In this document: one piece after another, positions 1-40,028 of the stretch | How the letters are laid out: each line of letters begins with the position of its first letter | Position numbering within the stretch: position 1 is the first letter of the stretch | Virus record (IMG/VR): IMGVR_UViG_3300033141_004322 | Coordinates: 1-40,028 of that record | Length of the DNA: 40,028 nt | Reading direction: 5' to 3' (one strand) | Source of the DNA: a virus | Position numbers and translations under genes: made by a program | The notes under the pieces: model-generated | The model's input: only the letters and a program-made list of their open reading frames with translations | Told to the model about the DNA's origin: nothing | Databases searched by the model: none

Positions 1-114
1 AACATTTTTAAATTTGAAAAAAGCGCCTGTGGTGTTAACAGCAGCATGTCTGGCCTTTAAGAAAAGAGGAAACCAGAAGACCAGAGTTCAAATCCATGCA
101 GGCGCATAGACCCC
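1..114. repeat. Terminal direct repeat, left copy
   Basis: Bases 1-114 are identical to bases 39915-40028, and both copies reach the ends of the window. The repeat carries a complete tRNA-like gene. An exact overlap at both ends means a circular or circularly permuted molecule read past its start, or a genuine short terminal repeat. The sequence alone cannot separate these. Confidence 0.95.
23..106 (+). tRNA. tRNA-like gene with an intron-sized insert in the anticodon arm (left copy)
   Basis: The acceptor stem is perfect: GCGCCTG at 23-29 pairs with CAGGCGC at 99-105, followed by discriminator A106. A D-stem GTGT/GCAT (32-35 with 44-47) forms with two G-U pairs. The anticodon stem TCTGG (49-53) pairs with CCAGA (73-77). 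Between them lie 19 bases instead of 7, so a 12-base intron is plausible. CCTTT (54-58) can pair with AGAGG (65-69), leaving an AAA bulge as in relaxed archaeal bulge-helix structures. The T loop has TTCAAAT, but two of the five T-stem pairs are mismatched. The anticodon cannot be fixed: TTT would need C at position 33. It may be a degenerate tRNA or a tRNA-like structure. No CCA is encoded. Confidence 0.5.
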
Positions 115-118
115 ATGA

Positions 119-247
119 TTTCCAATGAAGAAAAATAAATTTAATAAATTAATTTATATTAGATATAAATAGAAATATATATAAAAGGATATTTTCTATA
201 TATTTATAGAAAAACTTGGCAAAAAAAGCCAAGTAAAAAGGAGCGTA
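119..247 (+). promoter_or_regulatory. AT-rich leader with TATA-like boxes and a hairpin before the first gene
   Basis: This stretch holds TATA-like runs at 176-186 and 197-208. A perfect hairpin follows: CTTGGC (215-220), a loop of seven A, GCCAAG (228-233). A Shine-Dalgarno GGAG (240-243) precedes the first gene. The hairpin sits between the presumed transcription start and the ribosome binding site, so it could protect the message or regulate translation. No coding sequence with a standard start is seen here. Confidence 0.4.
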
Positions 248-760
248 ATAACCATTTCAAATAAAAAATATGAAAAATACAAGGAAAGTTATAAGCGATA
301 TTATGAAAAAAATAAAGAATATATTAAAAAATTAAGAAAAGAATGGTATGAAAATAATAAAGAAAAATGTAGAGAATATCTTAGAAAATATAGAAAGAAA
401 AATAAAAAAAGATTAAATGAACAAAGGAAAAAACATGATAAGAAATATAGAAAAGCCAATAAAGAAAAAATAAGAAAATATAAACAGATACCATCCCAAA
501 AATTCAAAAATTCTATAAGAAGTAAAACATATCACACATATCCTATAAAACCATCTGATAGATGTAAATATTGTAATTCTAAAAATAACTTACAACATCA
601 CCATCCAGAACCTTATAGGGTTGATGTATTTGAGATTGTATGCAAGGCTTGTCATGTTATTATTGAATTAAAAAATATGGAGAAACGCAATATTTCTAAT
701 AAAATATTACGCTCCAAAATAACTATGGAGGTAGGAAAAAATGAAAATAAATGTTGTTGA
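248..760 (+). CDS. HNH-like zinc-finger protein with Lys-rich N-terminus, apparent ATA start
   Basis: 170 residues. The first ~100 are extremely rich in Lys, Glu, Tyr and Asn and look helical, probably nucleic-acid binding. The C-terminal third has CKYCN, then HHHPEP, then CKACH. This C-x2-C, HH-P, C-x2-CH arrangement matches the small HNH-related zinc domain common in phage genomes. The reading frame has no ATG, GTG or TTG from the upstream stop (182-184) until a late internal Met. The best start is ATA at 248, four bases after GGAG, giving an N-terminus reading (M)TISNKKYEK. ATT at 254 is the alternative. Nuclease activity is not certain, since many such domains only bind zinc. It is the first gene after the leader and so probably early. 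Confidence 0.65.
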   Translation: MTISNKKYEKYKESYKRYYEKNKEYIKKLRKEWYENNKEKCREYLRKYRKKNKKRLNEQRKKHDKKYRKANKEKIRKYKQIPSQKFKNSIRSKTYHTYPIKPSDRCKYCNSKNNLQHHHPEPYRVDVFEIVCKACHVIIELKNMEKRNISNKILRSKITMEVGKNENKCC

Positions 761-851
761 TTGGATTTTGAAGGATGTATTAGAGTTAATAATACAAACA
801 AATGGATGGCTTGAAAGTTCAGAAGGAAAAATATGGGTGAGATGGGCATGA
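741..851 (+). CDS. Small hypothetical protein (36 aa)
   Basis: ATG at 741 follows GGAGG (727-731) at a good distance and overlaps the end of the preceding gene. The product begins MKINVVDWILKDVLE and ends at a TGA that overlaps the next ATG as ATGA. It is amphipathic and has no recognised family. The Shine-Dalgarno site and the coupling on both sides are the reason to accept it. Confidence 0.55.
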   Translation: MKINVVDWILKDVLELIIQTNGWLESSEGKIWVRWA

Positions 852-1150
852 TAAAACCAGAAACAATAAAAAAACTAAAAGAAATAGAAGAAGAAATTAA
901 GTGTAATTGTGGTTTGGCATCATTACAAAGACCACTGGATATAAAAATAACCTGCAGGGCTTGTGGACATTTGCTTTACATTAATGAAGAAAAGAAATCT
1001 AAGCAACTTGATTTTAAGATAATAGGAGAAAATGATGATAATGATTGCCCAAATTGTGGTTTGCCTGAATCTGGTTGTGTCTGTGGTGGCAGTGAAATAA
1101 TTGACTTGGAAACTCATAGAAACGATGAAGCAAGTGGGGGGAATATATGA
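848..1150 (+). CDS. Small zinc-ribbon protein (100 aa)
   Basis: I place the start at ATG 848, which overlaps the previous stop (ATGA), rather than at 833 inside the previous gene. Three Cys clusters are visible: CNCG near residue 19, CRAC near residue 37, and a C-terminal CPNCG followed by CVCGG. Together they suggest two zinc-binding knuckles. The segment between them is acidic. This type of small treble-clef or ribbon protein usually binds nucleic acid or partner proteins. No specific function can be assigned. It belongs to the early operon-like array. Confidence 0.6.
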   Translation: MIKPETIKKLKEIEEEIKCNCGLASLQRPLDIKITCRACGHLLYINEEKKSKQLDFKIIGENDDNDCPNCGLPESGCVCGGSEIIDLETHRNDEASGGNI

Positions 1151-1374
1151 TGAACCAAAAAATTATTGAGGATTTAGAAAAAAAAGGCTTTAAAGAAATA
1201 ATAAAAAGTGGAGGTTTTAAAATACCCTACAGGCATGTTTCACTGAATGATGAAAGATTAGGTTTTTCAAAAGATTTAAAGAAAAAATTAAAAGATGTAA
1301 ATTATTTTATTGTTTTAATCAATTATAAAACAAAAACAGTGGCTTTAATTCCAAGTGAAGAAAATGAAAGTTGA
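1147..1374 (+). CDS. Hypothetical early protein (75 aa)
   Basis: It starts at tandem ATG codons after a G-run (1136-1141) and overlaps the preceding stop by four bases. The protein is Lys-rich with alternating strand-helix character, and its last segment (VNYFIVLINYKTKTVALIP) is hydrophobic and strand-like. I recognise no family. Its position in an uninterrupted overlapping array supports it as a real gene. Confidence 0.6.
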   Translation: MMNQKIIEDLEKKGFKEIIKSGGFKIPYRHVSLNDERLGFSKDLKKKLKDVNYFIVLINYKTKTVALIPSEENES

Positions 1375-1573
1375 ATTTGATTTAACAGAGAAACAAATAG
1401 AGAATTACAATAAAGCAATAGATAGAATAGAGAGAATGCTAAGCCCGGCAAGAATGAAAAGAAGAAGAAATGAAGAAGAGGAAAATATAATAAGTTTTTT
1501 CCATGATTTAAGAGTCGCTTTAGCAAAGAACAAACCTCTTGATAAGGATATGCCAATAGGGATTGATAAATGA
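1364..1573 (+). CDS. Hypothetical helical early protein (69 aa)
   Basis: Two starts are possible: GTG at 1355 or ATG at 1364, which I prefer. It begins MKVEFDLTEKQIENYNKAID, and the rest is highly charged and predicted helical, with an Arg/Glu-rich middle. The end overlaps the next gene. No family is recognised. It could be a small DNA-binding or anti-host protein, but nothing in the sequence shows which. Confidence 0.5.
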   Translation: MKVEFDLTEKQIENYNKAIDRIERMLSPARMKRRRNEEEENIISFFHDLRVALAKNKPLDKDMPIGIDK

Positions 1574-1890
1574 TGAATAAAATTCAAGAAGCTTATCATA
1601 AAGGTTATCGCAAGGGACACAAAGATGGACAGGAATCTGTATTAGAGATCATGAAATTCGCCATCAAATTAGACAATACGCCTTATTGCGAAGAGGGATG
1701 CACAGTAGATGTTTTTGAATTACTTACTGATAAATTAATTGAAATAAGAGACTCAAGAAATTCTAAAAAATATTGTAAAAAATGTGGATGGAAACGTAAA
1801 GATACTCATTGTTTTGGTGATAAAGGATTTTGCCCTAAATGTAAGGACTTAACCGAATTTATAGAGAAAAAGAAAGGTGATGTAAAATGA
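1570..1890 (+). CDS. Zinc-ribbon early protein (106 aa)
   Basis: It starts at tandem ATG codons overlapping the previous stop. The N-terminal half is helical, with CEEGC near residue 40. The C-terminal half has a clear four-Cys ribbon: CKKCG near residue 73 and CPKC near residue 94, with a His between. The tail ends in KKKGDVK. The DNA encoding that tail doubles as the Shine-Dalgarno site (GGTGAT) for the next gene, whose ATG overlaps this stop. Function unknown; zinc binding is likely. Confidence 0.65.
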   Translation: MMNKIQEAYHKGYRKGHKDGQESVLEIMKFAIKLDNTPYCEEGCTVDVFELLTDKLIEIRDSRNSKKYCKKCGWKRKDTHCFGDKGFCPKCKDLTEFIEKKKGDVK

Positions 1891-2171
1891 AAACATTAAA
1901 AGATATATTAAAAGAATGGATGGCAATAGAATTTGAAAATAATGAAGTTGTAGATGAAAGTAATCATGAAGTAAGATTTATATGGGAAGTAATTAGAGGA
2001 GAAGCAATAAAACAGGTTAAAAAATTAAGAAAAAAGAAAGATAATATTATTCATTTAGTTCCTTTAAATGTGCAAGAGTATATGAAGGATTTGAAAAAGA
2101 TTAATGAATTAATTGGAAAAATAGATTGGATTAAAAAGTTTTTTAATATAAGGGAGAAAGATTTAAAATGA
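1887..2171 (+). CDS. Hypothetical early protein (94 aa)
   Basis: The start lies five bases after GGTGAT, in an ATGA overlap with the previous gene. This is the canonical form of the junction cassette repeated through the region. The product is Lys- and Glu-rich, mostly helical, and has no Cys cluster. It ends in another ATGA overlap. No family is recognised. Confidence 0.6.
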   Translation: MKTLKDILKEWMAIEFENNEVVDESNHEVRFIWEVIRGEAIKQVKKLRKKKDNIIHLVPLNVQEYMKDLKKINELIGKIDWIKKFFNIREKDLK

Positions 2172-2551
2172 AAAAAGAAAAATGGATATGGATGCCGCAT
2201 CCAGCACATTTTATTTGTGGATTTGAATGCAGGTTTAGGTTAGCAACTTATGTAGGAAAATATATTGTTTCAACAGTAGGAGAAATGGAACCATCAAAAG
2301 GTTATATAGATTGGAATAAGGATGCAGAATTTGAACCAATTGGATGTAATAGACTTTATGAAACAATGGTTTTTAAAGCAGAGAGAAACAAGGGTAAATG
2401 CGGATGTAAATACATAATAACAGGGGAAGAAGTAGATTTTAGGGGGTATAATAATCCAGAAGAAGCATATAAAGGACATATGAAACTTTGTAGAAAATGG
2501 AGTAAAAAGAAAGGTGATAAAAATAGTCAAATTAGAAATAAAACTAACTGA
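2168..2551 (+). CDS. Conserved phage protein of unknown function (127 aa)
   Basis: The N-terminus (WMPHPAHFICG, then CRFRLATYVGKYIVSTVGE) resembles a conserved phage family I have seen annotated only as hypothetical. The middle carries GCNRLYETMVF and later CGCKY. Cys and His residues are spaced as if to bind a metal. The C-terminus is Lys-rich and contains the KKKGD element, but the frame continues 33 bases past GGTGAT and so overlaps the next small gene. No function can be given. Confidence 0.65.
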   Translation: MKKEKWIWMPHPAHFICGFECRFRLATYVGKYIVSTVGEMEPSKGYIDWNKDAEFEPIGCNRLYETMVFKAERNKGKCGCKYIITGEEVDFRGYNNPEEAYKGHMKLCRKWSKKKGDKNSQIRNKTN

Positions 2552-2681
2552 AAGAGAATTAAAAGAACTTCAAGAAAGAGCATATTTAGTAGATGAATTT
2601 ATACATAATAAGATTAAATATAGGTTTTATGGATTTATCAAAAGAATTAGTAAGAAAAAAAAGATGATGGAAAATGTGTAA
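2514..2681 (+). CDS. Small helical protein (55 aa), non-ATG start
   Basis: This open frame lies between two annotated genes and lacks an ATG near its start. GTG at 2514 is embedded in GGTGAT and gives MIKIVKLEIKLTERELKELQ. ATA at 2523, four bases after GGTGAT, is the alternative. The protein looks like a strand followed by a long charged helix. It overlaps the next ATG (2674). The only reason to accept it is that it fills the gap with coherent codons right after the recurring ribosome-binding motif. Confidence 0.5.
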   Translation: MIKIVKLEIKLTERELKELQERAYLVDEFIHNKIKYRFYGFIKRISKKKKMMENV

Positions 2682-2955
2682 AAGAGAAAAAACAATAGGA
2701 AATGAACCTTTAAAAAATAAGATAAGATTAAGCATGGTAATAACAAAACCTAAATTTAAAAATGTAAAATACAAATCTCAATATATTGTTTTTAGAGCAG
2801 AAGATGTAAAAAGTGCAGTTGCTGGAATGCTTGAAGAATTTAAATTAAAGTGTTATCCTTATGATTTTCTTACTGTTGGAAAAAGAAAATTAAGTTATGA
2901 AGAAATAGCAAATATAGTTAAAAAATGGATGGAGGATGCGATGGAAAATGAATAA
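2674..2955 (+). CDS. Hypothetical early protein (93 aa)
   Basis: ATG at 2674 follows GATGATGGAAA, a one-base variant of the junction cassette. The protein has strands in the middle (QYIVFRAEDVKSAVAGMLEE) and a C-terminal helix (YEEIANIVKKWMEDAM). The SYEEIANIVKKWM part resembles a small helical binding segment, but I cannot name a family. The end overlaps the next gene. Confidence 0.6.
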   Translation: MCKREKTIGNEPLKNKIRLSMVITKPKFKNVKYKSQYIVFRAEDVKSAVAGMLEEFKLKCYPYDFLTVGKRKLSYEEIANIVKKWMEDAMENE

Positions 2956-3205
2956 AAAAGAAATTATCAAGGAAGTTTTGAAACATCATATAGTTAAAAA
3001 TTATTTAAACTCATGTAAGGAGAAAGAGTTTTATACTGATTTAACAAGAGGAATAATAAAATTAGCAGTAGATTTAGCATTTAAAGAAAAAGACAAAGAA
3101 ATTAAGGAATTAAAAAAGAAACTACAAGAAGAAAGAGAATTAACTTACAGTTGGAGAGATATTTTATGGAATTTAAAGAAATATTTGAAAGAGGGAAAAT
3201 TATGA
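2948..3205 (+). CDS. Coiled-coil early protein (85 aa)
   Basis: I take ATG 2948, just after GCGATGGAAA, rather than the longer frame from 2936. The protein is helical throughout. Residues ~45-70 form a strongly charged coiled coil (KEKDKEIKELKKKLQEERE). It ends in LKEGKL, encoded by TTGAAAGAGGGAAAATTATGA, a junction also found at 4316-4337. The next ATG overlaps the stop. Confidence 0.6.
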   Translation: MNKKEIIKEVLKHHIVKNYLNSCKEKEFYTDLTRGIIKLAVDLAFKEKDKEIKELKKKLQEERELTYSWRDILWNLKKYLKEGKL

Positions 3206-3396
3206 AAATAAAAACATACAAGTTTAAGATTGGTTTCTGGTCTTGGTTTAATATATTGTTGAGGGGGTTGACATATACAATCTCAGTTGTTTCTCCAGAT
3301 AATAAAAAATTCAAAGGACAGCATGCAAGTGTTATATTATTTGATGAAGCGAGTGAAATTATGAATATTGATAAAATTGAAGAAAAAGAAAGGTGA
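3202..3396 (+). CDS. Hypothetical early protein (64 aa)
   Basis: ATG 3202 overlaps the preceding stop (ATGA) and follows GAGGG. A longer frame from 3151 exists but would lie inside the previous gene. The N-terminal half is hydrophobic and aromatic (FKIGFWSWFNILLRGLTYTISVV), possibly a membrane-associated segment or buried strands. The C-terminus is acidic. The stop TGA lies inside the GGTGAT motif that serves the next gene. Confidence 0.5.
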   Translation: MKIKTYKFKIGFWSWFNILLRGLTYTISVVSPDNKKFKGQHASVILFDEASEIMNIDKIEEKER

Positions 3397-3402
3397 TGGA
3401 AA

Positions 3403-3555
3403 ATAATAGAAGAAACTTCATGGTGGGAAAAACATGGAAAAAAAGGACATTGTAAGGATTGTGAACATTTAGAATATGTTAATGGAAATCCATTTTGTTA
3501 TGGTTGTTATCCTGAATGCTGTCCATTAGAAGAAAAGAAAGGTGATGTAAAATAA
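3403..3555 (+). CDS. Cys-rich zinc-binding protein (50 aa), apparent ATA start
   Basis: The frame between stops at 3394 and 3553 has no ATG, GTG or TTG. ATA at 3403 sits five bases after GGTGAT (3392-3397), the position ATG occupies in the cassette at 1887 and 3641. The product contains WWEKHGKKGHCKDCEHLEY, then CYGCYPECCP: six Cys and two His in a zinc-finger-like pattern. It ends in EEKKGDVK, whose codons form the next GGTGAT site. The coherent Cys pattern argues that the frame is truly translated. Confidence 0.6.
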   Translation: MIEETSWWEKHGKKGHCKDCEHLEYVNGNPFCYGCYPECCPLEEKKGDVK

Positions 3556-3644
3556 TATGTCCAAATTGTGGTTATGAAATCATAGCAAAAGCAGAAATTA
3601 TCTTTGAGTTTGAAAAGTTAAAGAACTCAGGTGATGGAAAATGA
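3552..3644 (+). CDS. Zinc-knuckle peptide (30 aa), apparent ATA start
   Basis: ATA 3552 overlaps the previous stop as ATAA and lies five bases after GGTGAT (3541-3546). The peptide starts with (M)ICPNCGYEIIAKAE, a zinc knuckle, and ends SGDGK, again encoding the next GGTGAT. The first ~45 bases are nearly identical to those at 4845-4890, where the same knuckle leads a longer protein. This copy may be a recombinational remnant or a real micro-protein. Confidence 0.45.
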   Translation: MICPNCGYEIIAKAEIIFEFEKLKNSGDGK

Positions 3645-3910
3645 ATAAAATAGATATTGAATATAGAACAAAATTTGATTTTTGGAAAGGAATAAGAGAA
3701 ATTGGTAAAAAAATCTTACATACAAATGAAAGATACAGATGCCCTTGTTGTCAAGATTGTATGTTTAATGTTGTTAAAAATGAAACAAAAGATGAAGATT
3801 ATGTTATTTTAATTTGTAGAACTTGTGGATATTATATTGTTGTTTCCATTGAAGGACGATGTGGTGTTCCTTATATTAAATTGAAAAAGAAAGGTGATGG
3901 AAAATTATGA
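3641..3910 (+). CDS. Zinc-ribbon early protein (89 aa)
   Basis: ATG 3641 follows GGTGATGGAAA and overlaps the previous stop. A CPCCQDC cluster near residue 34 and CRTCGYY near residue 58 make a four-Cys zinc ribbon with strands between. The C-terminus KKKGDGKL again overlays the next ribosome binding site. It is likely a nucleic-acid or protein-binding ribbon; specific role unknown. Confidence 0.65.
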   Translation: MNKIDIEYRTKFDFWKGIREIGKKILHTNERYRCPCCQDCMFNVVKNETKDEDYVILICRTCGYYIVVSIEGRCGVPYIKLKKKGDGKL

Positions 3911-4041
3911 AAATACCTGAAATTGAAAGTATGATTGAAGAAATAATATGTATAATGAAAAAAGAAAAAATAAGTTCAATTATATCTGAATTTGACAATT
4001 ATTATTTTAAAATTGAAGAAAAGAAAGGTGATGTAAAATAA
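3907..4041 (+). CDS. Small acidic/helical protein (44 aa)
   Basis: ATG 3907 overlaps the preceding stop after GGTGAT GGAAAATT. The product reads MKIPEIESMIEEIICIMKKE and ends EEKKGDVK. It is mostly helical. It is bracketed by junction cassettes on both sides, which is the main support. No family is recognised. Confidence 0.55.
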   Translation: MKIPEIESMIEEIICIMKKEKISSIISEFDNYYFKIEEKKGDVK

Positions 4042-4337
4042 TATGTCCTAATTGTATTAAAAAAGACAAGAAAATCAAGGAACTTAAATTAAATGTAGGG
4101 GGATTAATGGAACAAATTAAAATCCATGAAAAAGATTTGGATAGTGCAAATAAGGAAATAGAAGAAATAAAAGAGAAATTGCTAAAATTAAAAGAAATAT
4201 GGTGTGAATGTGGTGGACTTGTTGGATTTAGAAGTGATGGAACAAATATAAATCTTCAAAAAGGACAAAAATGTGAATTTTGTAAGGACTTAAAGAAAGT
4301 TGGATTAAAGGAATGTTTGAAAGAGGGAAAATTATGA
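4038..4337 (+). CDS. Zinc-finger coiled-coil protein (99 aa), apparent ATA start
   Basis: The frame opens at ATA 4038, five bases after GGTGAT and overlapping the previous stop as ATAA. It reads (M)ICPNCIKKDKKIKELKL, then a coiled coil, then CECGG and CEFC near the C-terminus. An internal ATG at 4107 would drop the first CPNC, which is the same knuckle as at 3552 and 4845, so I prefer the ATA start. The C-terminus LKEGKL repeats the junction found at 3184-3205. Confidence 0.6.
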   Translation: MICPNCIKKDKKIKELKLNVGGLMEQIKIHEKDLDSANKEIEEIKEKLLKLKEIWCECGGLVGFRSDGTNINLQKGQKCEFCKDLKKVGLKECLKEGKL

Positions 4338-4471
4338 AAGATAAAAAATGTAAAGTTCAAATTAATATAAGCGGTGGAGGAAAAGCTGTTGGAACTTATT
4401 TGGAAGAAATAGGTAAATCCATAAAAAAAGCATATAAAAAGGATAAAGAAAAGAAAGGTGATAAAAATTAA
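4334..4471 (+). CDS. Small hypothetical protein (45 aa)
   Basis: ATG 4334 overlaps the preceding stop after GAGGGAAAATT. It reads MKDKKCKVQINISGGGKAVG and ends in a Lys-rich helix with KKGDKN. The end overlaps the start of the RNase H-like gene. No family is recognised; it is accepted for its place in the array. Confidence 0.5.
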   Translation: MKDKKCKVQINISGGGKAVGTYLEEIGKSIKKAYKKDKEKKGDKN

Positions 4472-4838
4472 AGTATGGTGCGATGGAGCAGGATTTAATG
4501 GTAAAAGAAGCAGATGTTGTGTAGCGTTTGAAGATGGCGATGTAAACATAACAGAAACAACTGAACAAAAAACAAACAATGAAATGGAATACAAAGCTCT
4601 ATTGAATGCTTTATTCCTATTAATTGAAAAAGAAGACATTGAATTTGAAATTTTTACTGACAGCAGATTAATTGAAGGACAACTTTGTAAAGGATGGAGA
4701 ATAACAAAAGAACATTTGTTTAAATTGAATTGTGCTGTTAAGAACCAGCTAAATGAGTTAAAAAAATTAGGTTATTCAATCAAAATAACATGGGTTCCAA
4801 GAAAAGAAAATAAGGCAGGTCATTTGCTTGAAAGGTGA
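4458..4838 (+). CDS. Ribonuclease H-like protein
   Basis: About 126 residues, the size of a minimal RNase HI domain. Catalytic positions of the fold are visible: D9 in CDGAG, E44 in NNEMEY, and D68 in FTDSR. The family would cleave the RNA of RNA-DNA hybrids, for example primers or R-loops during replication. The final acidic residue, usually in N-x-x-AD, is replaced: the motif here is ENKAGH. This may reduce activity, or His may substitute. There is no ATG near the start. GTG 4458, inside GGTGAT, gives MIKIKVWCDG; ATT 4467 is an alternative. TGA 4836-4838 lies inside the GGTGAT for the next gene. Confidence 0.8.
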   Translation: MIKIKVWCDGAGFNGKRSRCCVAFEDGDVNITETTEQKTNNEMEYKALLNALFLLIEKEDIEFEIFTDSRLIEGQLCKGWRITKEHLFKLNCAVKNQLNELKKLGYSIKITWVPRKENKAGHLLER

Positions 4839-4844
4839 TGTAAA

Positions 4845-5306
4845 ATAATATGTCCAAATTGTGGTTATGAAATAATTGCAAAAGCAGAAATAGGAACTGG
4901 AACAAGAACAATGAGAAATGCCACAAAATTAAGCTGGAATGATTTAAAAGTTCTAAAACTTTTTTCAGAAAAGTTAATTAAATATCCAGCAACAGTAAGA
5001 GAAATACAAAAAGAACTGCATAGAAATAAAATATGGAGAGCTAAGAAAGGAGGCGGATTAAAAAAATGGAATTATCATGATGTCCAGGCACAGCTTAGCA
5101 GGCTTGTTGGGGCTGAATGTTTGGTTATTATTAATGATCCTGTTCCTGAAATAGAAAATCAAGAAACAAAAGAATACAACACAAAACCAAGGCCTAAATA
5201 TTGGATTAATGAAGATATTGATATAAATGAAGTAGTAAGAAGAGATGGTTTTCTTTATTTTAGGTTAGATAAAAACAAAGTTGAGGAGTATGATAAATAT
5301 GAATGA
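4845..5306 (+). CDS. Zinc-knuckle plus winged-helix-like protein (153 aa), apparent ATA start
   Basis: The conventional start would be ATG 4911, but the frame is open to ATA 4845, five bases after GGTGAT (4834-4839). The added segment encodes ICPNCGYEIIAKAE, the same knuckle as at 3552. The rest (LSWNDLKVLKLFSE, then TVREIQKELHRNKIW, then YHDVQAQLSRLV) has the spacing of a winged helix, with a strand-rich wing towards the C-terminus (YWINEDIDIN, DGFLYFRLD). A DNA-binding regulator is likely. It overlaps the next gene. Confidence 0.6.
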   Translation: MICPNCGYEIIAKAEIGTGTRTMRNATKLSWNDLKVLKLFSEKLIKYPATVREIQKELHRNKIWRAKKGGGLKKWNYHDVQAQLSRLVGAECLVIINDPVPEIENQETKEYNTKPRPKYWINEDIDINEVVRRDGFLYFRLDKNKVEEYDKYE

Positions 5307-6036
5307 TGTTGAAATAAAAAAGTATATCTCAAAAATAGTTAGTAGGAAATTTAAAAAATTTGAAGAAACTGTTAAGCAAATTGCAGAAACAAGAGCTAAT
5401 TGTTATGTTATGAATCAGGGAAGAGAGAATTTTCTTAATGCTGTTGGAAAGGAATTTAGAGAAAAAATATTTTCAAAAACATTTCTTAAAAATTTTATAA
5501 AAACAGTTGAATATCAAGTTGCAGAGAATTTTTCTGAAAAGGTTGAAAAACAAAGGATGCAGGATTATGTTGATAAGTATATAAAAGGAAATAAGAGATT
5601 TAATGAGATGCTTAAAAAAATGGTTGATAATACATTAGATTATTATCTTTCTACACTTGGGGAAAGGTGGCAATCTAGAAAATCCAATATGTTGGTAAAT
5701 CAATTAAAAAATAGAATAGTTTTTGAGTTATGTAGACCGGATAATAAAGATAAAAATACAAAAATTTTTGAGAAAGCAGCTAGAATAGCCGTAAAAAGAT
5801 ATATCTATGAAGGTGGAATTACTCATGATAATGAATTTCATAGAATTTTAGATAAGAGAATAAGAGAAAGGTTAGATTTAACTCAGTTTAGAATTGATAC
5901 AACTATTTCTCAAAGAGCTGCAAGGATTGTATTAGGAGAACTAAATAATGAACTTAGAAAAATTCTTTTTTCAAAAGAAATGATCAATGAAATTTTACAT
6001 GTAATTGAGTTAAAAATAAAAAAAGGAAGGAGGTAA
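5299..6036 (+). CDS. Hypothetical helical protein (245 aa)
   Basis: GAGGAG at 5283-5288 suggests ATG 5299 (spacing 10) rather than 5290 (spacing 1). The protein is the largest of the early block, highly charged and almost entirely helical. It has a repeated pattern of Lys/Arg and aromatic residues and no Cys motif or nucleotide-binding loop. I do not recognise it. Its position just before the possible OB-fold gene hints at a DNA-metabolism role, but that is only context. Confidence 0.65.
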   Translation: MNDVEIKKYISKIVSRKFKKFEETVKQIAETRANCYVMNQGRENFLNAVGKEFREKIFSKTFLKNFIKTVEYQVAENFSEKVEKQRMQDYVDKYIKGNKRFNEMLKKMVDNTLDYYLSTLGERWQSRKSNMLVNQLKNRIVFELCRPDNKDKNTKIFEKAARIAVKRYIYEGGITHDNEFHRILDKRIRERLDLTQFRIDTTISQRAARIVLGELNNELRKILFSKEMINEILHVIELKIKKGRR

Positions 6037-6042
6037 ACGAAG

Positions 6043-6468
6043 ATGCCTAGAGCAAAAGTTGAGATTTTGGAAATTAAAGAGAGATTTCATAAAGCCAAAC
6101 AGAAACCATTCTGGGAATTAAAAACAATATTGGAAGGAAGAGAACAGAAAATGTATTGCTGGGATATTGGAACAATGCAGGGAGAACCTAAACCAACAAC
6201 AGGAATAGCAGAAATAAATTATGAAATAAGAGGGACTTATTACAATATACAACCTGAAAGAGATGGTGCAGGGAATCTAAAAGCGGCAGGAATAAAAATG
6301 ATTGAAAAGAAGGAATATAAAACAAATGGACAAAACAAAAAAACAATTCCAGAAATATTTAAGGAAAACATAATCCTTGTGCTTGAGAATCCGCATTTAA
6401 AAGAATTTTCAGAAGACAACAAGGCAAATATGATTATGAATCTGAATAATAATACAATGAGGAGGTAA
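6043..6468 (+). CDS. Possible OB-fold single-strand DNA-binding protein
   Basis: A strong Shine-Dalgarno (AAGGAGG) precedes ATG 6043. The first ~75 residues alternate short strands with Gly turns (FWELKTILEG, MYCWDIGTM, AEINYEIRGTYYNIQ), consistent with a small OB barrel. The C-terminal half is Lys/Asn-rich and probably flexible. Viruses without a polymerase often still carry such a protein. The assignment is by fold impression only; there is no diagnostic motif. Confidence 0.55.
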   Translation: MPRAKVEILEIKERFHKAKQKPFWELKTILEGREQKMYCWDIGTMQGEPKPTTGIAEINYEIRGTYYNIQPERDGAGNLKAAGIKMIEKKEYKTNGQNKKTIPEIFKENIILVLENPHLKEFSEDNKANMIMNLNNNTMRR

Positions 6469-6474
6469 ATAAGC

Positions 6475-6630
6475 ATGACACATGAAGAGGAATACAAAGG
6501 ACATAAAATTATAGTCCTTGAAGATGATCCAAATATAAAAAAACCTTTTAAATTTGGAATAAGAAAAGCTAAATTAATTGTGGACAATATAAAAGATATA
6601 AAGGCATTTGTAGAAAAGAATACTTATTAA
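6475..6630 (+). CDS. Small hypothetical protein (51 aa)
   Basis: AGGAGGT (6460-6466) gives an excellent ribosome binding site for ATG 6475. The product reads MTHEEEYKGHKIIVLEDDP and ends IKAFVEKNTY. It looks like a tiny alpha/beta protein. It closes the early block and is followed by an intergenic region with possible RNA structure. Confidence 0.6.
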   Translation: MTHEEEYKGHKIIVLEDDPNIKKPFKFGIRKAKLIVDNIKDIKAFVEKNTY

Positions 6631-6741
6631 TCCATGAGCCGCATTTCTTGGAGGCTGACTTGCTTAGTAAGGATAAAAATAATCCACACTATACCGCCTC
6701 ATTTAGTCGAGCCTTCTTGAGTGGAGATTCAGGGATTAAGT
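6631..6741 (+). ncRNA. Intergenic region with potential RNA secondary structure
   Basis: AGGCTGACT (6652-6660) can pair with AGTCGAGCCT (6705-6714) with one bulged base. The enclosed segment has its own hairpin, GGAT (6671-6674) with ATCC (6682-6685) and a 7-base loop. The region is less AT-rich than its surroundings and carries no open frame. It could be the 3' end structure of the early transcript, a transcription stop or a small RNA. Confidence 0.35.
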
Positions 6742-6760
6742 AAAAACTTTTATATTTAAT
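6742..6760 (+). promoter_or_regulatory. Archaeal promoter (BRE plus TATA) for the 6778 gene
   Basis: AAAAACTT followed by TTATATTTAAT lies 36 bases before ATG 6778. This is the spacing expected for transcription starting at or next to the ATG, that is, a leaderless message. There is no Shine-Dalgarno before the ATG, in agreement. Confidence 0.65.
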
Positions 6761-6777
6761 ATACCTTAGAGATAGAT

Positions 6778-6963
6778 ATGACAGAAATATCAGGAAAAAC
6801 AGGAAGAAAAAAAGGGAAAGTGGGGCTTACTGTGACAGTATTCTTGCAGAATAAATATCAGGATCCAAAACATAGAATTAAGTCTGCATCATGCACAATC
6901 CACACAGAAAAAAAGCCCAAGGAAATAATCAAACAAATTAAGGAGATGTTTAAGAATGGCTAA
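6778..6963 (+). CDS. Small basic protein, leaderless (61 aa)
   Basis: The ATG sits at the predicted transcription start of the promoter at 6742. The protein starts MTEISGKTGRKKGKVGLTVT, has two likely strands followed by a Lys-rich helix (PKEIIKQIKEMFK), and is strongly basic. It may bind DNA or be a small regulator. No family is recognised. It overlaps the next gene by eight bases. Confidence 0.6.
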   Translation: MTEISGKTGRKKGKVGLTVTVFLQNKYQDPKHRIKSASCTIHTEKKPKEIIKQIKEMFKNG

Positions 6964-7192
6964 ATCTGTTATTCAGGTTCATCATATTCAATATGAGAAT
7001 AAAGATCATAGACAGCCTGAAATAACAGTTAAAATAACAAAAGGGGAGCATAAGATCTTAACGCTCATGCAGTGGTATCTCAAGAAAAAAGTGTCAAAAG
7101 GGTTTATTAAAGCAATAAAAGTATGGCTTGCTATGAATGAAGATAGGGCGGTTGATTTAAAAAAAAGATTAAAAATGAGTGATGAAGCATGA
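6956..7192 (+). CDS. HNH-like small protein without zinc Cys (78 aa)
   Basis: Residues 8-33 (VHHIQYEN, RQPEITV, GEHKIL) follow the layout of HNH-related phage proteins, with a paired His and a later GEH, but the zinc-binding Cys pairs are missing. The C-terminal half is helical and basic (MQWYLKKKVSKGFIKAIKVW). AAGGAGATG in the preceding gene provides the ribosome binding site. Whether it is a nuclease, a degenerate one or a DNA-binding protein is open. Confidence 0.5.
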   Translation: MAKSVIQVHHIQYENKDHRQPEITVKITKGEHKILTLMQWYLKKKVSKGFIKAIKVWLAMNEDRAVDLKKRLKMSDEA

Positions 7193-7338
7193 AATATTGT
7201 GCCAACCCAAAACATAAAAGAGAATCAGGAATATTGGATGGAATTCTTACAAGAGATGAAGTCCAGCAAGGTTTTACTTATTGCTTAGTATGCAGATGCA
7301 AGGGATTTAAAGATCCAGGAGTTAAAAAGAAAAAATGA
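7189..7338 (+). CDS. Small zinc-finger protein (49 aa)
   Basis: ATG 7189 overlaps the previous stop. It reads MKYCANPKHKRESG, and later CLVCRCKGF, so one Cys/His pair and a C-x2-C-x-C group could bind zinc. The C-terminus is Lys-rich and overlaps the next ATG. No function can be assigned. Confidence 0.55.
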   Translation: MKYCANPKHKRESGILDGILTRDEVQQGFTYCLVCRCKGFKDPGVKKKK

Positions 7339-7553
7339 AAGTATGTGATATGTGCGGGAAAAAAATTGAAGAAAAAAACAAAGAAGATACTATTGAAACT
7401 TTAGCTGCAACACTTGAAGAATATGGAGATTTCTGTAATGAATGTCTTAATTTAATTTTAAATGTTTTTTATGGGAAAAATGTCATAATAAGCAAAAAAT
7501 GGCTAAAAGAACTAAAAGACTTTTATGATAAGAATAAAAAACTAAAGAAATAA
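7335..7553 (+). CDS. Zinc-finger protein (72 aa)
   Basis: ATG 7335 overlaps the preceding stop. The N-terminal CDMCGKK and the later FCNEC pair form a four-Cys zinc site, with an acidic helix between. The C-terminal half is helical and Lys-rich. It ends the small operon from 6778. Confidence 0.6.
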   Translation: MKVCDMCGKKIEEKNKEDTIETLAATLEEYGDFCNECLNLILNVFYGKNVIISKKWLKELKDFYDKNKKLKK

Positions 7554-7558
7554 ATAAG

Positions 7559-7573
7559 AGTATATTAAATATA
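7559..7573 (+). promoter_or_regulatory. TATA-type promoter element with unusual spacing
   Basis: AGTATATTAAATATA plus the next seven bases repeat, base for base, the promoter before the gene at 36974. Here the ATG follows only 18 bases after the TATA start instead of about 30. A start placed at the usual distance would lie inside the ParB-like frame. Confidence 0.45.
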
Positions 7574-7578
7574 AAATT

Positions 7579-7791
7579 ATGGATAAGATAAAAGAACTTG
7601 AATCTGTTGCAATTGATATTAATAAAATAAAACTTGATGAAACTAACCCTAATTTTATGACTGAAAAGGAGTATAATGGATTAAAAAAAAGTATGGAAAA
7701 ATGGGGGTTTCTTGCTCCAATTGTTGTTTCAAAAGATTTAGTAATAGACAGATGGGAGAATTATACAAAACAAAAAGGAGTTAAGATATGA
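7579..7791 (+). CDS. ParB-like N-terminal domain fragment (70 aa)
   Basis: Residues 10-58 (IDINKIKLDETNPN, then GLKKSMEKWGFLAPIVVSKDLVI) match the start of the ParB/Srx nuclease-like domain seen in phage proteins next to or fused with methyltransferases. The next part of the domain, the DGEHR box that binds nucleotide, is absent: VI runs straight into DRWENYTKQKG. The gene is therefore a truncated or internally deleted copy, and catalytic function is unlikely. It overlaps the methyltransferase start by four bases (ATGA). Confidence 0.6.
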   Translation: MDKIKELESVAIDINKIKLDETNPNFMTEKEYNGLKKSMEKWGFLAPIVVSKDLVIDRWENYTKQKGVKI

Positions 7792-8885
7792 ATGAAATCA
7801 GATTCATCGACTTGTTCGGAGGAATCGGAGGCTTCAGGCTCGGACTCGAAAGAGCAAATAATAGATTTAAGACAGTCAGATATGAGAATTTACAAGAAAA
7901 TGTGCCCAACAATAAGAAGCAAAAGACAAGGTTTGTATGTGTCTGGTATTGCGACAACGACAAATATGCAGTCCAAACATACAACAAGAACTTCAATGAA
8001 ACTTACACAGCAACAGACATTAGAACCATTAAAGCAAGTGAAATTCCAGACTTTGATATGCTCTGTGGGGGATTTCCTTGCCAAGCATTCAGTATTGCTG
8101 GAAAAAGGAGAGGTTTCAAGGATACCCGGGGAACTCTTTTTTTTGAGATTGCAAGAATTGTTAAAGCTAAAAAACCTAAGATTGTATTCCTGGAAAATGT
8201 CAAGGGCTTACTCAATCACGAAAAAGGGCAAACTTTCAGTGTCATCATTAAGACGCTTTGGGAACTGGGGTATGATGTTCAATGGATGGTTCTTAACAGC
8301 AAGTTTTTCGGAGTTCCCCAGAATAGGGAAAGGGTGTTTATTATCGCAAATATTAGAGGCACAAGTAAACCCGAAATATTACCTATCAGAAAAAGCAATA
8401 AAAAATCTAATAGAACATCAAAAGAGGCACGAATCAAAAGGACACGGTTTTGGAACTACGCTACTAACGCCCTCGCACAAAGGGACTATAAAGGAGGCAA
8501 TCAAGTGATTAGAGATAAAGAGATATATAGAGTTTATGAACCAGATGGATTATCTCCTTGTTTGCATAATAAAACTGTAGGATGGCAAGAACCTAAAATA
8601 ATAGCATTAAGAAGCTATCCACGAAAAGGAACTAAAGAAATAGATGGAGAAAGATTCCAAAATATAGAACCAAGGAACGATAAAGTTACAAATACTCTGT
8701 CAAGTGTAAATAAGGATAATTTATTGATTAATGAAGGAATAAGAAGATTAACTCCTATTGAATGTGAAAGATTACAAGGATTTCCTGATAATTGGACTGC
8801 TGGAGTTTCTGATACGCAGAGATACAAGCAACTTGGAAATGCTGTAACAGTTAATGTTATTGAAGCAATAGGTGAGAAATTATGA
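7788..8885 (+). CDS. DNA (cytosine-5) methyltransferase
   Basis: 365 residues with all main motifs of the C5 family: motif I FIDLFGGIGG (6-15), motif IV GGFPCQ with catalytic Cys98, motif VI ENV (136-138), motif VIII QNRERVF (178-184), motif IX LTPIECERLQGFP, and motif X QLGNAV near the end. It transfers a methyl group from S-adenosylmethionine to C5 of cytosine in a specific DNA sequence, probably to protect viral DNA from host restriction. The target recognition region (about 195-330) gives no known specificity. The first ~700 bases are visibly richer in G and C than the flanking genes, suggesting recent acquisition. No partner endonuclease is adjacent. Confidence 0.95.
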   Translation: MNEIRFIDLFGGIGGFRLGLERANNRFKTVRYENLQENVPNNKKQKTRFVCVWYCDNDKYAVQTYNKNFNETYTATDIRTIKASEIPDFDMLCGGFPCQAFSIAGKRRGFKDTRGTLFFEIARIVKAKKPKIVFLENVKGLLNHEKGQTFSVIIKTLWELGYDVQWMVLNSKFFGVPQNRERVFIIANIRGTSKPEILPIRKSNKKSNRTSKEARIKRTRFWNYATNALAQRDYKGGNQVIRDKEIYRVYEPDGLSPCLHNKTVGWQEPKIIALRSYPRKGTKEIDGERFQNIEPRNDKVTNTLSSVNKDNLLINEGIRRLTPIECERLQGFPDNWTAGVSDTQRYKQLGNAVTVNVIEAIGEKL

Positions 8886-9385
8886 GTGAACTGACAACTA
8901 AACCGTCTAAATTAGATAATTTTAAAGGAAAAAGACATATTCTTACTAAAGAAGATTCAAGAAAAGGAGGCAAAACTCTTACACCTTACAGAAAATTCAT
9001 GCTAACAATTAAAAGAAAAATAAAATGCAGGGCAAAATGCCCTTATTTTCCTTGCTTGTTCCAACCATTATCAAAGGAAAGATATGATGGAAAATGTGCT
9101 GCTAGGCATCAAACTCCACAGATGCTCAAGAAATTCTTTAAGCTTATTTCTGGGGAAGAGTCTGAATTTTTAAAGATAATGAGTGAATCTCTTTGTAAAA
9201 TCTCGGATAACAAAGACCTGATCAAATATGGAGAGAAGGTCTTCAACATGAAGTTTGGAAAAAAACAGAGAACACAATTATCTGGAGAAGTAGGGCTTAC
9301 AAAAGACAAATTTATGGAAGTAGTTGAAAGAATAGATAAAGCTGAAAAATTAAAAGAGAAAGAAAATGACAAACAGGAAATTTGA
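8882..9385 (+). CDS. Putative terminase small subunit (167 aa)
   Basis: The gene overlaps the large terminase gene by 20 bases and has the right position and size for the DNA-recognition subunit. It has a basic N-terminus, a Cys cluster (CRAKCPYFPC, then CAARH) that could bind zinc, and a helical C-terminus ending in a Lys/Glu coil suited to oligomerisation. There is no sequence motif that proves TerS, and the assignment is mainly from position. The Cys cluster is unusual for TerS. Confidence 0.55.
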   Translation: MSELTTKPSKLDNFKGKRHILTKEDSRKGGKTLTPYRKFMLTIKRKIKCRAKCPYFPCLFQPLSKERYDGKCAARHQTPQMLKKFFKLISGEESEFLKIMSESLCKISDNKDLIKYGEKVFNMKFGKKQRTQLSGEVGLTKDKFMEVVERIDKAEKLKEKENDKQEI

Positions 9386-10781
9386 CAGATTATGGGAAAG
9401 AAGATTGCCTGTTTACAGAAAAGACCCTGTAAAATTTGCTGTTGAAATATTAGGAGTAAATCCCGATAGGATTCAAAGGAAAATACTTTGGGATGTTTAT
9501 AGATATGACTTGACTGCTGTTAAATCAGGCCATGGTATAGGCAAGACTTTTTGTGCATCAATAACAACTTTATGGTGGATTAGCTGTTATCCAAACAGCA
9601 GGGCAGTGACAACAGCACCAACTGGAAGACAAGTAAGAGAAGTTTTATGGGCGGAAATACATAAGCTTTCAAGGAGAACCATATTAACAAGTTTTATGAG
9701 ATTTTTAACGACAAAAATAGAAATAACAAAACATTGGGGGGCTATTGGAATATCATCAGACAGGCCTGAAAATATAGAAGGTTTTCATGCTGATTATTTA
9801 TTATTTATTATTGATGAGGCAAAAGGGGTAATCCAGGATATTTTTAACGCAGTAATGGGGACACAGACAACAAAAACAAAAGTATTGATTATTTCAACAC
9901 CATCACCCAATCCATTAGGAGAATTTTTTAATGCTTTTAAGAAAGGCAGTGTATATCATACAATAGAAGTCAGCTGTTTTGATTCTCCAAGACCAGGAAT
10001 GAAAAAATACATTAAGATGATGAAGAAAAAATATGGAGAAAATAGCCCAATTTACCAAATGAAGGTTCTTGGAAAGTTTCCTGATATTAGCGAAGATACA
10101 TTAATACCATGGAAACATGTCAATGCAGCAGTAAAGAGAAAAATAACTTTAGACCCTGAAATTAAATTTATCAGGATATTGGCCTGTGATCCTGCAAGAT
10201 TTGGTATGGATAAGACAGTTATTGTAATTTTTGACTGGCAGAAAGAAAAGGACAGATGGCTTAAGAAAATGGTGCATGGCGAATCGCATATTAAGAAATC
10301 AACAACATGGACAGCAGGAAGAATAAAAGAATTAGATGATAAGTGGCATTGCGACCAATTAAGGGTAGACTGCGGGGGTGGAGACATTGGAGCAGGAGTT
10401 GTGGATCAATTAAACAATAATGATTTGATTTCACATAAAGTTGTTCCTTTTGTTGCTGGTGGAAAAGAAGGCATGTCTGAAACAGATAAAAATGATTATT
10501 CAAACTGGAAAGCAAAAGCATATGACAGTTTAAGGATGGACTTTGAATATGGGACAATAGATATATGGGATTTTGAAGATCTTTGTGAACAGTTAATTCT
10601 TTTGAGAAAAGATTATACTACAACACAAAGATTAAAAATACTTGATTATGATGAAGAAATAAAGGGAACAGATATTAAACATAAAAGTCCTGATTATGCT
10701 GATGCTGTAAATATTGCATGTGCGCCTTTAATGATGGAAGAAGTTCATGTTATTGATGATCCTGAAGGATTAATTTTATAA
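9366..10781 (+). CDS. terL: Terminase large subunit (DNA-packaging ATPase/nuclease)
   Basis: 471 residues. The ATPase part has Walker A SGHGIGKT (54-61), Walker B LLFIIDE (D150, E151) and the coupling motif STP (177-179). The nuclease part has an RNase H-like layout with acidic residues D275 (ACDPARFG), D335 and D340 (VDCGGGDIGAG) and a C-terminal SPDYADA. It pumps DNA into the procapsid through the portal and cuts the concatemer. The Walker A Ile is encoded by ATA, showing that ATA reads as Ile internally. The gene is complete and ends before a clear terminator. Confidence 0.96.
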   Translation: MTNRKFDRLWERRLPVYRKDPVKFAVEILGVNPDRIQRKILWDVYRYDLTAVKSGHGIGKTFCASITTLWWISCYPNSRAVTTAPTGRQVREVLWAEIHKLSRRTILTSFMRFLTTKIEITKHWGAIGISSDRPENIEGFHADYLLFIIDEAKGVIQDIFNAVMGTQTTKTKVLIISTPSPNPLGEFFNAFKKGSVYHTIEVSCFDSPRPGMKKYIKMMKKKYGENSPIYQMKVLGKFPDISEDTLIPWKHVNAAVKRKITLDPEIKFIRILACDPARFGMDKTVIVIFDWQKEKDRWLKKMVHGESHIKKSTTWTAGRIKELDDKWHCDQLRVDCGGGDIGAGVVDQLNNNDLISHKVVPFVAGGKEGMSETDKNDYSNWKAKAYDSLRMDFEYGTIDIWDFEDLCEQLILLRKDYTTTQRLKILDYDEEIKGTDIKHKSPDYADAVNIACAPLMMEEVHVIDDPEGLIL

Positions 10782-10871
10782 GTTTTAATTTCCTTTATTT
10801 TTTGAGGCTAAAAATAAGGCAGAAACCCTTTGTAGTTCATGAACAAACCTAGATTAACACAAGCAGAGCAG

Positions 10872-10918
10872 CCTGGGAGGTCTATGATTTCTCCCTCCCA
10901 GGAACCTCACCTTTTTTT
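10872..10918 (+). terminator. Hairpin plus T-run terminator after terL
   Basis: CCTGGGAGG (10872-10880) pairs perfectly with CCTCCCAGG (10894-10902) around a 13-base loop. Seven T follow at 10912-10918. It is the most stable hairpin I see in an intergenic region and separates the packaging genes from the sulfosugar module. T-runs alone terminate archaeal transcription, so the hairpin may add processing or stability. Confidence 0.7.
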
Positions 10919-10934
10919 AATAGAAAAACAATAG

Positions 10935-10951
10935 AAAAATATATTAAATAC
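10935..10951 (+). promoter_or_regulatory. Archaeal promoter for the sulfosugar module
   Basis: AAAAATATATTAAATAC begins 35 bases before ATG 10970, with no Shine-Dalgarno in between, so a leaderless transcript is expected. The TATA core matches those at 20601 and 36944, which lie before the glycosyltransferase and the 36974 gene. Confidence 0.65.
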
Positions 10952-10969
10952 AAATTTCTTTTAAAAAGT

Positions 10970-11965
10970 ATGAGATATATGGTGACAGGTGGTTTGGGTT
11001 ATATTGGTTCCTGGCTTTCTAAAAAACTTCTTGAAGATGGGCACCATGTGGTTATAGTGGATAATGCAACTACTCATGACTTGGCAATTTATGATAAGGC
11101 CAGGACACAGTTGGACAAATATAAAAGATTTTCTACGATTTTAATAGAAGATTTTGGAACATTAAGGCCTGAAGATTTAAAATGTATTGATTGCATATTT
11201 CATCTTGCTGCAGTTAGCGGGGTAAAAAAATGTGAAGAAGATAATCACACCGCATATGAGAACAATGTTGAGAAGACTAAAAAACTTGTTGATCTTGCTG
11301 TTGAATGCGGGGTTAAGAAGATAATTTTTACTTCATCAGCAGCAGTATATGGAAGATTTCAAGAATGCAAAGAAGAAATGACACATCTTGAGCCAATGAA
11401 CTTTTATGCAAGCACTAAATTAAAAGGGGAAAAAATAATCCTTGAAAAAGAAGGAATACAGGGAATAGTTGTAAGATTAAGCAATGTTTACGGATATGGA
11501 TTTTATGATAAGAATACTGTAGTTAGTAAATTTATTAATGACGGGATGCATAAAAGCCATCTTACATTGTATGGATCAGGAAGGCAGGCAAGGGATTTTA
11601 TTCATATAGATGATGTCTGCGGGGCACTCATGTATTTGGCAAACAATCATGAAGAAAATAAAGGATTATACAATATAGGAAAAGGAACATCAATTTCAAT
11701 TAAGAAAGCAGGTAAAATGACAATTAAAGAGCTTGCAAAAATAAACATTAGTTACAAGAATTTAATAATAAAGCATGAAAAGACTGAAAGAATAGAACCT
11801 CAAATGGGATATAAATTTAGTATAAAAAAAATAAAGAAAATTGGATGGAAGCCAAAAATATCATTTAAAATGGGTTTAAAAAAGTTAGTTAAAAGAAAAT
11901 ATCTACTGGAGGATCACAATAATGGTGCATCTGAATCAAAAACAATTAATGATACAGAGAAATAA
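10970..11965 (+). CDS. NAD-dependent sugar-nucleotide epimerase/dehydratase
   Basis: 331 residues, extended short-chain dehydrogenase fold. The NAD-binding glycine motif is GGLGYIG (7-13). The catalytic triad is visible as S122/S123 in TSSAAVYG with Y146 and K150 in YASTK. Later, RDFIHIDDV is the usual substrate-side motif. The closest functional type is UDP-glucose/UDP-galactose 4-epimerase or a dTDP/GDP-sugar dehydratase; the sequence does not settle which. It probably prepares a nucleotide sugar for the glycan built by the downstream glycosyltransferase. It is first in a five-gene module with sulfite and sulfosugar genes. Confidence 0.88.
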   Translation: MRYMVTGGLGYIGSWLSKKLLEDGHHVVIVDNATTHDLAIYDKARTQLDKYKRFSTILIEDFGTLRPEDLKCIDCIFHLAAVSGVKKCEEDNHTAYENNVEKTKKLVDLAVECGVKKIIFTSSAAVYGRFQECKEEMTHLEPMNFYASTKLKGEKIILEKEGIQGIVVRLSNVYGYGFYDKNTVVSKFINDGMHKSHLTLYGSGRQARDFIHIDDVCGALMYLANNHEENKGLYNIGKGTSISIKKAGKMTIKELAKINISYKNLIIKHEKTERIEPQMGYKFSIKKIKKIGWKPKISFKMGLKKLVKRKYLLEDHNNGASESKTINDTEK

Positions 11966-12260
11966 AATAGCACACCTGTGTGTGTTCGAGAGCAGCAGAC
12001 ACAGGAACTGTATTCGCTTTGGGTTAAATGAGGGAGATGCCCATATAGATGAAAAAGTTAAGATAGCAAAGAAACTCAGAAGAGAAGGGAAAAAATACAT
12101 AACTGAGGCAGTATTCAAAACCGGAGGACGGGCAGATATCCTTTGCCTTGATGATGGAATTGCCTATGAGATAGTTGATTCAGAAAAAGAGGAAAGTATT
12201 GAAATAAAGAAAGAAAAATATCCAAAGGAATTGGAGATTGTTGCGATTGTGGTAAAATGA
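11922..12260 (+). CDS. Small PD-(D/E)XK-like (CoiA/VRR-type) protein
   Basis: 112 residues, starting after GGAGG and overlapping the epimerase gene by 44 bases. The core reads E62 (YITEAVF), then GGRADIL with D72, then AYEIVDS with E83. This spacing (E, G-RAD, E-x-x-S) is that of small PD-(D/E)XK nuclease domains like the one in competence protein CoiA. The usual final Lys or Gln is not clear. It could act on nucleic acid or be a degenerate domain. Its presence inside a sugar module is unexplained. It overlaps the reductase start as ATGA. Confidence 0.5.
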   Translation: MVHLNQKQLMIQRNKIAHLCVFESSRHRNCIRFGLNEGDAHIDEKVKIAKKLRREGKKYITEAVFKTGGRADILCLDDGIAYEIVDSEKEESIEIKKEKYPKELEIVAIVVK

Positions 12261-12964
12261 TAACATTCAAGGAAAAGGTTAAAAAAGCCAGGGAAGTAAT
12301 TTTAGAAGCTATAAATAAATATGGGGGCAAACTTGCTGTTGCCTGCAGTTTTGGAAAGGATAGTGCAGTGCTTACACATTTGGCAATACAAATTAAGCCA
12401 AATATACAGATTTTTTCAATAATGACACCATTTAAGCCAATAGACACATTTATGTATAAGGATTGGTTTGAAAGGGAATACAATCTTAATATCAAAACAT
12501 TCAAAAGCAAAGAAGATCCTGAAAAGAAAATAAAATTAACATGCGGCAAAATTGTTAAATTAAAAGACCTTTACAAGTATGATCCTGATGGCTGCTGCAT
12601 GATATTCAAGGTTGAGCCGACAAAAGAAGCAATTAAAAAATTAAAATTAAGGGCATGGATAAGCGGGTTGAGAAAGGATGAAGGAAGAACAAGAATTGAT
12701 TATAAGCATGTGGAAGAGAAGGATGGACTGGTTAAGGTTAATCCAATTTTGAACTTTACAGAAACAGATATATGGAAGTATCTGGCATGTTATGGAGTCA
12801 GGCCTCATCCTTGGTATAAAAGAGGATATAGGAGTCTTGGATGCGAACCATGCACTAAACTCGTTGATGATAGTGCTGAAGAACGTGCAGGAAGATGGAG
12901 TGGAACCAGGAAAGCAGGAGGAGAATGCGGGATACATACTAAGTCTCTCGTTTATGAAAAATGA
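12257..12964 (+). CDS. cysH: Phosphoadenylyl/adenylyl-sulfate reductase (CysH-type)
   Basis: 235 residues. The PP-loop is SFGKDSAVL (31-39). Cys pairs CC (113-114) and C196-x2-C199 match the 4Fe-4S ligands of the APS-reductase branch, and ECGIH with C224 near the C-terminus is the catalytic motif. The enzyme reduces PAPS or APS to sulfite plus PAP or AMP, using thioredoxin-like reductant. In this setting the sulfite would feed the UDP-sulfoquinovose synthase two genes downstream. CysH-like genes are known as auxiliary genes in viruses. A DndC-like or other PP-loop role is possible but less likely with ECGIH intact. Confidence 0.85.
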   Translation: MITFKEKVKKAREVILEAINKYGGKLAVACSFGKDSAVLTHLAIQIKPNIQIFSIMTPFKPIDTFMYKDWFEREYNLNIKTFKSKEDPEKKIKLTCGKIVKLKDLYKYDPDGCCMIFKVEPTKEAIKKLKLRAWISGLRKDEGRTRIDYKHVEEKDGLVKVNPILNFTETDIWKYLACYGVRPHPWYKRGYRSLGCEPCTKLVDDSAEERAGRWSGTRKAGGECGIHTKSLVYEK

Positions 12965-13191
12965 AAATAAGCAATGCATTAAAAAAATCACTTACATATA
13001 GATTATTGAATTCTTTATTAATAACGCCTTTTATTGTTTTTACTTTAAGCGGCCAGTTTAATTTAAGTTTAAATGTTGGAATTATTGAACTTATTGTTAA
13101 AATTTTAGGTTATTATGCTCATGAAAAAATATGGAATTTGAAAGACAAGGAAACTTTTGTGAAAAAAATTAAAAGGAGGTTTGGGTGGTAA
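12961..13191 (+). CDS. DUF2061-like small membrane protein (76 aa)
   Basis: ATG 12961 overlaps the reductase stop. Two hydrophobic segments (about residues 15-32 and 37-53) are followed by YYAHEKIWN. The SLTYRLLNS start and the YY-HE-W end are the signature of DUF2061 membrane proteins. I recall this family occurring beside sulfate-activation genes, which fits the neighbours, but its function is not known. It may help sulfate or sulfite handling at the membrane. Confidence 0.7.
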   Translation: MKISNALKKSLTYRLLNSLLITPFIVFTLSGQFNLSLNVGIIELIVKILGYYAHEKIWNLKDKETFVKKIKRRFGW

Positions 13192-13194
13192 AAA

Positions 13195-14382
13195 ATGAAA
13201 GTATTAGTGCTGGGTGCAGATGGATATCTTGGGTGGCCGTTGAGTATGTATCTGACTGTTAAAAACCATGATGTTGTTGGAGTTGACAATTTATCCAGGA
13301 GAAACAGAGTAATGGAAAGAGGAGCAGATACAGGCATTCCAATGGCAAGTCCTCAAGAAAGATTAAGCACCTTTAAGAAACATTTTAAGAAGGAAATTGA
13401 TTTTAGAATAATGGATTTAAGGAATACAGAGAAAGTTTTTAAACTAATGAAAGAAATACAGCCGGAAGCAATAGTCCATTTTGGGGAAATACCAAGTGCG
13501 CCTTATTCAATGAGGGATGTTTATACAGCAATTGAAAACCATGATGTGAATGTAAACGGAACCTTGAATGTTTTGTGGGCTATGCATAAGTATTGTCCTG
13601 AAGCACATTTAATTAAATTAGGGACAATGGGAGAATATGGAACTCCTGGTGTAAAAATAAATGAAGGATATGTAAAAAGCATCAACGGGGAAGAAATAGA
13701 TGATAAAGTTAAAATGCTTTTTCCAAGAGATGCAGGAAGTTTTTATCATCAGACAAAAGTCCATGATACGCATAACATAAGATTTGCATGCAAGATATGG
13801 AATTTAAGGTCTACAGATATAATGCAGGGAGTAGTTTATGGAACAAGAACAGAGCAGACTGAAAGAGATCCTTTATTGCATACCAGGTTTGATTTTGACA
13901 GTGTGTGGGGAACAGCAGTAAATAGGTTTGTAGTCCAGGCAATTCTTGGAATTCCATTAACAGTATATGGAGCTGGAGGACAGACAAGAGGATATCTCAA
14001 TATAATTGACACTATGAGATGCATAGAAACTTTAATCAATAATCCATGTGAATTTGGGGAATACAGGACAGTGAATCAGTTTACACAAGTAAAGAGTATT
14101 ACAGAAATTGCAGAATTAGTTAAGAAAGCAGGAGATAAATATGGATTAAATGTGAATATAAAACCAATACCAAATCCAAGAATAGAAGCAGAGAAACATA
14201 AATATCCAGTTGAACAAAAAATATTAAGGCAGCTTGGTTTTGAAAGAAGCAAGACAATGGAAGAATCAATAGAGTATATGATATCAGATTTGCTGCCACA
14301 TACAGATAGATTAGAAAAATTTAAAAAATCTGTAATGCCTAAGATTAAATGGAACCAGGAAAAGGCAAGGATAATGGAATAA
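13195..14382 (+). CDS. sqdB: UDP-sulfoquinovose synthase
   Basis: 395 residues, matching plant SQD1, bacterial SqdB and archaeal Agl3 in order and length. The NAD motif is GADGYLG (7-13). HFGEIPSAPYSM, LGTMGEYG with T144, and Y184-x3-K188 are the family's active site. VVYG, then QTRGYLNI, then NQFT are diagnostic of this enzyme rather than a general epimerase. It converts UDP-glucose and sulfite to UDP-sulfoquinovose. The sugar is a head group of sulfolipid in bacteria and plants and a component of N-glycans in Sulfolobus. With CysH nearby, the virus covers both the sulfite and the sulfosugar step. The start follows AGGAGG (13175-13180). Confidence 0.94.
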   Translation: MKVLVLGADGYLGWPLSMYLTVKNHDVVGVDNLSRRNRVMERGADTGIPMASPQERLSTFKKHFKKEIDFRIMDLRNTEKVFKLMKEIQPEAIVHFGEIPSAPYSMRDVYTAIENHDVNVNGTLNVLWAMHKYCPEAHLIKLGTMGEYGTPGVKINEGYVKSINGEEIDDKVKMLFPRDAGSFYHQTKVHDTHNIRFACKIWNLRSTDIMQGVVYGTRTEQTERDPLLHTRFDFDSVWGTAVNRFVVQAILGIPLTVYGAGGQTRGYLNIIDTMRCIETLINNPCEFGEYRTVNQFTQVKSITEIAELVKKAGDKYGLNVNIKPIPNPRIEAEKHKYPVEQKILRQLGFERSKTMEESIEYMISDLLPHTDRLEKFKKSVMPKIKWNQEKARIME

Positions 14383-14486
14383 TGGTTTTGTAAGCAGTCA
14401 CAAGAAAGTAATACCCTCCGGAGAGCGAAAGGGGGAGTTTGACAAGCAAAAACTTAAATTAAATTAATTTCATTTAAATTATAATC
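14383..14486 (+). promoter_or_regulatory. Late promoter and GC-rich tract before the portal gene
   Basis: AAAAACTTAAATT occupies 14448-14460 and the portal ATG is at 14487, 39 bases from its first base; the other copies of this motif are 35 bases from their ATG. A GC-rich tract with the palindrome CTCCGGAG (14416-14423) and a G-run lies just upstream and may end the preceding transcript. Confidence 0.65.
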
Positions 14487-16619
14487 ATGAAAGGTATAAG
14501 ATCTTTGTTTGGTTTGAGTCTTGTTAAGTCCAGGGATTATAAAATTCTTAAAGATAAAATTGAAAAATGGGACAACAGGCCGTCAAGAGGAATGGATGAT
14601 ATAGGAACAGCAGAAGAAGGACTCCTGCCGTTAATGTTTTTTAGTTTTTTTGATATAGAGGTTATATTCCAGTATTCTGATACATTGCAGACAATAATAA
14701 CTGCCTTGACTCGCGAGATATTCAGGAATTGGGGAGAATTTAAGGAAAAGTTTGTTAAGAAATGTGAGGCTTGTGGAAAGGAATATGACAGTGATATTGA
14801 CAAGTGTGAAACAAAAGGATGCAATGGAATACTAAGAGATCCTAATGCTGCACAGCTTGATATAGTAAGAGAGTTATTTGAAGGCGGGTGGGTTAATTTA
14901 AACAAACAGGATCTTAGCGATATATCGGAAGAATTGAATAATGATCTTGAAAAATTTGACATTTGTTATCTTATGTTTAATAAAGAATACATCTGGACTG
15001 GAAAAAAAGTTTACGAATCAAAAATAAAAGAATTGATAAGGGCAGATCCAAGAGTTATGAGGCTTGTTGCAGATAAAAAAGGAAGGCTTGGATATGATGA
15101 GAATGGAAACAAAGTTTATACTTGTTTGAAACACAGGAATCAGTTATTCAGACATCCACAAAAAACCTGCACAATGTGTGGAAGTGAATTATACCAAGCT
15201 CATTATGTTGATATAGGCATGGATGGGACACAGAAGACATATTATGTTGAAGGGGAAATATTTCATACAACAAAATACAAAAAATCACTTACATATGGAT
15301 GGCCTAAGGTTTTATCATGTTATCAAAAGGTAATGACTTTATTTCATATGGATAGAATGATGCTTGACTGGTATAGGGGAAGAAGGCCACCAAGAGGATT
15401 ATTGCTTGTGGCAATTAAAGCATGGAGTTCTTTTACAAAAGCCTGGGAGTGGTTATTGAAAAAAGTCAAGAAAAACCCGGGACAAATATGGCCTCTTGGA
15501 ATTGAAACAACATCAGCCAAAGGGGGAAAGCTTGCAGAGTTTATTAATTTTATGAACACAATGGAAGAAATGCAATACATACAAGCCAGGGAAGAAATGA
15601 GAAAAACAATAGGGGGTCTTTGGGGGGTCATGCCGGTATACCAGGCAGATGTAAGTGCAAGCGGCGGTCTTAATAATGAAGGGATGCAGATAACAGTCAC
15701 AACAAGAGCAGCTCTTTACGGCCAGAAGATATTCAATAACAAAATTTTCAAAGAAATATTAAGGCAATATGGGGTGACTGACTGGGAATTTATTTTAAAC
15801 AGTCCTGAAGAAAAAGATGAGATGGCAGAAAAACAAAGAAATTATTTAGACGTCCAGACAGCAAGTTTAATGAGAAATATGGGCTTTGATGTTAAATATA
15901 ATGAGAATGGGGATTTTGAATATTCAGGAGAAGCATCTGAACCAATACAGATACCTTTTGGATCGCAATTTCAATCATCAAAACCAAAGATTGTAGATGA
16001 AACAGCACATAACCAGGGACAGCCTGAGAAGTTTACTAAATCTACAAAAAAAAAAGATGACGAGGCATATACAACGCAGGAACTTCTTGAATTTATCCAG
16101 GAACAGGTTGAGGATGTTGAAAAAGAAGTTCAGGCAAATGTAATTTATAAAGCAGATGATCTTAATGATTTTTTAAGAAGAACAATATTTGATCTTACAT
16201 TCAAATCAATGACTAAAAAACAAAGTGATACTATTAAAAATTATCTTATTTCTAAAATTGGAGAAAAAATAAGCATGAGTTCAATAATTGAAAAAATAAT
16301 GAAAGTCGGGAAGGTTGACAGAAACCAGGCAGAGAGAATAACAAGAACTGAATTTATTAATGTTCTTCAAAATAAATCAAGGGAATATTCTTATAAAAAA
16401 CTAGATCCAAAAGGAGAGTATAAATTTGTATGGATGGGCCCTAAGGATCATAGGACAACAAAAATATGTGAGGCAATATCAGCAAGAACAAAAAAAGGAG
16501 TAAGCATGGAAGAATTAAAGAAAATAATTAAAAAGTTTGCAGATCCTGAAATATATGATCCTTCAAGACCATGGACACCCCACATCAACTGCAGACATAG
16601 GATGCTTAGAAAAGTTTAA
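14487..16619 (+). CDS. Portal protein fused to MuF-like minor head domain
   Basis: 710 residues. The first ~470 have the portal layout: N-terminal helical region, wing, a conserved central segment (GLWGVMPVYQAD) and the helical crown. The C-terminal ~100 (AERITRTEFINVLQ, then FVWMGPKDHRTTKIC, then WTPHINCRHRM) are the phage Mu F-like head morphogenesis domain. Two Cys clusters sit inside the portal: C93/C96/C107/C112 and C213/C228/C231 with H216. These look like inserted zinc knuckles, which are unusual in portals. The portal forms the DNA channel at one capsid vertex. The promoter is immediately upstream. Confidence 0.85.
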   Translation: MKGIRSLFGLSLVKSRDYKILKDKIEKWDNRPSRGMDDIGTAEEGLLPLMFFSFFDIEVIFQYSDTLQTIITALTREIFRNWGEFKEKFVKKCEACGKEYDSDIDKCETKGCNGILRDPNAAQLDIVRELFEGGWVNLNKQDLSDISEELNNDLEKFDICYLMFNKEYIWTGKKVYESKIKELIRADPRVMRLVADKKGRLGYDENGNKVYTCLKHRNQLFRHPQKTCTMCGSELYQAHYVDIGMDGTQKTYYVEGEIFHTTKYKKSLTYGWPKVLSCYQKVMTLFHMDRMMLDWYRGRRPPRGLLLVAIKAWSSFTKAWEWLLKKVKKNPGQIWPLGIETTSAKGGKLAEFINFMNTMEEMQYIQAREEMRKTIGGLWGVMPVYQADVSASGGLNNEGMQITVTTRAALYGQKIFNNKIFKEILRQYGVTDWEFILNSPEEKDEMAEKQRNYLDVQTASLMRNMGFDVKYNENGDFEYSGEASEPIQIPFGSQFQSSKPKIVDETAHNQGQPEKFTKSTKKKDDEAYTTQELLEFIQEQVEDVEKEVQANVIYKADDLNDFLRRTIFDLTFKSMTKKQSDTIKNYLISKIGEKISMSSIIEKIMKVGKVDRNQAERITRTEFINVLQNKSREYSYKKLDPKGEYKFVWMGPKDHRTTKICEAISARTKKGVSMEELKKIIKKFADPEIYDPSRPWTPHINCRHRMLRKV

Positions 16620-16622
16620 AGA

Positions 16623-16635
16623 AAAAACTTAAATT
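16623..16635 (+). promoter_or_regulatory. Late promoter AAAAACTTAAATT
   Basis: The 13-base motif starts exactly 35 bases before ATG 16658, giving a leaderless message. Confidence 0.7.
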
Positions 16636-16657
16636 GAATTGATTTCTAATTTAAATT

Positions 16658-16831
16658 ATGGCAGATATTGATGTTGAAGTTGTTAAAACAAATCTTAATG
16701 ATATGGAGACTGATGTCCAGGCAGCTATTGATGGAGTGGCTAATGTTGACAAGTCAAAAGTTCCAACAACAAGTATAGCAAAACTTTCAGGAGATACATG
16801 CATTGTTTTGATTTGTGTGCCAACAACTTAA
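16658..16831 (+). CDS. Small late structural or assembly protein (57 aa)
   Basis: It has its own late promoter and no Shine-Dalgarno. It reads MADIDVEVVKTNLNDMETDV in the first part and ends TCIVLICVPTT. Acidic helix first, hydrophobic strand last. Its place between portal and connector genes suggests a virion or assembly factor. No family is recognised. Confidence 0.6.
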   Translation: MADIDVEVVKTNLNDMETDVQAAIDGVANVDKSKVPTTSIAKLSGDTCIVLICVPTT

Positions 16832-16833
16832 CT

Positions 16834-16846
16834 AAAAACTTAAATT
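16834..16846 (+). promoter_or_regulatory. Late promoter AAAAACTTAAATT
   Basis: Motif copy starting 35 bases before ATG 16869, directly after the stop of the 57-residue gene. Confidence 0.7.
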
Positions 16847-16868
16847 ATTCTGAAAATATATAGTTATT

Positions 16869-17339
16869 ATGGTATTTGATGAATCTGAATTTAAAAGACA
16901 GTGCAGGGAAGAAATAGATGAACAGTTAAATAAAGAAATGGATGATATTATTGATGATATTTTTTTCAAAAGCCAGGAACTGCTTGATATAACAAATAAA
17001 ACAACAGACCAGGGATTCCTGGCCAGCAATGTTGATATTTTAAAAATGCATTTACAAAAAGAAATAAGATATAATGCCTCTTATGCAGCATGTATTGAAT
17101 TTGGGACAAGGCCGCATTTTCCTCCAGTTGATGAATTAAAGCCGTGGGTAAGAAGAAAATTAGGTGTTTCATTAAAAAATGTTGATAATGTAGCCAGGAG
17201 AATTGCATGGAAAATATATCATTATGGAACAGATCCACAGCCTTTTTTAACACCACCAATAAATGAATATGTTTCAAAAGGGATTCTTGAATATGATATG
17301 TCAGGAGTAGGATCATTAGGAGCTGTAATATATGGTTAG
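16869..17339 (+). CDS. HK97 gp10-like head-tail connector/tail completion protein
   Basis: 156 residues. The stretch with ASYAACIEFGTRPHFPP, then KPWVRRKLG, then YGTDPQPFLTPP is the hallmark of the HK97 gp10/minor tail family (A-x-Y-A, E-x-GT, P-F-PA). These proteins sit at the head-tail junction or close the tail. The N-terminal helix is acidic. It is placed earlier than usual, between portal and protease, and is leaderless. It overlaps the protease gene by eight bases. Confidence 0.7.
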   Translation: MVFDESEFKRQCREEIDEQLNKEMDDIIDDIFFKSQELLDITNKTTDQGFLASNVDILKMHLQKEIRYNASYAACIEFGTRPHFPPVDELKPWVRRKLGVSLKNVDNVARRIAWKIYHYGTDPQPFLTPPINEYVSKGILEYDMSGVGSLGAVIYG

Positions 17340-18888
17340 AATACTTAATGATGAAGACAGAATATTTGAAGCATGGGGCAGTGTTGAAATCAGAGATATA
17401 GAGGGAGACCTTTTACCAATGGAAGAATTTGAACCTATAATGCCGATTTTAATGAAAAGAGGGGGCTTTATTATTGATGATCATTCTAACAGGGTTGTCG
17501 GGAAAATTTTAAATTACCAGTTTAAGGGGAAAGAAATTGACGGTAAAGTTGTTCCTGGATTGCTTTTAACAAATCAAATATTCAAAGATTATAAGACAGA
17601 TGATGAAGTGTGGGGTGATATAGTCAATGGAGGAGCTAAGGGAATGAGCTTTGGAGGAAGATCCAGGGCGCCAATAGAAAGAAAAGTTATTGACGGGCAG
17701 CCAACAAACATAAGAAGACAATTAGAAGGCTTTGAGTTCACAGTTGTAAGGGGAGATAAAATTCCAGTTAATCCTGAAGCAGAAATAACATATGCAAATA
17801 CAATGGCTAAATCTACAAAATGCAGGTATGTTAAATTTGGTGATGTTCATGTTTGCATCCCATGCAATAAAGAACAAAATGTTTTATATGATATTGATTT
17901 CAAAAAAGGCGCACAGCTTCTTAATAAAAAAGTTGAAAAAAGAGGAAATAAATGGTGTGTAGTTCATTGTCACGGGCCTGATGCGGGAAAACCAATAAAA
18001 TGTTTTGATACAAAAGAAGAAGCTGATAGAATGCATAGGGCCATTCAAGCAAATAAATCAAAGGAGATGAAAAAAATGCCGGAAGATAAAAGACCACCTA
18101 AATCTTGGTGGGATAATTGTATAGGAACTGCTAGAGGAATAAAAGGAATGGAAGATCCAGAGGCTTTTTGCGGCTGGATGTGGCACCATGGTAAAGGTGC
18201 AGGATTTGGGCCACAAAGAGAAGCCATTGGAAAATCATTTGACAGTATTTTTGACAAGGCCATTGAGTTTTATAAAAGCAACATAAAACTTAAATTGGAT
18301 AAAGAACTAAATAACAATATGGCAGACGGACAAATTAAGAAAAATAATGAGGAATCTACAATAATGAAAGCTTTGGATGAGTTGAAAAAACTTGTTGAAG
18401 CTAATACAGAAAAGATTTCAGCATTAACAAAACAGGACGAAGAAGAAGACAAAAAGAAAAAAGAAGAAGAAGATAAAAAAAAGAAAGAAGAAGACAAGGA
18501 AACAAATAAAGCAGAAGGAGCACCAGAAGGAACTGATTCAGCAGAAGGCGGGGAAGGTGCAAAAAAGAAACTTCCTGAAGATATTGCAGAAAAAGTCCAT
18601 GAAGAACAACCTGGGGATTCTGCACCCGAAAAGGTAAAACTTGAAAAGGGGCAGATGGAAGAGATTGTTAAAAATGTTATCAAAGCTCTTGAAATAACCA
18701 AGAGCACAACTGGAAGACCTGGAATTATTTCAGATAAGCATGAAAAGAAAGATGATCCAAATGAAAATCTTGCTCTTGAAATAGCAAAAGGAAAACATCC
18801 AGTTGGGACTGGTTATCAATACCAAGAAGGCATGGATGAAGAAGAAAGGAAGAAAATCTTAAAAGCTATAAAAGGTGATAAGAAATGA
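17332..18888 (+). CDS. Prohead protease/scaffold fusion (XkdF-like)
   Basis: 518 residues. The first ~150 (EAWGSVEIRDIEGD, then GGFIIDDHSNRVVGKIL, then MSFGGRSRAP) resemble the XkdF-type serine protease that matures capsids. A middle segment with CRYVKFGDVHVCIPC, then WCVVHCHGPDAGKPIKCF and EEADRMHRAIQANK looks like an inserted Cys/His-rich phage module. PKSWWDNC to DPEAFCGWMWH is another small phage motif. Residues ~340-420 form a Lys/Glu coiled coil typical of a scaffold. The C-terminus KGDKK encodes the GGTGAT site of the capsid gene, whose ATG overlaps this stop. Confidence 0.75.
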   Translation: MVRILNDEDRIFEAWGSVEIRDIEGDLLPMEEFEPIMPILMKRGGFIIDDHSNRVVGKILNYQFKGKEIDGKVVPGLLLTNQIFKDYKTDDEVWGDIVNGGAKGMSFGGRSRAPIERKVIDGQPTNIRRQLEGFEFTVVRGDKIPVNPEAEITYANTMAKSTKCRYVKFGDVHVCIPCNKEQNVLYDIDFKKGAQLLNKKVEKRGNKWCVVHCHGPDAGKPIKCFDTKEEADRMHRAIQANKSKEMKKMPEDKRPPKSWWDNCIGTARGIKGMEDPEAFCGWMWHHGKGAGFGPQREAIGKSFDSIFDKAIEFYKSNIKLKLDKELNNNMADGQIKKNNEESTIMKALDELKKLVEANTEKISALTKQDEEEDKKKKEEEDKKKKEEDKETNKAEGAPEGTDSAEGGEGAKKKLPEDIAEKVHEEQPGDSAPEKVKLEKGQMEEIVKNVIKALEITKSTTGRPGIISDKHEKKDDPNENLALEIAKGKHPVGTGYQYQEGMDEEERKKILKAIKGDKK

Positions 18889-20042
18889 GATTTAGAGGAG
18901 TAAAAATAAGGACAATAAATGAACTAGAGAATCTTTATTACTCTACAATTGGATCTGAAATCCTTAAAAAAGATGCACCTGTCTTAAGCTCAACAACTGG
19001 AGTTTACAATGCAGTATATGGAGCTGAAGTATGGTCTCAGCTTAACAGGGAAGCTAATGCATTCGGATTGCTTCCAAAAATGCCATGGGGCAAATCAGGA
19101 TGGAGAGTAATGACAGCAAGACCAGCATCAAGCGGCGGTGGTGTTGCAGAAAATGCTTCATTGCCAGCGACAATTAAACCAACATTTGCAGAATTAAGCT
19201 GCAAACCAAAAACAATATGTCATACTTTTGATGTATCAGAAGTTCAGGATTTCTTGGCAGCACAAAGTGATGATGATGCAATAGGTGATATGAATATGAT
19301 GAGACCTATTATGGGAGCTCATCACAAAGAAATGATGAATGTCATGCTTTTGGGGAATGTCACAACTGTGGCTGGGAATAACCTTGAATCACTGGACAGG
19401 GTTTGTAGTTCTAATTCAGAAGTATCCGGGTGTGGAGATGTTGATGCAAACGATGCAGACATATACGGCCAGGACAGAGATGCTGGAGCAAGCTGGGCTG
19501 ATGCACAAGTTTCACACAATAGCAATACAAACAGAATTCTTACAGATAAATTGATAAGGAATATGGTTATTGACTTATTGCCTACTGCAGGAGCAAATAC
19601 AACTTTTGGCTTGACAAAGCAGGATACAATGAGCGAAATAATCAGCCTTTATGACACACAGGTAAGATACAATAGAAATGATGCACTTGGCCAGACAGAT
19701 GCACAGATTACAGTAAATGGAGTTCAAACTGCTAAAGGTATTGGAGCAGGGATTAAAATCACTACATTATACAATACACCAATGTTTACATCAAAGAATG
19801 TAGTTGACGATGGTTTGGGAAGGATTTATTTCCTTGATACAAGCAACCCTGAAGGATTTAGCAAGCCAAGGCTGGGTCTTGATATAGCTAAACCAACACA
19901 ATACTTTGAAGCTGGAATGAATATGGGCACTCCTTTCGCAATAGACAGGCTGGGAAATGAAGGAATGTTTAGAACAATGCTGGAATTGAAATGCAGATTC
20001 TTCGCAGTTCAAGGTAAAATAAGAGATCTTAAATCAGCCTAA
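18885..20042 (+). CDS. Major capsid protein (HK97 fold)
   Basis: 385 residues, directly after the protease/scaffold and of the usual size. The N-terminal ~35 residues are helical and may be removed in maturation. The rest is rich in Ala, Gly and Thr, with segments such as MPWGKSGWRVMTARP, PTFAELSCKPKTICHTFDVSE and a C-terminal AIDRLGNEGMFRTMLELKC. Position, size and composition support the assignment more than any single motif. Several Cys residues could form stabilising bonds or bind metal. Confidence 0.85.
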   Translation: MRFRGVKIRTINELENLYYSTIGSEILKKDAPVLSSTTGVYNAVYGAEVWSQLNREANAFGLLPKMPWGKSGWRVMTARPASSGGGVAENASLPATIKPTFAELSCKPKTICHTFDVSEVQDFLAAQSDDDAIGDMNMMRPIMGAHHKEMMNVMLLGNVTTVAGNNLESLDRVCSSNSEVSGCGDVDANDADIYGQDRDAGASWADAQVSHNSNTNRILTDKLIRNMVIDLLPTAGANTTFGLTKQDTMSEIISLYDTQVRYNRNDALGQTDAQITVNGVQTAKGIGAGIKITTLYNTPMFTSKNVVDDGLGRIYFLDTSNPEGFSKPRLGLDIAKPTQYFEAGMNMGTPFAIDRLGNEGMFRTMLELKCRFFAVQGKIRDLKSA

Positions 20043-20178
20043 AAACTGAATTAATCTCTTTTAAGGTTTTTTAAGAAGCCTATTAGCAAACAAATCAGAG
20101 GGCCTTTGACAAGGTCAGTATATCCCAGAAATCCCTGGGTGCGACTAAGGGTTGAAAATATTAAAAAGGTGAAAAAAA
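20043..20178 (+). other. Intergenic region with two small hairpins after the capsid gene
   Basis: CCTT/AAGG around TGAC (20103-20114) and CCCAG/CTGGG (20124-20128 with 20135-20139) are two short stem-loops. They could stop or process the capsid transcript, or stabilise the decoration-protein message. A weak TATA-like stretch (AAAATATTAAAAA) precedes the next gene. No open frame is seen. Confidence 0.35.
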
Positions 20179-20556
20179 ATGGGAGTAAGTTTAACAAAAA
20201 AAACATCTGATTACCGTAATCAGCAGAGGGTTCTGGATCATATATCAACACCCCTTAAAATAACAACTGTTGATATAACATTTGACAATTCTTATCCGAG
20301 CGGCGGAGAAATATTAAATGCGACAGATCTTGACATAGGAGCAACCAGGATAATTGCAGTTATTCCTGATGGTGCAAGCAGGGGAAATAGTTATGGTTAT
20401 GTTCTTGGACCTAAATATTCAACAGATGAATCAAATGCAAAATTAAGAGTTTTTGAAGTTGATGCTGATTATGCTGGAGACAGGGCGCTTAAGGAAGTTG
20501 CAAATGGAACAGATCTTAGTGCAGTGACTTTCAGATGTCTTGTGTTGGCATATTGA
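20179..20556 (+). CDS. Putative capsid decoration/head protein (125 aa)
   Basis: The gene directly follows the major capsid gene. The protein is strand-rich with Gly and Asp turns (VDITFDNSYPSGGEI, then YGYVLGPKYS, then LRVFEVDADYAG) and ends TFRCLVLAY, a pattern shared by phage decoration proteins that follow the capsid gene. GGTG gives the ribosome binding site. It probably binds the capsid surface at high copy. It has one N-glycosylation sequon (NAT) and another near the end (NGT). Confidence 0.65.
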   Translation: MGVSLTKKTSDYRNQQRVLDHISTPLKITTVDITFDNSYPSGGEILNATDLDIGATRIIAVIPDGASRGNSYGYVLGPKYSTDESNAKLRVFEVDADYAGDRALKEVANGTDLSAVTFRCLVLAY

Positions 20557-20593
20557 ACCTGTTATTGAGAACGGGACTATTTTGAATTAGGGC

Positions 20594-20614
20594 AAATTAT
20601 TTATATTAAATATA
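20594..20614 (+). promoter_or_regulatory. TATA-type promoter for the glycosyltransferase
   Basis: CAAATTATTTATATTAAATATA ends 14 bases before ATG 20628. The TTATATTAAATATA core is shared with the promoters at 10940 and 36944. Spacing is that of a leaderless transcript. Confidence 0.6.
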
Positions 20615-20627
20615 CTTTAAATTAAAT

Positions 20628-22409
20628 ATGGTTTTACGAGTTGATAAAGTTTCTAAAGAAGAATTAACTGAATTTTCTCTCCAGACAAACAGATTTACAA
20701 AAGACACAACTGATGTTGCTGTTATTATGCCATGCAATAACCGGATAGAATATGCAGCACAGGCAATTATGAGTGTTCTAAATCAGACATATAAAAACAT
20801 AGTTCTCTTGTGTGTTGGAATGCCTGATGATAATACAAGAAGGTTTTTAGAGATAGTGAATGACAAAAGAATTGTTTATTTGATTAATGATAATCCAACA
20901 CTTGCAAGCAGCACTAATCTGGCATTAAAGTATATAGAAGAAGAACTGCCAAGAGTAAAATATATAACACGGTGTGATGATGATGATTTTTTAGCGCCAA
21001 ACAAAGTAGAAAGAATAAGAACATATATGAGAGTGCACCCTGAATTAGATTTAGTGCATCATGGGTTCAAAATAACCAATTCAAAAGGAGAAGTAAATAT
21101 GGAAGAAAAGATTTATTTTGTTCCTGAAGAATTAATAGAATACTCTAACATATATGACGGAACAATTATGTTTAGAGCGGATAAAATAAAAGGAATTTAT
21201 CTTGATGAAACACTTCCAGGATTGCCTTACTATGACTGGTTTATCAGGCTTTATAAAAAAGGCTTCAAGATAGGAGCCCTTGAAAAGTATACTGGATATT
21301 ACTACAGGCAGCATAAAGGAAACAATGTAAGAAAAATAAAAATCAAAGAAGTTTATAGAATTATCAGGGAAAAAAATAATATCAAACCAGAAGACCATAA
21401 ATGTGATGTGATGATTTTTTATACCTGGCTTGGAAGGGATTCAGGAATAACAGCAAGTGTCAATCATGCCAAATCTATATTGGAAAAAAATAGATACAAA
21501 GTTAAGATTCATGCATGCACAAGGCATAGTTTATATTCTTTAAAATTCAGGGTTCAGATATGCAAACCAAAAATAATTATTATCGAAAAGTTCAGGCTTA
21601 ATACAGATGAGTTTTTAATACTTGATGAAATGATAAACTGGCCGTGCAATATTCTAATCAGGGAGCATGGAAAGGCTGCCTTTTCATTGAAATTCTGGAA
21701 TAAGACATTAAGACATGAACATACTATTAATTTAGGGAACTGGATAAAACGATGCCATGCAGGAAGCTGCAATGAGGAATATGCAAATTATCTGTCAGAG
21801 TTGTATGATACAAAAGTTTTATGGATTCCAAATACATTCAGTAAAGATTTAATGAAAAAAGGAGTAAAATATGATGAAGGAATCCATGTGAGCATTTTAT
21901 GCGAGATCAGGCCGTTAAAAAATATGATTACACAATTGACAGCCTGCCAGTTGATAGGCAAATGGGCAAGGAAACAGGGAAAAGAACTTTATGTTCATAT
22001 TTTAAAAAGTGTTGGAGACTGGGGGTTTAGAAAAGAATTATTAGACAGGAAAAACAAGTTATTCTTTACTGTTGTAGAACATGATTATATGAATTTTAAT
22101 GATAACCAGAGATTAGTAAGCAAAATGGATTTATGTCTGCAGGTTAGTTATACAGAAACAATGAATTACTATGCTCTGGAACATATGATGCATGGGATAC
22201 CAGCATTGACAAGTGAGGCTATCCATTTCGGCGTAAAAGCCCCAATTGATGATCCTTTGGAAATAGCAAAGAAGGCCATTTTTATTTTGGATCCTGAAAA
22301 TTATCATACACATCAAAAGAAAGCAAAACAAGATGCTGAAAGATTTGTTGATAAAATTAATACAACTTATTTAAATTTAATCAAAAAGTTTATGGAGATG
22401 GATGATTAA
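20628..22409 (+). CDS. Two-domain glycosyltransferase (GT2-like GT-A plus GT-B-like)
   Basis: 593 residues. The N-terminal ~240 form a GT-A domain: VAVIMPCNNR (30-39), AIMSVLNQTY, and the metal-binding Asp run at 117-120 (RCDDDDFLAP), then YYDWFIRLYKKG. The second half (from ~265: CDVMIFYTWLGRDSG, then KVLWIPNTF, then ISVSYTET-like QVSYTETMNYYALEHMMHGIPA) is a GT-B C-terminal domain with the nucleotide-sugar-binding E-x-x-x-x-G pattern. Two catalytic domains could add two sugars in turn. UDP-sulfoquinovose from the module at 10970-14382 is a natural donor candidate. It is transcribed from its own promoter and coupled to the methyltransferase (ATG overlap). Confidence 0.85.
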   Translation: MVLRVDKVSKEELTEFSLQTNRFTKDTTDVAVIMPCNNRIEYAAQAIMSVLNQTYKNIVLLCVGMPDDNTRRFLEIVNDKRIVYLINDNPTLASSTNLALKYIEEELPRVKYITRCDDDDFLAPNKVERIRTYMRVHPELDLVHHGFKITNSKGEVNMEEKIYFVPEELIEYSNIYDGTIMFRADKIKGIYLDETLPGLPYYDWFIRLYKKGFKIGALEKYTGYYYRQHKGNNVRKIKIKEVYRIIREKNNIKPEDHKCDVMIFYTWLGRDSGITASVNHAKSILEKNRYKVKIHACTRHSLYSLKFRVQICKPKIIIIEKFRLNTDEFLILDEMINWPCNILIREHGKAAFSLKFWNKTLRHEHTINLGNWIKRCHAGSCNEEYANYLSELYDTKVLWIPNTFSKDLMKKGVKYDEGIHVSILCEIRPLKNMITQLTACQLIGKWARKQGKELYVHILKSVGDWGFRKELLDRKNKLFFTVVEHDYMNFNDNQRLVSKMDLCLQVSYTETMNYYALEHMMHGIPALTSEAIHFGVKAPIDDPLEIAKKAIFILDPENYHTHQKKAKQDAERFVDKINTTYLNLIKKFMEMDD

Positions 22410-22951
22410 TGCCAACTGGAAGCTTTACAATAATTCCAGAAGTAATCAATGAAGTAAAAAGATTAGACCCTAAAAGCATTTTGGATATAGGGCCAGGATT
22501 TGGAAAGTGGGGTGTATTATTCAGGGAATATTTGGAACTTTGGGGGCATAGACAATATCATAAAGAAACATGGACTAAACAAATTGATTGTTGTGAAGTT
22601 TTCAGGCCATATATAACAGAACTGCATAATTTTATTTATTCTAATGTGATTGTAAAAGATATTAGGGATTATGTTAAGGAAATGCCAAACTATGATGTTA
22701 TTGTTTTAATTGATGTTATTGAGCATTTTGAAAAAAAACAAGGGATAAAATTAATAGAAGATTTATTTAAAAAAACAAACAAGGCCATTATAGTTGGAAC
22801 ACCATTTAAATTCAGTCCACAAAAGGCGGCATACGGGAACATCCACGAAACACATAAAAGCCTGTGGACAATGAAAGAATTTATTTCAATGGGATTTAAA
22901 AAATTAGGAAATTTTGAAAGACCTGTTCTTGTTATTAGAGAAAAAACTTAA
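22409..22951 (+). CDS. Class I SAM-dependent methyltransferase
   Basis: 180 residues. Motif I is ILDIGPGFGKWG (24-35). The acidic loop (CCEVFRPY) and motif IV YDVIVLIDVIEHF are those of small class I methyltransferases. The closest type modifies small molecules or sugars rather than DNA. It is coupled to the glycosyltransferase by start-stop overlap, so glycan methylation is the simplest reading. Substrate unknown. Confidence 0.85.
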   Translation: MPTGSFTIIPEVINEVKRLDPKSILDIGPGFGKWGVLFREYLELWGHRQYHKETWTKQIDCCEVFRPYITELHNFIYSNVIVKDIRDYVKEMPNYDVIVLIDVIEHFEKKQGIKLIEDLFKKTNKAIIVGTPFKFSPQKAAYGNIHETHKSLWTMKEFISMGFKKLGNFERPVLVIREKT

Positions 22952-22954
22952 ATT
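22942..22954 (+). promoter_or_regulatory. Late promoter AAAAACTTAAATT
   Basis: The motif overlaps the methyltransferase stop and starts 35 bases before an ATG at 22977 that opens an eight-codon mini-ORF, not the gene at 23003. Confidence 0.65.
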
Positions 22955-22976
22955 GATTGAATTCCTTTTGTTTTCT

Positions 22977-23003
22977 ATGGTAAATAATAAAGGTGGTAAA
23001 TAA
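22977..23003 (+). CDS. Leaderless mini-ORF (8 aa) before the 23003 gene
   Basis: ATG 22977 lies at the predicted transcript 5' end and encodes MVNNKGGK. Its stop TAA shares a base with the ATG of the next gene (TAATG), and its GGT GGT codons form the next ribosome binding site. It may start ribosomes on a leaderless message and pass them on by coupling. Confidence 0.35.
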   Translation: MVNNKGGK

Positions 23004-23587
23004 TGGCAGCTACTATGAAGGTTTATTGTGATTATGGAGGATCAGACGGCTCTCCTGGAACAAACCAGGATACATCAGCTCTTGGACCCCCTAATGTGAG
23101 ATTTAAAACAAGTGATGACAATACAATAGACGCAAACAACCCGATTCCAATTCCTGCAGCTGGGACCACATATAGTTATTGGAAACATCTATATCTTTTG
23201 TGTTCTGTAGCACCAAGCACACAAATTGATAATGTAAAATTCTATACAGATGGCAGTGGATTCGGAACTGGAATAACAGTAAAAGTAGGGGATGAAACAC
23301 CTACAAAGAATAGTGGATCAGATGCGGGTTATGTTGTGGCAACTGGAACACAAGGATCAACAGGAGACGAACTTGTAGCAAACAATGCCCAGATAACAGG
23401 AAGCACAGATGCATTTTCATATACATCTGCATCGCCAAAAAGCGTGTCAATTAGTGAATCAGGCAATATCATGGATGCACAGAATGAAACAACAGATTAT
23501 TTAGTTGTTCAGATGGAAGTTGACAACACAGCATCACCTGGCAATTTAACTGATGAAACAATTACATTTCGCTATGACGAGATATAG
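23003..23587 (+). CDS. Beta-rich virion protein (194 aa)
   Basis: The protein is rich in Thr, Ser, Gly, Asp and Asn, nearly all strands and turns. Segments include ALGPPNVRFKTSDDN and YWKHLYLLCSVAPS, and the C-terminus is ETITFRYDEI. This composition is typical of exposed virion proteins such as decoration or fibre proteins. No family is recognised. It starts a late unit that leads to the giant surface protein. Confidence 0.6.
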   Translation: MAATMKVYCDYGGSDGSPGTNQDTSALGPPNVRFKTSDDNTIDANNPIPIPAAGTTYSYWKHLYLLCSVAPSTQIDNVKFYTDGSGFGTGITVKVGDETPTKNSGSDAGYVVATGTQGSTGDELVANNAQITGSTDAFSYTSASPKSVSISESGNIMDAQNETTDYLVVQMEVDNTASPGNLTDETITFRYDEI

Positions 23588-23596
23588 GGTGATTTT

Positions 23597-24034
23597 ATGG
23601 GGAAGAAACCAAGGCTGATAAGATGGAGAGCTCTTTACAAAGACGGCAAGTTTTTAGATCAGTATAAAAATGCATATGATGAAGATATTGAAGACCAAAA
23701 CAAGCTCCCAGATATTGACAGAAAGAAACTTGTTGGCTTCCAGTTGTATCAAGGAATAAAGAAAAGAAGGATTTTGGCTCACTTGAATATTGAAAAAGGA
23801 TACAAGTTTTTCTATAGGCAGAGAGTATGGAAAAATGCTTTTACAAATGAAGAAGAAGACAGAATTCATATCATAGGATGGGAAAAGAATCTTGAAGACG
23901 GAAAAGTTGACAGGATAATTGTTGTGGTTTCTAATGACGGGGACAGTGTAATGATTTACAATGACTGGAAACCTGATATACAGCTTGACCCAATAAACCT
24001 TGCAGAATTTGAAAAAGTTGAATGTGGAGAGTAA
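23597..24034 (+). CDS. Hypothetical late protein (145 aa)
   Basis: GGTGAT four bases upstream is the ribosome binding site. The protein begins MGKKPRLIRWRALYKDGKFL and continues strand-rich and charged (FFYRQRVWKN, HIIGWEKN, IIVVVSNDGDSVMIYNDW). It has no signal or membrane segment. I cannot assign it. It lies between two likely surface proteins, so it may be a chaperone or a linker for the giant protein. Confidence 0.55.
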   Translation: MGKKPRLIRWRALYKDGKFLDQYKNAYDEDIEDQNKLPDIDRKKLVGFQLYQGIKKRRILAHLNIEKGYKFFYRQRVWKNAFTNEEEDRIHIIGWEKNLEDGKVDRIIVVVSNDGDSVMIYNDWKPDIQLDPINLAEFEKVECGE

Positions 24035-24056
24035 ATAGTTATGGGGAAAATAAAGA

Positions 24057-27000
24057 ATGGTAAAGATATTAAGAAGATGGATTGAGAACCTTATTACTTT
24101 TTTGTTAGTATGGACTTCTTTTGGCGTTAAAGTATTTGAACTTCCTAAATCTATTATTCAAAAAGAGAATTATTCTTATTCCAAAAGAAGAAAATATCAT
24201 ACTCATGAAGTATCTGATACATTAAAAAGATATAGTCATCGTATTGCATCAGTCCACAAGGCAATTCTTGGAAAATTCATGCATAATTTAGAGATTGCTG
24301 ATTATAACAAGAAAATGGGTAAATACTTTGCTATTCAAAGATGGGCTAAAGAACATTCTATCCAGATTAGGAAAATTGGAACTATTATTACAATTACAGC
24401 AATAGCAAGTGCTGGAGTTTCTGAACTATTTGATGTATGGCAGATGATGGGAATTGAGATTACAGGCTATTCAGATGACATGACTTGCGGAGGAGACATT
24501 CTTTGCGAGGCTTATATTAATATCTCTACTGTTAACCAAATTGAGTATATGATACAGACTGACTTTAGCCAAAATTGGAAGTTTGAACCAAATGTAACTT
24601 CTAACGAGAAATTCTATGTGTTTAAAAAAGGAGAATGGGTAGAGGTAGAATATATTACTTTTATACGAGGTAACGAATATCAGTTGAAAATAACAGCAGA
24701 AAAGCCAAAAGGAAAGACAGTCAAATGGACAGCTCTTTTCGGGGATGAAGTAGACCCTTATTGGTATAGTATCGGAGGAGGAATTAGTATTAATGCAAAA
24801 CAATCAAAGAGTTATAGTATAGATTTAATCAATAATGAAGAAGGAATAATAATTACAGTAAATGATTCTTCTGTAATAGTTAATAAAACAGAGAAATCTC
24901 TTACAATAAATGGGCAAGTCCGAAAGCTACCTAATTCAACTAACGGAACAAGATATTTGGGGTTCTCTGCTAATGGAAGCCATATGACTGGTGATTCTTA
25001 TCTAAAATATGGAGATACAACTCTTACTCCTTCTGATTTAAAGTATAAGGCATCTAAAACATGGGGGAACCACTATGTTAAGGATATTTACTATAAATCT
25101 TTTAACTTAAATGGTGGATTTGAGAAGGATTTTGAACTAAAAATCTACTACAATAGCCGACCTGATAATATGTATATTTACTTTGGTTCTGGAAGTTCGG
25201 TGATTCATCTTGGAGCAATCACATCTTCTACAGCTGAAATGTGGATAAACTATGGAAAAGGTGAATGGTATCAGGAAGATGAGCTGGCAATAAGTGTTTT
25301 AGGTCCTCTCTCTGGTGATGTGGTTTATGATAGCAGAGCCACAGACAAGTCTTGGATAGATGGAAACCAATATTTCCATGGAACACCCGAGGGCTGTTAT
25401 GTTACTGGAACTAAAATGGTCTTTAAGTATATGACTCCTTTTTTTATTCAATGGGATTATGATGGAGCACATGAATACAATAAAACATATTATGGAGAGT
25501 TTTCTGCTTATGGAGACATAATAGGAACAGCTGGAAATTCATATGGAGCACTTGTTAGAATGGACAGGAAAGGAGTAGATGGAAACTGCAGGAATAATTA
25601 TTATTATGGGGGAACAGGAGGAAGCAACCCTAATATTTTCTGCCATGAGGATTCAGATGCAAATGTAAGAGGATACGGTAGATGGCAGGATTCCTGCACT
25701 GTATCAGAACCTGCAGGAGCAACAAGTATTAGAAATGCAGCTCTCTTTAGATTTTCAGATGGATTTACTATTTGTGTTGTGCATAATAATAATGATGACC
25801 CAGACGGACTTGCCACTGCACAATATCAGGAAGGGAATGATGAAATTAATTTAAAATTTGGAATGGATTCAACTGCTAATTATTCTCTTAATAGTGATTT
25901 TGACCAATGGTTTACTGTATTTGGTTCAGCAAGTGATGCAGAAGCTCAGGATAGGTGTTGGGATGCTTTAACAAGACTTGAAGGAATTTCTGTTCCAAAT
26001 GCAGTTGCTACAAATCATACAAGTTTTACATTCGTAACAGGAGGAGGATGGAATGAATCAAATATACACGGATTTTTTTGGCATGATGGAACTTCAGATG
26101 AACTCTCTGAGGTTTCTATTACTCAAGGAAATGTCTCAGGATGGATTTATCTAACAGGAAATAATAATTACACCCAAAATGATGAAATTTATGTTTATAA
26201 CTCCACTGTAGATTTTACAGATGCTAAAGATAATTTATATGTTTATGCAACTGAATCTGGAGGAACTTGGACTTGCCAAACAGGAAGTTCTGAATGTTCT
26301 AATGGAGATGAAATAGGGCTTGATTACAATAACACATTTATGGAGGAAGCAGCCACTGACCAAGCAAGATTTCATGCGAAGATTTGGATGGATGCAGGCA
26401 CTACTCAATATATTGTAGTAGCATCTACAAGCCAGGAACAATTTAATCCCACTTGCGATTCATGTTCTCTTATTAATTCAACTGAAATAACTTTAGGAGA
26501 TACTATATTTTTTAATGTGTCAGCAAGTGATGCGAATGGATTATCTGATATAGACGGTGTAGGTATAAGAGTATTTGATGGAGTGAATAATCTTGTTTTT
26601 ACAAATGATACAGAAGTTTTTTCAAATACAACAGCAGGGTGGAGTAATGCTACATCAGGATTTGGAATATTAAATTCAACAGGGCTTTTAATAAACAATA
26701 TAGGGAATTATCAAATTCAGGCATTCATTACTGAAGATGACTGGGCTACTAATATAACTTGCCCTATAAATATTACTTTTGATGTAGTAGGGCCTCCTAA
26801 TGTAACTTGGACTGCTCAAACACCAGCAGATATAAATACTATTAATCTATTCAGTGAACTTCTAAATATCACATATACAATAGAAGATGCAACAAGTGAT
26901 TTGGACAACACAACAATACAATTATTCCATAAAACAAATAATACTTATAATGACCTTACATATTATGTAAATGGCACATCAAGGGCAGGATGGTTTACGG

Positions 27001-28730
27001 AATATTACACCCAGAACTGGACAAATAATTTATTTAACTGGAGTTTTGATGACGACAAGATATATCCTGGCGTCTTTCCTCTTGAGCCAGAAATTATGAA
27101 AGAATCCTCATTTAATACATGGGATTTGGATAATAAGAATGAATTTATTAAAATAAAACTTGTGAATGTCTCTTTGAAACATAGATTTAATTATTTTGAA
27201 CTGGTAGCAGAAAACCAGACGCAGGACTCTACTGCATTAAGAATATATTACTGCAATAATTCATATATAACTGGGAAAGTTGCAGATTCACCGCATTGTA
27301 TTAATTTTTATAATGTGTTTGGAGACACTGAATACAATCATACAGAAAATGGTGTGCCCGAGTATATTATTCCTTTTCCAATTGAAACAACAACCAATAC
27401 AACTGCAGGAGATATAATTGTCACTAATGAATCTTATTTTATTGTCAGAGGGCCTGAATCACAAGCAGATGGATGGGATATAGGATATGTAAGCGATGAG
27501 GCAAATGTTGTAGAAATATCAGCAAATAGTGGAATTAGTTGGAATCCATTCTCTGGAACTATGTATTTGGAGCTTCATCAATATTGTATAACAGATGTTT
27601 TTTATTACTTTGCAGAAGCATGCAATAATAAGGGACTTTGCACTAATAGTTCAGTTCAGAGTGATAATCTTGATGTGACACCATTGCCGCCAACAGTTCC
27701 TATTATCACAAATCCAGTGAATAAGACTTATGGAAAAATAATAAATATAACATGGCTTGAAGCAATATCTCCTACTGGAACAATTGAAAATTACAATATT
27801 ACTCTTGTTTATCACAATGAATCAGAAGTAAAAGTAATAAATGGAAATCTTACTGGCTTAAATTATGTCTGGAATACAAATGCAACAGCAGAGGGGGTAT
27901 ATAAAATAAAAATAACTGCTTATGATAATCAATCTCTTAGTAGTGATGGATTATCTGATTTATTTTCAATAGATAATACACCTCCAGGAATCAGCAATAA
28001 TTACACTTACATAAGCAGTGAATATCTGATAAACGGATACAATAAAACAGTTTTTAATAATACAAATCCAAATAATGAAACAAACTCAAACTTTCATGCA
28101 AATGCAACATTTACGGAGGCGACAACAAACTTATCTCATATTCTTTTCCATGTGAATAACACAAAAGGTGAATGGACAAATTATACACTTTATGATTATA
28201 CAGTTGATGCCAATACTACAAGCAAGAATGTTGAAATAAACCTTACTTTTGGAAACTTCACAAGAGAAGAATATTATGAATATGAATGGATTGTAAATGA
28301 TTCGGCAGACAGCACAAGCGTGCATAAAGGAAATATCTCATGCCTTAATATGACAGTGAGTGTGGAATTTCCTAGTGAATATACTACAGGAGAGATAACA
28401 TTCAACATAACAAATGGAACAGGGGTATTCAGCCCGAGATACCAGACTGATACTCAACCAGTATGGAATATTTCAAACATAGGAACATCAACAACAGATA
28501 CTTATTTTGCTATAAATGATACAATACCGTCATGCATGAGTATATGGGCTTCAACAGACAGCAGTCTGACATCAGCAGATACACAGTTTGTAAAAGATAC
28601 TTATGTTCCAGTAATAACAGGTTTAGGATTGTTAGATTACCAGGAGATTTGGCTGTTTGCTAATCTTACAAGTTGCTCTACACAATACTTTAATACCAGT
28701 GCAATTTATATTTTTAATAAGGAAGGTTAG
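24057..28730 (+). CDS. Giant sequon-rich surface protein (1557 aa)
   Basis: The N-terminal ~100 residues are basic. A hydrophobic segment (TIITITAIASAGVSEL, about 108-123) may anchor or export the protein. The rest is strand-rich with Ig-like/beta-sandwich character: a concanavalin-like region at about 240-400, then repeated domains with PPNVTW, PPTVPIITNP and DNTPPGIS linkers typical of archaeal surface proteins. I count about 65 N-x-S/T sequons, sparse before residue 600 and dense after it. If exposed, it would be a heavily N-glycosylated protein. It is probably a virion spike or a protein displayed on the host. The composition is like archaeal S-layer-associated proteins, suggesting host origin. 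Confidence 0.75.
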   Translation: MVKILRRWIENLITFLLVWTSFGVKVFELPKSIIQKENYSYSKRRKYHTHEVSDTLKRYSHRIASVHKAILGKFMHNLEIADYNKKMGKYFAIQRWAKEHSIQIRKIGTIITITAIASAGVSELFDVWQMMGIEITGYSDDMTCGGDILCEAYINISTVNQIEYMIQTDFSQNWKFEPNVTSNEKFYVFKKGEWVEVEYITFIRGNEYQLKITAEKPKGKTVKWTALFGDEVDPYWYSIGGGISINAKQSKSYSIDLINNEEGIIITVNDSSVIVNKTEKSLTINGQVRKLPNSTNGTRYLGFSANGSHMTGDSYLKYGDTTLTPSDLKYKASKTWGNHYVKDIYYKSFNLNGGFEKDFELKIYYNSRPDNMYIYFGSGSSVIHLGAITSSTAEMWINYGKGEWYQEDELAISVLGPLSGDVVYDSRATDKSWIDGNQYFHGTPEGCYVTGTKMVFKYMTPFFIQWDYDGAHEYNKTYYGEFSAYGDIIGTAGNSYGALVRMDRKGVDGNCRNNYYYGGTGGSNPNIFCHEDSDANVRGYGRWQDSCTVSEPAGATSIRNAALFRFSDGFTICVVHNNNDDPDGLATAQYQEGNDEINLKFGMDSTANYSLNSDFDQWFTVFGSASDAEAQDRCWDALTRLEGISVPNAVATNHTSFTFVTGGGWNESNIHGFFWHDGTSDELSEVSITQGNVSGWIYLTGNNNYTQNDEIYVYNSTVDFTDAKDNLYVYATESGGTWTCQTGSSECSNGDEIGLDYNNTFMEEAATDQARFHAKIWMDAGTTQYIVVASTSQEQFNPTCDSCSLINSTEITLGDTIFFNVSASDANGLSDIDGVGIRVFDGVNNLVFTNDTEVFSNTTAGWSNATSGFGILNSTGLLINNIGNYQIQAFITEDDWATNITCPINITFDVVGPPNVTWTAQTPADINTINLFSELLNITYTIEDATSDLDNTTIQLFHKTNNTYNDLTYYVNGTSRAGWFTEYYTQNWTNNLFNWSFDDDKIYPGVFPLEPEIMKESSFNTWDLDNKNEFIKIKLVNVSLKHRFNYFELVAENQTQDSTALRIYYCNNSYITGKVADSPHCINFYNVFGDTEYNHTENGVPEYIIPFPIETTTNTTAGDIIVTNESYFIVRGPESQADGWDIGYVSDEANVVEISANSGISWNPFSGTMYLELHQYCITDVFYYFAEACNNKGLCTNSSVQSDNLDVTPLPPTVPIITNPVNKTYGKIINITWLEAISPTGTIENYNITLVYHNESEVKVINGNLTGLNYVWNTNATAEGVYKIKITAYDNQSLSSDGLSDLFSIDNTPPGISNNYTYISSEYLINGYNKTVFNNTNPNNETNSNFHANATFTEATTNLSHILFHVNNTKGEWTNYTLYDYTVDANTTSKNVEINLTFGNFTREEYYEYEWIVNDSADSTSVHKGNISCLNMTVSVEFPSEYTTGEITFNITNGTGVFSPRYQTDTQPVWNISNIGTSTTDTYFAINDTIPSCMSIWASTDSSLTSADTQFVKDTYVPVITGLGLLDYQEIWLFANLTSCSTQYFNTSAIYIFNKEG

Positions 28731-28735
28731 GTATT

Positions 28736-29479
28736 ATGGCATTTACTTGGACTGGCGGGGGAGGAGTATTATCACCTATTGATATAGTAGTCCCTGCAAC
28801 ATTCACTTTAGATGCTATCCTTGTTAACAGATATACGCTTACTTTTGCAGTTGATGGACTATTGCAAAAACAATTAACAAAAACATTTACAGCAGATGCT
28901 ATTATAGTAAACAGATATACTAAGACATTTGATATTGATGCTGTTCTTACTTCAAGAGTTGACAAGACTTTTACTGTTGATTCAATATTAATCAATAGAC
29001 ATACTTTGACTTGTTCTATTGATGGGATATTAGTTAACAGACAAACTAAGACATTCACAGTTGATGCAATAATTAAAGGGACATACACTAAAGGCTTGAC
29101 TGTTGATGGTATTATTGTTCATAGATTTACAAAAACATTAGAGGTTGATGGCATTGTAGTAGATAGAAATACTAAGACATTTACTGCAGACAGTGTTGTT
29201 GTCAACAGATATACCAAGACTTTTGGAATTGATGCAATACTTGTAAGAAGGGAAACAAAAATCCTGACTGCTGATGCAATTTTAATGAAAAGATTAACCA
29301 AAACATTTTCTATTGATTCAAGATTAGTTAAAAGATATACAAAAACAATGACAGCAGATGCAATATTTATTTATAAACAGACAAAACCAATCTTATTAGA
29401 AGCCCATCTTGATGATTATGAACTCAAGGGAAGAGTTCAGAATTTTAATTTGAAAGCAGAATATGATAATGCTCCATAG
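28736..29479 (+). CDS. Tandem 14-residue-repeat fibre-like protein (247 aa)
   Basis: After a short Gly-rich N-terminus (FTWTGGGGVL), the protein is about fourteen head-to-tail copies of a 14-residue unit with consensus TKTFTVDAIIVNRY, covering about residues 22-220. Polar (T-K-T) and hydrophobic (D-x-I-x-V) positions alternate with a strict period, as in beta-solenoids or triple-stranded fibres. The last ~25 residues differ and may cap it. It follows the giant surface protein and could be its partner or a fibre shaft. Copies differ enough in DNA to be old. Confidence 0.7.
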   Translation: MAFTWTGGGGVLSPIDIVVPATFTLDAILVNRYTLTFAVDGLLQKQLTKTFTADAIIVNRYTKTFDIDAVLTSRVDKTFTVDSILINRHTLTCSIDGILVNRQTKTFTVDAIIKGTYTKGLTVDGIIVHRFTKTLEVDGIVVDRNTKTFTADSVVVNRYTKTFGIDAILVRRETKILTADAILMKRLTKTFSIDSRLVKRYTKTMTADAIFIYKQTKPILLEAHLDDYELKGRVQNFNLKAEYDNAP

Positions 29480-29480
29480 C

Positions 29481-29493
29481 AAAAACTTAAATT
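29481..29493 (+). promoter_or_regulatory. Late promoter AAAAACTTAAATT
   Basis: Motif copy starting 35 bases before ATG 29516, which opens a 15-codon mini-ORF preceding the adaptor gene. Confidence 0.65.
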
Positions 29494-29515
29494 AAATAAT
29501 TTCTTTTTAATCAAT

Positions 29516-29563
29516 ATGGATAGAACAGGTAAAAGGAGAGGATCATTGTGGGAGTTCTTTTAA
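29516..29563 (+). CDS. Leaderless mini-ORF (15 aa) overlapping the adaptor start
   Basis: It encodes MDRTGKRRGSLWEFF in a different frame from the adaptor gene, whose GTG start (29548) lies inside it. Its AGGAGAGGATC codons provide the adaptor's ribosome binding site. As at 22977, the ATG sits at the predicted 5' end of the message. Confidence 0.35.
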   Translation: MDRTGKRRGSLWEFF

Positions 29564-30438
29564 CCTGGGCACTGCCTCCAACAGAAGCATCATGGACGCT
29601 TGTTAAAATAGAAAGAGCAGCATCAAAAGACGGGACATATACTGAAATAGCAAGCCAGGCTTATAATGACAATACGTATTATGATAAAGATGGGGGGTCT
29701 ACAAATTGGTATAGAATAAGATTTTTTGATGGAACTTCAACTTACAGCGATTATTCTTCTGCAATACAGGGAGAAGACTTAACAACAACATATTGTAATC
29801 CTGAGGATGTGCAAAGAATTATGCAGCTTGATGAACCTTTTGGGGGGGAAGGATCAACAGCAGTCAATATTCAGGATGTTCAAAGGTCTATACGGGAAGC
29901 AGAAGATGATATTGATTCTACAACAATGCATGCCTGGAGAGAAAAAACAATTACAGAAGAAATGCATGATCTTAATCAGTTAGAATATGTTCCTGGATCA
30001 GGATATCCTATTTATTTAGGACATAGAAAAATAAAAACTCTTGATACAAGTGAAGGGGACAAAATTGAAATATGGGATGGGTCAAACTGGACTGACTGGA
30101 TAGCAAGTTCAGATTATACAGAAGGAAGGGATGAAGATTATTGGATGGATTACCAGAATGGTATTCTATGGATAAGAAGCACAGTTATATCTTATCCTAC
30201 AATGAGTGTAAGAGTGACATACCGATATGGCGAATCAACAGTCCCAAAAGATATAAGAAAAGCCTGTGCAATGATGGTGGCTATGGAACTTTATGCGACA
30301 AGTGATAAGACAGTTCTGACAGCTGAAGGGGACAGAGAAAGATATTCTTATTCAAGCAGGATAAAAAGAATGGAAGATAAAGTTAATGCAATTATTTCTA
30401 AATATACAGAAGTAAGATTTAAGGATTTTGGAAGCTAA
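29548..30438 (+). CDS. Head-tail adaptor with N-terminal FN3-like domain
   Basis: 296 residues from GTG. The first ~85 (LLTWALPPTEASWTLVKIERA, then YDKDGGSTNWYRIRFFDGTS) look like a fibronectin type III domain. From YCNPEDVQRIMQL onward (IREAEDDIDSTTMHAW, then KACAMMVAMELYA) the helical layout is that of gp6/gp15-like head-tail adaptors, which dock under the portal. The fused FN3 may bind sugars or display the protein on the neck. The start is set by AGGAGAGG. Confidence 0.7.
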   Translation: MGVLLTWALPPTEASWTLVKIERAASKDGTYTEIASQAYNDNTYYDKDGGSTNWYRIRFFDGTSTYSDYSSAIQGEDLTTTYCNPEDVQRIMQLDEPFGGEGSTAVNIQDVQRSIREAEDDIDSTTMHAWREKTITEEMHDLNQLEYVPGSGYPIYLGHRKIKTLDTSEGDKIEIWDGSNWTDWIASSDYTEGRDEDYWMDYQNGILWIRSTVISYPTMSVRVTYRYGESTVPKDIRKACAMMVAMELYATSDKTVLTAEGDRERYSYSSRIKRMEDKVNAIISKYTEVRFKDFGS

Positions 30439-30441
30439 GCT

Positions 30442-30454
30442 AAAAACTTAAATT
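30442..30454 (+). promoter_or_regulatory. Late promoter AAAAACTTAAATT
   Basis: Motif copy in the gap after the adaptor gene. The ATG (30496) is 54 bases away, so a short leader with GTGATG as ribosome binding site is expected instead of a leaderless start. Confidence 0.6.
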
Positions 30455-30495
30455 AAAGAATTTCCTTATTTTAATCAGTTAGTAAGTGATGTATT

Positions 30496-30963
30496 ATGGT
30501 GAGTGATGCACCGGGAGTAGTAAGGGACTTATTGAAAAATAACTGGACAGCGGGAAATACAGATAATAAAACCCCTACTTTTCAGAAGATTTATGATGCT
30601 AAAAAAGAAGTTAGTTTGAATGTTAAAGATTATATTTTTACATATAATGCTGGAATGACTCCCCAGGTTAATGGGATAGGAAGCAGCAATTTCAAAAAGG
30701 ATCATATTGTTAGAATTGATTTCAGGACTGCGTATGATCCATCAAAAGATAAAACACTTTCTCCATTATCAACTGTGACAGCACATGAACATATGCTAAA
30801 AATGGTTGAAGAAATGGAGAGAATAATCAAATCAAAAAAGAATGATCCTGGAAGCCCTTTCGAAATAATAAGTCCTACTGGTATGACTAATGATTTGTCG
30901 GACAGAAGAAAGGGAATTTACAGGTATGTTTATGATGTCATGCTCAAAGAAACAAACACTTAG
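30496..30963 (+). CDS. Putative tail terminator/completion protein (155 aa)
   Basis: It lies between the head-tail adaptor and the tail tube gene, where the tail terminator is usual. The protein is mixed alpha/beta (VSLNVKDYIFTYN, VRIDFRTAYDPS, HEHMLKMVEEMERII, IYRYVYDVMLKE), of the right size. The final strand pair resembles the small alpha/beta fold of these proteins. The call is by position and size. Confidence 0.6.
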   Translation: MVSDAPGVVRDLLKNNWTAGNTDNKTPTFQKIYDAKKEVSLNVKDYIFTYNAGMTPQVNGIGSSNFKKDHIVRIDFRTAYDPSKDKTLSPLSTVTAHEHMLKMVEEMERIIKSKKNDPGSPFEIISPTGMTNDLSDRRKGIYRYVYDVMLKETNT

Positions 30964-30977
30964 GGAGGTAATAAACT

Positions 30978-31895
30978 ATGGCAATATATCCATCAAAAGA
31001 TAAATATCTTGTATTTGGAAAGGAAACAGGAGGGTATGGAGTAGCACCAGGAACAGTGAATAGCCATTTTGGGCTTATTCAAAAAGCAACTGGAAGAATT
31101 AAGAATAATATACAAAGTTATAGAGGAATAGGGGCAGGAAGAAATGCAGCACATAGAGAAGTTGGAGGATTGCTTGATACGGGAATAAATATGACGTTCC
31201 AGGTAATTAATGGGAGTTTTTTAGAATATGTATTTGGAACTAAAACTGGTTCAGGAACAGCAGGAGATCCTTATGTATATGCAGAAGCAGATACACTTTC
31301 AAGTCTTACAATAGAAGACGCAAATAATCTTTCAACAGACCAGGTTTTGAGATTTTTAGGGAGTGTATGCAAAAGAATGACAATAAGATGCAGGTTAGGC
31401 GAGCCTGTTGAAGTTGATATGGAATTTGACAGTTATGATGTTTCAAAAAGCAATACTTATCAAAGTATAAATGTGCCGTCAACAGCAATATATCATTTTG
31501 TTCATGGGGCTTTTGAAGTTCCATCAGGAACAACTATATCTGAAGTTCAGGAAATCACGATTGTAATAGACAATAAAACAAAAAGATATGGCGGTATAGG
31601 AGATAGAAAAGGAGTAGTTGAAGTTACAACAAGGGAATATTCTGGGACTGTTAAAAAATGGATAACTGATGGAACACATATGGAAGATGCAATGGGGGGA
31701 TCTGCATCAACATCAGATGATACCCCATCAGGAGAAGCAACACTGCAGTTAGATCTCACAGATGGAAGCAGATATATAAGAATAACTTTGAATAATGTGG
31801 ACTTTGACTGGGAAGGAAATGCAGAACTCGAAAGGGAAACTGAAGAAAATATAACTTTTGGAGCAAAATCAGGAGGGGCTGAGGAGGTAGTTTAA
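30978..31895 (+). CDS. Major tail tube protein (305 aa)
   Basis: A strong AGGGAGGT site precedes ATG 30978. Strands dominate; KYLVFGKETGGYGVAPGTVN near the start and VEVDMEFDSYDVS and ITIVIDNKTKRYGGIG in the middle fit tail tube subunits, which stack as hexamers. It precedes the G/GT chaperones and tape measure, the canonical order. It is large for a tube protein, so it may carry an extra surface domain. Confidence 0.78.
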   Translation: MAIYPSKDKYLVFGKETGGYGVAPGTVNSHFGLIQKATGRIKNNIQSYRGIGAGRNAAHREVGGLLDTGINMTFQVINGSFLEYVFGTKTGSGTAGDPYVYAEADTLSSLTIEDANNLSTDQVLRFLGSVCKRMTIRCRLGEPVEVDMEFDSYDVSKSNTYQSINVPSTAIYHFVHGAFEVPSGTTISEVQEITIVIDNKTKRYGGIGDRKGVVEVTTREYSGTVKKWITDGTHMEDAMGGSASTSDDTPSGEATLQLDLTDGSRYIRITLNNVDFDWEGNAELERETEENITFGAKSGGAEEVV

Positions 31896-31896
31896 A

Positions 31897-32244
31897 ATGG
31901 AAGACTGGGAAAATAAATTATTAGAGGACACTTCAACTGAAAAAACAATTATAATAGAGGGAGAAAAAATAACATACAGGAAATTAGGATGGTATCCAAG
32001 TGAAAAAATAAAAAGTAAGTATATTTCACTAAATCCGGAAACAGGCCAGACTGACTTGAATTCAGCTGATTATTCTAAAGAAATACTTGAAAAAGGAATC
32101 ATATCTGGACCATGGGATCCATCAATGAAAAAAGCAGTTATTTTAAAATTTAAAGAAAATGTAGTTGAGGTGCTTGTAAAAGCAATAACTGGAAAAAATA
32201 CAGAAGTAAAGAAGCAAGATATTAAAAAAAAATCAGATCAATAA
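31897..32244 (+). CDS. Tail assembly chaperone G
   Basis: 115 residues, between tail tube and tape measure, acidic at first and Lys-rich at the end (EVKKQDIKKKSDQ). It corresponds to gpG of siphoviruses, which coats the tape measure before tube polymerisation. A run of nine A near its 3' end allows a -1 shift to the longer GT form. Confidence 0.65.
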   Translation: MEDWENKLLEDTSTEKTIIIEGEKITYRKLGWYPSEKIKSKYISLNPETGQTDLNSADYSKEILEKGIISGPWDPSMKKAVILKFKENVVEVLVKAITGKNTEVKKQDIKKKSDQ

Positions 32245-32474
32245 TTAAAGGAAAAACAAAATATCTTAAGGATCTTGAAATAAAACTGTTGCTTAAACTT
32301 AAAATACTTCATAATATCGGATACAAAATAAAAGATCTTTATGATCCAAAAAATGACCCGGAAATACTTGATCTCTTAATTGCATTTGAGGATGTAATAG
32401 GTAATATGAAAAAAGAAGAATTTGATGAATTTAAGAGAAAAATGGAGATTCAAAATGGTAGATTTAAAGCTTAA
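31897..32474 (+). CDS. Tail assembly chaperone GT by -1 frameshift
   Basis: In the zero frame the gene stops at 32242. In the -1 frame an open stretch runs from before the A-run to 32474 with no own ATG start. The heptamer A-AAA-AAA (32226-32232) is a classical -1 slippery site. Slipping joins ...DIKKK to IRSIIKGKTKYLKDLE, adding 80 residues (about 192 in total). The T part is helical, as in other GT proteins. An alternative is separate translation of the T part from ATA 32241, which overlaps the G stop as ATAA, but no Shine-Dalgarno is visible there. Confidence 0.65.
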
Positions 32475-33234
32475 TATGTTATTGAAAGCAGGAAGCGATA
32501 GAACATTAGGATTAATCAATGATTTAACTAAACGCGCCAAGGAAACCAGCGGGACTTTTGAAAAGCTTTCTTCGATGATGAGCGGGGCAATGAGCGGGAT
32601 AGGTAAATTTGCTATGGGGGCTGTCGCAGCGTTTACAGGTTTGGCTTTTGTCAGCCCGACAGTCCAGTCAAACTTAGCAAGAATGAAGAAGCCTTTATTT
32701 GAAATTGGAGAAACACTTGGAAAGGCCCTTGAACCTGGCTTGAAAATTGGGGTATCATTGTTAAAAGATTTTTCAACTTGGCTGAAGGAGAATACATGGC
32801 TAACTGAAGGACTAAAAACAGCATTTTCAACAATAATGGAAGTTGCATCAATATTATGGGATAAATTAAAAAAATTAATTGCATTGCCTGCAGTTAAAAA
32901 AACTATTGACTGGGTCCTTAATCTGGAATTAGGAAAACATATTGACAATCTTGTTGGTATGTTTGGGTATACAATACTTGGTGCTTTTATTGGATCTGTT
33001 CTTGGACCATGGGGGGCAATAGGAGGAGCTGCTTTTGGACTTGGTATGGATATAGGCACATGGATAAATAGAGGTTCAATATTGCCAAATACAAGCGAAA
33101 CAACTGAATCAAGTTCAACTTCACAAACATCTAATATATTCTTGGAAAGTCTATTTGGAGAACAAGCTCCTTCTGTTATTGTTAATATTAATGGAGTTCC
33201 AGGAGTTGAAGATGTAAATATAGAGGAGGGTTAA
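32455..33234 (+). CDS. Short tape measure protein (259 aa)
   Basis: ATG 32455 follows GGAG and lies inside the end of the T frame; a longer frame from 32422 is less likely. The N-terminal half is helical. Two or three hydrophobic segments follow (IGKFAMGAVAAFTGLAFV and MFGYTILGAFIGSVLGPWGAIGGAAFGLG), as in tape measure proteins. The length is small. At roughly 0.15 nm per residue it predicts a tail of only about 40 nm. Its place after GT and before Dit is canonical. Confidence 0.7.
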   Translation: MVDLKLNMLLKAGSDRTLGLINDLTKRAKETSGTFEKLSSMMSGAMSGIGKFAMGAVAAFTGLAFVSPTVQSNLARMKKPLFEIGETLGKALEPGLKIGVSLLKDFSTWLKENTWLTEGLKTAFSTIMEVASILWDKLKKLIALPAVKKTIDWVLNLELGKHIDNLVGMFGYTILGAFIGSVLGPWGAIGGAAFGLGMDIGTWINRGSILPNTSETTESSSTSQTSNIFLESLFGEQAPSVIVNINGVPGVEDVNIEEG

Positions 33235-33235
33235 T

Positions 33236-34081
33236 ATGACGCAAAGTAAATTAGGGACAGGGGCAAATTATGCGGGTATAACTGGTTTTACATGGCCGGC
33301 AAATACAAACCCATCATTGTTTAATATAAGGGATACAAAAAGGCATGACAGGTTTAGCTATCCTTATAGTGATATTAATGTTATTATGGATTCAGGAAGT
33401 GAGGATACAATAATAGGCCTTACAGGAGAATTATTTACAGAAGCAAATTTAAATTCATTAAGGAAACAAATCAAGAAAACAAGTCTTGATGCTGCTGGAG
33501 AAATACAGGATTTCAACCAGAAACTTTATTTAAATTCCAATTCAAAATTTAGATGGGTGAGGGGCCAGCAGTTTGTGGATGCAAGAACAGCGAGCAAGCC
33601 GACATCATATCCTTATGTCTGCACACTTATTGCAGTCCATCCTTTTATTTATCATGATACAGTTGCTTCAAAATCAGATACAACAACCAATACAACTCTT
33701 ACTCTTTCAGGGGCAGACCTTGACAATGACGGGACTGCTTATGTTTTTCCTTTTTTTGAAATAACAAATAATGCAGGATCAGATATAACAAAAATTGAAA
33801 TTACAGATGGGACAAATACAATAACATGGAATGGGACTCTTGAAGCAGGAAAGTCAGTAAGGATATTTCAGGAAAGCAATCCTGATTATGGACTTGATGG
33901 ATGGATATGTTATCTCTATACTACAACAGATTTTAGCGATACTCCAACTGCAAAATCAGGATTAACTGGAAATAAGATTTATTTTGAAGGAGAAACAGGT
34001 TCACATCAGATTGATTTCACTCTTACAGGCAATGATAATACTGCTACTTGTGCAGTTAAGTTTCGGGAGAGGGATTATTAA
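33236..34081 (+). CDS. Putative distal tail protein (Dit-like, 281 aa)
   Basis: It lies between tape measure and tail hub, where Dit is usual. The N-terminal half (DRFSYPYSDINVIMDSGS, then IGLTGELFTEANLNSLR) resembles the ring-forming domain. The C-terminal half is strand-rich (FPFFEITNNAGSD, then TWNGTLEAGKSVRIF), the galectin-like part of Dit proteins. There are two N-glycosylation sequons in that part. The stop overlaps the next ATG. Confidence 0.65.
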   Translation: MTQSKLGTGANYAGITGFTWPANTNPSLFNIRDTKRHDRFSYPYSDINVIMDSGSEDTIIGLTGELFTEANLNSLRKQIKKTSLDAAGEIQDFNQKLYLNSNSKFRWVRGQQFVDARTASKPTSYPYVCTLIAVHPFIYHDTVASKSDTTTNTTLTLSGADLDNDGTAYVFPFFEITNNAGSDITKIEITDGTNTITWNGTLEAGKSVRIFQESNPDYGLDGWICYLYTTTDFSDTPTAKSGLTGNKIYFEGETGSHQIDFTLTGNDNTATCAVKFRERDY

Positions 34082-36222
34082 TGGGAATCTGGAATATAAG
34101 TTTTGTAATAAATGGCAATGAGAGCAGATGCAGGAATTTTAATTATGCTGAAATTGACATGAAACTTGATGCCTTGGATAAATTTACTATTACTCTTGGA
34201 AATCCTAATGCATGGGAAAGAGACAGTATAGTTAAAGATGTTGAATGCAAAATTATAGCAGGAAATCATTCTCTTTATGGCTATGTTAAAAATCATAAAC
34301 ATAATACAGTAAAAGAAAGTAAAATTATCAGCGGATATGATTATGCTGTAAAACTTCAAAAGATGTTTGTCCATACTGATAATACTTCAAGCGAGGACGC
34401 TGCATTATCAAGCGGATTCAGGATTATTTATACTTCCACTCCATTTGCCACAATAGCAGCAGATATAATTACAAACAGCGGAATAACTGCAGGGACAATA
34501 GATACATTTCCTCCTGCAGGACCCGATACAAATATAGGAGTTAAATTTGAATATATGTATGTATGGAGCGCCTTGAAGTGGCTGGCTAATTACGCAAATG
34601 TAAGTAATATTCCGTATGATGTATGGGTTGATACGAATAAACAATTACAGCTTCAAGATAGGAGAGGAAGTTCAACACCAGTATATGATTATAAAGATGG
34701 ATCTAACTGCACTGTGTTGAGCAAAGAAGGAGATGCAACAGGAAGCGCTGAAAGAGTTGTAGTGACTGGGGCAAGAAGCGGATCCAATCAAATTACAGGA
34801 ATTTGGCCGACAACAGGGCATAATCCAGGAGATGCTGAAATTGGTTTTCATTCTCCTAACTTAAATGATTCAACAATGGCTCAGGAATTAGCGCATAATA
34901 TTCATACAGCATTAAACGGGGAGATTACTTATTTAGTAATTCAGTCAAAAAATGCAGATGCTGATGTCCAATTGGGTGATAATGTTAATTTTGAAAGTGA
35001 GAAATTAAATATATCTAACACACAGTATAGAGTTGTAAGAATAATCAAAACATATAGAAAGGGGGGCAAGGAAACTTTAAAGCTTCATCTTAGCATAGCA
35101 TCCAAGAAAAACAGGAAAAAAACAATGGCAGAGATCCTTTCAGAAAACAAAGGATTAATAAGAATTTCTGGAGAAGCAAGTCCAGCAGTTTTAAGAACTT
35201 TGTCATGGAGCCAGACAGTTAATGCTGAAAATGGAAATAAACAAATTTTGGGGTTCAATATAGACCCTAATAAAGTCAGAAGCAATAGTGATATTGTTTC
35301 ATCAAGATTAAGTGTTAAAAGAATTCCATTGACTTATGATGTAGATGCAAATACAGACAACCACCCTCATGATCAAAATTATTTTACGCAATCAAACCAC
35401 CCTCATGATCAAAATTATTTTACACAATCAAATCATACTCATAATGTTAACACATTAACTTCTGAAGTTGCTTATTCAACTCAATCAGTTAATACTTCTG
35501 GGCATAGTTCAACAAATAATGCAACAAAAAATTCGAATGCATGGGAGGATTTAGATGCATCAATTTCAGGTCCAATAGCAAATATGGAAAGTCTTTGGAT
35601 AACAGTTAATATAAATAATACAAGTGGAACGGACAGTAATTTTTATGCAAGATTTGAACAGGCAAATGAAGGAACAAGATATTACCCTGATTCTACTGGA
35701 ACCCATGTAAGGGTTTTGGCGGGGAAATCAGGAACCATGGTGTTTGCTGTTCCAACTCAATGGTTTACTAAATCATCAGCAAATAATGTTTTACAGGTTG
35801 ACAATGATGCGGCCGGACCAATAACTTATATGGTATCCTGGGATTATTTTTGGGTTCCAAGTCACAAACATCAAATTAATGCATTTACAACAGTGGGAAA
35901 CACTGCAGCATTCACAGCTGAAAATGCAACTGACGGGACAACTGCAACTTTTACAAATGCAAATGCAACTGATCAATCTCAGGCAGGAATACCAAGAGGA
36001 AAATATGCACCTGGAGGAGAATCTGCACATAACTTTAATTATGATCTTGATGGGGTTAATCAAGGAACATTTAATAATCTTGACGTAAACGGAACTGATT
36101 CGGCAAGTATTACAATTTCAACAACTGGAGATCACTATATTGAAATATATCCAACAGGAGCAAATGAAATAGCTACTCTTGTTGTGACTCTTGAAGTTGA
36201 TATATTGACAGATGAACTATAA
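34081..36222 (+). CDS. Tail hub/baseplate protein fused to a fibre with HxH repeats (713 aa)
   Basis: Residues 1-350 resemble the gp27/gpD-like hub of phage tails: strand-rich start, YAEIDMKLDALDKFTITLG, VKNHKH, then LGDNVNFES and YRVVRIIKTYRKGG. From about residue 427, NHPHDQNYFTQS occurs twice exactly and is followed by NHTHNVNTL. These HxH motifs bind iron in some phage fibre and spike tips. The C-terminal ~250 residues are Thr/Ala/Asn-rich with short repeats (TAENATDGTTATFTNANATD) and end in a strand. It is the likely receptor-binding protein, as no other tail fibre follows. Confidence 0.75.
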   Translation: MGIWNISFVINGNESRCRNFNYAEIDMKLDALDKFTITLGNPNAWERDSIVKDVECKIIAGNHSLYGYVKNHKHNTVKESKIISGYDYAVKLQKMFVHTDNTSSEDAALSSGFRIIYTSTPFATIAADIITNSGITAGTIDTFPPAGPDTNIGVKFEYMYVWSALKWLANYANVSNIPYDVWVDTNKQLQLQDRRGSSTPVYDYKDGSNCTVLSKEGDATGSAERVVVTGARSGSNQITGIWPTTGHNPGDAEIGFHSPNLNDSTMAQELAHNIHTALNGEITYLVIQSKNADADVQLGDNVNFESEKLNISNTQYRVVRIIKTYRKGGKETLKLHLSIASKKNRKKTMAEILSENKGLIRISGEASPAVLRTLSWSQTVNAENGNKQILGFNIDPNKVRSNSDIVSSRLSVKRIPLTYDVDANTDNHPHDQNYFTQSNHPHDQNYFTQSNHTHNVNTLTSEVAYSTQSVNTSGHSSTNNATKNSNAWEDLDASISGPIANMESLWITVNINNTSGTDSNFYARFEQANEGTRYYPDSTGTHVRVLAGKSGTMVFAVPTQWFTKSSANNVLQVDNDAAGPITYMVSWDYFWVPSHKHQINAFTTVGNTAAFTAENATDGTTATFTNANATDQSQAGIPRGKYAPGGESAHNFNYDLDGVNQGTFNNLDVNGTDSASITISTTGDHYIEIYPTGANEIATLVVTLEVDILTDEL

Positions 36223-36234
36223 GGAGGAATAAAA

Positions 36235-36471
36235 ATGAATAAGATTAAAATTGTAAAAATAAAACTACGAGGAAGTGTTTTTGACGTTGTAATAGATCCA
36301 ACAGGAAACGGCAATGATATGGAATATGAAATCCATACTTTTGGACCGAAAAATAAAGATAACTGGAAAGAAATAATAAAACAAAGATACAAAAAACAAA
36401 GACAAAATCTAAAACAAAAAGAAATTAATAATCTTAAAAAAGAAGAAGGATCAGAAATATCCCTCGACTAA
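36235..36471 (+). CDS. Small late protein (78 aa)
   Basis: AAGGAGG before ATG 36235 is a strong ribosome binding site. The first part is strand-like (IKIVKIKLRGSVFDVVIDP), the second a highly basic helix (KEIIKQRYKKQRQNLKQKE). No family is recognised. It sits at the end of the tail genes. Confidence 0.6.
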   Translation: MNKIKIVKIKLRGSVFDVVIDPTGNGNDMEYEIHTFGPKNKDNWKEIIKQRYKKQRQNLKQKEINNLKKEEGSEISLD

Positions 36472-36482
36472 AAACTTAAATT
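36470..36482 (+). promoter_or_regulatory. Late promoter AAAAACTTAAATT
   Basis: It overlaps the stop of the preceding gene and starts 35 bases before ATG 36505. Confidence 0.7.
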
Positions 36483-36504
36483 GTAAAAATAATTAAATTT
36501 AAGT

Positions 36505-36642
36505 ATGGTAAGCAAGAGAGCTAAGGCTGTTAAAACAGAAAAACGGATCCAGATAATAGACTGGCATGGCAAGAAATTTCTAACTTTTAAAGTTTGGAAA
36601 TTTTTAATACAGATAAATATCAGCATCAGCTATATTAAGTGA
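36505..36642 (+). CDS. Small basic late protein (45 aa)
   Basis: Leaderless after the promoter at 36470. It starts MVSKRAKAVKTEKRIQIID, followed by WHGKKFLTFKVWKFLIQINI, a basic and then hydrophobic-aromatic peptide. It may be membrane-active, which with the next gene could point to lysis, but no lysis family is recognised. Confidence 0.5.
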   Translation: MVSKRAKAVKTEKRIQIIDWHGKKFLTFKVWKFLIQINISISYIK

Positions 36643-36647
36643 TATTA

Positions 36648-36935
36648 ATGGCAAGAGGCAATGGATTAGAAAGATCAATAGGAAGGCTTGAAGGCAAGAT
36701 GGATACTGTTATTTCTAGTCTTGGAAAACAAGCTATAAAACTTGATAATGTTGAGAATACATTAAGCAAAATAGAAGGAGTATGTCCTGTGTTTACCGGG
36801 AAACCAATATATGAAACTCAGGCAAACATAGGGATCAAAGAAAAAGCCAAGAAAGTGGCTCTTCCTGTAAGTATAACAAGTGCGATTATAGGAGTTATTG
36901 AATTAATAAGATTTTTAGGCAATGGGGGACCTTAA
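36648..36935 (+). CDS. Holin-like/XhlA-like membrane protein (95 aa)
   Basis: I take ATG 36648; GTG 36639 is an alternative. An N-terminal amphipathic helix and coiled coil (LERSIGRLEGKMDTVISSLG, then LDNVENTLSKIEG) is followed by a single C-terminal hydrophobic segment (ALPVSITSAIIGVIELIRFLG). This coil-then-membrane arrangement resembles XhlA-type proteins and class III holins. It could take part in host lysis, though no endolysin is adjacent. Confidence 0.5.
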   Translation: MARGNGLERSIGRLEGKMDTVISSLGKQAIKLDNVENTLSKIEGVCPVFTGKPIYETQANIGIKEKAKKVALPVSITSAIIGVIELIRFLGNGGP

Positions 36936-36937
36936 GC

Positions 36938-36956
36938 AAAAAGTATATTAAATATA
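36938..36956 (+). promoter_or_regulatory. TATA-type promoter for the 36974 gene
   Basis: AAAAAGTATATTAAATATA starts 36 bases before ATG 36974, with no Shine-Dalgarno. A 22-base stretch from AGTATATT onward is identical to that before the ParB-like fragment at 7559. Confidence 0.65.
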
Positions 36957-36973
36957 AAATTATATTTTTAATT

Positions 36974-37390
36974 ATGTCTGATATATGGGCCAGCTTTGTA
37001 AAATTACGCAAAGAGCTAAGAGGATGCGATAGTTTTGGAAAAAATGTTTACGGATCACATTATCAAAGAGTTCTTTTCGCAAGGAAGCAGAAAGAAACTA
37101 CTTTAAGATTTATAATTAAATCCATGATTTCCAAAATTCTTTTTGATGAAGGAGTAAGCTTTGTAACTGAATGGAAATATTTCAAAGATAATAAAGTATT
37201 TGACAGCATGCCTGTAATAAATGTGGAAACAAAAGATATATACAGGTTTGGAAAAAGAAAAATAGAAATTAAACATAAAGGATTCAAGGATAAAAATATA
37301 GATATTTCAAAACTAAATATTGATCTTAAAACCCTTAAAAAGCTTGAAGACAAGTTACGGGAGATGCTTGGATTTGGTGATAAAAAATAA
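36974..37390 (+). CDS. Hypothetical protein, possibly nuclease-like (138 aa)
   Basis: Leaderless. The middle (ISKILFDEGVSFVTEWKYFKD, then FDSMPVINVETKDIYRFGKRKIEIKHKG) has an E followed by two strands with acidic and Lys residues, weakly like a PD-(D/E)XK core (E-WKY, IEIKHKG). This is only a suggestion. The C-terminus is a charged helix. The end overlaps the zinc-finger gene. Confidence 0.55.
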   Translation: MSDIWASFVKLRKELRGCDSFGKNVYGSHYQRVLFARKQKETTLRFIIKSMISKILFDEGVSFVTEWKYFKDNKVFDSMPVINVETKDIYRFGKRKIEIKHKGFKDKNIDISKLNIDLKTLKKLEDKLREMLGFGDKK

Positions 37391-37838
37391 ATACAAAAGA
37401 ATTGGATTAAGAGGAAAGCCTAAAAAATATATTAATACAAGCAGGGGGCAGAAATGCGGTGGTGTTTGTGATTCATGCAATACATATAAGCCTTTCATAG
37501 TCCACAGTATAGGGATTTTTTGCAGCAGATGCAGAGAAACAATGGAAAGATTCAAGGGAAAATTTTCAATCCAGGTTATGAACTTTTTTAAGATTAAGTA
37601 TTGTATGTTATGTAGCCGGAGAGAACCTTATATGTGGAAGATAAACTTTGGATTTTGCAGGGATTGTTTTGCCAGAGTAGGAAGATATGATCACAGGACC
37701 AGCGCAGAACAGAATGAGATATCCAGGGCAAAAATGAGAAAATATCATAAAAAAATAGACTTTAGGAAGCTATCTGATGAGGAATATGCAGAGAGGCTTA
37801 AAGAGGCTAAAAAGAAGCGAATTAAAGAACTTTCTTAG
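37377..37838 (+). CDS. Multi-zinc-finger protein (153 aa)
   Basis: GTG 37377 (inside GGTGAT) gives MIKNKYKRIGLRGKPKKY. Three Cys pairs follow in order: CGGVCDSC, CSRC, then CMLC and CRDC. They can form two zinc fingers. The protein is strongly basic and its C-terminus is a Lys-rich helix, so nucleic-acid binding is likely. A longer frame from TTG 37320 would overlap the upstream gene more. Confidence 0.6.
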   Translation: MIKNKYKRIGLRGKPKKYINTSRGQKCGGVCDSCNTYKPFIVHSIGIFCSRCRETMERFKGKFSIQVMNFFKIKYCMLCSRREPYMWKINFGFCRDCFARVGRYDHRTSAEQNEISRAKMRKYHKKIDFRKLSDEEYAERLKEAKKKRIKELS

Positions 37839-37900
37839 ACCTTTCACAAATAAGCATACTTCCGAGAGCAAAACATGGGTAAGTAATGACATTAAATAAG

Positions 37901-37912
37901 TTTAAATATATA
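37901..37912 (+). promoter_or_regulatory. TATA-like promoter for the 37939 gene
   Basis: TTTAAATATATA lies about 33 bases, centre to ATG, before 37939. There is no clear Shine-Dalgarno, so a leaderless or short-leader transcript is expected. Confidence 0.45.
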
Positions 37913-37938
37913 ATTAGTATAACGTTTAATGAATATAT

Positions 37939-38364
37939 ATGAAGAACGAATCAGAAAACCATAAAATTATGAAAAATGTAGTATTTGAAGAAATCAAGAA
38001 GATAGACAAAAATTCAAAAAAAGAGTATAAAGCTAAAGAATATGAGTCTAAGACAACAGTGGTTTCCAATGTTTGCCCTATTTTTGATGTTTTTGGAAAT
38101 AATACTATATTTGAATGTGAGCATATGGTTGTTTCAACATTACTTTCAAAGCCTATGATGAAAATTTATAAAGTTAAAGAATACATGAAACGAAACCCTT
38201 TAGTGAAAAGAAATCTGGTTTTAGTTGTTGAAGATTTCAAAAGCATGGTTAAATCATTTGAAGATAGAATACAACAAAGATGTGAAAATCTTATTAATGA
38301 AATTTGGTTTGTTAATATTTATAACAAAAAAATAACAAAGAAGGTGAAATTATCGAAAGACTGA
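37939..38364 (+). CDS. Putative PD-(D/E)XK-like protein (141 aa)
   Basis: It opens with NESENHKIMKNVVFEEIKK, the E-x-x-HK helix often found before such domains. PIFDVFGNNTIFECEHMV then gives D and E-x-E at the spacing of a restriction-like nuclease core, and a Lys-rich helical part follows. The end of the chain (EIWFVNIYNKK) is strand-like. Role unknown: DNA repair, defence or genome processing. It overlaps the next gene. Confidence 0.5.
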   Translation: MKNESENHKIMKNVVFEEIKKIDKNSKKEYKAKEYESKTTVVSNVCPIFDVFGNNTIFECEHMVVSTLLSKPMMKIYKVKEYMKRNPLVKRNLVLVVEDFKSMVKSFEDRIQQRCENLINEIWFVNIYNKKITKKVKLSKD

Positions 38365-38663
38365 AAGAAGTTATTATCCATGAAAAAATACAAAATGCAC
38401 TAAAGAAAAGACCGATGTCCGTTTACCAGTTAAGTAGATTGTTGGATATAAATTACAATACTATTAAAAATGCTATTGAATATTTAATTTCATTAAGGGT
38501 TGTGAAAGTTAGAAAACATTATTGGAAAGGTAAAGATATTTTTTTACTTGAAAATACTAAGGTTGCTAAAGTGCTTAAATCAAATAATGAGATACAATTT
38601 AAGTTGAATGATGTGATTAAAAATGAAAGAAAGAAATGGAAACAAAGAGAGGAAATAGAGTGA
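38352..38663 (+). CDS. Winged-helix DNA-binding protein, non-ATG start
   Basis: The frame has an ATG at 38415, but this would cut off the first helix of the domain. The open frame reaches ATC 38352 or ATT 38349, just after GGTGA (38343-38347). The product has ERLKEVIIHEKIQNALKKRP, then VYQLSRLLDINYNTIKNAIE, a clear helix-turn-helix, then the wing (VVKVRKHYWKGKDIFLLE). It is probably a transcription regulator. About 103 residues if the upstream start is used, 82 if not. Confidence 0.6.
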   Translation: MERLKEVIIHEKIQNALKKRPMSVYQLSRLLDINYNTIKNAIEYLISLRVVKVRKHYWKGKDIFLLENTKVAKVLKSNNEIQFKLNDVIKNERKKWKQREEIE

Positions 38664-38830
38664 TAAAGTTAACTTTGAGAAGAATAGGAAGTTTTATAAA
38701 ATGTCTGGTTATAGGACATGTATGGGAAAAAGACAGATCAGGATTTGACCCAATTAGGGGGTGTTATTTCAGATCCTGGACCTGCAAAAGATGTCATACT
38801 ATAGAAACAAGAAGGGAAGAGTTGCCATGA
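38660..38830 (+). CDS. Small zinc-finger protein (56 aa)
   Basis: GTG 38660 overlaps the preceding stop as GTGA and follows GAGAGG. It reads MIKLTLRRIGSFIKCLVIGH, then CYFRSWTCKRCHTIE. One Cys and His early and CxxCH late form a compact zinc site. No family is recognised; it overlaps the next ATG. Confidence 0.5.
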   Translation: MIKLTLRRIGSFIKCLVIGHVWEKDRSGFDPIRGCYFRSWTCKRCHTIETRREELP

Positions 38831-39171
38831 AAATAAAAATTAAATATTTATTAATAATGATTTTGATACTTCAGTTTCTTGATGTTTATTCAACTATTTA
38901 TTTTGTCAAGAGAATTGGAATTGATTATGAAACAAATCCATTGGGAAGATTCTTTTTTAATAAAGCTGGATATATTGGGCTTTTGATATTTGGGATAATA
39001 GGCTGCGGATTATGGATTTTTTATTTTTATTTATTCAAGAAAATATTTTTAGCTATGAAAAAACATAAAAAAGCCCATCTAATTTCCAAGATTCTATTTC
39101 TGATTTTTTGTATTTGGGTTATAATGGATAAGAGCAGGATAATTTATACAAATTTCGCAATAGTAGGGTAA
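38827..39171 (+). CDS. Membrane protein, DUF5658-like (114 aa)
   Basis: ATG 38827 overlaps the previous stop. Three hydrophobic helices are visible (about 6-25, 48-72 and 88-106). YETNPLGRFFF after the first helix, with QFLDVYSTIYFV, fits DUF5658 (LD-x-x-T, E-x-NP). Function unknown. It may modify the host membrane or take part in exit. Confidence 0.6.
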   Translation: MKIKIKYLLIMILILQFLDVYSTIYFVKRIGIDYETNPLGRFFFNKAGYIGLLIFGIIGCGLWIFYFYLFKKIFLAMKKHKKAHLISKILFLIFCIWVIMDKSRIIYTNFAIVG

Positions 39172-39237
39172 AAGGAAATTTTTTTAAATAGAAAATTTTT
39201 TGTATATTGCAATAAAAAAAATAAAAAAAGGTAATAA

Positions 39238-39369
39238 ATGAAAGGACAAGAATATAATAGTAAAATCAAACTTAAAAGTTTTGTGTTTTTAGGTCTAAAT
39301 TATATTCTTTATTTTTTTAAAAAACTAAAGGAGGTAATAAATGAAAAAAATGAAAAGACAAAAATATAA
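39238..39369 (+). CDS. Small ORF duplicating the start of the next gene (43 aa)
   Basis: AGGTAATAA precedes ATG 39238 as it does ATG 39341. The first codons (MKGQEYNSKIKL) resemble MKRQKYNTEHYR of the next gene, and the DNA around both starts matches closely. It then diverges into a hydrophobic stretch (FVFLGLNYILYFF) and overlaps the next gene in another frame. It may be a decayed duplicate or a short regulatory ORF. Confidence 0.35.
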   Translation: MKGQEYNSKIKLKSFVFLGLNYILYFFKKLKEVINEKNEKTKI

Positions 39370-39733
39370 TACAGAACATTATAGAAAAATTAAAGCAGCA
39401 TTGCCAAAAAAAGGAAGAATCAATGTCAAAGAAGTAATGAAAGAAACAGGGATACCAGAATCAGTAATCTATTATCATCTGCGGACAATGGCTCAGGAAG
39501 CAATATTAAAAGTAAAAATAGGAATCAAAAAAACAACATATTTCATAAATAAGTTGACAGATAGGGTTAGGCAAGTTATATGGAAAATACAATGCAGTGT
39601 TTACAAGATAAAGGAAAGAATATGGATAGGAAAAACGAAAGTTAAAAATGTATGTAATAGCAGCAGAATCGAGGAAAAAAAGCCTGATGTTGATTTTATA
39701 TCGGCACTGGATTTGCTAAGCTATAGAATGTAG
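39341..39733 (+). CDS. Helix-turn-helix regulator (130 aa)
   Basis: AAAGGAGGT gives a perfect ribosome binding site. ATG 39350 is an alternative start. Residues ~20-60 (KKGRINVKEVMKETGIPESV, then YYHLRTMAQEAI) form a helix-turn-helix of the winged type (NVKEVMKETGIPESVIYYHL), followed by strands (ILKVKIGIKKTTYFI). The C-terminal half is basic. It is a likely transcription factor, last gene before the terminal repeat, maybe controlling early/late switching. Confidence 0.7.
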   Translation: MKKMKRQKYNTEHYRKIKAALPKKGRINVKEVMKETGIPESVIYYHLRTMAQEAILKVKIGIKKTTYFINKLTDRVRQVIWKIQCSVYKIKERIWIGKTKVKNVCNSSRIEEKKPDVDFISALDLLSYRM

Positions 39734-39914
39734 CATTTTTTTGTTGATTTTATGCTGGATCAAATTACTCATGAGAAGAGAAGAAAATTATTAAAAATAT
39801 TATAAATAAGATAAATAATATAAATACTATAAATAATATTAATAAAAAACAAATTAAAACATAAAAACAAGCAAATATTAGTGGTCATAGTGGAAATACT
39901 GGCCATACATCCAT
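39734..39914 (+). other. AT-rich non-coding region with tandem nonamers
   Basis: The segment 39790-39870 is almost pure A and T, with ATAAATAATAT-type repeats. Then come three adjacent 9-base units: AGTGGTCAT, AGTGGAAAT and ACTGGCCAT (39880-39906). No gene is seen. It directly precedes the tRNA-like repeat and could hold an origin or a regulator binding site. Confidence 0.4.
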
Positions 39915-40028
39915 AACATTTTTAAATTTGAAAAAAGCGCCTGTGGTGTTAACAGCAGCATGTCTGGCCTTTAAGAAAAGAGGAAACCAGAAGACCAGAG
40001 TTCAAATCCATGCAGGCGCATAGACCCC
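39915..40028. repeat. Terminal direct repeat, right copy
   Basis: Identical to bases 1-114, including the tRNA-like gene. See the left copy. Confidence 0.95.
39937..40020 (+). tRNA. tRNA-like gene (right copy)
   Basis: Second copy of the structure at 23-106, with the same acceptor and anticodon stems. On a circular molecule the two are one gene. Confidence 0.5.

Follow-up and report, generated by a model that had tools for sequence, protein, structure and literature searches.

A viral gene block placing CysH beside a UDP-sulfoquinovose synthase homologue, a probable sulfosugar cassette

Introduction

It is still not clear why cysH is found in so many viruses, and the usual answer, that the gene helps sulfur assimilation, has rarely been tested. 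The virus record IMGVR_UViG_3300033141_004322 (40,028 nt, analyzed over its whole length and called the window here) raises the question in a particular form, as its cysH gene lies in one block with a homologue of UDP-sulfoquinovose (UDP-SQ) synthase, the SqdB/SQD1/Agl3 family. If one viral CysH clade has been coupled directly and repeatedly to a sulfosugar synthase, this would be a specific and testable alternative to the assimilatory role, and would point to a possible chemistry by which viral or host glycans become sulfonated. An earlier note, made from the sequence of this genome, had proposed that the virus supplies both the sulfite and the sulfosugar. Here, we ask how far the gene identities, their linkage in other genomes, and the remaining gene content of the virus agree with that proposal.

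A compact gene block in a complete viral genome

The record is the complete genome of a tailed virus. Both ends carry the same 114-nt direct repeat, which marks the genome as complete, and terminase, portal and complete ends were all found in the one record; for the tail genes, the only match was of SPP1 type and weak. The block consists of five tightly packed genes between the terminase and the portal, both identified by PHROGs, in the order NDP-sugar epimerase, 112-aa ORF, CysH, DUF2061 and UDP-SQ synthase homologue (Table 1). The spacings within the block are -44, -4, -4 and +3 nt, and it is set off from the terminase by 188 nt and from the portal by 104 nt. A promoter of its own is plausible for the block, judging from a putative hairpin after the terminase (the 96-nt stretch containing it folds at -22.7 kcal/mol, z -2.45) and a TATA-like stretch before the epimerase.

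The misjoining of a host contig to the virus, which the earlier note had named as a way in which its reading could fail, is ruled out by the direct terminal repeat, by contig L003, which is 100% identical across 12041-20723 and has the same CysH-DUF2061-synthase-portal order, and by the even GC content along the record. Profile searches and PHROGs also confirmed the epimerase, the CysH-type reductase, the DUF2061-like membrane protein (46.8 bits against a gathering cut-off of 23.1) and the synthase homologue where that note had placed them, with terminase and portal on either side; its gene list was incomplete in that the 112-aa ORF had been overlooked. This ORF has no match in Pfam, NCBIfam or PHROGs. 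By eye, its motif GRADIL..AYEIVDSE resembles PD-(D/E)xK nucleases.

Table 1. Positions of the sulfosugar block and of other features of the viral genome
Feature	Position	Strand	Basis or remark
Direct terminal repeat, copy one	1..114	.	Second copy 39915-40028, exact match
Terminator-like hairpin, 9-bp stem CCTGGGAGG/CCTCCCAGG then T-run	10872..10918	+	Between terminase and block; consensus only
TATA-like AT-rich element 5' of epimerase start codon	10940..10950	+	Read from sequence; putative archaeal promoter
NDP-sugar epimerase (extended SDR, YxxxK present)	10970..11965	+	PF01370, E 1.6e-47
112-aa ORF overlapping neighbors	11922..12260	+	No family match
CysH, [4Fe-4S] APS-reductase type	12257..12964	+	PF01507, NF002537, motifs
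DUF2061 small protein (Pfam: predicted membrane protein)	12961..13191	+	PF09834
UDP-SQ synthase homologue (SqdB/SQD1/Agl3 family)	13195..14382	+	NF041015, SQD1 identity, AF2 model
Two-domain glycosyltransferase, candidate sugar transferase	20628..22409	+	GT2-like N-terminal part; weak group-1-type C-terminal match
1557-aa sequon-rich protein, candidate N-glycan acceptor	24057..28730	+	Sequon excess

CysH and the synthase homologue

The CysH protein matches PF01507 (E 9.4e-43) and scores above the curated cut-off of the PAPS/APS reductase profile NF002537 (188.3 against 154 bits). Its PP-loop (SFGKDS), the cluster ligands Cys113/114/196/199 of the CC...CxxC pattern and the ECGIH nucleophile are intact, as had been read from the sequence before, and the PP-loop, CC...CxxC and ECG(I/L)H are also shared by almost every full-length member of its clade, which on the tree consists mostly of viral CysH. 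The cluster ligands suggest that the substrate is APS rather than PAPS and that the enzyme is thioredoxin-dependent. The 40,028-nt window yielded no relative of the cellular ATP sulfurylase; with a CysH of the [4Fe-4S] APS-reductase type, the APS must therefore come from the host.

The synthase homologue matches the family profile NF041015 over its full length (513.7 bits, E 2.8e-154, positions 1-384 of 384), while the next family reaches 44.8 bits. The score falls under the curated equivalog cut-off of 575 bits; Arabidopsis SQD1 itself, however, scores 484.7 bits over its 382 PDB-aligned residues, below the window protein, thus the cut-off is no guide to true enzymes in this case. The two proteins share 46% identity over the full length (E 9.2e-112). 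SQD1 (PDB 1QRR/1I24) is also by far the best fold match to an AF2 model of the viral protein (pLDDT 85.5; TM 0.91, rmsd 2.5, E 3.9e-48), the next structural matches lying at TM 0.65-0.70, and the Thr-Tyr-Lys triad of SDR enzymes is kept. Nine of the ten residues mutated in Agl3, the UDP-SQ synthase of Sulfolobus acidocaldarius (PMC4388408), are shared (H95, T144, M145, E147, Y148, S182, Y184, T187, K188), and the Agl3 active-site residues His95, Met145, Glu147, Tyr148, Ser180, Tyr182, Thr185 and Lys186 are all conserved at the corresponding positions. Profile, fold and tree thus rule out a plain epimerase and uphold the assignment as a full UDP-SQ synthase homologue, with the predicted activity of forming UDP-SQ from UDP-glucose and sulfite. 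Whereas SQD1 serves plastid sulfolipid synthesis and Agl3 is cellular, the window synthase is viral and stands beside CysH; an archaeal glycan context, as for Agl3, is likely.

A probable pathway and the destination of the sugar

Taken together, the assigned genes with their intact motifs, the predicted SQD1-like fold, the completeness of the genome and the recurrent linkage (see below) make it quite probable that the block forms a sulfosugar cassette of the virus, in which sulfite is made and then built into a sulfonated sugar for a surface glycan. What the enzymes do, how sulfite passes from one to the other, what DUF2061 and the epimerase contribute and where the sugar ends up are inferred from these observations. 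CysH would reduce host-made APS to sulfite, and the SqdB-family enzyme would join the sulfite to UDP-glucose to give UDP-sulfoquinovose. The epimerase may supply UDP-glucose or convert a partner sugar, and DUF2061 could be a small membrane helper in sulfate assimilation. Either the viral glycosyltransferase or one of the host would then place the sugar on a surface glycan, the likeliest target being an N-glycan of the 1557-aa viral protein or of a host surface protein. The earlier proposal that the virus supplies both sulfite and sulfosugar is therefore sustained for the enzyme identities and their pairing, and qualified in that the sulfite supply rests on host APS and that an arginine essential in Agl3 is replaced by proline (see below).

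The candidate transferase matches PF00535 (44.4 bits) and, under the cut-off, PF13692 (20.0 bits). The candidate acceptor has 65 sequons where 26.1 are expected (z 9.0), and 66 N-x-S/T pairs at spacing 2 against 17-33 at other spacings; such an excess was seen in this protein only. No sequon-rich protein was found in the other CysH-SqdB viruses, which confines the N-glycan idea to the window virus. A bolder extension, which we put forward tentatively, is that the virus is nearly self-contained for sulfonation and attaches a sulfoquinovose-bearing N-glycan to its own 1557-aa surface protein, that the viral CysH clade feeds sulfosugar rather than cysteine synthesis, and that sulfate assimilation has in DUF2061 a membrane component that had gone unnoticed.

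Whether the sugar goes to the virion, the host surface or a lipid is a matter of destination only, and an effect on the host is compatible with the enzyme reading. The cassette might alter the host envelope through a sulfonated surface glycan or sulfolipid, e.g., to block superinfection, rather than the virion. Host N-glycans bearing sulfoquinovose are of a kind on which at least one archaeal virus acts, namely SSV19 in Sulfolobales (PMC12042106), and for one viral SqdB a change of host N-glycosylation has been proposed before (PMC7785012). The presence of a viral glycosyltransferase and a strongly sequon-enriched protein nevertheless favors a viral target, with the host envelope a less likely but serious contender.

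Recurrence of the CysH-SqdB pair

It could be argued that CysH is an ordinary auxiliary gene for sulfur assimilation (cysteine, iron-sulfur supply), that the synthase is an independent glycan gene using host sulfite, and that their adjacency is metabolically meaningless. CysH genes are frequent in viruses and mostly interpreted as assimilatory, e.g., in the archaeal virus Altivir_8_HURL (PMC8324899), where cysH is likewise a viral auxiliary metabolic gene, although the window CysH differs in being directly coupled to a sulfosugar enzyme. Several related CysH occur without SqdB (L080-L082), and about 69 of the 73 viral SqdB loci have no CysH nearby, thus not every viral SqdB depends on CysH. 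Against this, SqdB is rare in viral contigs (these 73 loci came from a pattern scan of 2.9 million), yet it lies directly beside CysH in four of the eight IMG/VR contigs with CysH of the window kind: the window virus, L005, L020 and L088. Terminase, portal/adaptor or capsid genes were confirmed on the latter three, and the four contigs differ in arrangement or SqdB lineage. The SqdB-linked CysH form one subclade, whereas their SqdB partners in the window virus, L005 and L020 are scattered over the SqdB tree, which suggests that the pair formed more than once. A wider IMG/VR search for the CysH subclade gave no further close contigs, and no isolate phage with this synthase was found in INPHARED at E 1e-15.

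The same pairing is found in cells. CysH-ATP sulfurylase-SqdB operons occur in a DPANN archaeon (L159), where an epimerase follows directly, and in a Bipolaricaulota bacterium (L180); L158 has ATP sulfurylase-SqdB, and two Bathyarchaeota have APS kinase beside or near SqdB. These cellular operons differ from the viral block in including ATP sulfurylase and in a CysH of different lineage, and DUF2061 had no match in the genomes of L159 and L180. The window SqdB groups with L157-L159 on the tree (99%). SDR genes related to the viral epimerase directly adjoin the synthase at 14 of 76 cellular and 10 of 59 viral loci. Given this recurrent viral and cellular linkage, we consider a meaningless adjacency unlikely; fold, family, conserved residues and linkage give good support to CysH and the synthase working together, and the recurrence hints at one reason for some viruses to carry cysH.

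The searchable literature holds no report of cysH paired with a UDP-SQ synthase gene in a virus, in agreement with the earlier note. The synthase alone has been reported once, in a Mu-like virus of the Cariaco Basin whose authors link the gene to N-glycosylation; cysH is not mentioned in the main text of that paper (PMC7785012).

The substituted arginine

The arginine of the AEQRSAP motif (Agl3 R101) is Pro100 in the window synthase, in which it also differs from SQD1. The R101A mutant of Agl3 is inactive (PMC4388408), thus catalysis may differ here. That the protein instead makes another product, acting as a UDP-glucose dehydratase or epimerase after the Arg-to-Pro change abolished its use of sulfite, could draw on this substitution and on the missed NF041015 cut-off, but it is improbable, because the site changed at least three times on the SqdB tree with SQD1 nested among the proline types, because the proline-type L157 and L180 pass the cut-off that SQD1 fails, and because proline types, which include most relatives, occur in sulfate-reduction operons. 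A proline-type subfamily with a separate function is unsupported by the same repeated switching and by the position of SQD1.

Host affinities and DUF2061

The host is probably archaeal. SqdB points to Aenigmatarchaeota/DPANN (59%), a phylum in which only 1 of 145 genomes has SqdB, and CysH points to one bin of the phylum Thermoproteota (60%, L303). The genomic neighborhoods tie DUF2061, an unassigned family, to sulfate assimilation. It adjoins CysH in two further viral contigs. Sulfur genes stand beside only 1 of 30 DUF2061 loci in Pseudomonadota, so the link is restricted to a subfamily or lineage. Of ten DUF2061 genes in Desulfobacterota, nine have ATP sulfurylase, APS kinase, CysH or CysD as a neighbor, and one of these nine is a DUF2061-APS kinase fusion.

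Genome context of the gene block

The window is an IMG/VR virus record of 40,028 bases, and an exact 114-nt direct repeat is common to both its ends; thus, the genome is complete. Between terminase and portal lie five genes on one strand (epimerase, a 112-aa ORF, CysH, DUF2061 and a UDP-sulfoquinovose (UDP-SQ) synthase homologue, hereafter the 13195 protein), with spacings of -44, -4, -4 and +3 nt and uniform GC content. The viral contig L003 is 100% identical to the window over 12041-20723 and has the identical order CysH-DUF2061-synthase-portal. With the PHROGs assignments of terminase and portal, the terminal repeat and this second copy, the block is real and viral. The earlier note had also given it its own promoter. 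A 9-bp hairpin with a T-run after terminase and a TATA-like stretch upstream of the epimerase are indeed present, but as transcription signals both are suggestive only.

Features of the window discussed in the text
Feature	Position	Basis or remark
Direct terminal repeat	1-114, 39915-40028	exact, 114 nt
tRNA-like gene	23-106	Rfam tRNA, 34.4 bits
Terminase	9366-10781	PHROGs
112-aa ORF	11922-12260	inside block; no family match
13195 protein	13195-14382	
Portal	14487-16619	PHROGs
Segment absent from L003	20724-20775	52 nt
1557-aa sequon-rich viral protein	24057-28730	sequon count

Several minor features were observed. The tRNA-like gene within the terminal repeat has an anticodon loop larger than usual, which may hold an intron, and was not reported by ARAGORN. 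The 112-aa ORF contains a motif reminiscent of PD-(D/E)xK nucleases. Lack of the 20724-20775 segment in L003, whose remaining 9.9 kb is 100% identical, causes a frameshift near the start of the glycosyltransferase gene; gene inactivation and assembly artefact are both possible, and no flanking repeat was found around it.

Identity of the synthase and CysH

The block is very probably a sulfosugar pathway, its activities and destination being predicted from sequence. The 13195 protein matches NF041015, the NCBI profile of the UDP-SQ synthase family, from end to end (513.7 bits, E 2.8e-154), against 44.8 bits for the next-best SDR family, and is 46% identical to Arabidopsis SQD1. It falls below the NCBI cut-off of 575 bits; SQD1 itself, scored over the 382 residues that the PDB search had aligned, reaches only 484.7 bits, so the cut-off does not fairly exclude the 13195 protein. 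When the AlphaFold model (pLDDT 85.5, pTM 0.87) was checked by predicted structure comparison, SQD1 led (TM 0.91, E 3.9e-48), with UDP-glucose 4-epimerases far behind (TM 0.65-0.70, E about 1e-20), consistent with the synthase assignment in the earlier note.

In Agl3, the Sulfolobus acidocaldarius enzyme, alanine mutants of His95, Arg101, Met145, Tyr182 and Lys186 are inactive, and those of Ser180, Thr185, Glu147 and Tyr148 are impaired (PMC4388408). All of these residues except Arg101 are retained in the 13195 protein. The essential Arg, placed via the mutagenesis primer, sits in AEQRSAP, and its equivalent is Pro100. Pro also occupies this site in the majority of viral and cellular relatives found. 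A synthase tree of 65 sequences implies three or more changes between Arg and Pro at the site and places SQD1 within Pro types, and the Pro-type proteins of L157 and L180 (Bipolaricaulota) exceed the NF041015 cut-off. Pro is thus no mark of a separate family; as read from sequence, Pro100 is a caution.

The window CysH has the SFGKDS loop, four Cys ligands and ECGIH, and the four-Cys set is typical of [4Fe-4S] APS reductases. The window yielded no relative of the cellular ATP sulfurylase, so APS must be host-derived. The protein belongs to a clade of mainly viral CysH, in a subgroup with those of the viral contigs L005, L020 and L088 (like the window, synthase-linked), viral L079 and one chromosomal homologue (L303, a Thermoproteota-phylum bin; 60% identity). 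Across 300 genomes, no other archaeal CysH exceeds 37% identity.

Sulfur genes beside the synthase and DUF2061 in cells

The nearest cellular synthases are those of Aenigmatarchaeota and other DPANN archaea (58-59%). By Pfam, CysH, ATP sulfurylase and synthase are consecutive in L159 (DPANN) and L180; in L158 (DPANN), ATP sulfurylase precedes the synthase at the edge of the available contig, and in two Bathyarchaeota an APS kinase gene adjoins the synthase or lies near it. Immediate neighbours of the synthase also include SDR genes akin to the epimerase of the window, at 14 of the 76 cellular loci and 10 of the 59 viral ones.

DUF2061 adjoins CysH in the window virus as well as in L005 and L079; in L081, CysH is followed by a similar-looking protein without a Pfam match. 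In the phylum to which a Desulfobacteraceae MAG belongs (148 genomes), nine of the ten DUF2061 matches have ATP sulfurylase, APS kinase, CysD or CysH as a neighbour. One of the nine is a DUF2061-APS kinase fusion (L279:937-1683), at sequence level a direct link to sulfate activation; it adjoins CysD and a nucleotide-sugar dehydrogenase-like gene. In the phylum of a Rhodospirillales MAG (150 genomes), only 1 of 30 DUF2061 loci was found to have sulfur genes beside it. A literature search turned up no more than four mentions of DUF2061, all in passing. We infer that the sulfur-linked subfamily serves sulfate assimilation at the membrane.

Possible destination of the sulfosugar

Downstream, the virus encodes a glycosyltransferase with two domains and, by a weak match, a methyltransferase. 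The 1557-aa protein contains 65 N-glycosylation sequons versus 26 expected, and the N-x-S/T spacing stands out (66 versus 17-33 for other spacings); every other window protein lacks such an excess. The pattern suggests that an archaeal host N-glycosylates the protein, which is therefore the foremost candidate as acceptor. No such sequon-rich protein is seen in the other viruses with synthase and CysH, which limits this idea to the window virus. In Sulfolobales, sulfoquinovose occurs in archaeal glycans, and a virus degrades such a glycan (PMC4388408, PMC12042106).

CysH-synthase linkage in viruses

CysH is already known from archaeal viruses (PMC8324899), and a UDP-SQ synthase was reported in a Mu-like virus of the Cariaco Basin (PMC7785012). 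The combination of sqdB, cysH and virus was not found in open-licence literature, an absence that is no proof of novelty, and INPHARED phages gave no synthase match at E 1e-15. We rate the block among viral glycan-modifying auxiliary genes, an already known kind.

A degenerate-pattern scan of IMG/VR yielded 73 synthase loci, and two scans yielded about 8 distinct contigs with window-type CysH. The pairing of cysH with sqdB, which the earlier note knew from no virus, recurred in this search: the genes are adjacent in four of the eight (the window virus, L005, L020 and L088), the latter three confirmed as viral by terminase, portal/adaptor or capsid genes. In L088 the contig ends within the synthase, and the L005 glycan cluster also has APS-kinase-like and sulfotransferase-like genes. 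On the tree, the synthases from the window virus and from L005 and L020 fall in separate parts, whereas their CysH are related; the pairing therefore probably arose more than once, as judged from these trees, and repeated origin argues for function.

Other viral loci showed further variation. In the L005 and L020 viruses, which are related, the major capsid ORFs (L307:4947-5534 and L309:12042-12653; 195 and 203 aa) break off at an equivalent point, suggestive of an intron or a comparable insertion. In L064:8546-10687 and L071:8525-10705, synthase-family sequence forms the start of far longer ORFs (714 and 726 aa), which may be fusions or a pair of joined copies. In L079:7874-13546 and L006:3009-8255, CysH lies within nonulosonic-acid-type sugar clusters with NeuB-like, cytidylyltransferase-like and amidotransferase-like genes (assigned by eye), so CysH of viral glycan clusters reaches beyond sulfoquinovose.
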